A DNA stretch of 64,000 nucleotides from NCBI GenBank assembly GCA_034231615.1, contig CM067322.1, positions 60,321,245 to 60,385,244 of the forward strand. The letters are read 5' to 3'. The notes beneath the pieces were generated by a model. The model saw only the letters and a program-made list of their open reading frames with translations. It was not told the origin of the DNA and ran no database searches. This document shows positions 1-64,000 of the stretch, piece after piece; position 1 is the first letter of the stretch, and each line of letters starts with the position of its first letter. Position numbers and translations under genes: made by a program. Source of the DNA: Meghimatium bilineatum. Its lineage: Eukaryota; Mollusca; Gastropoda; Stylommatophora; Philomycidae.

Positions 1-224
1 TTACCTACATGGTTTTAAAAAAGCTTTCTTTAAAATGTCCTTTCATTACAACTTTAAGGATAAGCCAACAATATTACTGGTTATCCATCTCTAAATCCAG
101 CATGAATTTTAAGAATGACATTGGCCATACAAAATTGGTAAGTGGTTAAACCATTTGCCTTGTGCTCAAGAGGTAGAGGATTCAATCTTGTTTACAAGTG
201 CCTTTTTTTATATTCTTGGGAAGT

Positions 225-325
225 ATCACTTGAAGTTATGAAGTAAAGTGCCATGAGTCATACTCTTCGCAAACAACGTGATGCATCATTAAGATGTTAG
301 AGTATATATAAGAAAACCCGAGCAC
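225..325 (+). repeat. Unnamed interspersed repeat C, copy 1
   Basis: Shares a recognisable order of words with 43065-43165: TATCACTT..GAAG, CATGAGT, TACTCT, GCAT.CA.T, TTAGAGT/GGAGTA, ATATAT. Alignment by eye is gapped and diverged. No ends can be defined. Confidence 0.35.
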
Positions 326-428
326 AATGAAGTCAATCCTCTATACCTTTTGAGCCCATTTAAGTCCAGTTCTTGTACATAACTTGCACCATACTGCTGT
401 TTTAGTAATTATTTATATGGTAGCAGCC

Positions 429-572
429 AAAGTTGAATGTGTCAGGTCATTAACAAAAGTAAAATGGTGAAACTGCATATGTACTATACACTTATGTACA
501 GCATCCTACTGGAAATCTATTAGGACCATCCTCCTGCTACAAGAGATCCAGCAGGAGTTTGAAGGCGAGCAC
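429..572 (+). mobile_element. Short GAA-tail retroposon, subfamily A (diverged)
   Basis: Sense-orientation copy. It reads TTGAATGTGTCAGG near the start, TACTGGAAATCTATTAGGACC and TCCTGCTACAAGAGATCC across the hairpin, then GAGTTTGAAGGCGAGCA before an A-rich end. It matches the other subfamily A copies along its length with point changes. Confidence 0.75.
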
Positions 573-1089
573 TAAAAATAAAATGTTATCAAACTTTAAG
601 GGATTTTTGTTGTTTAGAATTAAATAGAAATTTATCGTTTTTCTAGCGTATTTCCAACTTGTGTTACCTGTTATTTCCATATGTGTATTATATATACATA
701 TGTACTTTCTGTGTCATCCTTTATTATACAAACAATTTTTTTTTCATATGTGCCATTATTTGACATGAGAAACAATTCTAGGGCAGAGCAATTTAATATT
801 AAATTAGCATCATATAGATACTTCTATATAATTTACCTGTCTCTTGGTGTATTAATTTGTGTATAATTTAATTATTTTTCTCATAGTCCAATCCGTGTGG
901 TGTTAGTTATCATATCTATGTGCAGCTTCTCTATTGCCTCTACATAATTTCATACTATTCTGCTGTTTGTCTAAGATTCTCTTCCATACATCTGAGTTGG
1001 TTAAATATAACTTCTAAGAACTCTCTTTCTCACCTCAATTGACAAAGGTATGTTACATAAAGACAAACCAAACAGACATTCACAAAGAC
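573..1089. other. No gene seen
   Basis: AT-rich stretch with no recognised element and no convincing open frame. Confidence 0.4.
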
Positions 1090-1345
1090 CTGAACATGAA
1101 GAAGACAAACTCCTCAAAACTATCAAAAATCCAAGCTAAAATATTTCATACATATAGACACAATGGCTTAGAAAGATTAGTGATGGAGGGAAAGTTCCAG
1201 GAATGAGAACAAGAGACAGACCAAGACTAGATGGACACAGGATATCGAAGACCTTCTGAACATGACACTGGAGGAGGCTGGACAGCTTGCACAGAACCGA
1301 GAGACTTACAGTGTGGCAGTTAGACTAGCATTCTGTAAAGAACAC
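1090..1345 (+). pseudogene. LINE reverse-transcriptase C-terminal fragment
   Basis: The + strand carries the degenerate tail common to several LINEs here: GMRTR-RPRL-W, then a -D-EDLLNMTLEEAGQLAQNRE pattern and a final SVAVRLAF. This corresponds to the region after the reverse-transcriptase thumb (the GRPR-RW-DDI motif). Frameshifts interrupt it and no catalytic domain remains. Confidence 0.5.
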
Positions 1346-1838
1346 GATACATGGATATTACCTAAGATGTTATTCATTTCAATCTTGTGCTTGAGCTAAG
1401 CTACATTTGACTTATTTGATATATCTTCTATCTGCTGTTATCAAGCTGTTGACTTGCTTCACTAGTCCAATCTACTTTGATGTTGCACTCTGGAGGACAT
1501 GTATTCTTTGTTATTGCCATTGCTTCATTTTTTTGTTTTGTTATTCAGACTAAATCCTTTCTTTTGGCATTAATTAATTTTTGACAATATTTAATGTAGG
1601 GCCTATAATTGACCGAAAGCATATCGCAACCATCCTTAATTGATGATTAACCAGATACTTTTTCCAGACTTTGGGCGGAGCCCTACTTGCTTTTAAAGTA
1701 ATTAGTGAATAGGCTATAATAGGGATTTTATACTTACTTATTATTATATTCTTTATATATGTATTTATTATTATTTTACTGTAGACCAATAGTTGATGGG
1801 GAATGTTACGGAATTATATATCACAATTATGAACACTG

Positions 1839-2432
1839 GAGACGGCGCATGTGGTTGCGTCTGTGGGTCTTACCAATGGCCCACTAGACATACCACCCAT
1901 GCAACAGAAAACCTTAGTGGATCACATGCCGTTATATTGAGGTTATCTTCTTAGAGAAGCTTCATGGCATGTCATCTATACAATTATGCTTTTATTTTGT
2001 TGTTGAAATGTGTTTCATGTTTACCTTAATATATATGTATTTGGTTGGGAGGGAGCCAGAGATGTACTGTGCAGCACTGGGAGGAGGAAACTGACAGCAC
2101 TGTTTTTTCCTATAGCTGAAACCCATCATAGAGGCACAGTAACTCAGGACGTGACAACCCTTTTGACTTGAATATTTGGTTGCATGCCTGGAGCAATAGA
2201 GAAGTTCGGCATAACCAGTAGTCAATTGGTGGCGGGGAATGAACACAGTGAACCCTATCTCGGCTACAGTGGCTAGAAGCAGTGCATAGATTGAAACTTA
2301 CCTTCCTGGAGGTGTGATAGTTATTCTCCGGCTCTGTCCCGGGGTGGGCCGAAAATCCACAGACTTCCCAGCAATATAATGGCATTGGGTCAAAGGGCAT
2401 GAGCCCATGGACAGCTGGATCGGCAACCAACA
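1839..2432 (+). mobile_element. Retroposon X, near full-length copy 1
   Basis: A 594-bp unit matched along its whole length, in reverse orientation, by 49564-50163. Flanked by the direct repeat AACACTG (1832-1838 and 2433-2439). On the minus strand there is a 107-codon frame whose middle part is also open in the other copy, but I see no known domain. The + strand end reads GGATCGGCAACCAACAA. The 68-bp end-only copy at 58.7 kb makes this the 3' end, if truncation follows the usual target-primed rule. No tRNA-like promoter boxes were found by eye. Confidence 0.75.
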
Positions 2433-2439
2433 AACACTG

Positions 2440-3725
2440 AAGACAAACTGAGACTGGAAATAATTATACTGATGTAATGTGCAAATATAGCTAATTTTCT
2501 TTTGCTGGATAAATTAAGTGCATTATCATTTTTTATTTTATACCTGTGCATTGGTACTAGTTGTACTATTTCATGGTAATTTCCAAAGACTGAGAAAATC
2601 ACAAAAGCTTCACTTGTGTCTACTGCTGCTGCTGATTGTGTTGATTTTTCAGCCTAAGTAACTGACCCACTGAATAAGGTACAGTTGATTTCACATGAAT
2701 GTCAGTCTGTCTGCACTGCCACAATCTTTTACAACTCAGAAAGCTCACATTGTTTAAATTTCTGGTATCTGTGAATGCTGCCATCACAAGTAGATAGTAT
2801 ACATTGTATACAATAGTTATTTCAAATTATTTAATGTGTCTATGTGGGGGATATAGCAAGAGAGATTTTTTAATAAATCTGTAGCTTGCAGGAGATGTTT
2901 ATATAAACTATATTTTTAGAAGTGCAGTATGCAATTACTGTAGTTTACAGTAGGAAGTACTGCAATTCCATATTTGTTCTTATTAAAAATCTGCACCTGG
3001 TCCAAGATAAATAATAATTGTTTTTTAGTTATCTATATATTAGTGTCTTCAGATGATAACAGAAATCCTCTAGAAATTTCCAAATTATTGCAAGCTTCTT
3101 CCAATAAATTTCTTCTTTTCTTTTTTTTTTTCATTATTTTCTTGGAGAGGTAGCAGCATAAGTATCCTTGTAATGGACAAGTAGATTTTTTTAATTGTGA
3201 TCATTTCTTGAGTTTGCTGTTAGGAATAATCCATTAAAGATTTCAACTAGCAACATGATCTTTTTCTACATACACTTCTCCACACGTTAGGTAATACTTT
3301 AACTCTTACAGAATTGGATGGAGCAGTATTTGATGTCACGCTGATAGTGTACAATACAAGGCAATTGAAAGCAAGTTCTGCAACAGATGGATAGTGCAAC
3401 ATCCAATTACTAAGATTCATCATGTGAACTGTTAGCATTTTGTTACATTGTGCACTTAACATGTTTTTTTTTGGTTATTTATATTGATTCTTCATTATGA
3501 AACCTTTCATATGATACATATACATTGACAGATCAAGAACCCTTGTAATATTGTACACTTGAAATAATTGTATATTCTTCTGAAAAATATATGTTTATTT
3601 TGAAATGTGTGCTCTCAATAAAAGATAATTCAAAACACAGTGTTATTATATTCTGTATTAGACTCTGTGTGTTTAGTAAAGTGTATTGTGCTTGTCAAGT
3701 CTGATTATTTTTGTTTGTTTGTTAG
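2440..3725. other. No gene seen; AT-rich spacer
   Basis: No recognised coding region or repeat. It includes T-runs (3120-3133) and scattered stop codons in all frames. Confidence 0.4.
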
Positions 3726-3862
3726 TCATGCTGAAGTCAGATATGTCAGGCCGAAAGGCGCAGATATCGCAGCAATGCTGTAAACCATGACACAACGCAT
3801 TCCGTTCTCCGGACTACATCCTGCTAATCTGCAAGAGTTTGAGAACGAATGCAGAAGAAGCA
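3726..3862 (+). mobile_element. Short GAA-tail retroposon, subfamily B (5' truncated)
   Basis: Begins in the GCTGAAGTCAGATATGTCAGG region and ends GAACGAATGCAGAAGAAG. A 13-bp direct repeat with one mismatch flanks it (GTTTGTTTGTTAG at 3713-3725, GTTTGTTTATTAG at 3863-3875). Loss of the 5' part with an intact tail is the expected pattern for target-primed insertion. Confidence 0.82.
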
Positions 3863-3876
3863 GTTTGTTTATTAGT

Positions 3877-3942
3877 ATTTGTTCTCAGATTTCCACCAGG
3901 ATCTCTCTTAAAGCAGGACAATGGTCCTAGTATATTTCCAGT
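3877..3942 (-). mobile_element. Short GAA-tail retroposon, subfamily A fragment
   Basis: Antisense 3' part only: TTGTTCTCAGATTTCCACC, then GCAGGACAATGGTCCTAG (palindrome core), then TTTCCAG. It lies tail to tail with the B copy just before it. Confidence 0.7.
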
Positions 3943-4479
3943 AAGGTGTAAATCAAAGAACATAGATGCATTATATTACTGTTTTATCTGATTCCAGCCC
4001 GGGAGACTTATACAAGTCAGTAAACCTTATATCTTCTGGCCCAAAAGACTCCTATAAGTCATACTCCAATTACATTCATGTTGATTTTTTCGGTATTTAT
4101 ATCAACATAAGAATGTTTCCAATCGAAAGTGTAATATGTCCACATTACTTCTTGTATGATTTGTATGTGTATTGATATCAATTTTAATAAGTTTTGATAA
4201 TGGTATGTGACGTAATTTTTCCTTATATGTTTTATATATATTTTCCAATTTACTTATTTTCGTAAAATAATAACTATTTTATTTACTTTGGTCTCATTTA
4301 TTATGAAATCCAACCTGGCAAATGCTTCTAGCATAGTGTTTGCAAATTTACGCCATTTTGTAAGAAAAATTAGCCATATTTTCATTTGAGTTTCGTGTAA
4401 AGTTAAGTCTACAGTTTTTGATAGATGTCGAAATTCTTTCTAAATAATAATTTTTTTAACGTTCTATGCATATATATAC

Positions 4480-4813
4480 GAGAACATCCTCCTTACAGCC
4501 CCGATTTAGCCCCTAGTGATTTTCACCTTTTTGGTCCACTAAAAACCCACCTTGGCGGGAAGCATTTCGCGACTGACGCAGAAGTTGAATGTGAAGTGAA
4601 AATGTGGCTTAAAAAGCAGAGCACGCAGTTCTACGCAGCAGGTTTGGGAGGACTCATAAAACGATGGGATAAATGCATCAATGTTGGTGGAAATTATGTT
4701 GAGAAGTAAAGGGATAATGGTATGTGTAAAAATAAACAGTTTTCAGGTTTTTATCGTCTTCAGTTTTTTTCTAAAGAGCCATTTGTGACTTACTTATTGA
4801 CTCCCCCTCGTAT
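4480..4813 (+). pseudogene. mariner transposase C-terminus and 3' inverted repeat
   Basis: The frame gives HPPYSPDLAPSDFHLFGPLK, the hallmark stretch around the third catalytic residue region of mariner transposases, and ends DKCINVGGNYVEK with a stop at 4707-4709. About 80 bp later the sequence GTGACTTACTTATTGACTCC followed by CCCTCGTAT is a mariner-type terminal repeat. All upstream transposase sequence is missing, so the element is dead. It is the same family as the copy at 44.8-45.6 kb. Confidence 0.85.
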
Positions 4814-4815
4814 TA

Positions 4816-5648
4816 TACATTATTGTGTTCGTAATTGGATTATCTACAGAAATGATACAGTTTGAGTAGAATTTATTGATTCAAAATGTGGTACGGTCAA
4901 ATATCATATCTAAAATAATATATATTTGTCATTTACATATTTTCTTTTCTAAAATAATTTTTATAAATTAAAATAATTTTTTTTTCAAAATGATCTTGTG
5001 ATAATCACATTCTCTGTCCATTTCTGTTTCGAAATATATATATTACATTATAATGTAAATATATTTAGAAGTACTATTTCTTGTTTCCGTAATGCATGTG
5101 CACACACACAAAATTTTTTAATTTAATTACGTTTAAACGCTAAAAATATTTTGAAATGACTTCAATGGTATCATATGTATTAAAAACTGTATGTATTCCT
5201 AAAAGATTTACATTACCCTTACCTCAACTAATTGTTGCACAGTATGTCACTTTATGTTTATAGACCTTGCGCACTGAGGGAATTGTGTCCATTCATTCAT
5301 AAATCATAACCTGTTAGAATCGAAGGGGTACTACATTGCATGAATAGGTCAATACATGCTCAAGTAATTTCTACCTTCAATGGTATGGATAAGTTCCTTC
5401 TCTGCTTCTTCCATCTTCAACAATCTCATGTCAGTATTATGGAGGAAATGGTATAGGATCCCAAATACCCCTACCCTCCTTAAGAAACTATAAAATTATC
5501 ATTAGTAACAAGAAAAACAAATGGTTAATTTTCTTTATCATTCCCACCCTCCTTTTAGCAGCTTTACCAATAAAAAATATCAAAAGTAATTAAGAAATGT
5601 CCAATCCCTTAATTAAAAAATCTATGACCTGCCCATCTGTGTATTTCT
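4816..5648. other. No gene seen; AT-rich spacer
   Basis: AT-rich sequence with ATATAT and CACACA short runs. No recognised feature. Confidence 0.4.
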
Positions 5649-5775
5649 GTGGGCCCAAAAAGGAAGCAAAGAATAGTAACACTTTTAGCTGCCATTCGTA
5701 TCCTAAGAGGTGACTAAGGAGGTTTTGAGGATGGAGTTAGCTTTCCTATCCTTTTGAAGGTCAAAGTGAAGAAAT
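5649..5775 (+). mobile_element. Short GAA-tail retroposon, subfamily B, 5' half
   Basis: Contains the 5' block of subfamily B: GTGGGCCC, AGCAAAGAATAGTAACA, then CTAAGAGGTGACTAAGGAGG and GGAGTTAGCT. The 3' half is not present. A 3'-deleted copy is unusual for a retroposon and suggests later deletion. Confidence 0.65.
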
Positions 5776-6254
5776 ATTTTGGGTATTTCCTTCACCACAT
5801 CCCCATATTATTATTTTAATTGTTTATCTATTATTTCACACAGTAAACTATCAGTATATAAAATAAAGGATTAAAATGAGAACATACATTTTGATTATTT
5901 TCATGTATGCCTACTGATAATGAATGTTATGTTTATTTTTCAAATAGGCCTAATGTAAAAATGGCCAACATTATTTTTGCTGCCCTATCTTACACAGGGT
6001 ACTGAAGGAAATAAATACAAATAAAAAATGTGGTGGGGTAAGACACATTTATTATTTCTATATGTATTGGATCTGGGGACTCCCCTGGTCCGTACTTGTT
6101 CTGATGTGACTTGACTTTTGAATATCTGCGATGCCAGTAGATGAGGTGCCGCTGCTTAACTGGGGTGGTCGTGGGAAAGTTCAAGCCACTGTAAGAGATC
6201 GGTGGGTCTGTTGGCTAAATGACAAATGCTGGTGTAAGCATCATAGCTTTCATT

Positions 6255-6480
6255 CATTCATTTTCCTTTTGTGCTGAAGTTAGCGCAGAGGTCAGATCTC
6301 TCCAATTCTGTCTGTTCAAAGTTATTCTGTGCAGTTCTTGAATAGTATGAATATTGGTTGTTTTACTTTCACTAAGTATTGTTCTTCTGAGTGTTTCTTT
6401 TAGTTTACCCCTTGCTCTTTTGTCTGTAGGTATCCATTCAAGAGATTGGTGGTGTATTCATCATAGCTTAGCAATGTAAT
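6255..6480 (-). pseudogene. LINE C-terminal tail fragment
   Basis: The minus-strand reading gives a WIPTDKRARGKLKETLRRT pattern and further on NRQNWRDLTSALTSAQKEN. It resembles the basic tail after a LINE reverse transcriptase. Short and interrupted, so family unknown. Confidence 0.45.
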
Positions 6481-6909
6481 ATTAATGTAACATTGCTTGA
6501 CGTAGTGTAAAATTGGCGTAAGATCTAAAATAATAGGTCTATGCATAAATGCAGAAAAACTGAAATTCAACAGTCAAAAAAACTTAGAACAGGGTAAATA
6601 AAGTTTTGCTAATCACTGGAAGCACACATAATAACACAAATCGAAGTTAACCAAAAAGCCTTTATCAAGGATATTCACAACAAAAAAACAACAAGTAAGA
6701 AGAGTACTATTAACATTAATATGACAGAACTAAATATGAAGATACCCTGAAGAGTTAAAACTAGAATGTCAGAGGTGAAATAACACACATAGAAAATAGG
6801 CAAAATACACCCACATTTTTGTGAAACAAGACAGAGAGATAGCTGAACAACCATATAGGCCCTATCACCCATACAACTGACAGGCATGGATCACAAAGGG
6901 TCAAATTTA

Positions 6910-7011
<102 letters not shown>

Positions 7012-7029
7012 CCCTATATATATATATAC

Positions 7030-7590
7030 ACATATAAAACGGTTCCTAAGAGCGTGATGGGTCCAATCATCAGTGAAGCCCGGCATAATGGCCATCACAT
7101 GAATCTAATGGGCACCCCGATGGCCCGTGCCATTGTGGGCAGCACGAGGAATACCGGTCTGGTCTTTGGTGCTGTACAGATGTGCACAAAATCGGTCGCC
7201 GAGCCTCCTTCCAGTATCACCTATAACATCACGGTGCAACGCTTGTAGATGGCATGCATAACATTGTGTGTGGATACACGTGAAGAAACTCTTCAATGGT
7301 GAAGGTGGCTTTGGAGAATGTGACAGACTGGGTCTCCGTGACATAGACACAGGTGTAGCATTTACTACGTTTGCAGTTGATGGGGCTAAAACTATTAGGG
7401 ACGTCTTGCTTGAGATGATAGGAATATATCCCTGAGGTTCTTGTCATGTTTGTAGGCAACCATAAGGGGGGCTGGGGGGTCGCAGAACATATCATTAGTC
7501 TTGGGATCCTAACAAAAGCAGAGAAAATTGTTGGAATCGGATATGACGAACAGCAGATCTATGGGGGTGGAAGGTGAGAACAAGCTTTAC
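7030..7590 (-). pseudogene. Penelope-like retroelement fragment (linker and GIY-YIG endonuclease region)
   Basis: On the minus strand, PPAPLMVAYKHDKNLRDI (end of reverse transcriptase) leads to a Cys-rich linker KRSKCYTC, then FSKATFTI. After a frame change comes DTGRRLGDRFCAHLYS and DQTGIPRAAHNGTGH. The order of the linker (CxxC) followed by Y/V-IG(D/E)TGRRL-DRF-EHL is that of Penelope-like elements with a C-terminal GIY-YIG nuclease. At least one frameshift and several lost Cys residues show it is inactive. The reverse-transcriptase core is absent. Confidence 0.75.
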
Positions 7591-7625
7591 CCTGTTTGTG
7601 GAGGAAGACCGCCAAGTGTTTTTGA

Positions 7626-7763
7626 TGGAGAAATTTCTAGATGGGTTGTCACTGTAGCACAAAAAGAAGTAATCAGCTGAACTTATTAACAATACAAGAG
7701 ACAGAGGATTGTGGATAAGCGTGATCGCCTACGCCACTCTGCATGGCACTTGATTGTAATAAA
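7626..7763 (+). mobile_element. LINE 3' end fragment (DRELW..YAT-HGT family)
   Basis: Reads INNTRDRGLWISVIAYATLH then GT and a stop. The same end occurs at 39880-39990 and 44105-44235. It is the last approximately 45 residues of a non-LTR reverse-transcriptase ORF. Confidence 0.65.
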
Positions 7764-8164
7764 GTCACCTACATGTATTATACTTAAACCTCCTTAGTTG
7801 CCACATGCAGGGAATGTTGCACTGTGGCTATTATATGCTTCCCTTTCGACCAAGTCAATTAAATAATAACGCAAAGAAATAAATAATATATATTTGTGAC
7901 TTTGTTCTCGTTACTTTATTACATGTTACTTTTTTACGTTATTTTTAAAAAAAAATCTTATTCTTTCTTCATACACGTGTTCTTGCAGTTGTTTTACTTA
8001 TTTTTATTAGCTTTTCCCGCTATAGCTAATTCTCCTTTCAGCGCCATCCTGAAGTGTATTACCTCCAACTTTGAAATATAGTATAATATTCCAACTATAA
8101 TATTTATAGTATAGCACTTGTCTGGTTTGGACAAGTAACAAGACACAACTCATTCTAAAATTAT

Positions 8165-8290
8165 TTTGCGAGTCGAGGGTGGACGGAGAAAAGACGATGA
8201 AGACAATCCTGGATTAATAAAATAAAGGAATGGAATGGGAATGATTTTTCTACAGTCCTCTGAATGGCTGAGGATAGAATTGTTGGGAAC
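8165..8290 (+). mobile_element. LINE 3' end fragment upstream of mRpL11
   Basis: Decayed version of the tail seen at 47.86 and 61.9 kb: a basic GGRRK block, then a NGMG-FST-L-MAEDRI pattern. It lies about 130 bp before the mRpL11 start, so this LINE relic is immediately next to, or part of, the gene's promoter. Confidence 0.5.
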
Positions 8291-8420
8291 ACTTTTTGTC
8301 TAGAGTGTGGCACACCTACGATCATGGCAAGTTATTGCTATTATTATTATACGACTTGTCTGTGATGATCGATGATCAACAGCGGTGGGTAACTCTCTTT
8401 TACTCAGGGCTAAAGACAAA
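8291..8420 (+). promoter_or_regulatory. Probable mRpL11 5'UTR and proximal promoter
   Basis: Stretch between a LINE tail fragment (ending about 8290) and the mRpL11 ATG. No TATA box is evident, which is common for ribosomal-protein genes. A pyrimidine-rich run (about 8392-8401, CTCTCTTTTA) lies 20 nt before the ATG and could be near the transcription start. This placement is inference only. Confidence 0.35.
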
Positions 8421-8543
8421 ATGGCTGCACGAAAAGTAGTGTCGCAAGTGGCCGATAAGGTCAAAAGAAAAACATTTTTGATAGCAACTATTCCAGCAGG
8501 AAAAGCTACTCCGGCACCACCACTTGGTCCAGAACTTGGGCAG
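8421..8543 (+). CDS. mRpL11: mRpL11 exon 1 (41 codons)
   Basis: Encodes residues 1-41, from MAARKVVSQV to PPLGPELGQ, the N-terminal L11 motif that contacts rRNA and release or elongation factors in the family. It ends in phase 0 at the donor CAG|GTACAC, a weaker donor than those of the later exons. Confidence 0.93.
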
Positions 8544-11500
8544 GTACACAATTTATAAAGTCAGTACTGAGGAGGATGAACAGTAGGGCCTATGTCGAAC
8601 ACAATCAATCATGCATTCTCTAAGTCTATTACTGCATCGACTGATCAGTAGTGATCACTGAGATCAGTCATATACTATACTAGGTATTAGCACTAAATTT
8701 TCAAATTGGGTTTATAACATTATAAACACCACAGTTAGATAGCCCTTGAAATTTGCAATTCAACGATACCTCAACCAAGTCTGTAGGTCGATTCTGTGAA
8801 AAGTTATGAATTTTTTTTGTCGAAATTTCAGGAAAAGATAATTACATGGGAACATATAATAAAATATGAACGGACTGATGATGAAAGTTGTGACCAAGAA
8901 TTGAAGCAGAACTTGCATTTTATGAAATATTTCAGTTATTTATGATAATATATGCATAAAACTATACATTTTTGTGTTCGAGAAGGCAAGACGCATCTGT
9001 TGAATATACTGTACCAATTGTCAGGCATAATTGGGGCTAATTAATATTCAAAATGGTGGCTAATTTGCATAATTTACTTGTAATTTAATTGTCTAATTAT
9101 TAATTATTTCACTTATTTATGATAAAACACCATACAAATTATACTTTTTTGTGTTCGGGAAGGCAAGACGCATCTGTTGAATATACTGTACCAAATAATT
9201 AATATTCAAAATGGTGGCCAATTTGCATAATTTACTTGTAATTTGTCTAATTAATTATTTCACTTATTTATGATAAAACACCATACAAATTATACTTTTT
9301 TGTGTTCGGGAAGGCAAGACGCATCTGTTGAATATACTGTACCAATTGCCAGGCATAATTGGGGCTAATTAATAAGAAAATTCTGGAGGTAAGGTAGGAC
9401 ATAGCGAATGCCAAATGACTAGAGTACAGGAACTGTATGGCGAATAAGTAAGTGGGAGGTTTGGAACAGAGGATGAAAAAATGCAGAGGTGGAGAATACA
9501 AGAGGAAAAAAGAAAAGAAGAAAATATGTGGTGGATTGACGGAAGCCCCGAGACGGAGATACGCCACGCAAGAAAGTAAAGTGTGGGTGGGAGGGATGAG
9601 GGAACCCAGATGCCTAAAGCCTTATGCATTAGGTCTCCAGCCATAACATCAGACTGCAGACCCATTTCATAGGACATCCGTGAAACTGTAGTGTAATGAG
9701 GTGCAGTAGACAAGACTTTACCAAATAATACTCTACCTACATAATTAATTAGAGAGGAACAATGCTTAACACTGACATGACTCTGTAGAAACTTGTATAT
9801 GCACATGCGTAATGGCGAACCATATTGCCGCATGTTCATCTTCACGTCTACAGTGCTGCTCACTATCAGAATTAAATAGAATATCCAATAATGCATCTTA
9901 AAAATTATCTTTACGGTAATTCTAATTTATACCTAGACCTACTAATAATGTTTGAATAGAAGCTATCTGAGTTCGATTACAGTGACAGTGAGACACAAAC
10001 ACTTATCGTCATGGTAACATGGGCTGCAAGCATTCTGACGCGCTGACATGTTTTTTTTATCTGTACCCTTGAATAATTTAATATAATACTGTTTGAAGAC
10101 ATTTCAATAAAAACTAGTACATAGTGTCACATTAAATTAACTAAAGAATGATAAGATGTAGAAATTCATTAAACTGTAACTTAAATTTTTAACATTATAC
10201 ACGTATATCGATAATTAACGGCGCGGCAACATTGAACAGCCGAAAACGAACTCTAAAGTTAGTAGCGTGGTCGGTCGATCACCATAGCATTTTTAAAATT
10301 TAATAATAATTAATAGGTACTTCTAGAAATGTTAAAATTTGGTACATAAAGAGAGAAATGGTTGCTGAATATGTTAGACATGGTTTCACATATCACTTAA
10401 AATCAAAACTAAAAAATATACGCGTGCAAAGAGAAAAAACACCTACCTCGTCTTGTTTAATTGCTTGGTGTTAATTGTAGATAAGGTATCTCCAACATTT
10501 ATAATCTTAATACACTGAACAAATGGATGAAAAATAGTATACAGTTCACTTTTATATGAACTAAAGCTGCGTGGCGTCACTAAATGACAATTCCATTGGA
10601 TAGTGCACACGTGGTCCATGAAAAAATGAAAATGTCGGCAAATGGCATGTTTATCAAGGGACATTACTCTAAATATCTTTTTGCGGAAATATTTCGATTA
10701 GTGCTAATGCCTATACTATACAATTATACAAAAATTTCATAGTAGTTAGTTAGTCGTGTGATCATCGTCACTGCACTCCGGACAAGTCCATAGGTGCTCA
10801 GATCTCTCCTTGAGCGTAGCCGCCATTACACGTTAACTGACGGTTCCATTACGCGGTTGATTGACCAGCATTCTAATTCTTTCTTGCCCACGAAACCCGC
10901 TCCTTTCTAGCTACACATTTCAAACCAAATTTCTTTATTCATATTCTAGTCATGGAACAAGAGTCATCGTCCCTTATACAGTCATTTGCTCCTGTGTTTT
11001 CCCGTAGGGCGTTCAAAATGTCTGCTTGATACATCGCTCCACCAACAGTCGTAGTAGCAGCATGTGCGGCCAACCTATCTGCTCTCATTACCCCAGACTT
11101 CTGCGTGTCCCGGCACAAAAAAGTGAAAGTCACTTTACGCATACAGGAATTATTCAATGCATCTAGCCACTGTTCTCGAATGTATCCCACTTGAACTTTC
11201 ACAATCATGCTCATCGAGCAGGGCCGGCCCTAACAATTGCGGGGCCCAATGCGAAATGGATTGTGCAGGGCCCAGTCTGGGTAGGGAAGAGGATAATAAA
11301 ATCAATTCTAATATGAATTTATAGGCCTATGAAGTGCGGGGCCCATTGCGGCCACATAGGCTGCAATGGCCTAAGACCGGCCCTGTCCATTGCAAAGCTT
11401 TGGTTACTGCCAAAATCTCCATTGTCATGCTGCGTGTTGTCTGAGCGAATGCACCACTTTCCTCTGATGGTTTCCCCCCACCTTTGAGCCGTGAAGGCCC

Positions 11501-14500
11501 AGGCACTTCTGATGTGTCTCTCAACCGACCCATCTGTATATACAATCATATCACCTTCCTTGGAATTTTCACAGATTAGAGTGAGTACCTCCAACTCCAC
11601 CACTGTCTGACACCATTCCCTGCATTCTCTATTGAGTGTTATTATTACTTTGTAGAATGTAGGAAATCTAAGGGCGCACAACTCCATTCAGCACCAGGTA
11701 GCACATCTTCCAATCTGCACACCCTCATATTTCATGCTCATTGGTAATACATTATAATTTATAGGTACTTGGGCAAAATTTTCATAGTATGCTGCACCAT
11801 TTAAAAAAAACACTATAGTTGTCATTGAAAATTGCAATTCAGTGATACCTCAACCACAGAGTGTATGTCCATCCTGAAAAAAAGTTAAGAATTTTTGTTC
11901 GAATTAATTTGGCATAAACATAATTTCTGAATTATGTTATATTACCCTATTCCTAGTTATTTTTAATAATACAACACACAAACTATACATTTTTGTGAAG
12001 ACAAGACACATTGCTGGAATTTTCAGATCAACACAAAACTAATTGATATTCAAAATAGTGGCTAATTAGCATAATTATAATGAAAATAAATTATATATCT
12101 ATAACTAGTAAACATAATAAAATACCACAGAAACTAACTAAAAACTATATATTTTTGTATTCATAAAGACAAGATGCATCTGTCGATCACATTGCTGTGA
12201 TTCTCAGATGCATGTACGGTGTACAACTAATAAATATTCAAAATGGTGACTAATTTGCATAATTAAAATAAGTCTATATGTCTTATGTTTTAAAAAATTT
12301 TAACTGCTATTTTCAGCTATGTCTCACACTCTTATAAGTTACATATATAAAAAGAAAAATTATTGAAGAAATTAATAAATATAGTTACAAACATACAACA
12401 AAGTACGCACTAAATGTGAACCTTGGTCACAAGAAATGCAGTCAAAGCAAAATTTTCCGTGCACTTGAATCCTGGATGTCCAAGTACCTAATAATTATTC
12501 GTGGATCATGGCATAGTTTGCATTAGCACTCTTATTATTACACTACTCATTGAGGACATAGATACGACTGTACTTTTAAAAAAAAGGGGGTGTGAGATAA
12601 TTGCTGTTGAAAAAAATATTTTGTTTCCTTTTAATGCATATTTCAAAGGGTAGGGGGCATAGGCAGGATATAAATATTTTTAATATGCTCCTAAACTAAA
12701 TATTAACATGCATGCCTGACACATGATGTCGTCCTTGTGTTGAAGTGCCTGTAGGGGTGGGGCAAAGAATTGTTAAACTGTTACATGCAATGCATAAGAG
12801 GTGACTAAGGAGGTTTTGGGGGGAGTTGGTTATCATCTCATATCAGTTAAAATCCCATATGGTCAAGTGACTCTGAAGCCATGTTAAAGTTGGATGTATC
12901 TGGTCAAAAAGCATGCATATCCCAGCCAAGTTGTAAACCATGACAACACATTCTGTTCTTCGGATCACATCCTGCTAATCTACAGGTGTTTAAGAACAAA
13001 CATATAAGTCTAAGATTATGATGTAATAAAATGTTGCCTAATTGTATTTTCCTCTCTGAAGAGGCCTCCCTTGAAACCAGCAACACAATGTGCTTAACAC
13101 TCCCCGGCAGAAACGACACAAACTTTTGTGTTGGTGATCAGAGAGTGAACACAGAAGAAGCTGCTAAACTTCTGCTAGATAATATCATCAACCCATAACC
13201 CTTCATGGTCATAGGGGTGTCACTCTGGCAACATCAACACAAAAATTTCACCATGCCTCTCTGTTATTCTTTGTTTGATTGTGGAGAATCTTAATCCTGT
13301 CCAGTCTTTCATATTGTCAATCCATACTTTCCTCTGAAATCATGCCTCCTTATATGGATGATTTAAGAAAATTATGAATTATATTTTGATGGTGAATATT
13401 CTAAGTAAAAATTACATTAAAAATGTAGTTAGTAATTTTAGTATTCAAATTGGTGCATTTGTTAAAATAATTATAAAAAGATCACATTCAGGATCAATCA
13501 TGGTACACTTATAGGGACTGAAAAGGGGAATGCCCTACACAGTATATAAAGTATATTTGATATATATTGTTCTGCTGCAAGTGTATTTAAACCTACGTTA
13601 ATACCGTAATCAACTATGGTAGGCAATAATATTTGTATTGTGTGTGCAATAAATTTAACAACTAGTTGTATTTGTGTGGTAACTTCTCAGGAACCTAAGG
13701 GAATAAAGTTTTACAGGCTAGGTTACCAGGGTTAAAATGTTATGAAATGCAGTATTTGGCCTGTAGCTGGTTTTACAAAATTGACTGACAGTGTTGGCAA
13801 TTTATCTGAACAAGTAAACACAGAAACCATTTATCTTAGAAAATATTTCTCTGTTTATAATTTTGAAACTTTAAACACATTTTTCCACAGATGCAAATCC
13901 AGATAGCAGCATTTTGCAAAGATTTCAATGAAAAAACTGCAAATATAAAACCAGGTATCATGATACGAACTGAGATTTCTGTAAATGTAAGTTGAAGTAA
14001 TATAAACAGTTATCATGGTTTGTTTGTTTTGATCCCAGGAATTTTGAGTAATGAAACTCTTGCTTCCTATGTGCAATTGGGCTTTCTTTTATACCCAGAA
14101 GGCATCAACTCCCAACGAAGTACATTGTTTCAAGAAGCTTTTGACTCCCGACTCCTACGGTTATCATAAATATTATATTGAAATTTAACAGTATTTATTG
14201 ATAACTTCATTCAGGATCATAGATACAATTTAAAGGGGTTGTCATACCTGCACAAGAAATGGTAGTCGCTTATAATTTGTAGGATTCTTTTTGGGGAGGG
14301 GGAAGACCCTTAGGAGGAGGAGGATTGCCCTGTTTTGCTTGTTTGCTCGTAAGGCCATTTCCCAGGAGGGAGGGGGTAGGAAATGAACCTTAAAATCCCT
14401 CCTCCCCCATCTATGAGCTTGACTTCATAATTCTTTATGAAATGCTATCATTCGGTTAATTTTTTTTTTATGCGTTTCATTCTCAAGCCTGCAGCTGGAG

Positions 14501-17500
14501 ATGTGTTGTCTCAATTTTATTTTGCGCCAGTAGACAGATTCCGGTCAAAGATGGCGAAGAGAACGTATATGTTCTCATATGGTCATAATCGGATGTTCCT
14601 CCTGAAAGCAATGGCAAACTACAGGAGAATGGTGCCAAGAATTTCCTTATGGATGTGTTGAAATTTTCATTTGGAAGAAAAATCAATGTTGGGAAAGACT
14701 GGCTTTTAAACACCATATTATCAATATTAAGATGCAGTGGTGCCTTGAAAGTGAAAACCTAGTATCATATCAAGCAGTCTTCACACTGCTACAGTACTGA
14801 AGATCAGGCAACCTACCTCTCCCAAGAGATTGAGGATGCCTTTCAAGATAAGAAACTGGTACTAGCAGCATGGATAGACCTCAGGGAAGCATTTGGCAAG
14901 GTTTGGAAAGTAGGACTTAAATAAATTGCGAAATTGCAGGGTTAACTCAAGAATGTACAAATGGGTAAAATCATATATGCATAATAGAAGAGCCAGGGTA
15001 CATTTGGATGGTCACAAGAGCAAAAAAGTCCTACTGCATCATGAAGTCCCCCAGGGATGATTCCTGTCACCCATACTTTTGTTGGTTTACATCAGTGGCC
15101 TAGTTGCCAAACTACCACATGGGATCAAAGTGGCAATGTATGCTAATGATCTAGTGCACGGAAGAACATGCAATAGTGGCCACTAAACAAATACAAAGAG
15201 CTATTGATGCCTTAACCCTATGGACAAATAGATGGTGCACCAGCATTAACACAGATAAGTGCAGCACTACACTCTTTACCCTCTCACCAAAACAAAAAGC
15301 CAGTGATATGAAGATAGATGGAGAACTTTCGAAAGATGACAGACAACTGAAAGATGATAAAAAACCTGCATACCTCAGACTTATTTTGGATGATAAGCTG
15401 ACATGGAAACAACACATAAACAAAGCAACAACAAAAGCCAGGAGGAAGTTAGCTATCCTGAGAATACTAAGTGGAACCACATGGGGAGCCAGTGGGAATA
15501 TACTCAGTAAAGTTTATCAGCAAAGCATAAGACTACACCTGGAATATGGTTCATCTGCATGGTGTCCTGCATCAAACACCACATTACAAGATCTAGATAA
15601 AGTACAAAAATCAGGTACTTAGGATAATGTTGGGAGCAATGAAATCAACACCCATAGGAGAGATGCAGAAAATGGGGAAAATGCAAACACTTTGCGAGTG
15701 CAGAGACACAAAGGTACTAATATACACAGAAAAGTTTCAGTGTATGCCAAGTCATCCAATGAAGGGAAAATTCTAAAATCTAGCAATGGGGCGACTGAAA
15801 AGAAACAGCTTTATCCACCAAGCTAAACGACTCCATAGACAACTTACAGACCTACCAGAAGTTGACAGCTCTTAAGGTCTGTACCAGAACAAACCCCTTG
15901 GAGTGAAAGGCATGAAGTACCAATATACATTCAGACCCACATGAAAGGAATACTAAGTAAGGACAAACAGTGTGCGGTGAAGGAGTCACCCCAGTTCCCT
16001 GGACTATGAATATCCACAAAACATATGAGTCCGAGTATACACAGATGGGTCAGCACAGAACGCAGCAGTGAGGAATGGAGGTGCAGGTGTATATATAGAA
16101 TATCCACACAAGTCTAGAGATGCGATCAGAACATCAACAGGGAAATTCTACAATAATTATGATGCAGAAATCCAGGCAATTAGGGTGGCAATTGAAAAAT
16201 TGTTGAACTCCAACCCTGACCCACAGCTGTGATATCCCTGACAGATGCAAGGTCAGTACTTCAAGCTCTCCAGTCTGGAAAACTAACAGATGTACCGCTA
16301 CATAAACTACTTAATGAACTATCTTAACAGTATAGGATAACTATGTAGTGGATACCCTCTCACTGTGAAATACCAGGAAATGAAAAAGCAGGCCAACAGG
16401 CTAAGGAAGGTGCTGTCAAAGATCAACCAGATGTACCAATTACCTACCATCATTAAAAAAAACAGATGATCAAGTCAATAAGAAAGCCACAAATACCACC
16501 ACAAGATTGCTATCTTTATTAACATTCTTTTGGAGAACATGTCAATATTCTGGTGTTTCTTCTTCAGCCTTCATTCTCAAACTCCCACTGGATTTTCCTT
16601 GTAGGAGGACCATGGTCCTACTAGATTCCAGTACAATGCAGTCCAGAGAATGAAAATGTGATGCATCACCATTTTATTTGCGCAGATGGCCTGACACATC
16701 CATCTTCAGCAAGATTCTGGTGTTTCAGCAGTGGTATATGTGGTACTAGTGGTTAATAAGTGAAGCATATCCTGTATAGAATATTGTTTTTGGCTGTTCA
16801 ATAATTTTTAGAACCAGAATATATGTTCAGTAGCATGGGTTCATGCAATGTAATAGACATGACTTCTACTCCCCTCAAGCTATGACAGAGTTTGTACAAG
16901 TTTGAATTGTTAAATTATCACACTAACCTTTTGATTCTGATAAGAATTTTATGTCATTTGGAAATCATTGTCTACATGTGGAATTCTAGCACACTGTTAA
17001 CTTAAAACAAAATCAAGGACGCAAATTAAGTATCGTCCACCGTGGGAATATTTGACCCACTTTCGAGGTATTCCCTATAAGAAATGTTTAATGGTTGTGA
17101 TGTCACGGTTCGCGAGGAGATTTGCTTGCTCAAGGTGAGGAATTGTGGCACATGGATTGCGCGAAAAAACAAGTTTATCCGCCAAGGAACGGTGACTAAG
17201 ATAAGTGTTCATTTTTGCCCATTTCACACTGTTTACATTTTTAATTATGCGACTACGAATTTTGCCGGATTTCCACTAGTAGAACAAATCAAATCCGCTA
17301 TCAAATCGATCTATCTCCCAAAAAACTGTCTGCCGCGCATACAATCATGTGGCAGTTGGCGGGAATCTCATGGTCTGCGTCGTTTTCATTGGTTGCCAGA
17401 TTGGTTTTCTCGCGAAACTCTGTGACGTCGCTATTTAAAACTGTAAACAGTGTGCTATTTATAGCACAACGGTGGATGATACTGAATTTTACCAAATCAA

Positions 17501-20500
17501 GAAAAGGCATAACATAGCATTACAAATTGAAAAAAATGAATCAACATATAAATAGAAAGGTGTGGACTTATCACTTATACTGATCAGCCTGACATTTTAG
17601 ACAATATGAGAGATACTATATATATTGTTATTTTTGTTGTTAACTCTCACATCAGCATTTCCTTTATATCTTCTTCAGCGTTCATTCTCAAACTCCTGTT
17701 GGATCTCTCCTGTAGCAGTACTACTAGATCTCCAGCAGGATGCAGTCCAGAGAATGGAAATGCGTTGTGTCGCCGTTTTATTTGCGCCAATGGCCCGACA
17801 CATCCGTCTTCGGCGGGATTTCCTTTATATAAAAATGAAGGAATTCTTCTGCGTTCATTCTCAAACTTCTGCAAATTAACAGAATGTAGTCATGAGAATG
17901 TAGTTTTTGTGTAATGTTTTACAGCTTTACTGCGATATCTGTGCCTTTCGGCCTGACACATCCGACTTCGGCATAACTTCTGAGAGATATAGGATAGGAG
18001 AGACAACTCTATCCCATATTTTCCTTAGTCACCTCTTATGACATACATGGAAGAGAAACAGTGTTGCTATTCTTTGCTCCCTATTCATGCCCATACAATA
18101 CACTGGCAATTAAGGAATTAATTTAACTATTCTTTCTTTGTAATATATCAACAGCCAAACCGCAGCTACAATATCAAGCTGTTAAATCCTCCAACAAATT
18201 ATTTCCTAATGCAAGCTGCAGGTTGTCGGAAAGGAGCTACCAATTCAGGTTAGAGTTCAGGGCTTTATTTCATACTTTTAACAACTTATATTAGTTAAAA
18301 TCTTGTTCAAATACAGTCATATAAGAAAACTCTGAAATCTGATGTGTCAGGCCATTGACGCAAATAAAATGGAGACACACACATTTTCCATTCTCTGGAC
18401 TACATCTTGCTGGAAATCTTGTAGGACTTTTGTTCTGCTATAAGAGAGATCCGGTGGGAGCTTGAGATCGAATGCCAACAAAAATTTAGGTAAACAATCA
18501 TTTCATATCAAATCTATTTTTACACTTTTGCCACACAAACAGTTTGTTATTTGTCAGGGTAAAGATGTTTCTAAGCTATTTATAAAGCAATTTTCTTTTT
18601 TGTTAAAAATATTCTGTTTACATATATAAATTTGGTAAAATTGCACTTGGGTTGACTTCATCTATCTCATACAAGGTTTTTCGTCATCATTTATATCTTG
18701 GGTAATTAGAGCTTCCATTTTAGAACTTAATTCCAGTATAGTAATTGTTCAGCATTGTCTTCTTCTGTGTTCAGCATCTGTGGTCATGTTATATTGTCAG
18801 GCCTGTTGTCAGAGCAAAGTCTACCGTCTTCTCCAGGCCAGAGTGGTTGCCCCATATCTTTTGCTTCAAGTCTGTATCCTCTGGCGAGGTCTGCTGTCTC
18901 TGCTCTTTGTATGTTGGGCAGTGCTGAAGTATGGGTTCCGGATCCACATGGACATTCATCTGTGTATGAGATCCTCAATCGGTAATAGTGAACCAACAGT
19001 CTGTAGTGGCCTGTTCTAAGGTGAAATGTTGTGGTCTGTTGATTGATATCTTTGGAGGTGATGTATTGCATCATGTTTGTATTCCACTTCCATTTGTTTC
19101 TTCCACTTTGCTCTGTATGTGTTCTGTTATAATTATTGTTTTTTCTTCTCTGTAAGACAGTGAGTGTCTGTGTTGCTTCATTTCACTTCCTGCTTTTGAC
19201 AGGGCATCCGCTTTCTAATTTCCCATGATTCCACAGTGTGATGGTATCCACTGAAGGGCGATAGCTGATGATTTTTTGATCTGTCTTAGCTCATGTTTGA
19301 TGTTGTGCAGAAGGTTTTCATTTCTGTTGCTCTGGATTGATTCCATTAGAGATATGCAATCTGTGAATATAGCTATCTTCTCTGGTCTTGGCAGTCCTGG
19401 TTTGGTGAAGACTTTCAGTGCTTGATAGACTGCAACTGCTTCTGCTCTAAAGTTAGAGGAATATTTCCCAGTTGGAAAAGCTTTTGATATTGTCTTCCTA
19501 TCTTTGAGTCTTATAAAAATTCCACTTCCTCCATTCCTTACTGCTCCTTCTGCCGATCCATCTGTGTAGACATGTATCCATTCCTTGGGATTGTATTTTA
19601 TTTCTATCATCCCTAGGTGTCAGTGCTTTTAGTTGAGGTGAAGTATGGTATTCCTTATGAATTATTCCAGGAATTAGTGTTATTATGGAGATGTTTTGGA
19701 GAATGTTGTCTGGCTCTTCATAATCCATTAGTGTTTCAATTTCATTTGGGAGGTTTGTGAGAATATCTTTATGTTGTTGATGGAGATGTGACAGAAGCTG
19801 GTTCTCTTCAGCCTGCATGTGATTGATCTAGAAATTTGCCATGCATCTGATGGTTTGGCATGCACTTAATTTTTTTTCCTTTGCACAAGCACTCTTTCTT
19901 CTCTTCTGTCATCCAGTGGGCGGATATTACATGTTTTTCCATTGCATAGATTGGAGTGGTTTTCATCCCTCCTGAGATAAGTTGAAGTTCTGAATTTTGT
20001 ACTTTAGATAGGCGATCAGTTTTTGATATTGATGCCCAGGCTGTCATTCCATATTCTACTACAGGTCTGACTGTACACATGTAGACTAATCGAAGACTAT
20101 TTCCATTTGCTTCCCAGCTTGTGCGTGCAAGTTTCTTCATCGAGGATAGTTTCCTGGTTGCTTTTTGCTCAATGGTTATTAGGTGTGGTTTCCAGGTGAG
20201 TCGCTTGTCTAGTTTGACCTCTAGATATGTAGGGTTCTCCACATGTGCTAATTCACTTCCATTTATTTTTAGATTTACTTTTTCTTGATGGTTTGAAAGT
20301 GAGAAGATAGTTGTCACAGTTTTGGAGAGGTTGATCTAGACTTCCCAGTCAGATGCCCATTCACTTAGGGTGTCAAGTGTGATCTGCATTCTGTTTTTTG
20401 CATTGGATAAGTTGCCTGCCACACTCTAGGCAGGAAAGTCATCTGCATGAAGGGCCTTTGAAATATGATGTGACAGTTTCTCTCCCATATCATTGATGAA

Positions 20501-23500
20501 TACTAGGAAGAGGGTAGGAGAAATCACTCCTCCTTGAGGCACTCCTTGTTGGAGAGTAACACGTTTGCTTAGTTTACCATCTACTTTTACTCTTGCAGTT
20601 TGGTAGCAGAAGAAATCTTTTGTCCAACTGAACATTCTTCCTTCAATTTTGTTTTGGAGAAGCTTGATGAGAACTCCATCTTTCCACACCTTATCGAAGT
20701 CCATAAAAGTTGACAGCACTTTTTCCTTGTTTCGAAAAGCATTTTTGATTCCCTGTGCTAGGTATATAAGCTGGTCTTCAGTGCTTCAAATTTTTCTATA
20801 GGCCGACTGTGTTTTGGTGAGCTTGTGGTTTTCCTCTAGGTATTTTATTAGTCTAGAGTTGACTATTCTCTCCAATGCTTTTCCTACGCAACTCAAGAGG
20901 CTGACTGATCATGCACATATGTCACATTCTCAGAAGTCCAACTCAAACATCTGGTCAAACATATACAGTAGGCCTATGCTCAGTAGTCTCTTGGTTCATT
21001 ATGGCTCATCTTGGCCACCTAGCATCAGTTGAAAACTCAGGGTAGCCAAATGCAAAAAGACCCAAAATTCAAGACTCAAAATCCAAAGTTAGGAACCATT
21101 TGGTTCCAACATGATCCCAAGAGAGCTTAAATTGCAAGAGAGCTATCTGACCTTTTCCCTACTATATATACACATTGTGTTCGCCTGCTTCTGGAATCTT
21201 CTTGGCTCTTTCTTTCTTCTAATTTATTTGATTCTCACAAATCATGTTATGTTTGTTACTAGTGACAGACAATTCTCGGACTCAATTTTTACATGGCTGT
21301 TCCACATTCTCAATCATGCATGTTTGGAAAGTATCCAGTTTTGACCTCTGTCAGGACCATGCGTGATCTCTATAGAATTTCTATAACTAAGCTTCCCCTC
21401 CTCAAGGATGGACATTGAATAACTTCCCTTTATTAAAACTGGTTACTGACCTTGAAGTAACTGCTGTTCCTCTGTATGTTCTAACAAATGTGACTTATTT
21501 TGTGGGCGTCAGAACTAGACAGTTGCTTCTAAGTTGACCTTTCCCATTTAATAGCTCCTACCATGAGTGAAGGTCAACATAACTGACCACTCTTATATCA
21601 TGGCCTTGAACAAAAAAGAAACATGCTGTCTTTTTTTTCAATTGTACCTGTGGCACAAGTATACTTCTGCACCAGTATAGTTATCAATCTACTCTTCTTC
21701 TTTACCCCCACCCAAATATTCCTATTACAATTTAAGTGAGGAAGAGTTGTGCAAAGCTCACTCTCTTGTTGAACCTCATTTGAAACCAGTGGCAAGATAA
21801 ATCAAGACTACTGGAAATGAAGTTCAATGCAGTGGATAACTGTAGTTTTCTATGTAACTCACCATGCTCTAAGCGGTCCACACTATGTTGCTGAAATTTG
21901 TCTTTTTGCCTAGTGTGCCGATATATTTATTGTACCTCATACAGATAAATTCCAAAAATCAGACTTTACATGTAATAGTTGATATGACCGTCATGTTTTT
22001 GGATACACACTCAATATGACATCACCAACTTTATGATCTATAAACAAAAATGCATGTTGTAAAGATTGACTAAGGAGGTTTGAGGGTGTAGTTGGCTGTC
22101 TAATTTGATAGAATGGCATTTATTCAAAAAAGCAATGTTAAGTTGGATGTGTCAGCCAGGAGGCACAGATATTGCAGTCAAGCTGTAAACCATGACACAT
22201 TTTGTTCTCCAGACTCCATATTGCTAATAAACAGGAATTTAAGAACAAATGTAATAAGAATAAAAATATACCTTCGTGTTCAGCTACCAGTTTCTAGGTC
22301 TACCACATAGATGTGGAACAGTATCTTGGTCAGCTCTAGCTGTCATTTCATGCAGAGTTATTTCAATAACTGCTGAAATACACACCCTAGGCATTGCTGT
22401 ATCATTAATTTTTAAAACCATTTGTTCATTCTCAAATTCATCCTCCTGTTAACAGGATGCACTCTGGTTAATGGAATTTGTTATGTTATGGTTTACAACT
22501 TGGCTACTATATATTTTGACACATTCAACTTCAGAATGACTTTTGAATCACTTTGATCTGTGGAATAACAGTTAATTCCACCCTCTAATCTCCCTAGGCA
22601 CCTCTTACAATATCCCGGACAGGTCACAGTGTTGCTATTATTTTCTCCCCATTTGGCCCTTCAATATATGTGCTGATCTCCTTAATTGTGCAGACAATGC
22701 AAACATGTATGCATGGTCATTTTTCTTACTAGTTCTGTTGAAGTAATTCATGAAGATTACCATGCATAATTAACTTTGTACTGTGGTTATTTATATTTTC
22801 AAACTAATTTTTTTCAGCTAAACAGGTTGCTGGAATAATTACACTAAAACATATTTATGAGATTGCAAAGATCAAGGGTCAGGATCCATCATTTGCATGC
22901 ATGACCTTGCAGCAAATTTGCAACTGCCTAATTGGAAATTGTCATTTTATTGGTATCAAGGTAATGTGTTTTTTTACAAAAAAAGAAAATATATTTCTCT
23001 TCTTTCTCCCCCCCCCCCCCCCTCCCTTGTGATGTTTGTTTCAATTACAAGAAATTATGTCATGTTATATTATGATTAAAAGGAAACTTATGTTTCCTTT
23101 TGTGCAATGTGAAAGTTTCTCCAGAACTGTATTTTATACCCAGAAGACTCAGCTTGCAGAGGAGGTATATTTTAGGAATATTGTCACTTTTCTACCTTTC
23201 CATAACATGCAGAGGTGGAGTCATGAGCTTCAGCCCCTCTTCCAAGTATCTATTCCTGTCAGAAGGGTCTGTAGAAACCCAGCCCTGGTCACTGGAATGA
23301 ATGGGGCAGCCAACTGTACATTCATTCCCCGTCATCCAAGAGGTTCTCCAGTTATGCAAGACTAACATGTTTTCCTGTTTATTGGCTCTCCCAGAGAATT
23401 GTCACATCCTGCACAGAGTTGCTTTTCACCACTCCCCATGTGCTTCCTGTTCATATCCAGGGCACCACATACACATTTGCATCTAGGACCATGGTTAAGA

Positions 23501-25522
23501 GCTCATCTTATCTCCCCAGCATGATATTCAGAATGTTGCTTTGCACTTAGTCAGCAGGTCTTATAAACCAGTGGTCATGGAAAAATTCAACACATTGAAA
23601 ATTGGAGTGGGTATGTGTAGGCGGGTGGCTTAATTTTTAATTGAACTCTGCACTTCTTCTTCTTTCCTTCCTCTTTTACCCTTTACTAGTGTCGAGGGAG
23701 ATACCATGTTCTTGTTCTCGCTTTTCAGGCAGCTTCAGATAATGTCATTTGGTGTTCGTTTAATGTCTCTTTGATGTTGTCGATCCAGCGTACTCTAGAT
23801 CTACCCATGGCTCTTCTTTCTGCTTCTCCTCTCTTCATATATGATTTGTTATGTTATGTTCCTCCAGGGCCATAGGCGGCGCATAGGGCAGAAATATGAT
23901 TTACAAACTAATAAATCACACAGCATTCTTTCCAGATGACTGAACCATTGTATCTGTTGATTTTGTATGTATTGTAGAATTGATATGACACCCAATCTTT
24001 CTCTTATGACCTCATTTCTGATTTTGTTTCTTCTGGTCACTCCTGTGGCTTTTCTCAGACATCTCATCTCTGTTGTAAACAGCTGTCTTTTCTCTGCACT
24101 AAGTCAGCTTAAAGTTCATTTCAAGGCATTACATGCATCTGAAAGCTTAAAGCTCACTTCTCCTGTTTAAGTCTTGAAAATAAACTGAGACAGTAATAAA
24201 TCACTATTCAGGGACAGACCAAAGCACTGAAACTACAGTAGTGGGATGTACTGGATGTATGTATTTTAGGCAGTGACCTTGTTTTTTATTGCACGTCTTT
24301 AGAATAAGCGGGTGAAAATGAAATTTTTCCAATGAAAATCATAGGAAAACTGAAATTATACAGTATCAATTTAAAATAATAAATCAGCATGAGTGTATAG
24401 TTGTTGAAGACTAGATCCAGTGCATTGTAAGAGACAATGTTTGTTGGTGAAGGGGAGTCCTTTAACTGATGCCCATGGTCATCTGCATTTAAGACCTGCT
24501 GCCTCAAAGGGAATCATCCTTCTAAAGTGTCACATTTGACTTTTTGCGTGATTTTTATTGGTCCCATTGTGTTGACAGTCAGGAAAAGTCAAAGGCGCTA
24601 CTTTTCAAAGATGATCCAGCAGGTCTTATAATGTCGATGGGATAGTTAAGAGTAATTCATAAAAGTCAAATATCTATTTAAAAAAAAAACAATCCTCCTG
24701 TTCTTAAAATAAACCATTTGTCAATATCTCCCTCACATCACTTAAATTAGGCACAATAAAAGTCAGAATCAAAGCAATACTCCTCTCCCTTCCCATCCCT
24801 AAAGCTGAAAAGGTGTAGTATGTTTTTTGTTTGTTTATGTATGGTAGAAGAGATGTGAGAAAGTTGTGAAGATTAAAAATTGAAAAAAATTAAAATTCGA
24901 GACATGCCATTATTTGACCAATGTGTGCCAACACTGATAAAACGTTTCTACATATCAAGATATATTGTATTTATGTTGCTTCATAACCAAACTAACATAA
25001 TATGGACTGTACAAACATGAAAAAGCAACTTACCTTGCTAGTCGGTCTGTTCAAGTTTAACATTTGACCTAGAAATATTTCATTCTGACACATAACGTAA
25101 TATTCAATGATGTATAATATAATGCAGTGAAATGCAATGAAATAAGTTCAGATCAGTCAAGATAAGTGATGCTGAGTATGATCAGTTCAAGTCTAATTCC
25201 TATGATTTGTCATTTAGAAATTTCAAGTTTTATTTCATCTGAGTTTAGTTGTGGGACAGCAAAGCAAAGTCTTCTGAAAAAACAAAATTTTATATACTTT
25301 ATAATTTCCTTTTTGTGAAATGTGTGTGCCAAATAATAGTATAATTCAACATAAAAAAATTTTTTATAATAAGCTGTTTTTGACATTTATGTTTTACAGG
25401 TGGTGAGAGGCCCAATTGATGTGTCAGAACTGAGAGATTTTCTATTAAAAAGGGAAGAAGAAATTGTAGAGGAAGAAAAGGCATTAGAGGAGTTACGACT
25501 ATCTAAAGTGTTGCGATTATAG
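8421..25522 (+). CDS. mRpL11: Mitochondrial ribosomal protein L11 (uL11m), complete gene, 5 coding exons
   Basis: The product is a protein of the large mitochondrial ribosomal subunit that forms the stalk base with 16S-like rRNA and acts in the mitochondrial matrix. Coding exons are 8421-8543, 13891-13986, 18155-18248, 22818-22960 and 25400-25522. Every junction has GT/AG and compatible phase (0, 0, 1, 0), giving 192 residues, the length of vertebrate MRPL11. Family signatures are PAPPLGPELGQ at residues 31-41 (N-terminal domain), IAAFCKDFNEKT at about 46-57, and the C-terminal RNA-binding domain with GIITLKHIYEIAKIKGQDP at about 110-128. The tail is a charged Glu/Lys-rich helix. The start is the first ATG in frame with the conserved N-terminus; no long presequence is visible, as is usual for this family. 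Introns of 5347, 4168, 4569 and 2439 bp are filled with transposons. Identity is secure; the exact transcription start is not. Confidence 0.95.
8720..9374 (+). repeat. Interspersed element with internal tandem units (copy 1)
   Basis: A leading segment (8720-8933, with ATTTGCAATTCAACGATACC) is followed by units starting at 8934, 9111 and 9262. Each unit contains TTTTTGTGTTCG, AGGCAAGACGCATCTGTTG and AATATTCAAAATGGTGGC or a close variant. Periods are 177 and 151 bp; the second unit lacks the block around GCCAGGCATAATTGGGGC. Leader and unit words recur in the same order at 11795-12285, so the whole arrangement is a mobile or dispersed element and not a local duplication. Confidence 0.7.
10740..11690 (-). 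pseudogene. LINE RNase H domain, broken, with a hAT-type MITE inside
   Basis: Minus strand: VYTDGSV (first catalytic Asp of RNase H), a frameshift, then MTMEILAVTKALQW (the catalytic Glu helix). The MITE at 11219-11385 interrupts it. Then SMSMIVKVQVGYIREQWLDA and a degraded ADRLA motif followed by ADILNALRE. This is RNase H of a non-LTR element, related to the copies at 35.5, 36.5-37.9 and 49.3 kb. The residues just before SMSM, where the second catalytic Asp would sit, are missing at the MITE junction. Confidence 0.8.
11219..11385. mobile_element. hAT-type MITE, 167 bp
   Basis: Terminal inverted repeats start CAGGGCCGG on both ends (left CAGGGCCGGCCCTAAC, right CAGGGCCGGTCTTAGG when reversed). 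Internal GGGGCCC blocks are also in inverted positions. It has no coding capacity. The flanking 8-mers (TCATCGAG and TCCATTGC) do not match, so the target duplication has been lost or rearranged. Confidence 0.7.
11795..12285 (+). repeat. Interspersed element with internal tandem units (copy 2, diverged)
   Basis: Leader AATTGCAATTCAGTGATACC followed by two units containing ACTATACATTTTTGTG / ACTATATATTTTTGTATTC, AGACAAGA-GCAT-TG and ATTCAAAAT-GTG-CTAATT. Same order as the 8720-9374 copy but much more diverged, so the two are of different age. Confidence 0.6.
12750..13005 (+). mobile_element. Short GAA-tail retroposon, subfamily B, near full length
   Basis: Contains the 5' block (GGGGCAAAGAATTGTTAAAC, AATGCATAAGAGGTGACTAA, GGAGTTGGTTATC), the middle (AAGTTGGATGTATCTGG) and the 3' block (ACACATTCTGTTCTTCGGA, GTTTAAGAACAAAC). 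The GAA tail has decayed. Confidence 0.8.
13891..13986 (+). CDS. mRpL11: mRpL11 exon 2 (32 codons)
   Basis: Acceptor TTTTTCCACAG and donor AAT|GTAAGT bound 96 nt in phase 0. It encodes CKDFNEKTANIKPGI and the start of the conserved TEISVN strand. The first residues read MQIQ where relatives usually have a four-residue Arg/Gly/Asn-type stretch, so the length is conserved even though the residues differ. Confidence 0.93.
14030..14125 (+). repeat. Fragment related to the 62.9 kb repeat
   Basis: Shares TTCCTATGTGCA, CTTTCTTTTATACCCAG(A/G)A and CCAGGAATT in the same order with 62928-63010. A weaker hit (TTTTATACCCAGAAGACTC) lies at about 23130. Confidence 0.5.
14770..16470 (+). pseudogene. Jockey-like LINE: reverse transcriptase plus RNase H, decayed
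   Basis: In order on +: EDQATYLSQEIEDAF and AAWIDLREAFGKVW (RT palm, first Asp), VPQG-FLSPILLLVYISGL, then MYANDLV, where the catalytic YADD has become YAND. A 148-codon open stretch (15176-15622) holds the thumb (DDKLTWKQHI, LEYGSSAWCPAS). RNase H follows with VYTDGSAQNAAVRNGGAGVY at about 16030, an aspartate-containing ISLTDARSVLQAL-like segment at about 16235, and PSHCEIPGNEKAG at about 16360. Stops and frameshifts throughout mean it is non-functional. Its architecture matches the minus-strand copy at 18.8-20.9 kb. Confidence 0.85.
16560..16713 (-). mobile_element. Short GAA-tail retroposon, subfamily A, complete with target duplication
   Basis: A 154-bp copy between identical 13-bp repeats ATTCTGGTGTTTC (16547-16559 and 16714-16726). 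It runs from TTCTTCAGCCTTCATTC (tail, reversed) through AGGACCATGGTCCTACTAG (palindrome) to CATCCATCTTCAGC. This copy helps define the ends of subfamily A. Confidence 0.9.
17041..17470. promoter_or_regulatory. Promoter-like GC-richer island in mRpL11 intron 2
   Basis: A GC-richer block with TTGGCGGGAA (E2F-like, 17356-17365), ATTGG (inverted CCAAT, 17388-17392), TGACGTC (CRE, 17423-17429) and TATTTAAA (17432-17439) within 85 bp. GATGTCAC-GG-TTCGCGAG at 17099-17116 is mirrored as an inverted repeat by 17409-17429. It could be a cryptic or transposon-derived promoter. A 113-codon frame over it has no recognised similarity. Confidence 0.3.
17670..17817 (-). mobile_element. Short GAA-tail retroposon, subfamily A, complete with target duplication
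   Basis: A 148-bp copy between identical 13-bp repeats ATTTCCTTTATAT (17657-17669 and 17818-17830). The hairpin has lost part of its centre (TGTAGCAGTACTACTAGATC), which shortens the palindrome without disturbing the flanks. Confidence 0.9.
17846..18111 (-). mobile_element. Short GAA-tail retroposon, subfamily B, complete with target duplication
   Basis: A 266-bp copy between AAGGAATT repeats (17838-17845 and 18112-18119). It holds all B blocks in reverse: TTCTTCTGCGTTCATTCTC, GATATCTGTGCCTTTCGGCC, TTAGTCACCTCTTATGACAT and GCTATTCTTTGCTCCC. It was inserted 20 bp from the preceding A copy as an independent event. Confidence 0.9.
18155..18248 (+). CDS. mRpL11: mRpL11 exon 3 (31 codons + 1 nt)
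   Basis: Begins PNRSYNIKLLNPPTNYF and ends in the CRKGATNS loop, matching the L11 segment between the N- and C-terminal domains. The acceptor is ATCAACAG and the donor G|GTTAGA. It ends in phase 1, which exon 4 completes to Ala. Confidence 0.92.
18328..18482 (+). mobile_element. Short GAA-tail retroposon, subfamily A, sense
   Basis: TCTGATGTGTCAGGCCATTG, CATTCTCTGGACTACATCTT, then GGAAATCTTGTAGGAC / GTTCTGCTATAAGAGAGATC (hairpin arms) and GAGCTTGAGATCGAATGCC. The tail is degraded. Confidence 0.8.
18770..20945 (-). pseudogene. Jockey-like LINE: 5'-truncated reverse transcriptase, RNase H and C-terminal domain
   Basis: Minus strand, from the right: KALERIVNSRLIKYLEE (RT start), TFMDFDKVWKDG, QQGVPQGGVISPTLFLVFIN, then LHADDF (catalytic YADD as HADD), thumb (LDKRLTWKPHL, RPVVEYGMTAW), RNase H (HVYTDGSAEGAVRNGGSG, FRAEAVAVYQALK, IFTDCISLMESIQ, WIPSHCGIMGN) and a C-terminal FHLRTGHYRL, RISYTDECPCGSG domain. 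About 2.2 kb is collinear, with few frame breaks, so it is the best-preserved LINE here. It lies antisense in mRpL11 intron 3. Confidence 0.9.
22064..22260 (+). mobile_element. Short GAA-tail retroposon, subfamily B
   Basis: GACTAAGGAGGTTTGAGGG, AAGTTGGATGTGTCAGCC, GGCACAGATATTGCAGTCAA, ACACATTTTGTTCTCCAGAC and a degraded tail AAGAACAAATGTAATAAG. The 5' block before GACTAAGG is missing. Confidence 0.8.
22422..22675 (-). mobile_element. Short GAA-tail retroposon, subfamily B, antisense near full length
   Basis: TTGTTCATTCTCAAATTC, ACAGGATGCACTCTGG, GTTATGGTTTACAACTTGGC, CATTCAACTTCAGAATGAC, then CTAGGCACCTCTTACAATAT and GTTGCTATTATTTTCTCCCC. It ends 140 bp before mRpL11 exon 4. Confidence 0.8.
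22818..22960 (+). CDS. mRpL11: mRpL11 exon 4 (C-terminal RNA-binding domain)
   Basis: Acceptor TTTTTTTTCAG and donor AAG|GTAATG bound 143 nt. It encodes KQVAGIITLKHIYEIAK and the rest of the C-terminal helical domain that binds rRNA in L11 proteins. A Cys-rich stretch (CNCLIGNC) replaces the usual small-residue helix turn, which I take as a lineage difference. Confidence 0.93.
23650..24110 (-). pseudogene. LINE reverse-transcriptase C-terminal fragment
   Basis: Minus strand: EMRCLRKATGVTRRNKIRNE, ILQYIQNQQIQWFSHLERM, then after an approximately 100-bp interruption KRGEAERRAMGRSRVRWIDN and an IKETLNEHQMTLSEA tail. These are the conserved post-thumb motifs (MRCLR...TRRD-IRNE, QL-WFGH, GRPR-RW-D-IK) of endonuclease/RT LINEs. 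Confidence 0.75.
24815..25100 (+). mobile_element. Partial piggyBac-type non-autonomous element (third copy)
   Basis: Aligns with the interior of the 53337-54256 element: GTTTATGTATG-TA-A, GTGAG-AAGTTGTGAAG, CAATGTGTG-(C/G)AA-A-TGATAAAA, then ACTAA-ATAATATG-ACT. Neither terminal repeat nor TTAA is recognisable. Confidence 0.55.
25400..25522 (+). CDS. mRpL11: mRpL11 exon 5 (last coding exon with stop)
   Basis: Acceptor GTTTTACAG. It encodes VVRGPIDVSELRDFL and a charged helical tail (EEEIVEEEKALEELR), and terminates at TAG 25520-25522. The short 3'UTR that follows contains AATAAA at 25588. Confidence 0.93.
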   Translation: MVRGPIDVSELRDFLLKREEEIVEEEKALEELRLSKVLRL

Positions 25523-25587
25523 CAGCATGTTCAGCCATATGACAGCATGTAGTACAACGCAGTGGAATTTTGTGTATTTATATTTGA

Positions 25588-25593
25588 AATAAA
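25588..25593 (+). terminator. Polyadenylation signal of mRpL11
   Basis: Canonical AATAAA, 66 nt after the mRpL11 stop codon and followed by an A-run and a GT-rich stretch (GTTTTGTTG). This is the expected layout of a cleavage and polyadenylation site. Confidence 0.75.
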
Positions 25594-27823
25594 AAAAAAT
25601 TTCTAATGTTTTGTTGCACAAATTGTTTTTATTGGTCATAAACTGTCAGTGCACTCTGAGTAAATCAATTGGTGCAGTCTCCACCAGCATATTCTTGATT
25701 AGATCATAAACTAGCATCATGGCACAGAGGACATTCCCAATACTGCTAAGCTCTCCATTCCAGCAGCCATCCAAGAGTATGCAGACTCAAAGTCCTAGTC
25801 ACATTTTAATTACCGTCACATTGCATGTATAAGCCGAGAATTTTTGGAAAAAAATCAGAGATTACTTTAGGGTCCTCTACTTATAAATGAGTACAGTCAA
25901 TTTTTTTTAAAAATACGTCAAATCATGGTAACAGGGGAAAACACGGTTTTAAAATAAAAACCAGTGACAACTCCCATGTCCGATAAATTAAGCCAGGATA
26001 AAATGACTAGGGCTCACCAGCAATCCAGAGCGTACTTATCATAATGCTAGGCCTAGATTTACATTAATTTCTATGTATCATACAATGTTACCTTCTAAAA
26101 CTCCTATATTTCATGATAAAAACTCATCTACGATGTCTATATCTGTATTCCACACATGCTGGCATTTTTACACAACATAATTTCCCCGGAAATGCTATTT
26201 TTAGTAACGTTATTGCAATGGGTATTTCCAGTTTGTTTTTTTAACTTTGCAGATATTTCTGATCTATCATAATGGTTTCAATGACTATGAAATTGGACAG
26301 GAAAGTATACCAGTATCTGATGTTATTTATTAATCTAACTACGGTAAAGTGTAGGTAGTTACCAGGTACATACAATGTCTGTAGGAAATAAATGACATCT
26401 ATATACCAGTAACTCGCATTTATCATCTAGCTCTACTGGGTAGTGTTTTGATATTAACAGGCTAAATTATAATGGGTTCGGTTTGCATACAACAAAATGT
26501 TTAAACAAAATTAGCTATAGAGACACACAAAAACAGAACACAGAATAACATCAAATATTGAGAACAGAAGGAAAAACTTACCAGTGCCAGTCCAAACAGT
26601 CATTGAAATCCTTCAAACTTTTGCGCTAGCTTAGTGCGTGTTCGTAGAAACAAGTGATGTCTGTTCATGAAGTGATTGCACCATCCCATTGACGCAATGA
26701 ACTCCCCAGGTGTGTGTTTGTGGAATGCAGGATCTTTCAATATCAAGAGCGCCCGATTCCAATATTGGTGCGGGTTATAATTAATCCGTTCTGCCTAGAC
26801 TACATTATCCATTCTGATAATTTCTCCGCGTGATGCTCTCTTTGACCTTGGCATCAGAGACAATTCTTCCTTTTTTCCCTCCATTCTCGCACTTGCTTTT
26901 TGTTCACAATGAAGTGACGGGAAGCCATGAAATTGTTGGATTTCTCCGCAAAAGTGATAACATCCAACTTAAAACCAGCAGTATATAATGTTCGTTTCTG
27001 TCCAGGCATCCTTCTTATAAAACACGAATAAAATCACAATGACAATAAAAATTTATGAACTGGAAGCTAAACTACTTGCATAGTATTCTTGGCTAGCTAT
27101 CGAGTAATCTGTTAATTAGTCCAGCCCACTGAGGCCGCAGATTGACTACTGGCCCTACCCATTTCAATCGGCTCTACCAATCAAAGTTTTGCTCACATTT
27201 TGATAATGCCATTCAGATAAGTGACCTAATGCATTCTATCTTTATAGAAGACTTAAAACGAGGTTCCAAATTCCGACATAGCATAAGCATTTTGTAGTAA
27301 AATTCTGCCGTAATTGATTCCACTACCCCAACCACTGCACATTTAGTGGCAGATGAGATCAATTTCACAATCCTCTGTCATGTTTATTTTATTACTGTAT
27401 ACTCCCCACAAGGTAAACATACGAGTAATAAAGTTCAAACTCTTCTGTATCTTTTAAAAACAAAAGTAATCTGACGGTGCCCATTTGTCTTGCCGTTCAT
27501 CATTTCCCGCTTAAACGTCAGTCTGCTGTATTTTTGTGAGAACCCGATGGCAATATACTCGTAGTTACATAGTAATTACTATTCACTAGCGCAGTTCCGC
27601 GTCATAACGCTGGGACACCCAACACAAACAATTCATTCTGGAAAGTATGATCTGTTGTTCCTAAGTCTCGCCACGTCATAAACCGTCTATAGACGTAGTT
27701 AGGGAAGGCAGCACGGTATTATCTTTGGATGTATTACTAATGTTCCCGGAATACAGTGGCCTATTCATTCCTTGATTCTTTCATTCAAGTAATGTGAGTG
27801 AGGCATATGAAAGGAATGCCCTT
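25594..27823. other. Intergenic spacer, nothing recognised
   Basis: 2.2 kb between the mRpL11 polyadenylation signal and the hAT element. No repeat family seen elsewhere in the window and no supported exon was found. The part from about 26600 to 27700 is somewhat richer in GC and CpG. Confidence 0.45.
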
Positions 27824-28012
27824 ATCTTACACAGAGCCGTCTTTACACCATTTAGGGCCCCCGGGCAAAGAAATAGTGTTGGGCCCCTCGGCAAAGAAAG
27901 AGTGCCCCCCCCCCTCCCGCAGGAATAAAAAAAATAAATGGTTGATAATATTAAAAATAATGTATTATTTATTTTATTGTCACTATACTCATTTCAACCA
28001 AATTGTTAAAAC

Positions 28013-28457
28013 ATGCTGTACAGCTGCATCACTATGCTACCAGTGCCAAACCTGGACACTGACAGCACAAGACAAAAGAAAAATAGTGACAACAGAAATG
28101 ACATGTCTACGAAGAATACTCGGAGTGTCATTAAGAGATAGAATTAGAAACGATAACATCAGACAGATAACCAAAACAATACCAGTATTGGAACACATCA
28201 AAAGACAGCAGATCAAGTGGTTTTCACACGCTTCCAGACTGCCGACATATAGCATGCCACAAATGGCCATGACACATAGACATAACGGTTATAAAGCCAG
28301 AGGCAGACCATGTAAAAGATGGATCACAGAAATCAAAGAAGCCACAGGAACAAGCTTACAAACAGCACACAAGAAGGCCATCTCCAGAGAACTCTTCCAC
28401 CCCTGACGCTGCAAGGCAAACAAGGGACACAGCGTATAGATAGATAGATAGATATAT
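28013..28457 (+). pseudogene. LINE reverse-transcriptase 3' fragment with (TAGA)n tail, inside the hAT
   Basis: Opens with AASLCYQCQTWTLTAQDKRK, then EMTCLRRILGVSLRDRIRN, HIKRQQIKWFSHASRL, ARGRPCKRWITEIKEATG and a stop at 28404-28406. It ends in a TAGATAGATAGA run (about 28436-28458), a typical LINE 3' microsatellite. The frame is open across about 390 bp, so the copy is fairly young, but it is severely 5' truncated. Confidence 0.85.
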
Positions 28458-28714
28458 AGACAGCTGCAACTATAATCAACATTAAACATGAAAAACAGAG
28501 AAAAGAGATTTTATTTACATGTTTTATAGTATTACATATGATATTTGCAAAAACAAAAAAATTTACACACAAAAACAGATATTTACATATGTTTTTTAAA
28601 TAATAAGCGCCATAACATATAACATCTATTACACAAGGTCAAACAAAGGTATTAAAATTCGTAATAGAAAAAAAAATTCTTAAATTATACATATTTCAGT
28701 ACGGTACTTTATTA

Positions 28715-30710
28715 TAACAAGCGTTTGCGACATTTCTTTTCAGAAAATTGTTTTATTATCGGCTTGAAGTCAATGGTCTTCAGGATGTCATTTTCTATGC
28801 TCATGAGTAAAAGCCAGTTCAAACGATGCTGTCCCATTGTACTACGAAGCTGATTTTTTATAAGTTTAAGTCTTGAAAAAGAACGTTCTCCTGTACAGTT
28901 GCTCACCATCATGCACATGAACACTCTGAGTGCAATTTCAATGTTCGGAAAAACAGATTTTAAATTGTCCGAAATTATTTTTCTGTACAGTGCAGGTAGA
29001 GTCTCGCAATTTTCATCAAAACCATGTAATGCTTGAGATGCTCACATTCATTTAAAAGGTCGTCATAACTCAAGTCCTTGTGGTACGTATTGGCAAGATG
29101 TTCGCATTTTTTCTTTAGTGCATCAGAAGTAATGGTTTTTAATTCACCCAAGAAAGAAAACAGATTTCCAATTTGTGAATACGCCTCTGCACGTCTTGTT
29201 AGTTCAATGATTAAAGTGTCTAGAATAGGGAGAAAAGTTTCTACCTTGAACTTTTCGGACTTATTTAGAAGTAACTCTTCTCCTGGCCTATCATATCTAC
29301 TAAAACGCACACTTCGGGTTCGTTCCCGTTTTTTTTCCATCACTGTAATCGGCATCTGGACACATACTTCTGGCTTTGAATTCATATATGATATTCAGTG
29401 AATTTGTCTCTAGTTTCCTGAAGATAGCTTTTCAGCGACACAAGAAGATTTGTGGCAACTAAGATGTTCACATCCTTTGATTGTAAAACTTTGCTTGTTG
29501 TATTCATCCTTTCTAGAATGCCCTTCCAAAGAATTGTAAGAAATATTGTTTCAAGGTGGTCCATTTTTTTGCTCAAACCGTCTGCCTCTCGCCTTGTTGT
29601 CACTTGCTGTTCATTGTCACCTGATATAGAATCCAGTGCATGTTTTATGTTATCGAAACCCCTACACAAAGCATGAACAGCATCAAAATGTACTGACCAA
29701 CGTGTGTCAGACAGACGCTTGACCACAACATCTTTTTCTAAATATGATGTCAATACATTCCAGCGATGAGTAGAACCAGCAAAAAATGTATACAGATGCT
29801 GAACAAAGTAAAAGAATTTTATAGACTGTAGATAACACTCTGCAGATTTTACTCCCACCAAATTCAGGCTGTGTCCTGCACAGGGGACATAGATGGCAAA
29901 CTCATTCAGTTCATGAATACGTGCCTGCAATCCAGTGTATCGTCCAGACATATTTGACGCATTATCGTATGATTGGCCACGGCAGTTTGATAGTGGAATT
30001 TTGTTCTCTTTAAGAAAATCGACAACAGTGTCTGTTAAATCCTTTGACCATGAGAAAAGATGGGGATGAACATCAAGAAACGTTCCACAGGTTCGCATCC
30101 TTTAATTAATGTATCGTGCAGTAAATGTCAATTGATCTATGTGTGAGATGTCTGGAGTAGAATCTACACTCATTGAATAATACTTTGACTCTTTTACTTC
30201 TTCAAGAATAGTACCAAGAACCTGTTGTCCCATTAAATCAATAAATTCCTCACAAATATTGGCAGATAAATATGACGTATTTCCTCTTCCAGGATTTCCA
30301 TATATTTTGAGATGTTCCTCCAGGAAAGGATCAAATTCACTCAGTAGCTATAGTATACCTAAATAGTTACCATTATTTGCTGATCCAATAATCTGATTTT
30401 CGCCACGAAATGGCAAACCTCTGGAAGATTTTCATGATCGCTATGGCTTCGAACCTTGCACTCCAGCATGTTTCAATAAGGCGTTTGACAATAAAAACCA
30501 TAAAGAATATCGAGGGTCATGACCAACAAGGAGGAGCATTTTTTAAAAAGGTCCTCCAGCTGCCACCATTCTGCATTTTGGCTAAGTCTTGGGTAACAGT
30601 ATTTGTAATTTCTTTCCTCGCATGGTCTCTTCTTGTTCGGTTTCCAGCTTTTCTTGTGCATCTCAATCTATAAGTAGCAAGCTTTCTCTCTTTTAATTTG
30701 TTAGTGTCCA
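28715..30710 (-). pseudogene. hAT transposase relic (ZMYM1/DUF4371-like)
   Basis: Reading the minus strand from the right: a KEITNTVTQDLAKMQNGGSW lead, FRGENQ...NNGN, LLSEFDPFLEEHLK, SVDSTPDISHIDQLTF (first catalytic Asp region), RGQSYDNASNMSGRY, VPCAGHSLNLVG (CxxH motif), SDTRWSVHFDAV, a helical insertion domain, and finally ERSFSRLKLIKNQLRSTM with LNWLLLMSIE (hAT C-terminal dimerisation). The order is that of ZMYM1-like hAT transposases. Stops and frameshifts (for example just before 30098 and around 29385) inactivate it. Confidence 0.9.
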
Positions 30711-30779
30711 TGAAAATACAATAAAATCATTAAAATGCGGAAAGGCTGCATGTTCCAACAACGTAACAGCAGACATAAT

Positions 30780-32190
30780 TTAAAAAATCTAAATGAATTT
30801 GGTGTGGATATTATCACAGACTTTGCAATGACATATATGAAACAGGCCATATACCTAAAGACCTAGCATCATCAATATTCATACCTTTACCTAAGAAGCC
30901 TAAAGCTGTCAACTGTACTGAATATAGAACAATACGTCCAATGTATCATTTAACTAAAATACTGCTCAAGATAATACATGAAATGATTAAAAACAAGATA
31001 GACATGGAGGTCGGTGAAGAATAATTCGGTTTTAGGAAAAACAAAGGAATCAGAGAAGCTATACTTAGTACCGACTAGCGATAGATAAATATATAGAAGT
31101 CCAAAAAAAGCATCTACAGTCTACATTTGCTTCATAGACTACAACCAGACCTTTGACAGAGTCCATGAAAAATTATTAAAATGTCTTCAAGAAATACGCA
31201 TAGATGGAAAAGACATCAGACTAATTAGAAATATATACTGGGAACAGACTGCACCAATAAGGTGTGAAAACAGCTACTCACCATACATAGAAATAAGAAG
31301 AGGGGTATGACAAAGATGCATTTTATCACCAAGCCTATTTAATATCTACACAGAGAATATCTTACAAAATATAGAAGAAATACCAGGACTCAAGATCAAT
31401 GGGAAAATAATAATCAACCTGAGATATGCAGATGGCACTGTTCTTTTAGCAGAAAGTGAACATGAACTACAAAGAATAATAAATCAAGTCAATAAATCAA
31501 GTAATCAATATGAACTTGATATAAATATCCAAAAAACAAAAACCATGATAATCAGCAAGGACACAAAAGAACAAGAGCTAAACATAAACATGCATGGAGA
31601 GAAACTACAACACGTGAAACATTATCAATATCTTGGACACATAGTCACAAATGATGGCAGATGTGAAACAGAAGTTAAAAGGAGAATAGGAATGGTCAAA
31701 AGGACCTTCAATGACATGAGGAAAAAAGTAACATCTAAACAAATTACAAACAAGTTAAAAATGGGAATTATAAAATGCTACATCTATTCTATATTAATGT
31801 ATAGATCAGAAACATGGACAGTAAATAAACAATTATAAGGCAGAATTAAGATGTGAGTATATAGGAGAATAAGGAGAACATCATGGAAAGAGAAGAAAAC
31901 AAATAAAGAGGTGCTAAAAACACTTAATATGAAGAAAGGATTACTAAGAGAAATAAAGATCAGACAAATACAATATTTTGGATACATTAAAAGACATGAC
32001 ACTTTATTGAAGATCTTACTTGAGGGTAAAGTAAAAGGGAAGCGAGCAAGAGGTAGACGTAGGAGAGTAACATCGAAAGAAGGACAGGTTACAGTCTAGC
32101 AGAGTGTACCACCGAAACAAGTGACGGGATGTTGGAGATCTGTTGCAGCCAACCTACGTTGCGGAGACGGCACTTGATGATGATAAATAA
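30780..32190 (+). pseudogene. LINE reverse transcriptase, decayed, inside the hAT
   Basis: SSIFIPLPKKPKAVNCTEYR (RT motif 1 region), a FGFRKNKG-REAI stretch, FIDYNQTFDRVHEKLL, QRCILSPSLFNIYTENIL, LRYADGTVLLAES (catalytic YADD changed to YADG), YLGHIVTNDG and a basic tail KVKGKRARGRRRR. It ends in CTTGATGATGAT. In-frame stops and the lost catalytic Asp show it is dead. Confidence 0.85.
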
Positions 32191-32915
32191 AAGAGTACTG
32201 GGTCACATTTTTTAGTAGACACACATATATAATATAGAAAATCGCATTTACTCACATAGTCGATGTACGTGGACGCAAGTTTTGTTTGAATGAGACGTCT
32301 TTCTAGGTGGATCAGTTTAATCCATAAAGGGACTCTTCAGTTGGGAGAAAATAATTATTTTTGGAATGAGGACAATTATTTTCTTGTTCCCACAGTTCTC
32401 TATAGGAGGCGTTTCAGACCTGACATATTTATTACTCAGTGGCTGGTTTAAATTACCAATGTCCAGACTTTGGGAATTAGGATCAGCAACTCAATGAAAA
32501 CACCCAAATGAGATTCCAGAAGTATAAATGCTGTGCAGATGGTATCTTTACAGGAAAAACAGGTTTTATTTACCCGTCAGCCACAGGCATTGCTATTCCG
32601 GGCCCAAAATTTCCTTAACTTGTGATAAAGCTTTTCTTTGAAGGGAAAATAATTATAGGGATTGAACCTCAATCTACAGAATGTGGTAAATGACATTCCT
32701 GAACATTGGTTCAGGTTCACGGTTGGAAGTGATTGATAAACTTAAAGGGCCCGTTCGCATATAAACACAAAATTATGAGAATTTTATAAAATAATACTAA
32801 ATTTTATACGGGTTTTCCATAACCCTACAAAATATTCGCATGGGGCCCCCTATGCTCGTGGGCCCCCGGGCAAATGCCCAATGGGCCTATGGGTTAAGAC
32901 GGCATTGATCTTACA

Positions 32916-33689
32916 GTTGCGAAAGTTTGTGTTACCTGGTAATTTCCATTTAGCATGTCCATTCATTCTTATGATGACGAAGTTCAGTATTACCGGCAAT
33001 GTTACCATGTCGGTCTATAAACGGACTTCAGACTATGGAAATTTTAAGGGTCCTGAAAGTACTACATCGACCTATAATCGGATGGGTTTATACATGAAAC
33101 AATACGGTATGTGTGATTTTTCCATAGAGGAAAGATTTTCACAGGAGCATGTTTTTAAAGACATATATGATGATGGTTAAATGCCATGATTAAATGCAAG
33201 CTTCTCACATTACAACACAAATACTCAGCCCTGCTTGTGCCACACTTAATATTAAATTTCCTCAATGCAATCTAGATGTGTCATCTTTTATAGTGCTTAC
33301 ATCCAGCAGGCACTCATTAGACAACTTCAGCACTCATCCCTTGTCAACTCATAGATTACAGATACCATGAGGGCAAGTCTGTCTGCTCTCTTATCACCAC
33401 TAAAGTCTGAACCGTTTTAAACATTAACTGAGTGTCAGATAAGACTCATCTTATATCATGCCAGACAGGTGTATTCCAAAGGAACTTCTATAGGGATATG
33501 TGCCTCTTCAAGTGGAGGTAAAAAATTTGTTTGAGGATTAATAAACTAAAGGTCATGTTCCAATTTGCTAGGGGGTGGAGGGGTTTGAACCTATAGCACA
33601 TCCCCATCTACCTGCCTGTTCTCTTGCTAGGTAGTTTGTACTTTTCCTTAGAATTCTGTTATAGATTGGTTTTTTTTTTACATACTTTG
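32916..33689. other. No gene recognised
   Basis: Unique-looking sequence right of the hAT. A 99-codon frame ending at 33180 has no similarity I recognise and starts inside the hAT end, so I do not call it a gene. Confidence 0.4.
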
Positions 33690-34545
33690 TTTAGAAGGTG
33701 TCAGGAATGATCTCTCCTACCCACTTCCTAGTATTCATCAATGATATTTCAAAGACTTTCCATTCAGATTACTTTGCTGCCTGTAGTGTGGCTGGCAACA
33801 TATCCACTGCAAACTACAGAATGCAGACCACACTTGACACCCTAAGTTAATGGTCATCTGACTGGGGAGTCCAGATCAACCTCTCCGAAACTGTGACAAC
33901 CATCTTCTTACTTTCAAGTCACCAAGAAAAAGCAAATTTACAAATAAATGGATATGAGTTAGCACATGAGGAGAACACTACATATTTCGGGGTTAAACTA
34001 GGCCAGCGACTCGCCAAGAAACCACACCTGATAACTACTAGCAAAAAGCAACCAGGAAAATATCCTTGATGAAGAAACTTGCAGGCACAAGCTGGGAAGC
34101 AAATGGAAGTATTCTCCAAAAAGTGTACATTCAGACCTGTAATAGAATATTGAATGACAGCGTGGGCATCAGCATCAAGAACAAATACTGATCGCCTATC
34201 TAAAGTAGAAAATGCTGGACTTTTGACTAATCTCAGGAGGGATGAAAACCACTTCAATCCATGCAATGGAAAAAAAACGCAAACATCCGTCCACTGGATG
34301 ACAAGAGAAGAAAGACTGCTTGTGCAAAGGGAAAAAATTAAGCGCATGCCACACCATTCGATGCATGCACAAATTTCTAGATCGACCACAAGCAGGCTGA
34401 AGAGAACCATCTTCGGTTACATCTCCATCAACAACACAAAGATATCCTCACAAACCTCCCAACTGAAATTGAAACACTAACGGATTTTGAAGAGCCAGAC
34501 AATAGTCTACAAAACGTCTCCATAATAACAGAGGTTTCTGGAATA
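33690..34545 (+). pseudogene. Jockey-like LINE fragment (RT thumb and connection)
   Basis: Collinear with part of the 18.8-20.9 kb copy: ISPTHFLVFINDI, SSDWGVQINLSETVTTIFLL, LAHEENTTYFGVKLGQRLAK, TAWASASRTNTDRLSKVENA, SVHWMTREERLLVQREKIKR, ending in an ETLTDFEEPDNSLQNVSIIT-like stretch. Several frameshifts; RNase H is lost. Confidence 0.8.
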
Positions 34546-34719
34546 ATTAAAGATGGCTGTCTAACTTTACATGTGCTTTTCTTTGATATAATAAAGCTCT
34601 GATCCAAGAAAACATACTGTGACTACTGCTTGAAGGATTTTTGATATTGCTCAATTGTGTCAGAAACTACGCTTGATCGACAGGAAGTACCAGTGTCAGT
34701 GCTGAAAACAGCGTAAATA

Positions 34720-34975
34720 TAAAGCGTAAGGGGTTTTGGGCATGTAATGAGAAACTATAAACTTTCAAAGATGATCCTGCATGTAACAGTTGAGAATGGA
34801 AAGAGAGGAGGTGGTAAAGATCATCTTTACTTCATAAACATCAAGGAATGATCAAGGCTCAAATTTGTTATGCTTGTCTGAATGATAAGGACATGGATGC
34901 TTGGAGAAATGTATGTGATGATGACTCCAGTCTGACAGGTCTACGGTCCTAACGGATTACGGGTTTATTATATCT
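34720..34975 (+). pseudogene. LINE C-terminal tail fragment
   Basis: GFGHVMRNYKLSKMILHVTV, ENGKRGGG, INIKE and KFVMLV-L-D-D-DAW correspond to the FGH-MR, RGRG-Q and DIKEWTG-S motifs of the LINE tails at 47.8 and 61.9 kb. It ends in GGTCCTAACGGATTACGGGT, the counterpart of the GACCCTGAAGGGTTATGGGT ends there. Confidence 0.7.
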
Positions 34976-35149
34976 TCATGTATCTACGATGTTTGCTATT
35001 GCTACCAACATATGATGTTGAATTCCTTGTTATAAACAGATAGCTCTTAACAGTCCATAGCCTTTCTGACAGAAGCACAGGTTCTTCGCAGTTGTGTGAG
35101 GCAACACCCAGATTGATATACGATGTATGGATGTGTAAATGGGGTTATG

Positions 35150-35335
35150 GATGCATATTTAGTACCTGAAAGGAGACATTCCAGTGCACCAGGATTACCA
35201 CATCCTGTCAGAGCGACAGCACACACTTCTGGGCCAGAAATTTTATTATTCTTCTGTCAGATTTGTTGACCCATCCGCAGTGATGGCAAATCTAGCAATC
35301 CACATCACCTATGAATCTGCCACAAAAGTAAAATA
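35150..35335 (+). repeat. Unnamed repeat D, copy 1
   Basis: Contains CCAGGATTACCACATCCTGT, GACAGCACACAC, GGCAAATCTAGCA and GAATCTGCCACAAA. All recur in the same order on the opposite strand at 49030-49225. Function unknown; perhaps part of a LINE ORF. Confidence 0.7.
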
Positions 35336-35459
35336 ACCGCTTGCCAAGAATTTAAGCACTTAGATAAAGGGGATTTTTAACCCTCCTCGTGGAAAAATGG
35401 GCGAATGGTCTTTTTAATGTAACCCCCTTCCTTATCTACCATCTGCCTAAATCTATTCG

Positions 35460-35930
35460 TCATCCATGGGAGTTAGTTAGTCGTGGATCATCGTCATTGC
35501 ACTCCGGAAATGTCCATGTGTGCTTTGACCTCCACTTTAGTGTATCCACCATTACACGATGACTGACAATTAAAATTATTTGTTGGTTAACATTCTTCTA
35601 ACACACAGTAGCACTCGTTTCTAACAACGCCGGATTTCGAGCCCAAATCATTTAAGTTAGACATGGAAATTAAATTATTACTCTCATTAATAATATTCTA
35701 TCATAGTCTCGTAAGACGTTCAAAATGTTCGCACAATCCATTACTCTACCACTGGGCACAGTAGCAGTGAAAGCGAGCTGATCCGTTCTCTCGTTGCCCT
35801 GAACACCCACATGTCCAGGCACGAAAATGTGTCACACATTCCAACTACGCCCACTGAACTGCCTCAAGCCACTGTTCTCGAATGCAACCCATTTGTATTT
35901 TTCTGATCATTCTCATTGAGTCACTAAGGA
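35460..35930 (-). pseudogene. LINE RNase H fragment and 3' region
   Basis: Minus strand: SDSMRMIRKIQMGCIREQWL (RNase H second-Asp helix) followed by a degraded rest. The 3' side (GTTAGTTAGTCGTGGATCAT, CATTGCACTCCGGA) matches 10745-10785, so both copies share a 3' end. Confidence 0.7.
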
Positions 35931-36303
35931 TGCAGACACGAGTTTCCATCTGCGTACTCATCCAGTTTTACTGTTTTTATTGTTTGTTTTATATATTTGT
36001 AATAAAGACATTACAGTTGAAAATGTCTTGTACGGTTATTTGTATTGTTTCGTGTGTACACGCCATAGTCCGACATTGATGGTCTGTTAGTCGTCAAGTA
36101 AAACTATAAAACATGTGTTCTACACAAATTCGACTTTGGCGGGGTTTATGCATGCCATGATTAAAATAACTGAACACTGGTTTACTTTAAAAAAATTTCG
36201 TTAGCGCTAGATACAATTTTTATCGATATACACATAGAGTTAATAGTTGCCATTTTAGTGTTATTAATTTCAACTGGGTGTTGCTACGTCACAAATATGA
36301 TTC

Positions 36304-36467
36304 TTCTTCTTCTTCAGCGTTCATTCTCAAAGTCCCACTGGATCTCCTTTGTAGCAGGACCATGGTCCTACTAGATTTCCAGCAGGATGTAGTCCAGGGA
36401 ATGGAAATGCGTTGTGTCACCGTTTTATTTGCGCCAATGGCCAGACACATCCGTCTTCGGCGGAAAA
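36304..36467 (-). mobile_element. Short GAA-tail retroposon, subfamily A, best-preserved copy
   Basis: A 164-bp copy between 11-bp repeats AAATATGATTC (36293-36303 and 36468-36478). It runs TTCTTCTTCTTCAGCGTTCA, GTAGCAGGACCATGGTCCTA, CAGCAGGATGTAGTCCAGG, TTTTATTTGCGCCAATGG and CATCCGTCTTCGGCGG. It has the intact palindrome and a clean tail, so it is a good type copy. Confidence 0.92.
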
Positions 36468-36479
36468 AAATATGATTCA

Positions 36480-37945
36480 GAAGGCTAAAATAGGGATCAG
36501 TGTTATCAAGGTTATGGTGACCTTCGACATGCAGCAATGAGTGCTTTTTCTGTATCTGCAAGTGATGGTGCTATCTGTCATAGATTATGGCCTCGGCCTA
36601 CTAACACAGTCACAAGTCGATAGATTGGAAAATTCCAAAATGAGGCAATAAGAGCGGTACTGAGGTGTACTAGAGATACACTCATCTCTGCTATGAGATT
36701 TCTGCTTGATCTCCCCAGTATTAGAGTGCGACATCAGGTAGCATAAGTTAGGTCGTACTTTAAAGTGACAGAATACAACCACCACCCATTACACCAACGT
36801 CTAGATGAGTCAAAGGGAAAACGAATCAAGCGTGGCAGATCATAGATGGCAGAGGCCGAAGACACACTACGAAGAGAATGTGAATTGGAAGAAATAGGAA
36901 AGGGTAGTGAATGGGTGGAGGTAGACACTGAGAATAAATCACTGACTAAAGTAATAATACAACTACAAAAAGCGTGTCGAAAAATAGACGCACGTCAGGG
37001 CTTAGGATACAGTACACGAACTCGCCCAACTACACTCGAAACCACAAGACATAATTATATACACATATGGCTCTTTTAACAGAAACACAAATAAAAGCGG
37101 TTGGGGTTTTGTTGCCTACAGAAACGGCGTGAAGTTGGTTGAGAACTCTTCTGCATATTCCACTGTCACATCGAGCATGAGGAGGGAGATAGAGGGAGTT
37201 ACAGCAGCTCTTAATTGGTTGATAACTGACACATCAACACACTCGGTAATACTCACAGACTCTCAAAGCATGTTGCGCAAGATAGAAACGTTCATTATAA
37301 GAAAAGAATGTTGGGACTTATTGAACAACTCAATTGTCCAGAGCATTACATGGATATACTGCCCTGGTCATGCTGGGGTCAGAGGAAACGAGAGAGCCGA
37401 CTTCTTGGCAGGTAATGCGGCGATAGACGGCACATTGCTGAGAAGAGATAAAGCAGACTTAATCAAGGCAGTAATAAATTCATTTCTTCTTCTTCTGCGT
37501 TCGTTCTCAAACTCCTGCAGATCAGCAGGATGTAGTCCGGAGAACGGAATGCGTTGTGTCATGGTATACAGCATTGTTGTGATATCTGCGCCTCTCAGCC
37601 TGACACATCCGACTTCAGCATGGCTTTGGGTCACTGACCCTATATGAGATGGCGCAGCCAACTCCATCCCATAACCTCCTTAGTCGCCTCGTACGACATG
37701 CATGGAAGGTAAACAGTGTTGCTATTCTTTGCTCCCCTTTCGGGCCCCGACAACACATGGGCGATAAATTCATTTCAAGATGCAGATGATGTCAATGAGG
37801 CTGAGAACGTACACATACAGAGAATGTTAGAAATGGGAGTATCTAGAGGTGAGGGAAGGAAAAGTAAAATTTTCTAAAGTCCCGAAGATCACACAATCAA
37901 CACCTGATCGGGACTCTGAGTCTACATACACTGGGATGGATGCTG
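36480..37945 (+). pseudogene. LINE: RT thumb, connection and RNase H, split by a retroposon
   Basis: VVLSVIDYGLGLLTQSQVDR, MRFLLDLPSIRVRHQV, a charged linker, then RNase H: TYGSFNRNTNKSGWGFVA (first Asp of TDGS lost to TYGS), SMRREIEGVTAALNWL, VILTDSQSMLRKIE, WIYCPGHAGVRGNERADFLA, then ADLIKAVINS. The subfamily B retroposon (37487-37763) cuts the frame here, which resumes with FQDADDVNEAENVHIQRMLE. It belongs to the same family as 49.3 kb. Confidence 0.88.
37487..37763 (-). mobile_element. Short GAA-tail retroposon, subfamily B, type copy
   Basis: A 277-bp insertion between identical 13-bp repeats ATAAATTCATTTC (37474-37486 and 37764-37776), so its ends are certain. Sense strand: GTTGTCGGGGCCCGAAAGGG at the 5' end, AATAGCAACACTG, GTCGTACGAGGCGACTAAGG, GATGGAGTTGGCTGCGCC, AAGTCGGATGTGTCAGGC, CATTCCGTTCTCCGGACTAC, CCTGCTGATCTGCAGG (short palindrome), then GAACGAACGC and a GAA-repeat tail. 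No tRNA A/B boxes were found by eye. Confidence 0.95.
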
Positions 37946-38619
37946 GAGCGGAGGGTGGAGCACTTATGGGAATGTCCCGCGTGCTGTGAAACCAGTTTCT
38001 AATCAAGAATCAAGAAGAATCATTGTAGTGTTTTTCGCAATAGATCTTATGCTTTTTAGTTGTAGGCATATATAATGTCAGTTATGAGTTATGATTGACA
38101 TTATTAAACTTCGGACATACCCATAAGTATTCAGTTCCCCACTCCCCGCACATGTCAAAGATTGCGCATGCTAATTATTTCTATGGCTCGCTGGTCTTGT
38201 TGAATACATTCACATTCTGCAGGCATTCAGTTGTACTACTCTCACGTTTAATATCAAATAAATTATCATAATTTTAGCCTTGATGTCTCGTTAATCCTCT
38301 TGTCCGCATCTAGAAGACGCTCGTAAAGAAGTTTCAGTGGGCCTCCATTATCCATTGTCAACTCCTCGTCTATTGATGTATTGGATAAACGTCTAACTTC
38401 TCTCTAATTGAGACGAACTCTTGCATCCGCCAGGAAGTAAATCCGTGAGATATAAAAAATATTGGAATAGATGCCATTTACTCCTATATCGACATCGGCA
38501 ATTGTGTAGTCCTATGATGATTATTTTGATTGTATTATGTGTTATTTTAAGTAAATGACTAATAACTGTAATGTGCAGAAAATTCCTTGTGTGTTTTCTA
38601 GTGTGGATAGTTGAATATT

Positions 38620-38870
38620 CCTGGAGGGATGTCTGGAGTTTAGTCGTTGATCGTGCCGTCATGATGTTCGCTAGGCGCGAACAAGGAAGCGACCGATAGC
38701 CACCGGTATAAGTGGTAGCTCTGCAACTGGGCAGGGCGGGGCACCCATTTGTCCCAACATAAAATATTGTCAAAGGGTGAGGATACAAATGGATATCCCC
38801 CATATGGATGTGGAAAGCAACGGGAAACTACCACATTATTCTTCCAAGATGAAAGTCATGGCGACACACA
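38620..38870 (+). mobile_element. Possible LINE 5' region
   Basis: GC-richer block with GTGGAAAGCAACGGGAAACT and AAGTCATGGCGACACAC, directly before the RT fragment. The composition and junction suggest it belongs to the same LINE, with internal sequence deleted. Weakly supported. Confidence 0.3.
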
Positions 38871-38879
38871 CTAATAGAG

Positions 38880-39990
38880 AGGTCTATAGAGGTAAAAACA
38901 GATCTGTACCTCTGTTTTATAGACTACACTAAAGCTTTTGACAAAGTTAAACATAGCGAAATTATACACATGCTAGAGAATCTGAACATTGACAGCAAGG
39001 ATTTAAGAATAATCAAGAACATGTACTGGCAACAAACAGCAGCAATAAGAGTAGGAAAGCAATTTGGCCCTTTTCAACAAATAAAACAAGGAGTCAGACA
39101 GGGATGCGTGCTTTCACGAGACCTGTTCTCTCTGTACAGTGAAAACATATTGCGTGCAATAGTAGATATCCCAGGAATATCAGTGGGAGGACATAACATA
39201 AACAATTTGAGATATGCGGATGACACTGTTCTGATTGCAAAAAGTGAGGAAGACCTTCAAAACTTAATTAAAGTAGTAGTCACAGAAAGCAAAGAGAAAG
39301 GCACCTTCCTAAATATCAAGAAAAGAGAAGTAATGGTTATTTCAAAGAAAGAAAATAACACACCTTGCAAGATCATAGTGAATGATATAGTATTAAAACA
39401 GGTCCACCAATTCAAATATCTAGGTACAATTATAACAGCAGATGGAAAAGTTCAACATAAATAAGATGCAGAATAGGACAGGCAAAAACAACATTCAGAA
39501 AAATGAAAAATATACTGTGTAATATGACCTTTTCAATAGAGGTGAGAAAGATAGTTCTGCAGTGCTATATAGCCCCTATACTAACATATGGGTGCGAGTC
39601 TTGGACAATAAACAAACTGGAAAGTGGGAGATTGGAGGCAACAGAGATGTGGTTCTACAGAAGAATGCTGAGAATACCATGGACTGCCAGAAAAACTAAT
39701 GTAAAGGTGTCAAAAGAGTTAAATGCGAAACGGACCTTAATCAACAATATAAGAAAAAGGCAATCTTCTTTTTTTGGCCACTTCATGAGACAAGCAGTTT
39801 AGAGAACATAATCACAACAGGCACGATTGAAGGCACCAGAGACAGAGGGCGACAACGTGAGAAAATATTAGACAGTTTGACAACTTGGCACGGCAAAGAA
39901 ACAACAACGACTTTGATACATAATACTGTGGACAGAGAGCTGTAGAGAGCCATGACCGCCTACGCCACCCGGCATGGCACCTGATGATGA
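38880..39990 (+). pseudogene. LINE reverse transcriptase (RT core to C-terminus)
   Basis: CFIDYTKAFDKVKHSEIIHM, NMYWQQTAAIRVGKQF, KQGVRQGCVLSRDLFSLYSE, LRYADDTVLIAKSEEDL (intact YADD), FKYLGTIITADGKVQHK, then after a stop IVLQCYIAPILTYGCESWT, MWFYRRMLRIPWTARKTNVK and, after another break, DRELWRAMTAYATRHGT. It ends with CTGATGATGATG. Frame breaks near 39464 and 39802 inactivate it, but the core catalytic motif is intact. Confidence 0.88.
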
Positions 39991-40181
39991 TGTCTCGAAG
40001 CTTGAGCATTAAGTCTGATACAATTACCGCCTTAATTAATAATTTTCCTAGTATCTAATTGTCAACATTTTGGAAACAGAACTTTGGCTTGTGTTCTATG
40101 TTAAGTATTTTTCTTTAAAATTTAATGCATGAAGTATTTCTCCTATTTTTCTGGTGTTTTTTGTTTGTTATTGCTTTTTTT

Positions 40182-40310
40182 CGTTCGTTATCAAACTCAC
40201 ACCACGTCTCTCCTAATGCAGGACAATGGTCGTACAAGAGTTTCACCAGGATGTAGTCCAGATAACAAAAATGCGCTGCGCTAATGGCAGGACACATCTG
40301 ACTTCTGCGT
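40182..40310 (-). mobile_element. Short GAA-tail retroposon, subfamily A (diverged)
   Basis: TCGTTATCAAACTCACACC, TGCAGGACAATGGTCGTAC (hairpin), ACCAGGATGTAGTCCAGAT, GACACATCTGACTTCTGC. It lacks the TTTTATTTGCGCC block. Confidence 0.75.
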
Positions 40311-40519
40311 GGGCTTGTCTTTAACTAAAATGTTCTTTGAATTTTTGTTGCTAACATTACAAAGTCAAATTTAGATACTGCCAAGATACGGGCATGTCTG
40401 ACCTGGTTAGTACCTTATCCCTTAATATTTAATTTCTTTAAATGTATGTAGCAACATCATTTCGTTCTTACAAAACAAGAAAACTTATGTTTTCTTCAGC
40501 GATCATATATCTCTTAGTC

Positions 40520-41410
40520 AGGCTCGGATTCCGGATTCTATGATGCTGTCTGTTTTAGGGTTACCACTTTGCCATACAGCTTCTCTTCGAAAATGACTGA
40601 AATGGGCCATATCTTTCTCATACTGAGTACAGTCTTGTAAGATATACGTATGTCATATTCGCCAGGTTGCAATGGCAAATCCCAGTTGAATCAATTCTGA
40701 ATCCCGTGTACATGTGATGTCTCATTTTGTTGAGACCCGATCTGAGGCGCAGCAAGATAACCTGGTCCCTTCAGGATAGTTGCCGGATTCGACGATTTTC
40801 GCGCTACACACTGAGAGTTCTCTGTGCGCGCCATAAATTGAGAAACGCACACATACAATTCTCTTAAAATATATATCTCCACCCAGAACCACTGATTGGT
40901 AATTAAAGACCAAGTAGACGAGGGTAATAGTTCTCGGGGAAAAAATGCCAAAATTTCTTTCCGCTTCCCACAAAAAAAGTATATCGTTATTTTGGCATTG
41001 AACCATATCTGTCATCTGCATTATATTTGGGATGGTCTTCTTTTCACTTTCTGTTGTAGTTGCCTTTGATGATGGTCTTCATTTCCTCGTAACTGACCAG
41101 ATAGACTTTAGTTAGTCTATCTGCGACTTCATTTTCTTCATTGTTGCAGTGTGAAGGTATACACTGGATACTGGATCAATACTCTCTGGAAATTATTATG
41201 CAGCTGAACTAGGACTGCCTTCAGTTCATTCAGTTCGGTGTAGCTACAATGCTTTTATGACAGAAAGTTCATCTGCTAGTATTACAATTTTCCTGTGTAT
41301 CTGGTTTTTATGTTGTAACATTATTTTTGTTAGTTTCTTGAGAGCTCCAATTTCTGCCATAAAATTGGTTGAGAACGTGCATGTAGCCATGACCAAGGTA
41401 ACATCCAGGG
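40520..41410 (-). pseudogene. LINE RNase H end and C-terminal domain fragment
   Basis: Minus strand: CIPSHCNNEENEVADRLTK (RNase H final Asp helix) at about 41100-41160, then a C-terminal region with LRLRSGLNKMRHHMYTG near 40700-40750. Many stops. It resembles the region downstream of RNase H in the 18.8-20.9 kb element. Confidence 0.6.
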
Positions 41411-41414
41411 CCGT

Positions 41415-42430
41415 AGATATGATCCTAAAGGGGGTCTAACAAAAAAAAAAAGTAATTCGCACATTTTTGTGCGTCATGTCTGCCTTCTGACGAAAACTGT
41501 ATGGTCTTTTTGCACACAAAAACATGGCTAATTGATGCGTTTTTATTTAGCTTTTCATCCGTGAAATAAACTTCAATCTAATATTAACTGATAGCAATGA
41601 ATTAAAATGTAATATATCGTAAGGTCTTGAAAGTGCCAGTGTTTTAGTCCATTACCAAATTCTTCAGTGCTTTTTAGCACGTCTTTGGGTTAAGTTAACT
41701 ACTTTTTATTAGGTACAAAATTAACTACTTTGTGAGAATACGAGTTGGCAACTATGTGAATGGTACTTCCGATATTTAAGATGGCGTTGTCCTGTGTCAG
41801 TAACGTATTTTTGACGACCAGTTAAATATAATTGTGTATGTTGTAGTCTTACTATCTGATTATGTCGCGAATGAATGAAAGTGCATACAATGTAGTTAAA
41901 TATACATACATTATTAAATAGTGCATGTAAGTAATATGTTTGCGCTGCTCAATCATTAAGACAGACAGACAACCATAGCACACTTGTGACTTGTCAAGTT
42001 GTCACTTCGACTTCACTGAAGTTTCATTTAATTTTCATGTTCATTTCAGCCGTATTGTATTGATAAGATGTGATACTTACTGATAGTGATACTACATAAC
42101 AATTAACAATAACACCCATATCTGAAATCAAGTATGCTATAGGCCTACTCAGTAGGCCCTACTGATGAGTAAAGTAACTTAACTATCAATACTATCAATG
42201 ATAGTATATATATCATCTATGTTATTGTAGTATGTAAAGGTTGTGTACTGCAGTACATCAGTACTGTGTGTTACTGTTAGTTAGTGTAGGCTTGTTATTC
42301 TATAGTGTAGTAGTAGCAGTAGGTAGAGTAGAGCGTCGCCATAGGTGTGAATGTGAACTCACCAGCCACTACCTACAAACTCTCAGCTCTACTCTGTAAC
42401 ATTGATTCGAATGTTGTCTGCCGTAATTTG
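41415..42430. other. No gene seen
   Basis: Spacer of unknown content. It starts with CAGGGCCGTAG at about 41406, reminiscent of a hAT end, but no partner end or target duplication was found. Confidence 0.4.
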
Positions 42431-42432
42431 AA

Positions 42433-43042
42433 TTGGGCCTAGGTGATAGTGATATCGTGATTGACTGGGTGATGAGGAAATGCACAAACCAAAAACAGCT
42501 AGGAATCAAATGGGTAAACGACAAAACCGGGGAAGATCTAACCTTCACAGATGATATTGCTCTCCTGAGTTACACACCAAGATCTCCAAGAAAAAACAGA
42601 AAGACTCACATTTTTTGCACAATAGATAGGCCTTCAAATAAGCACACATAAAACAAAAATCATGAACTTTACCGGCCTAGACAGAATCAATTAAATTAGA
42701 TGATAATATACTAGACAATCTTTCACATTTCGTATATTTGGGAACCACGATAACAGCAGACGGTGATACCATCTCAGATATCAAAACTCGAATCGCTAAC
42801 ACCTTTAACAAACTCTCAAACATCTGGAGATCGAAGATCGCAAGTAAACATATCAAACTGCGACTATCCAATGCACGTGTGATTCCATCATTGACATATG
42901 GATGTGAAAGTTGGAAATCTACCGCAATAATGGATAAGAAGTTAGTTGCCTTTGAGAATAGATGCCTCAGAAAAATCACAAATACTAATTGGAAAGACTT
43001 CAAATCAAACGACATACTAAGAGAGGAGACAAAACAAGAATA
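42433..43042 (+). pseudogene. LINE reverse-transcriptase fragment
   Basis: DLTFTDDIALLSYTP (catalytic F/YADD as FTDD), then after a frameshift FVYLGTTITADGDTISDIKT, SKHIKLRLSNARVIPSLTYG, CESWKS and LVAFENRCLRKITNTNWKDF. Motif order is RT palm end then thumb. No 5' part. Confidence 0.8.
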
Positions 43043-43064
43043 ATTTTTAGATCCATGTGGATTA

Positions 43065-43165
43065 TCACTTATTTGAAGCTACGGAATTACATGCTATGAG
43101 TAGTACTCTCTGCAGGTGGCATGCCACTTCGTTTAGAGTGATGGAGTACATATTTGAACCCTTTG
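43065..43165 (+). repeat. Unnamed interspersed repeat C, copy 2
   Basis: Diverged match to 225-325 (TATCACTTATTTGAAGC, GCTATGAGTAGTACTCT, GATGGAGTAC). It sits between a LINE fragment and a piggyBac-type element. Confidence 0.35.
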
Positions 43166-43291
43166 AATATATATTAAGAAAAATATATAATAGATGGCTT
43201 ATTAATACTCTTTCTGTAGTCAGTATAATTTTTATTGTATATATTTATATTATTACAATATATCTAGTAGGCTACATTCTTACTTTTTTAA

Positions 43292-44020
43292 CCTTTAGAA
43301 TGCTAGTTTACAATTACGTAATATTCTCTGCCGCGGAATTGGTTTTCGCAATGTTACGCAATCGTTGGTGGCTGTTTTGAAATCGCGATAACTTGTTCGT
43401 TTTTACAGATATTAAAATAATATTTGCACATATAAGTAAAGAATTAAATTCTGCATATATTGGCGTAAGTTTTGTTTGTATGTGTGTAATACGAAATGTG
43501 TGAGAAAGTGATAAGTCAAATTTATACCTATTTCGATCTAGACATACCGTATTTTTGATAGATCGTAATCTGTTGAATATTATATATTTTACATAGTGAG
43601 AACATTGTGGAACCTCGTGTCTATTCTAATTAAACAAATTGAAGACCTTACCTTTCATGGTTTCCACCTTGAACTCGCAATAAATAATGATTTCACTTAA
43701 TAAATCGATGATAAAGAAGTATAATAAACTCTATTCACTGTCATGTCGCCTCGCCGCAAAGCCGATGCTTGAAGATTGCTCGGAATTCCATTCCATAATC
43801 AAACACTGTTGTCTATCGCCATTTGACAATAGAAACAGGAAGCCAGATAAATTCCCTTCTCGATGTTGCCAAAACATACTGTAAAAAAGATACCAAACTC
43901 AATTTTTTCGTTCCTTTTCGGGTTTACCGAATCGGGCGGATGATTTTGCAGTGCGTGTCAAGAAATGACACATTTCGGGCTAAAAGCTTTGCCCAGTTTG
44001 TCAACACAGCGTGCTAAAGG
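43292..44020. mobile_element. piggyBac-type non-autonomous element, 729 bp
   Basis: TTAA on both sides (43288-43291 and 44021-44024) and terminal repeats CCTTTAGAATGCTAG (left) and CCTTTAGCACGCTGTG (right, reversed). TTAA targets with CCYTTAG-like ends are the piggyBac signature. No transposase motifs are visible, so it is a MITE or an internally deleted copy. The left half matches the 53337-54256 element (TGTTTTGAAA-CG-GATAAC, GATAT-AAAATAAT-TTTGCA). Confidence 0.82.
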
Positions 44021-44104
44021 TTAACTTGCTACTACTAGAAGACTGTTGGCCTGTTACTAGACCCTATCTATAATTTATAATTCTTACAGCTGACGGAAAT
44101 TGAA

Positions 44105-44235
44105 TTTTTAGAAGTTGTTGATGGGTTGTCGTCATGGCATGAGAGAATGCTACCAACTGAACTTGTTAACATAAGAGACAGTGAGTTGTGGAGAAACATG
44201 AGTGTCTATGCCACTGAGCATGGTATTTGATAATA
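44105..44235 (+). mobile_element. LINE 3' end fragment (DSELW..YATEHGI)
   Basis: VVDGLSSWHERMLPTELVN, then IRDSELWRNMSVYATEHGI and a stop. Same family end as 7626-7763 and 39880-39990. Confidence 0.65.
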
Positions 44236-44749
44236 ATTGAATACCACATTAAGATCAGACTGGTCTACTATGACACACTTGCTGCTTTTTTGTTATAATT
44301 CTGGCAGGTCTTTGTGACAGTTTAACATGAACTTCACTTACTTGTGTAGACATGTTAAACTGCGAACGAGAAGAAGAAGAAGAAGCATGAACTTTGATCT
44401 GCCATATTTCTTGTGACTGCACTCTGACATAATTGATTGGCACGGTAGCAAAATGATAGTGAGCTCACCGTACAAACCCAACTGGTTGAATTAGGTGGTT
44501 CAACCGCTGACCCTCCATATTGTGCTGACGATACAATCAGATGTATTAGTGGTCCCTCAAAATTAAACAATAGTCTAATAGCAATGTCCTGTACAGGATA
44601 TACTTCAATTATTATTACTATGCACCCTGACATAATGGAATTGTTCATAGTTGAGGCTTTTATCTCCTCCCCATCCCAGAAAGTCCCTTTATCACCATAC
44701 TCACTAAGAGTTATGAAGATTTAAACCAGATTTAAAAAGACAGATTCTG

Positions 44750-45615
44750 TTGCAGCTGTAATAGGGTGCTCACATCATAATGCATAATCAATTGAAATTT
44801 AAGAAAGTGTGCTCAAGGTGGGTACAGAGACAACTGACGGACGAACACAACATGAACCGATTAGGACTGTCCTTGCAGCATCTCAGTCGCTGTGCAGATG
44901 AAGGAGAAGATATGCTGAACAGAATTATTACTGTCAATGAATCATGAGTGCATCACCACTTGCCTGAAACAAAGTGTGCCTCAATGCAATGGAAACATCC
45001 TTCTTCGCCTTATGTCCAAAAATTCAAGGTTGCGCCATCAGCAGGGAAAGATATGCTAACAGTGTTCTGGGATTGTCAAGGAGTGCTTCTAACCAATTTC
45101 AAGAAGAAAGGTGACAATGTGAATTCTGAATAGTACTGTGAAGTTCTGTCGACACTTCGGGATGCAATTAGAAGAAAATGTCCATGCCCATTGACTAGAG
45201 GAGTACTGCTCCTTCATAATAATGACAGACCACATATGGCTCTTTTAACTCAGGAATTTATCATCTAGGGTGGGAACTTCTCAAACATCCACCTTACAGC
45301 TTCAACAAGGTCCTAAGCAATTTCAAACTTTTTTGTCCACTGAAAACCCACAGTGGCGGGAGACTTTTCACTAATCATGCAGAAGTAGAATGTGAAGTGA
45401 AAATGTGCTTTAGAAAATAGAGTACACAGTTCTATACAGCAGGTTTGGGAGCACTGATAAAACTATGGGATAAGTGCATCAATGTTGGTGGAAATTATGT
45501 TGAAAAATAAAAGGGACATTGTAGGTTTAAAAATAATCAGTTTCCAAGTTGCTATCATCTATATATTTTTTTTTTAGTCATATTGTGACGTACTTATTTG
45601 ACTTGCCCTCGTCTG
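44750..45615 (+). pseudogene. mariner transposase, decayed, with 3' inverted repeat
   Basis: KKVCSRWVQRQLTDEHNMNR, LSLQHLSRCADEGEDML, then the first catalytic site as ITVNES (usually xGDEx, so the Asp is replaced), VFWDCQGVLL (second Asp kept), LLHNNDRPH (third site, usually LLHDNARPH, changed) and the end WDKCINVGGNYVEK. Several stops. GTGACGTACTTATTTGACTT with CCCTCGTC at about 45588-45615 is the right terminal repeat. Same family as 4480-4813. Confidence 0.88.
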
Positions 45616-45834
45616 TGTGGAACAATTCATTACAATGAGATTCTACTGTGCTGAGAACTTCTGTTTATAGGAGTTGCAAGTTATAACATTTAACTCTTTA
45701 TTCAGGATATTATTCCTAGTTGAGCTGGAATTTATTCAACCACAAGAAGCACCCATGTCGATCTGGCTAAAAGTACCATACAAAATATAACAGTAAAGGT
45801 GGATTATGTGATGCTGACATCTGAAGTGTGTTCC

Positions 45835-46050
45835 ACAGAGATAGGGCCTGTTCTCAAGTGAGCTCTTGGTTACAGAGATATGGTCTGACATCAAAAGTGC
45901 ACACTTGCTTACAGAGATAGGACTTATCTCTTCAAGTATGCTCTTTGTTACAGAGATATGGCCTGACATCTCAAGTGCGCACTTTCTTACAGAGATAGGG
46001 CCTATCGACTCAAGTGTGCAGCTGGCTACAGAGATAAGGCCGGACATTGT
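45835..46050. repeat. 39-bp minisatellite, about 5.5 units
   Basis: ACAGAGATA recurs at 45872, 45911, 45950, 45989 and 46028 (39-bp steps) and as ACAGAGAT 37 bp earlier at 45835. Alternate units differ (GGCCTGACATCTCAAGTGC versus GGCCTATCGACTCAAGTGT), giving a 78-bp higher order. Because 39 is a multiple of 3, frames stay open on both strands (VTEIWPDISSAHFLTEIG on +, ISVTKSILEEISPISVSKC on -). No evidence that either is translated. Confidence 0.9.
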
Positions 46051-46337
46051 TTTTTTCCTGAACTTCACAAAATATTTTGTGCAAAGGTTTTGCTAACATT
46101 TTATTGCTAATTACTTCAAAAATGTAATAAATAATGCACAAACCATGTTCACTATCTTGTTATGCCTATTAAAACATTAAATTTAGATACATTTTTACTT
46201 TTCAGTACAAGAAGAGCAATTCAAGTATTTCCAAGTAGTCATTCTGGTGTTTTGTTTTTGACCTCGCTATTACAAATCTGTTAAATGGATGTAAGTACCC
46301 TCTATTTCCTGTAAACTGAAAATCAATTATTTCTTCT

Positions 46338-46525
46338 TTTTTTTCTGCATTTGTTCTCAAACTATTGAAAATTAGCAAGATGTGATCCAGAGAATGTGTA
46401 GTCCATCGTGATTTATAGCTTGACCGATATCTGTACCTTTTGTCCTGACTTCAGCATGGATTCTGGGTCACTTTGACCCTCTATGTGATGGCCAAATCTT
46501 TTTAGTCACCTTGTATGTTTGTCTT
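46338..46525 (-). mobile_element. Short GAA-tail retroposon, subfamily B
   Basis: TTTCTGCATTTGTTCTCAAAC, AAGATGTGATCCAGAGAATG, GATATCTGTACCTTTTGTCC, TGACTTCAGCATGGATTCTG and TTTAGTCACCTTGTATG. It lacks the 5'-most block, cut at the junction with the following LINE. Confidence 0.8.
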
Positions 46526-46529
46526 GTAT

Positions 46530-47995
46530 AACAAGACAAACACGGAAAGATACTCAATGAAACACCAGATATAGTGAAAAGATGGACAGAGTATTGCAAG
46601 GAGCTGTATAACTGCAAGTGTAATCCTGACTACACGATATTACAGAATTCTGAACTAAACAACAGAGAAATAGGAAATCCAGAAATTCTAGTAGGTGAAA
46701 TAAAAGAGGCCATACGAACATTGAAAGGAGGGAAGTCACCTGGTGTAGACAACATTCCAGCAGAATTGTTGAAATACGGGGGCATTAATGTGGTAAATAT
46801 TATGACCAAAATATATGGAACACAAAACAATGGCCCACTGATTGGACACAATCACTAATAATACCAATTCCCAAGAAAGGAAATTTGAAAGTGTGTACAA
46901 ATTACAGAACAATTAGCCTTATAACACACCCCAGTAAAGTGATGCTCAAAATACTAAACAGAATAAAACACAAGTCGGAAGAAATAATTGCAGAAGAACA
47001 AGCTGGCTTCAGAGCAAACAGAAGCACTGTTGAACAAATATTTAACATCCGAACACTAATCGAAAAACATATTCAGCACCAACGCGATCTATACCACAAC
47101 TTCATTGACTTTACAAAGGCCTTTGATCGTGTTTGGCATGATGGTCATTGGCACATACTGAGGAAATTTAATTTTGACACCACAAATATAGACATTATTG
47201 AAGTGTACAAAAATGCAAATAGTGCTGTCTTGTCACACAATACAATTGGAGAGTTCTTCAAAACAACTGTGGGAGTTCAACAGGGATGCATAATGTCCCC
47301 AGTACTTTTTAACATATACTTAGAGCACATTATACAAGAGACATTACATGACTACAACACGTCTATATCGATCGGAGGTCGCCCTATTTGCAACTTGCGT
47401 TTCGCTGATGATATTGATCTTATAGCTGGGTCAGAACAATCATTGCAAGAATTAACATCAAAGTTTGAAAAAGTTACCAGCAAGTACGGAATGGAAATCA
47501 ATACAGATAAGAGCAAAATCTTGGTAAACAGCAGAGACACCGAAAACCAGACTAATATCATGATGAATGGACATATGCTTGAGGAGGTGAATACCTTCAA
47601 ATACCTCAGATCCAGTATATGCAGCGATGGTAAATGCAAAGCAGAACTAAAAATAAGGCTGGAGATGGCTTTAGCGTCCTTGTCAAGGCTAACTGTGATT
47701 TGGAAAAGCAACATCAGTGTTGGAGTGAAAATCAAACTGTATAAGTCGCTGGTGCTTTCTGTTGTGTTGTAGGGTTGTGAGAGTTGGACACTCACTGCGG
47801 ACATGGAGAGTCGAGGGTGGAAGAAGCAGAGGAGGACAAATAAAGACATGGACAGACAACATCAAGGAATGGACAGGGCAAGATATTTCCACACTCATCT
47901 GCATTGCTGAGGATAGAATTCGCTGGAGGGCTCTGTGTGCTGAAGCATCCAATGTGGTACCCCTACGACCCTGAAGGGTTATGGGTTTATTGACT
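46530..47995 (+). pseudogene. LINE reverse transcriptase, nearly intact core, internal deletion
   Basis: EIKEAIRTLKGGKSPGVDNI (RT lead motif), one frameshift near 46830, then a 295-codon open frame 46885-47772: IIAEEQAGFRANRSTVEQIF, NFIDFTKAFDRVWHDG, VGVQQGCIMSPVLFNIYLEH, LRFADDIDLIAGSEQSLQEL (catalytic FADD intact), MEINTDKSKILV, FKYLRSSI. After GCESWTLTADMES the sequence jumps to the C-terminal RGGQIKTWTDNIKEWTGQDI tail and GACCCTGAAGGGTTATGGGT end. The segment present in the 61.6 kb copy is deleted here. Confidence 0.92.
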
Positions 47996-48001
47996 GATTG
48001 A

Positions 48002-48062
48002 TGGCAGGCAACTATGTTGCTATTCTTTGCCTCCCGTTAAGGTCACAACAACACACAGGTGA
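48002..48062 (-). mobile_element. Short GAA-tail retroposon, subfamily B, 5' end fragment
   Basis: ATGGCAGGCAACTATGTTGC, TATTCTTTGCCTCCCGTTAA, GGTCACAACAACACACAGGT: the 5' end of B in reverse, directly abutting the end of the preceding LINE. The rest of the element is missing. Confidence 0.65.
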
Positions 48063-48429
48063 AAAGCAATAATTTTAACTTGCATGCAGGTTAAATATAT
48101 TACACAACATTGGATTTATTAAAGTGTGAAAGTCATCAATATTTATAATATTCTATGTAAATTGTTGTAAATATCTAGTTGCTGCTGAGTAGTTTTACTT
48201 TTGGCAGCTCAATGTCATTCTTAAAAAGTGCAGGTCTTCTGAAGTTGACTTAGTGATCCATACAGTAATCTAGTGACTGTTAAGGTTGTCTGTAAAAGTG
48301 TTTTTCCTGGCATTTGAAAGGTAAGGGCAGCCACTAAGGTGTTCCGCTATTTTGTTGGAATGAAAGCAATATCTACAGATGGGTTGTTGCTGGGGGTCTG
48401 ATACAGTTTAAATGACTATTGACTCATGC

Positions 48430-48840
48430 ATGTCTTATTCGAAACTGAAAGATAAAAGATTGATTTCTCTTGCAGAGTTTGTTAATGTTGTATTGTCCTT
48501 TATGCATGTCATTTCACTCAATAAATTTTGATCAGTCATCCAATTTACACATCTTTTCAGCCAGATTTCCCTGGTGTTGTTTCTGAGAATCTGTTTGACT
48601 TCTTATATTACAAGGTCTTTGCTTTTGTTGTTTTGATATGCCTCTTTTTGCGTGTGTCTTCTGTTTCATTTCCTATTACTGCTATGTCCAGGGATCCAGA
48701 GCAGGGTCTTGCTAATTGGATATGCAGAGATAACACTGCACTGCTCTTGCTGTCTTGTAGAGGACATTTTGATTTTCATGTGTGGTGTGTTTAATGCCAA
48801 GTGTAAGATGTATTTGTTTAGATACTTATGTGGCAGTCGA
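48430..48840 (-). pseudogene. LINE RNase H fragment
   Basis: Minus strand: ISKTLLWIPGHSSNRK, the RNase H WIPGHxGxxGN motif with the Gly lost, followed by KEAYQNNKSKD and a REIWLKRCVNWMTDQNLLS C-terminal stretch. Strongly decayed. Confidence 0.6.
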
Positions 48841-49029
48841 GGCCTGACCTTCTAGCTCAGAGTGCAATGAATAGGGCCACTGTCCTTTTCCAAGGAGGTG
48901 ATTAAAAAAGTTGGAGAATAGGCTGTCACCTGTGAAATAATTATCATTGGCACATCTTGTCTCAATTTCTTCCTTTTGTTTTCAATCAAATAATCCCCAT
49001 ATATAACAAAGAGATGCAGACTAGAGGAC

Positions 49030-49225
49030 ATTGCACCTTTGTCCATTTGTGGCAGACTCCTAGGTGACAGGGAATGCTAGATGCGCAATTCCTGCATATA
49101 TGTTAACAAATATGGCAGAAGAATGATGAGAATGTTGGTCCAGATGTGTGTGCTGTGCCTCTGACAGGATGTGGTAATCCTGGGATACTGACACACTGGA
49201 TTGACTCCCTTCAGAGACTAAATAT
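49030..49225 (-). repeat. Unnamed repeat D, copy 2
   Basis: Reverse-orientation match to 35150-35335. On the minus strand it is open for 66 codons (HTHLDQHSHHSSAIFVNIYA in the shared part), but no known domain is seen. Confidence 0.7.
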
Positions 49226-49264
49226 GCACACATAAACCCCCTTACACATTCAATAATCATTTAC

Positions 49265-49551
49265 ACTCTTTTCAACAATACCCAAAGTATTCACATGGAT
49301 CTACTGTCCAGCTCAGTGGGAGTCAGAGGCATAGAAAGAACTGATGCATTGGCGGGTAGCGCCATAGTAGATGTTGCAGTGATAAGAGAATTAATTAGGG
49401 CAGTCATGGATAAATTACAAAATGACAAAGAGGAGATAGAAAGAGGCAATTTATATATTCAGAATGATAGAAATGGGAGTGAGAAGGGAGAAAGTGCATC
49501 CTCTCTGGAAGGATTCAAAGAACACATTCAACAACTGACTGGAACACTGAG
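49265..49551 (+). pseudogene. LINE RNase H C-terminal fragment
   Basis: FTWIYCPAQ then GVRGIERTDALAGSAIVDVA corresponds to WIYCPGHAGVRGNERADFLA of the 36.5-37.9 kb copy, with a frame slip in between. It continues RELIRAVMDKLQNDKEEIER and GNLYIQNDRNGSEKGESASS. Retroposon X is inserted at its end. Confidence 0.8.
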
Positions 49552-49563
49552 CTTATAATCCTT

Positions 49564-50163
49564 GGTTGGTTACTGATCCAGCGGTCCATGGCTCGCTCGT
49601 GCCCTTTGACCTAATGGCATTATATTGCTGGGAAGTCTGAAGATTTTTGCCCACCCCGGAACAGAGCCAGAGAATAACTATCACACCTCCAGGAAGGTAG
49701 GTTTCAACCTATGCACTGCTCCTAACCACTGTAGCCAAGATAGAGTTCACTGTGCTCATTCCCCGCCACCAATTGACTACTGGTTATGCCGAACTTCTCT
49801 ATTGCTCCAGGCATGCAACCAAATGTTCAAGTCAAAAGGATTGTCATGTCCTTGAGTCACTGTGCCTCTATGATGGGTCTCTTCATAAGAAAAAACAGTG
49901 CTGTCAGTTTCCTCCTCCCCAGTGCTGCACAGTACATTTCTGGCTCCCTCCCAACCACAGAGTGTGCATACATATATATTCAGGTAAACATGAAACACAT
50001 TTCAACAACAAAATAAAAGCATAATTGTATAGATGACATACCATGAAGCTTCTATAATAAGATAACCACAATATAACGGCCTGTCATCCACTAAGGTTTT
50101 ATGTTGCATGGGCGGTTTGTCTACTGGGCTATTGGTGAGACCCACAGACGTAACCACATACGT
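49564..50163 (-). mobile_element. Retroposon X, near full-length copy 2
   Basis: A 600-bp unit between identical 12-bp repeats CTTATAATCCTT (49552-49563 and 50164-50175). It matches 1839-2432 reversed across its full length, with shared words such as ATTGACTACTGGTTATGCCG and CAGTTTCCTCCTCCCCAGTG (one base fewer in the other copy). The variable-length target duplications argue for retroposition. Confidence 0.88.
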
Positions 50164-50298
50164 CTTATAATCCTTAAATAGTTGACAAAACGCACTTATT
50201 TGAATGCTGATCATTGCTGTGATGCTGGTTCATTTGCAAGAATTTCTATTTTACTTTAGTAAACAAATAACAACAGCTTTTTTATTTATTCTCAACAG

Positions 50299-50320
50299 CA
50301 GCACATTGGTGACAAAAATG
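50299..50320 (+). CDS. Q/M-rich gene, microexon a (22 nt)
   Basis: Pyrimidine tract then CTCAACAG|CAG|CAC. The two adjacent CAGs form a NAGNAG tandem acceptor that would add or drop one Gln. The donor is ATG|GTAAGT. Phase 1 at the 3' end fits the next exon. Support rests on the good splice sites and on frame continuity; an exon this small alone would not be convincing. Confidence 0.55.
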
Positions 50321-53300
50321 GTAAGTATATTATGTTTGTTTGTATCTCCAGGAATTAAATGCTTTTCTTTCATATATGCAATGAAGGGAAGGTTTCTACA
50401 GAACTTTCTGCAGGAGACTTCTACTCTTAAATTTCTGTTCTTTAGGTTTTTAAAATATGCAGAAATATACTGATTTCTTTCTTCCTGCATTACTGTTCAA
50501 ATTTTCTAATTAATATTATAGCTAAGGCCTGTAAAAAGGTCAGACTAAAATTGATTTAAAATTGTTTTAATGAATATCTAAGGTATGTTTTGATTTTTGT
50601 GCTTCTCATGTTATTCTTAAAATTAAAGGTTTCTTTTGTTTTACATGAATGACTCAATAAAGTGCCAAAGTGGAGTGATGCAGAATCTATTCTCCATTGT
50701 CTGATTAAGAAAGGAGTTCCAATTGATGATGTGTTAAGTGTTTCGATCAATTTAGTAATTTGAAAATATTTAAGAAAAAATATAAGAAGAATGAATTGTT
50801 ATATGTCAAAATATTTTGAAAGTATGAAACTTTAAAAGTATGGGCTGTCATTATGAAGTGTTAAAAGTTGGTTAATTCTACTTTACTGACAATACATGTG
50901 ATCATCCCATGTCCAATCTGTCCAATCCATGGACCTTTAGGACCATCATAGGGCTTATCAACCACCTGCAAATTCATAAACAAGAGCATCTAACTGAATT
51001 TCATCATCACAAATCCTAACACAAATCATCATCACTTGTGATGGATGAACTGGTTTTGTGCTCTGCTATTTTACACTTAAATTATATTTGCACCATTTAA
51101 AGTGGCACACTCATGTATGTTTTTTTAACTCTTATGCAATTGCATAGTCAACAACATTCCTTCTAAGCTGCAAGATCATGCACAAAATTTAACACTGTAA
51201 AATTTATAATTATGGACCTAAAAAGGTCCTCATGTACCACCTCAGGAATAATTTGTACACACAATTTTGTAGTTGCGCAAACTGCCATCTATTCATCACA
51301 CACAGTGAACATTTTTTAATAGGGAAGGGTAGATAGCCAAGCCATTGCCCAAACTTCTTTAGTTGCTTCTTTTATACCAGGTCGCATTATTAATATTTCA
51401 TTTTTTTTCCAAATTTGACTCTGATAACACACAAGCCATTTCATATTCTTTTAATGAAAATGATTAGTAAGAGGTGTAGTAATTATTATGTGTGTAAGGT
51501 TTAGAGATATCTATCCATACACATTATTAGTATGAGATATAGTAATTGTAATATGTGTGTAAGGTTTAGAGATATCTTTTTATGCACATCATTAGTAAAG
51601 GTGTAGTAATTGTAATGTGTGTACGGTTTAGAGATTATACTTAATTTTAAGACACTTAAGTTTTTTTTAGATTACACTGTCAAATATTTTGATTTCTTGA
51701 GAAATGAATGTGTATCTTCATATTAATTATTTTTTTTAGATGGGCCGAAACAAAATCAGGGAGGCCAAAAGATGATGGTAAGTTTTTTTTTCTCTTTCTC
51801 TCTCTATATGCAAACTAGTATTTTAATTAGTATGTAAACTAAGTATGTTAGTGTGTTAATACACTTTAGGGGTCTTTGTGATCTCTAATACGTTTTGGTT
51901 GTGCATCCTGATATAGCCTACTTGGACATTGTCCGCTGGGTGAAAGGGTTGCGCCTCTCCAAAGAAGATGTGAACTACCTCTATATACAAACATCTATAT
52001 GCAGTTATATCTATGTATGTCTATAGATACATATATATCTATATACATACTTAAAAAACAATGTTTGAAATTAACGTAGCTCAGAAAGCAATGATAACTC
52101 ACCAAACAGAAAATATGCATAGAGAATCTATATAGTCAAAATGTTGGTTGATTGCAACATTTTGAGCAGAACGTGAGACCAAATGTTTGTCTATTGTCTT
52201 TCCCCAGGTGGATGATGGTTTATATTATCCACACTTGCTGTTATGTGTAGGAGTGATAAACTGATATTTATATGAAAGGTCTGTTTGAAAAGTATCTGAC
52301 CTTTGGCAGAGAAAATTGCAGTTACTTAGAGACTTGAAACCCTTCACAACTGAATGTAGTCTGGATTGCATTATATCGTTTTAGTTTGGTTGGGATATCT
52401 ACACTTTTGGCTCAACATATTTTACTTCACTGTGCCATTCCTGAACTATTATTCTACTGTAGCATGAAATAGTCAATCCCACATCCAACTTTCCTTAGTG
52501 GTCTCTTGCGATGATAGGTTACAGCAAAAAGCACAGCTCAATGGATACCAAAATTGTACCATTGACAGTCGATTCATAGATATTTAAAAAAAGCTGGGAA
52601 AACCTCAGTGCACAGAAGTGGTGGGTTTTGCTGTTCGCATGAATCAAGACTGGTTTGACGAAAACGATGTACAGATCAAAGCTCTCCTGGACAACAGGCA
52701 CAACAGCACAAAGCTTATCTAAGCGACCCTACATCAATCAGCAAAAAAGACTGAAAACTCAAAGCAAACGCACAAAAATAACTAAAGAGGATACAAGACT
52801 CATGATTTAGTAGTCAAAGAAATACAGCATTACACTGACAGCAGTTATATGCAGAAATTCTATTCACCGCTAAAAGTAATCTATGGACTGTGTGTCAGGA
52901 CCATCACTGACAGGAAATTCTTCAGGACCATCACTGACAGGAAATTCTCAAACGCTGGGCTGAAATTTTTAAATGTACTAAACTACCCCTACTTCATCGA
53001 CGAAGCGATTGCGCACATCATGCAAAATACCTATCAATCATTCATTATCTTCTCTTGAGGAGGTGGAGAAAGCCATCTCAAACTTGTCCGTAGGAAAAGC
53101 GCCAGGTACAGACTACATTCCAGCAGAAGTTTACGTCGCCAGTGGCCCTGTTATGACTGCTAAACTCAAAGAGCTCTTCCAGACAATGTGGAACCTGGAA
53201 GCGATGCCACAAAACTTTAAGGATGCTTCCATCATGCATCTATACAAGACAAAAGGAAATTACCTAGCTTGCGACAACCACCCAGGCATATCCTTGCTTT

Positions 53301-56300
53301 GTATAGCAGGCAAGATCCTAGCTAGTGTGCTGTTAACCTCTAGGGCTCTGAATTAAAAATTAAGAAACATCCCCTTGGGCCTGAATCTTTTTTGGAAAAT
53401 TTGCGTTATTGATTGTGGGTGTTTTGAAAACGAGATAACTTTTTGTTTTAATAGATATCAAAATAATTTTTGCATATCTAAATAAAAGAGTGAATAGTGA
53501 ATATAGTCATGTTTTTTTTGTTGTTGTATGTATGATATGACAGTTGTGAGCAAGTTGTGAAGTTGAAAATTCAGGGAAAAAATTGCAAATCGCCATTTTC
53601 AAATCGCACATATAACTTTTTGACGAACCTAATACTTGAGCAATGTGTGGAAACATTGATAAAATCCTCATAAACACCTATACGTATTGTATATATATTG
53701 TTTTATATCAAAACTAATATAATATGAACTAAAAAAAACTAATAAAATGTGAAGAAATCACATATAACGTCCGTCCGGTCAACACTAGGTCTAGCCCGAC
53801 ACGCAGCGTAATTATTGTCTGTGCACACACTTGGCACCCCTGATACATATTATTTTTGTGTTTTTGAACGACTACACAAACATTCTTATCAAATAACAAC
53901 ATTAAACCCACAAAACAACAATTAAAACATGTAGTCACGATCACTGAGCTGTGTAACGAGGTACTCAATGTGATAGTAAAATATGGCTAGAAAATGGCCA
54001 ACGTCACTGTAGAAATTCGTTGACAAAACCATCCGGCTTTCTCTCTTCTTGCAATCGTAATGAGTAAAGGAATTTGACCTTTAAACTGTGACATATTCCT
54101 AGCTTCGTTTGGCGGGTTTTATACATCACGGGATAATCACTTCGTGAAGTTCCGTACTCTGGAATCGGGCGATGTCGTATGTAGCGGGATTGCGCCCGCA
54201 GGCACAATGTACCCTGTGCACATAGGCGCAATATTGCAACCGCAGAGTCGTAAAGGTTAAATAGGCTGCAAGCCCATCTTGAGACAGGTCTCTTCCCAGA
54301 GAGCTAATGTGGCTTCTGACAAGGCAGAGATACGGTTGACATGATAGTCACTCATACAACTACAGGAAAAGTTTTGTGAACAGAACATTGGTATCTACAT
54401 CACATTTGTCAACATAACTATGGCATTCAACACTGTAAATCTTTAAAAAATATGATTTCAAAACAGTCACCAACTATTACGTAACATTCCCAGAAATTAC
54501 ATAAATGTAAACACAGTGTTCTACAGGTTAAATAACCAGATTGGGTGTGTGAAAATTGCAGAAGAGTCGCTGCACATGCAGGAATATTGGGAATCATGAC
54601 TTATGTTGAGCTGAAGAGAGCAGGGAACAATGGAGTGACATAATGAGATGACTTCAACAAGTCTTTGGACTGACCAATCTAATGAATGAATAAACTACTG
54701 TTTGTGCTTTTTTTCTTATTTTTTCTGTCATCAGGTCACTTCAGAGATAGCTTCAATGATCTGTATGATGTTAAGATTCATTTCGTATCATCACTTCTTG
54801 TTTGGAAGTAGTTCTTGGAAGACTATTTTTCCCTTTCTTCTCTGCTGAATCAACATGCATGAAGGATGAAATTATCATTCCTATTTCACAATTTATAAGT
54901 GTTGATGTGTAAATTTCCTAATTTTGTAATAGTGTGTACTGTTATTTTGCATAAATTTATATTGATTTAATGTTGTATATTTAAAACACCAAAAGTGTAC
55001 CTACATATTATGTTCTTCTAATTTCAGCCTTTGGATGGAGCTGGTCCACAGGTAGGCAAATATCAAGTGTGATGGTTATAATCATCTGTCAGAAAATATT
55101 CAGTGGTATTTTTTCTAATAGTGATCAAGTCTAAGCATATGAATATTATTTGTGTACTGGAGTGGGTATTTTTTAAGCTGTTTGTATTTTTGTGTATGTG
55201 TTTGTTCTCAAACTCCCGCTGGATCTGTCTTGTAGCAGGACAATGATCCTACTAGGTTTGAGCAGGAAACAAAATATGTCCATAAAACAAAAATGCTTTG
55301 TGTTGCCATTTTATTTATGCCAATGGTCTAACACATCTGTCTTTGGTGGTGACAACTAATACATTCAGTGTTTTAAAATAGACCAGCTCTATGAGAGAAC
55401 TTGTTCTTATACTTACACGTTGAACACTAACTCAAAGCTAACCATGCATGCTTGATCTATTTTCAGCTGGCTTGTGTCGCTATCATCATAGCCTTGGTTG
55501 ATCATTGTTTTATATTGTAAGGTTTTTGTTCTGCTGGTCATGAAACAGGTCTGTCACATAATCTGCCCATCTTGTCAGTAGTTCTATCCTTTCAAATATA
55601 ATTTATCCACTCTTAATGCGGCCACCCCCCAATTATAGGACATTTCTTATTTGGATGTCTTATTTTGTTGTGCATTTCTTTAGTCTTCTGTTGTAGTGAT
55701 ATCTTCTATTTCTCTGCATTTTGTTTCTATTGTTATTTCACTATTCTGCACGTTATATATCTCTGTCTAAAGTGAATATTTTGGGGTATTTTTTAATTTT
55801 CTTTCTGACATTATCTCTAGCATGTCATCTGTCATCCATGTTTGTTCTTGGCTTTTCTTATTGGTAAATTTTCATTTGTTGTTTGAATGCTTTTCCTTAG
55901 ACTATTCCATTTATTATTTATTTTCTCTTCTGTATTGTTCCATGCATTTTATCATTTGGTGACCATATCTGTTCTTTACATCTATGTATTTTTACTTTAT
56001 ATCTGGTTGTTTCAGTGTTGATGTGTCTACCTGTGGATCTTACTTTCTTCTATGCTCTGTCTTTTAAAGTTTTGTATGAATTTTGCACAACGCTGGATTG
56101 TGGTCAGAATTGATATCATCTCCTGTGTATGTTTTAGTTTTCTTTATATTATTATATATTGCAAGTAGTGTTTAGAAGTAACTATAAAAGTTGAGGTTTT
56201 AAACAGTTTATTTGCAGAAGGGCGTACTTTCTACTTAACTGGTTTTTTTTTTTAGCTGCTTCACTGAGTTAAGGAGTTAAACGGTCATTAAAAAACTGAC

Positions 56301-59300
56301 AGTAAATTCTATCTTCTTTTAATGGAAATTTTAAATTTTGTGGAATAAATTGATTTTCTTAGTTGCATGGTGGTACACTGGTCAGTGTTTTTTGCTATTT
56401 TTTGCCAAGATGTATATTGACCATGATATGAAAAAAATCTGTTTTGACGAACTTTTAAAATGTATGTTACGGGTAGATTATTTTATTAATTTTCTTATTG
56501 CAAATCCTTGGTACATCAGTTGTACTAAATCTGTAGCATATTCCTCTGAGATACGACTCAAAGATAGTATTTTGTATTTCGTTTCACATGATCCATTGCG
56601 ATAGAATTTGTATAAACTAACATCCAGTAAAAAATGTTTAAAGAGGTTGCCAGATAAGGTTTATAAAAGTATATTCTGTATCTTAGCGGAAAGATGATCT
56701 TGCATGGAAAGTAGCAATGCAACATCAGATGTTGGAGCAGCAGGGACGGCAACAACACATGCACGGAGGGCCAGGAATACCATCAAACCATCAGGATGAT
56801 GACCTCATGAAGAAGGTTAGACAGCAACAACAATTGTTGGACATGGAGAAACAAAGAGAGGCACAGCAGAAGGTAAGATCTTTGACCTCAACATTTGAGA
56901 AATTATGTTTGTTTTAAAAAAAATGTTTGTATAGTGATTTTGTTGTTTCTTTTTGATCTTATGAAATCGATTCATTATATTACAAGTAGACACCACCACA
57001 TAGTTCATTTTTTAAATCCTAATTTTTAGATAGTCACAGAGCATGACAATTCACTGATATTCATTGTTCCAATAACAAACATGGCTGCTGCTACATAAAC
57101 ATGGCGGTTAACACTATGAGTCTCCACAGACACGCACAAAAATTGATTTTGTTTCTGCAAAGTAGTAAAATGCTACCAGTTAAGAAATTCTGTATTCTAC
57201 ATACTTTCTTCATGTTATGCACTGAGGGGAGGGTGGTCCCCTCTCAGTGCGTATCACAAAAAAGTAGCGATTGGCATTTGTTTATCTAGCGTTACGGAAG
57301 CACAATGAATTCGGTGGTGCTCTTAACATTGAACGACTTTGAGGAAGCTTGAATGGAGAAATAAGAAACATTCCATAGACCATCATGAAAGCTATCATGC
57401 AGAATTTATGTGGACATCAGGAACAGCACAGCATTTGACGCTATTCTCGTTGTTATGAAAGATTACTTGTCCCAATAGTGTTCCATTATTTCTGATTGTG
57501 TTCCTTCTATTATTTGGTGTTATGTTCCTTTGTATCATAGTTATGGTAAAGCTTCATTTCCGTCAATATTGCTGTGTTAAAAATGTGGTGCCGTTTACTT
57601 GTATTGTATCGAAATCTCAATACAAGAGTAACAAATGGAGTAATTAGACAAAATAACATAAAACACAAATTTAATTTAAATTTTCCATTTGCCTTCCTTT
57701 GTGACAAAGATTTACTAGATAGTTTGACATGCTCCAGAGGGACAGTGTTTACTTGAGAAAAAAAATGTAGCTGAAAATGACTTTAATTGTGAATAGCAAA
57801 TTTCTGTTCTATTCAATAGTTGATGGAACAGCAGCAGTTGGCATTGTTGGAGGCCCAGAGGGGAGAGCAACATCAAAGAATTCTATCCTCTGGTCAAGGT
57901 AAGAAGTGACACATTCATAACTATACTATTGTCATTGCCTGTATGTAATCAAGGACTAAATGGGGAGCAAAGAATAGTAACATTGCCACTTGCAATGCAT
58001 GTCATTCTTATGCCATTTTGACATTTCTTAGTATCTTAACGAAGGCTTGGGATTGGCTACCACACCCCATGCTTTCATCTGTTAGGGCATCTTATTTGCA
58101 TCATACATTTGATATTGCAAGAATATAAAGTACTCTCATTACCCAGCTCATGGCATTTTACTTACAACCACATTGTGTATGTAGTCTGAGACTTGCAAAA
58201 ACTCTGGAAAACTTTGCCATCAAAAAATAATATAAGATAAACACCAATGCGCGGAGCTAAAAGTAAAACTCCATAGGGAACAAGAGTGACAAATTGCTAA
58301 TCCACCAGGGTTCTATCTTCATCCTCTGTTGTTTGGGTCCACAGTCAGGAAGAATATTTATTCTTAAAATGTGGATTGTCTGTATAGCTGTTGAATTGAT
58401 TCATTTAATGTCCTTTATGCAATTGTGATTTTTTTTATTATTGTGTGTTATGTTTTGTTGTTAACTGTTAATTTAAGAAACTAGTTTTATTGTTGTTATG
58501 TTTGTCCAGAACTATCCCAAAATTTCATGATATATGTTGGTTGGTTGTGAATCCATTGGGCTCATGCCATTGTGTGATATATGTTTGCGAGCTGTTGTTT
58601 TGTTTCATATAAGATGTTCCATTTATCTGGCCTCGGAGGAAGAAACATTTCTGACCAGTGCTGAACATTCAATAGGGACAGTTTCGTAGAGATTCACCCT
58701 GAAGTGTGTTGTGGTTGTATTTTGTTTACTTGATTGTTGGTTGCTGATCCAGCGGTCCATGAGCTCATGCCCTTTGACCTAATGGCATTATATTTCTGGG
58801 AAGTAAACTTGATTGTTAAGACTGCCATCTTATGAGAATGAAGTCAAACCAAATATCAATAGGGGCATATAACAAAAGAATATCTGAACATAAAGTCAAA
58901 GGTAGACCACAAAAAATGGTGGGGAAAAAACATCACGATAGCCTTGAACAAACATGAACGCGACACAACAAAGGCAACACATCTGGCTTTGGAACGAAAA
59001 CTGAGGCTCCCACCCCTACACTTCATGGCAAGTGGGGATAATATAAATCATCACCCACCTAGGGATAGACAATAGACTGTAAAGCTGTACATGTTGTTGT
59101 CGTGTGCGAAGTCTGAAGGTAATGCTCATTTCCTTTCCAAGAGGTTGATGTTGTCTTTTGCATATGGGCTGATCATATATTTATAGATTTATTTCCAGTT
59201 TCCTATATTTCCTATGTTCATTGTTTATTCACAGATTTTAACTGAGCATGGTTGTTTGTGTGTGTGACTGCTCTTCTTTTGCTTTCTTCTTTGCTAGTCT

Positions 59301-62300
59301 ATCTGCCTTGTCATTGCCAGGTGTGTTTGAGTGGCCAGGAATCTACTGCATAACAATGCTGCCTTCATAAGATGTAAGCAGCTGATGATATATTTGATCT
59401 AACTCCGGCTTACAATGCCCATTGTATTCTAGTGCTTGAAGAGAAGACTTCATAAGTCTGTGTACAAATCAGTGTTTGAGACTTTTGATGGAAAGGGGTA
59501 AAATATGGTCTTCAGGTGGCTAAGGCAACTTCTAGTACTGTTATTTCAGCTTCATATAGAACATATCTACCCACAGGCATCAAACAACTCATTAGATGTT
59601 TTATCTGAATATTCTATATAGACTCCATGACCTGCTTTGATTGTAGTTTTGAAAGCTGACATACCAGTATATACATAAATTCACTCTTTTGTGTAGTTCA
59701 ATTTAAAATATGCTTGTAGTGGTAAAGATTTTGCTACTCTTTGCAGTTCTGGTCTTTGAGGTGATAGTTTTCTTTTATTTCATTGACATGGCTGAGGGCT
59801 GACTTTTTAAAATAAATTCTGTGGTTCATTTGCCAGTTTTCTACAAGTTGTGATATGTGTCAGATTATAGAATGATGACATTTCATAGTGACCATACAAT
59901 ACAAGATCTATATTTGACATGTTGCTTTGTTGAAATTGTCTTGTGATTTGTGCTGTACAGAAAGGCTCAACTTTACTGTAAACTGTGACACGGTGTAATG
60001 TCAGGGTGAACAAAGAAGAAGAGAGTAAGTACAATACTATAGATATATTAAAATACTAACAAGGGTGTACTAGGTGAGCTATTGCATGGATGAAACATAT
60101 CACATACAATTTTTACGGTACTGTACCAAATAAAGGGTCTACATATTTTCTCAAATCAGGAACGAAATATAGAAGCAAAAGTAAAAATAATAAAATTGTG
60201 TTCTTCCTGTTTTTATTAATTATTTTCCTGACGTTAAATACTAAACACGAACCAGTGTTTATTATTTACCCACCAGCTCAAAATGCTTTTCAGTTCCAGC
60301 GAATCCTTACTGTAGCATTGTAGGTTAAGATTATACTATGTCCCCCATGTATATCTTTGCATCTGGGAACACTCATTAATGGTAATAATGAATTTATCAG
60401 TCAAGCCACAATTACGACCGTCATTTTGTAACTAGGAATACAGCGGTAGAGCGAAGTCACAAATCACCAAAAATTTTGAATCAGCTCAGGTTTTTTACCA
60501 TGGCGATATTTTTTGACGAGTGTACTCTTTCCGTAAGTGCCCAATGTCGAAATATGTCACAGTGGACGTAGCCATTCGTAGTCATGGACAACAATCTCCC
60601 ATGTTAATTTCCAGTCATTCTTTTATAATATATATTAGAGTCATTTCCCTTTGTTTTTCTGTGGAAATATATACGCCTAGTGGTAATTTATTCGACCGTT
60701 TCATGTTTGCAAGCCGAAATGTATAGACCTAACTTCAGTTTTACCATTTTTCGCTATTTCTTCACGGATTATGATTCAGACCAAATTGATTTTTAAAGCT
60801 TTAGTGTTGCAGGTACTGTAGATAAACTACAGGATTTGAGAGGAATGTTAATATTTAATAGTGATATAACTAATTTTATTTACGATGAAGAATTGAGAAG
60901 CCGTGTTTTCTACAGCTAGGTCTACACAGGGCATTGACGCTGTAAGTTCTTTGTTGTATGTATTTGTCCACATTCTCAATTTCGGTTGAACAACAACATA
61001 ACACTGAGACACACAAGGAAACACCATATCCATCAAACACTTATCTCTATCGTCTCCGAATTTAAAATCAATAACTCAATAAAGTTATGCCAAAAAAGGA
61101 AGCACGTGCAGAAAAACCACTAGTCATAAAAAATGTCCATGTTCCAGAAGAAGTTGCATAATTTTTGTCTGAGTAGTTAGAAGTTAAAAAGTATAAATAT
61201 GTAGACCCTTATTTTAATATAGTATCATTTTTAAAATCAGTAAAATCAAGTATTATTCCACTTTTTACAAGAGAGAAAGCTTACTACATGTGAAATGAGA
61301 TGTCTAAGAAATGCAACAAATAGAACAAGAAGAGATCACGTGAGGAATGAGGAGATTAAAGAACTGTTGGAACAATATCTGTCAATATGGTAAATTATAT
61401 TGAAAAACAGACTGAAATGTTGCTGCCACTTAATGAGAATGAACCCTTATTGGCCAACGGCAATAGCATACACCATGAAAATGGAAACAGCAATATACAG
61501 AGAAAGACCATGAAAAGGGTGGATTAAAGGAGCTATCATTATTCTGAGATGTCACAATACTACTGCAAATCAAGGTACCAAATGTGCCATAGTCAGAAAA
61601 CCGATCACCATTCAGTCCAGTAATTTCTTACAGCAAAAACAGAGAAAAGACAATATATAGATATTCCTTTGTAAAACCATGCATATAGAGAAACAATGTC
61701 TATAGGGAACATAAGACCAATGTGTACGTAAGAAATACAATAGAAATGTATGCTGGTGTACAAGAACCACTACTTTCAATGGTGAAACGACAAAAACTAG
61801 CATGCTTTGGACATGTATGCAGACATAATTCCATGTCAAAAACAATACAGCAGGGAACTGTCGAAGGGGAAAGAAGCAGAGGAGGGCAAATAAAGGCATG
61901 TATAGACAACATCAAGGAATGGACAGGACAAGATATTTCTACACTCATCCGCATCACTGAGGATAGAATTCGCTGGAGGGCTCTGTGTGCTGAAGCATCC
62001 AATGTGGTACCCCTAAGACCCTGAAGGGTTATGGGTTGATTGATACAGAGAAGGACCAGTGTGCATATGTAAAAAATTAATGGGGTAAAACATAGGCAGG
62101 ATATAACTGCGTGATAAGAAGAAAGTCAACAACTGAATGGGTTGACTCATGTGTTACAGTGCCCGAAAGGGGAGCTGTAAATAGCAACGGTTAGTCATTA
62201 ATGCTTGTTGTAAGAGGCAACTAAGGAGGTTATAAGGTGAAGTTAGCTGTTCTATCCCATATTGGATCAAAGTGACCCAAGGCCATTTGCTGAAGTTGGA

Positions 62301-62734
62301 TATGTCAGGCACAAATATCGCAGCAAAGCTTAAACCATGACAACACATTCCGTTCTCCAGACTACATCCTTCTAATCTGCTAGAGTTTGAGAACAAATGC
62401 AGAAGAAGAAGAATGGCTTGATATATAACTGTCTATCTGTTATATAACTGTCTATACTGTTAACAGTTCATAACTGTCTATATTTCTATGTCGGTCTGGT
62501 ACAGCATATCAAAATATCACTAATTTATATATTTTAAATTTCAAATTTGTATGTTGTTAGGTCAGCCTATGACCCCTGCAGGAATGCCAACTACTTCATC
62601 CATTAGAAGTTCAGGAGTAAGCATTGTCTCAGCACAATTACAACCTCCATCTCACCAAGGCATGGGTCCCCCTGGAATTGTTAGACCCCCTTCATCCATG
62701 GCTGGGCCACTGTCACAAATGATGGGCGGTGGAG
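50299..62734 (+). CDS. Q/M/P/G-rich protein, partial host gene (six internal exons; continues to the right)
   Basis: Exons are 50299-50320, 51740-51777, 55028-55051, 56687-56872, 57820-57898 and 62561-62734. All have GT/AG borders, and the phases match across five introns, giving about 174 residues without a stop. In order the product shows a short polar start (QHIGDKNDGPKQNQGG), a charged Gln-rich coiled-coil-like stretch (about residues 29-115, with KKVRQQQQLLDMEKQREAQQ and MEQQQLALLEAQR), then a Pro/Gly/Met/Ser-rich segment (about 116-174, ending PLSQMMGGGG). This composition is typical of disordered regions in chromatin or transcription cofactors and some splicing factors. I recognise no domain and cannot name the gene. 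The start codon and 3' end lie outside what I can see. The chance that six unrelated exon-like pieces share frame and composition is low. Confidence 0.75.
51463..51642. repeat. Tandem repeat, three units of about 63-65 bp
   Basis: ATTAGTA starts units at 51463, 51526 and 51591. Each contains TAGTAATT(A/G)T, ATGTGTGTA(A/C)GGTTTAGAGA and a TATC(T)-rich end. It lies in an intron of the Q/M-rich gene, about 100 bp before microexon b. Confidence 0.85.
51740..51777 (+). CDS. Q/M-rich gene, microexon b (38 nt)
   Basis: T-rich acceptor ending TTTTTTTAG and donor ATG|GTAAGT. Translates as GPKQNQGGQKMM after completing the split Asp codon. Ends in phase 0. Confidence 0.6.
52540..54700 (+). pseudogene. 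LINE reverse transcriptase, split by a piggyBac-type element
   Basis: Endonuclease-RT linker with WFDENDVQIKALLDNRHN, QKFYSPLKVIYG, then LEEVEKAISNLSVGKAPGTD, IPAEVYVASGPV, FKDASIMHLYKTKGN, NHPGISLLCIAGKILASVLL (RT motifs 0-1). The 53337-54256 element follows, after which the frame resumes NRLQAHLETGLFPESQCGFR, QGRDTVDMI and a VNITMAFNTVN block. Later RT motifs including YADD are missing; a Cys-rich end (CENCRRVAAHAG) at about 54550 resembles the C-terminal zinc knuckle of this family. A direct repeat (CAGGACCATCACTGACAGGAAATTCT-like unit twice at 52897-52949) was added locally. Confidence 0.88.
53337..54256. mobile_element. piggyBac-type non-autonomous element, 920 bp
   Basis: TTAA at 53333-53336 and 54257-54260. 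Ends are CCTCTAGGGCTCTGAA (left) and CCTTTACGACTCTGCGG (right, reversed). Removing it with one TTAA rejoins the LINE frame exactly (…ASVLL / NRLQAHLE…). That proves insertion into an intact codon context and defines the ends. No transposase motifs seen. Related to 43292-44020 and 24815-25100. Confidence 0.93.
55028..55051 (+). CDS. Q/M-rich gene, microexon c (24 nt)
   Basis: Acceptor TTCTAATTTCAG and donor CAG|GTAGGC. Encodes PLDGAGPQ in phase 0-0, so skipping it would keep frame. Confidence 0.55.
55197..55349 (-). mobile_element. Short GAA-tail retroposon, subfamily A
   Basis: TGTTTGTTCTCAAACTCCCG, CTTGTAGCAGGACAATGATC, CTACTAGGT, TTGCCATTTTATTTATGCC, AACACATCTGTCTTTGGTGG. The hairpin is present with one mismatch in each arm. 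It lies 146 bp after microexon c. Confidence 0.85.
55450..56160 (-). pseudogene. LINE endonuclease end and linker, strongly decayed
   Basis: Minus strand: DINSDHNPALCKIHTK near 56090-56130 is the SDH motif of the LINE AP-endonuclease. An open-ended charged linker follows (KEMHNKISK region), then ELLTRWADYVTDLF near 55560. Many stops. Assigned on motif order only. Confidence 0.5.
56687..56872 (+). CDS. Q/M-rich gene, exon d (62 codons)
   Basis: Acceptor GTATCTTAG and donor AAG|GTAAGA, phase 0-0. Encodes RKDDLAWKVAMQHQMLEQQ, a His/Gly linker, then a Gln-rich helix (KKVRQQQQLLDMEKQREAQQ). It is the strongest single exon of this gene. Confidence 0.8.
57219..57250. repeat. Strong hairpin, 12-bp arms
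   Basis: GCACTGAGGGGA, loop GGGTGG, then TCCCCTCTCAGTGC, which pairs with the first arm with a 2-nt bulge. An isolated GC-rich stem in an AT-rich intron. No tract of T follows and no known RNA is recognised. Confidence 0.7.
57820..57898 (+). CDS. Q/M-rich gene, exon e (79 nt)
   Basis: Acceptor TATTCAATAG and donor CAAG|GTAAGA. Encodes LMEQQQLALLEAQRGEQHQR and continues the helix of the previous exon in register. Ends in phase 1. Confidence 0.75.
57957..58010 (+). mobile_element. Short GAA-tail retroposon, subfamily B, 5' fragment
   Basis: AAATGGGGAGCAAAGAATAG, TAACATTGCCACTTGCAATG, CATGTCATTCTTATG: the 5' block of B, not continued. Confidence 0.55.
58739..58806 (-). mobile_element. Retroposon X, 68-bp end-only copy with target duplication
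   Basis: Only the end containing GCTGATCCAGCGGTCCATGA to ATTTCTGGGAAGT, between 11-bp repeats ACTTGATTGTT (58728-58738 and 58807-58817). Being one extreme end of the larger copies, it marks the X 3' end (minus strand here) if truncation is 5'-sided. Confidence 0.8.
58860..59070 (+). pseudogene. LINE C-terminal tail fragment
   Basis: HKVKGRPQKMV, then in the next frame GKNITIALNKHERDTTKATH and LALERKLRLPPLHFMAS. This is the GRP-K-W-DDI…RA-LALERKLRLP tail of an endonuclease/RT LINE, with a frameshift. Confidence 0.7.
59230..59720 (-). pseudogene. LINE RNase H fragment
   Basis: Minus strand: IYHQLLTSYEGSIVMQ, IPGHSNTPGNDKADRLAKKK (RNase H final motif, well kept), preceded by a degraded LQALEYNGHCKPEL helix. 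Similar decayed sequence may extend to about 60000. Confidence 0.7.
60020..61270. other. No gene recognised
   Basis: AT-rich intron sequence of the Q/M-rich gene. A 77-codon and a 68-codon frame are present but show no similarity or exon signals. Confidence 0.4.
61275..61610 (+). pseudogene. LINE reverse-transcriptase C-terminal fragment
   Basis: TCEMRCLRNATNRTRRDHVR, NEEIKELLEQ, then RLKCCCHLMRMNP, AYTMK, and a RP-KGWIKGA tail. It matches the 23.65-24.11 kb fragment on the other strand in motif order. Confidence 0.7.
61611..62045 (+). pseudogene. LINE 3' end, same family as 46.5-48.0 kb
   Basis: AGVQEPLLSMVKRQKLACFG, HVCRHNSMSKTIQQGTVEGE, RSRGGQIKACIDNIKEWTGQ, DISTLIRITEDRIRWRALCA, EASNVVPLRP and a stop, then GACCCTGAAGGGTTATGGGT and TTGATTGATA. 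The last approximately 190 bp are nearly identical to 47810-47995, indicating recent common ancestry. Confidence 0.85.
62158..62411 (+). mobile_element. Short GAA-tail retroposon, subfamily B, near full length
   Basis: GCCCGAAAGGGGAGCTGTAA, AAGAGGCAACTAAGGAGG, CCCATATTGGATCAAAGTGA, GAAGTTGGATATGTCAGGC, CACATTCCGTTCTCCAGACT, then AACAAATGCAGAAGAAGAAGAA (tail 4 repeats). It lies 149 bp before exon f of the host gene. Confidence 0.88.
62561..62734 (+). CDS. Q/M-rich gene, exon f (Pro/Gly/Met-rich)
   Basis: Acceptor TGTTGTTAG and donor GGAG|GTAAAA. Completes a Gly codon, then reads QPMTPAGMPTTSSIRSSG to PLSQMMGGGG. No stop, so the gene continues beyond 62734. Low-complexity, probably disordered protein. 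Confidence 0.75.
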
Positions 62735-62789
62735 GTAAAATACATTTTTTTTATAGATATCAATGATAACTAAATACTTGTAGTTCTTG

Positions 62790-62880
62790 CCTATTTGTTA
62801 CTGTGGCCCACAAATGGAGTAAAGAATACTAAAAATGACGTACTATTCATATTATAAAAGACAAGTCAGGAGGGTTGGAC
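62790..62880 (+). mobile_element. Degraded subfamily B 5' fragment
   Basis: GTGGCCCACAAATGGAGTAA, AGAATACTAAAAATGACG, AAAAGACAAGTCAGGAGGG follow the order of the B 5' block (GGGCCC..GGGGAGCAAAGAATAG..GAGGCGACTAAGGAGG) with many changes. Confidence 0.4.
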
Positions 62881-62904
62881 ACTTAGTAAGAATGGATGTG
62901 CTGT

Positions 62905-63205
62905 TTATTTGTTTGAGAACCCCAGGAATTGCGAGTGATTAGCTCCTACTCCCTATGTGCAGTAGGGTGGTTTTTCTGAGCTTTCTTTTATACCCAGGAG
63001 AATTAAGCTTTCAACACTGCAGTATCTATTGAAGGAGCCTTCTACTCAGAGGGGGTCTATAATTGTATTGATGACATGCTGCAAAGTTTCAATAAGAGAG
63101 CTTCAATATAACGGCATGTCTAATTATAAACTGAGGTTTTCTGTTGCATGAGTGATTTGTGTAGTGGGCCATTAGTGGGACCCACAGATGCAACTGCATG
63201 GGTGG
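62905..63205 (+). repeat. X-related composite repeat
   Basis: The right part (CTTCAATATAACGGCATGTC, GTTTTCTGTTGCATGAGTGA, GGGCCATTAGTGGGACCCAC) is one end of retroposon X. The left part (CCAGGAATTGCGAG, CCCTATGTGCAG, CTTTCTTTTATACCCAGG) recurs at 14.03 kb but not in X copies 1 and 2, so this may be a second X subtype. Confidence 0.55.
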
Positions 63206-63209
63206 ATGG

Positions 63210-64000
63210 ATATACTAGAATAAAGCAATTTTAGTCTTTGTGCTGTAAATTGGCATTGTAGTGTACTCGAGTTTCAAATCACAATGAAAACTCTTCATTG
63301 GTGAATAATCTAAATATGGTGAGTATTTACATTTTTGACAATGGTTTATAGTGGCTGAACATTTTTTGCACATATGTCTATTTTTTTATACTCAAAGGAA
63401 AACACAATATTGCAGTCTACCTCCTTGTCTAAAAAATTGTGTGAAGGTGTAGAATTACTGTGAAATTGTACATGACTGGCATATGTGACAAAATCACGTC
63501 ATAACAGTCAAACTTTTATAATGTTATGCGCAGAGCCATGTAAATCTATATAATTTGTACATCTTTCGTGACAAGCAGAAATAGCAGATGAGTCGATGCT
63601 AAGCCACTATAGGTATTGCAGTTGCAGATGTCTGTTACACTAGCTAACACTATCCCTAACATCACCTGTGAAATCACCCCCCTCTCAACAACTGCACATC
63701 ATATTTCACAATACTAGAACTCTTTGCGCTAAGTTTCATATTTTATGGCACTATGATTTGTTCCGCTAAAACCTGGTCACATCTTCCAGACATGGACTGT
63801 ACTTAAACTGGCTTCTTCCTTCTTAAAGAGCATAGATGGTGACATCTAACAAAATGAATGCAGAAAAAGACATATTTTCTTTGTATGGAAGGAATTATTT
63901 TTCTTTTTATTCTGAACCAAATATTTAAAGCAAAAAAATTGCAACCACAAATTTACTTGTGTTTTTAAATCAAACATCACATTATGTATCAAATTAACCT
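63210..64000. other. No gene recognised
   Basis: Presumed intron of the Q/M-rich gene. No exon with good splice sites and the expected phase was found before the window ends. Confidence 0.4.

Follow-up and report, generated by a model that had tools for sequence, protein, structure and literature searches.

Two related families of short GAA-tailed retroposons with a common 3' module, probably mobilised by LINEs, in Meghimatium bilineatum

A 64,000-nucleotide stretch of the Meghimatium bilineatum genome (contig CM067322.1; hereafter the window) contains a LINE reading frame that is interrupted by a short element ending in GAA repeats. What kind of element is this, and how might it move? The insertion occupies positions 37487-37763. 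Its sense strand is the minus strand and its (GAA)n tail is at 37487. An earlier note on this DNA reported perfect 13-bp direct repeats at the ends, and the two flanking sequences are indeed identical (37474-37486 and 37764-37776). When the flanks are joined, the LINE frame runs on as ...AVINSFQDADDVNEAEN... until a stop codon. The same note described a 277-bp insertion splitting an RNase H frame. The length and the LINE frame are as described, but the cut is just past the RNase H domain; the RNase_H match covers residues 14-139 of 159 and the insertion, which we call a B element, lies just downstream of it.

We built profiles from copies of B, and of a shorter relative that we call A, and applied them to the window and to a 200-kb sample of the genome. 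The earlier note had listed 15 places and estimated about 20 copies of a single A/B family. All 15 places are profile matches of at least 60 bits. The merged places in the window number 21, of which 13 are B and 8 are A; together they cover 3486 bp (5.4% of the sequence). The original observation was somewhat understated. The six places beyond the list comprise one A match of 55 bits, one B match of 66 bits and a further four B remnants that are weak (19-27 bits). The copies are better described as two related families, with a 3' module common to both, than as one. All coordinates are in Table 1. When the profiles were run on the reversed window and sample, neither gave a match at E values up to 0.001. 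Raising the threshold to 1 on the reversed window gave no B matches and four A matches, with E values of 0.15-0.54. A and B copies adjoin one another twice in the window (17670-18107 and 3724-3989); insertions are possibly attracted by existing tails or by TTC/GAA sites.

Table 1. A and B elements, LINE sequences and associated features in the window
Feature	Position	Strand	Evidence or remark
B element, full length 277 bp	37487..37763	-	98.2% identity to genome consensus
Target-site duplication, 13 bp, tail side of B	37474..37486	.	flank comparison
Target-site duplication, 13 bp, 5' side of B	37764..37776	.	flank comparison
LINE ORF with RNase H domain, target of B insertion	37006..37482	+	Pfam PF00075 E 8.3e-19; frame runs on across joined flanks
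B element	17844..18107	-	83% to consensus, 8-bp flank repeat
B element	62147..62413	+	85% to consensus; tail (GAA)4; by eye, 11-bp TSD, one mismatch
B element, old	12731..13008	+	7-bp flank repeat, chance level
B element, old	22050..22252	+	profile match
B element, old	22424..22659	-	profile match
B element, partial	46341..46495	-	profile match
B element, 5' truncated, 3' module only	3724..3860	+	8-bp exact flank repeat
B 5' half	5632..5763	+	66 bits
B remnant	52347..52511	-	19 bits
B 5' remnant	7787..7849	-	27 bits
B 5' remnant	57937..58069	+	27 bits
B 5' remnant	48001..48059	-	24 bits
A element, (GAA)5 tail	36304..36467	-	11-bp TSD
A element	16560..16713	-	13-bp TSD; abuts end of LINE match 14787-16567
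A element	17670..17817	-	13-bp TSD
A element	18331..18476	+	profile match
A element, old	426..571	+	profile match
A element, old	40182..40309	-	profile match
A element, old	55199..55349	-	profile match
A element, absent from the earlier note's list	3875..3989	-	55 bits
Putative helper-type LINE copy (RT, RNase H)	18801..20905	-	after stop ends GATGCTGAACACAGAAGAAG
Other copy, same broad LINE group	14787..16567	+	no GAA tail found 3' of match
LINE-like 3' end, GTAGACATGTTAAACTGCGAACGA + (GAA)5	44343..44384	+	89% like LINE 3' end in L035

We then turned to the whole genome (1.61 Gb, 32 contigs). With the 277-bp B query, the best 40 of 2241 first-look candidates each cover at least 269 bp at 94-100% identity, the 100% match being the window copy itself. 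With the 164-bp A query, the best 40 of 2566 candidates each cover at least 155 bp at 93-100% identity. Since the best matches were scored, these figures are biased toward young full-length copies. The best copies differ from their consensus by 3.3% on average in B (n=21) and by 3.1% in A (n=13). The 200-kb sample, which consists of 20 stretches of 10 kb taken at round coordinates on 13 contigs, contains 55 places (37 B and 18 A) that together cover 8507 bp, or 4.3%, and occupy 16 of the 20 stretches. Extrapolation from this sample to 1.61 Gb gives a rough genome total of 440,000 A and B places. Many copies in the window and the sample are at 75-90% identity. Thus, activity has been long and has lasted until recently.

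Both families have fixed ends. B is 277 bp long and A about 151 bp plus its tail; judged by these lengths, neither has coding capacity. B copies begin (C)GCCC[A/G]TGTGTTG (start string CGCCC...) and A copies begin TTTCCGCCGAAGACGG (start string TTTCCGCC...). The 3' end, which is common to A and B, is also fixed and reads GAACGC[A/T] followed by (GAA)n, with variants. Young copies are frequently flanked by target-site duplications (TSDs). At least 10 identical flank bases were found for 14 of 20 young B copies, compared with 0 of 380 mismatched flank pairs. The equivalent counts for young A copies were 5 of 12 and 0 of 132. No exact duplication of at least 10 bp was seen for the other 6 B and 7 A copies. 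Mismatched flank pairs reach a maximum of 9 bp for A, and lengths of 7-9 bp fall in the chance range for both families. Most TSDs abut the element, but not all do: one of the 14 B cases (L026) is inside a tandem repeat, the B repeat at L019 is 6 bp off the 5' end, and one of the 5 A repeats (L061) is separated from the element. The exact flank repeats in the window measure 13 bp (at 37487, 16566 and 17677), 11 bp (36316), 8 bp (17844 and 3724) and 7 bp (12731). Among window and sample matches of at least 60 bits, a repeat of at least 10 bp accompanies 5 of 29 copies for B and 8 of 23 for A; low counts are expected here because most of these copies are old.

The flanks and tails also bear on the mode of insertion. 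Ten of 12 A flank repeats begin with AA or GAA, as would be expected if the nicked target annealed to the GAA tail. Some B copies are 5' truncated (L037, L029:4871 and window 3724), which target-primed reverse transcription (TPRT) predicts. The earlier note took the GAA tails and duplications as signs of target-primed retroposition, and the fixed ends and TSDs of the young copies agree. We also scored tracts of three or more GAA units throughout 264 kb. The motif GAA[CT]G occurs within the preceding 12 nt in 24 of 39 tracts, compared with 788 of 43,986 background 12-mers (1.8%). Sixteen of these 24 tracts are at A or B matches; away from such matches the motif precedes 8 of 18. The 15 tracts that lack the motif count against mobilisation of A and B by LINEs. 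At L044:5132-5260 a B-like left half (~102 bp) enters a GAA-rich tail of its own, i.e. it is a B without the 3' module.

The 3' module contains a hairpin of ~55 nt in B and ~85 nt in A. In an alignment of 37 copies, 88.4% of the cells in the stem near the 3' end are paired, compared with 38-45% when the partners are slid. Cells with changes in both partners number 29, versus 12.1 in shuffled alignments, and none of 500 shuffles reached 29. The strongest covarying pair is G-C in 15 sequences and A-U in 15, which is largely a difference between B and A. Two further measures are less clear: eight pairs changed on both sides (equalled by 26 of 500 shuffles) and 21 further pair types (equalled by 61 of 500). 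Support for the hairpin is therefore carried by few pairs. For this alignment RNAalifold gives a weak consensus energy (-1.83 kcal/mol), perhaps because of an insert in the A loop. When LINE 3' ends of the same genome were folded, the A/B hairpin was not clearly present.

The earlier note suggested comparing the 3' end of the elements with those of LINEs in the same genome. LINE copies in the window and sample were recognised by RT or RNase H similarity; in many of them the 3'UTR is very short and ends as A and B do. We inspected 10 LINE ends for a GAA tail. Seven have an A/B-like end with such a tail (L032, L047, L036, L004, L035, L029 and the window copy at 18.8 kb), and this points to a likely helper group; the L029 end is LINE-like by eye only, with no tblastn match. 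The tail was absent from the other three (L046, L035 at 5.5 kb and the window copy at 16.7 kb). Examples are GATGCTGAACGCA-(GAA)n in L047, GAAGAACGAT-(GAA)n in L032 and GTGAACGAAA-(GAA)n in L036. Other LINE families of the genome have the tail GCTGAACGCA-(GAA)n. The end common to A, B and the LINEs is ~14-18 nt including the repeats and is not always identical, and GAA repeats alone could have other origins. These points, the three ends without a tail and the lack of a clear A/B hairpin in the folded LINE ends count against a helper role for these LINEs.

One LINE was followed through the genome. Two full-length copies share 99.6% identity along 4654 bp, and the single open frame of 1300 codons has endonuclease (EN), RT and RNase H matches in Pfam. 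The 3'UTR is very short and ends GAACG...(GAA)n. By eye, the full-length copies have TSDs of 9 and 11 bp and a GAA tail. All 57 scored matches, from 133,547 first-look candidates, are at 96-100% protein identity. On sequence grounds this LINE looks as an active helper should, and it may mobilise A and B. Neither the A nor the B profile has a significant match in the full-length element (best E 0.33), and the tails of L047-type LINEs resemble A and B better than does the tail of the followed LINE. Some young B copies (2 of 20 fetched) are inside the last codons of L032-like LINEs (L006/L013 and L007/L014; by eye, and by tblastn for L007). The B tail resembles the tail of this LINE family, which hosts the two insertions. 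The window also has non-LTR RT ORFs at 46789-47769 and 38853-39461 (Pfam RVT_1, E 2.5e-37 and 6.2e-25), in neither of which Pfam finds an RNase H domain.

We consider it very likely that A and B are short, non-autonomous, LINE-mobilised non-LTR retroposons with a shared 3' module. The sequence of events may be as follows. RNAs of A and B would carry the common 3' module, which comprises the hairpin and then GAACGC plus GAA repeats. This 3' end would probably be recognised by the enzyme that the genome's RNase-H LINEs encode. That enzyme would nick the target, often at a site that starts with (G)AA next to the tail. Reverse transcription would be primed on the GAA repeat, and insertion would leave duplications of roughly 8-15 bp. 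The module itself may stem from a LINE with an internal deletion (a weak case, and for B only), with addition of a separate 5' half giving B. We infer that the enzyme recognises the module and that the LINEs act as helpers; the ends, duplications, tails, hairpin covariation and young LINEs with similar 3' ends are observed directly.

The source of the RNA is not explained by this reading, since no promoter was found, and this counts against it. The earlier note saw no tRNA-type A and B boxes and proposed a scan for Pol III promoters and for tRNA, 5S and 7SL similarity. We searched for an A box in the first 60 nt and a B box 25-74 nt further on; 718 and 716 of 1000 shuffles were as good, compared with 0 of 1000 for a tRNA control. 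The boxes are thus at chance level, in agreement with the note. The whole window has no Rfam match at the gathering threshold and no tRNA according to ARAGORN. At E values up to 10, the A and B loci have four sub-threshold Rfam matches of unrelated kinds (E 3.8-7.9). Two of these overlap elements (mir-4435 at one end of the A copy at 36304 and Yar_1 in the B copy at 62147). We take all four to be chance matches. The two halves of B may be compared with each other as in an Alu-like dimer: 1, 4 and 5 of 1000 shuffles were as good under three scoring schemes, and 123 of 1000 under a stricter one.

Alternatively, A and B could be short internally deleted LINEs of the SIDE/RIME kind, in which the end of a LINE 5'UTR is joined to the 3' end and B has an extra 5' half. 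We regard this as possible, though tentatively so. B 131-217 aligns with LINE 628-722, a stretch immediately before the first ATG of the LINE ORF. Scores as high were reached by 2 of 400 shuffles, and this region ranks first along the LINE for the middle of B. BLAST gave an E value of 0.004 in the permissive scan where the region was first noticed. The 3' ends are also alike. Conversely, neither A nor the left half of B aligns significantly with the followed LINE (57 and 64 of 400 shuffles as good, respectively), and neither profile is significant in it; the 5'UTR compared is that of one LINE family. LINE ancestry of the 3' module, as judged from these alignments, is a weak lead.

It is more doubtful that A and B are ordinary SINEs in which a tRNA head has decayed or been lost and a conserved central domain, such as Meta, has been kept. 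A conserved core of ~24 nt, GCATGTCGTAAGAGGCGACTAAGGA, lies in the left half of B. Searched without its first base, this core turns up at 25 sites in 264 kb when up to five substitutions are allowed, and at none in the reversed control. The core is also found at two loci that are otherwise not B-like (L035:2601 and L040:5558). It may be one of the conserved SINE domains reported from animals, molluscs among them (PMC10294476, PMC8010984); V, Meta, MIR, Deu and Core SINEs are reported from bivalve molluscs (PMC10294476). However, young copies, at a mean of 3.3% from the consensus, have neither A and B boxes nor a tRNA match. A search of literature text for six spelled-out strings of the core gave no match. 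We had suspected a tRNA-like B box by eye at the L035 and L040 loci, but this was not supported, as neither has a tRNA match. At L040:5463-5550 the B core is present as an inverted pair that could form a long hairpin (by eye), with weak microRNA-like matches.

The fixed 5' end and the failure to find a promoter would also suit a self-cleaving ribozyme that cuts a precise 5' end in a co-transcript. HDV-like ribozymes that free RNAs from co-transcripts are reported for L1Tc/ingi elements (PMC4035085). We think this very unlikely for A and B; no Rfam ribozyme family matches A, B or the LINE 5' end at E values up to 10. Derivation of the copies from a single longer LINE, LTR or DNA element by fragmentation is extremely unlikely. 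Partial copies do occur, as 5'-only remnants at 5632, 7787, 57937 and 48001, but young TSD-flanked copies have fixed 5' and 3' ends, pairwise alignments within the window stop at the same element boundaries, and the full-length LINE contains nothing that matches significantly.

Family C, a longer repeat, is represented by L030:7951-8321 (+) and L033:3420-3796 (-), which are 79% identical over 382 aligned columns. Like A and B, family C ends in GAACGCAGAAGAAGAA. Its upstream part recurs without the shared end in L036 and L039. The C module resembles that of B: none of 300 shuffles was as good, and this was also so after removal of the last 18 nt. Kinship of the C and A modules is not supported (17 of 300 shuffles as good, and 148 of 300 after the same removal). 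It is conceivable, but rather unlikely, that A, B and C constitute a guild without a Pol III head, whose members share a 3' RNA module that was at first a LINE with an internal deletion, exchange 5' parts and are all moved by one LINE group. Exact-pattern scans of viral contigs and genome contigs for homologues elsewhere found none. A separate 600-bp repeat occurs in opposite orientations at window positions 1846-2434 and 49562-50162 (90% identical), with fragments at 58731-58804 and 63059-63200.

Elements present in roughly 440,000 extrapolated copies shape the genome and can lead its annotation astray. Should LINEs recognise the module as a signal, the young intact LINE and the young A and B copies would be a good test case for how headless short elements are transcribed and recruited. 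Were the guild arrangement true, it would be direct evidence for LINEs as the source of SINE bodies, on an extrapolated scale of roughly four hundred thousand copies.

Three known systems offer comparisons. Stringent SINE/LINE pairs have a LINE-derived tail and stem-loops (PMC3747384). Similarly, A and B are short, abundant and flanked by TSDs, with a LINE-like 3' end and a conserved 3' hairpin. Unlike these pairs, A and B have no tRNA, 5S or 7SL head and no A and B boxes that we could find, and the LINE-like end is ~14-18 nt. Persaeus is a SIDE derived from the CR1 element Zenon in Lepidoptera (PMC6740152). With Persaeus, and with SIDER/RIME-type elements of the ingi clade, A and B share non-autonomous TPRT, a lack of any small-RNA head and a possible structure of LINE 5'UTR joined to 3' end. 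In contrast to SIDEs, LINE derivation of A and B is weakly supported, and the 5' half of B has no LINE match. Finally, SINE superfamilies with conserved central domains include Meta, V, Nin, Snail and others (PMC8010984). The ~24-nt core of B, which also occurs at loci with other flanks, may be comparable to such domains.
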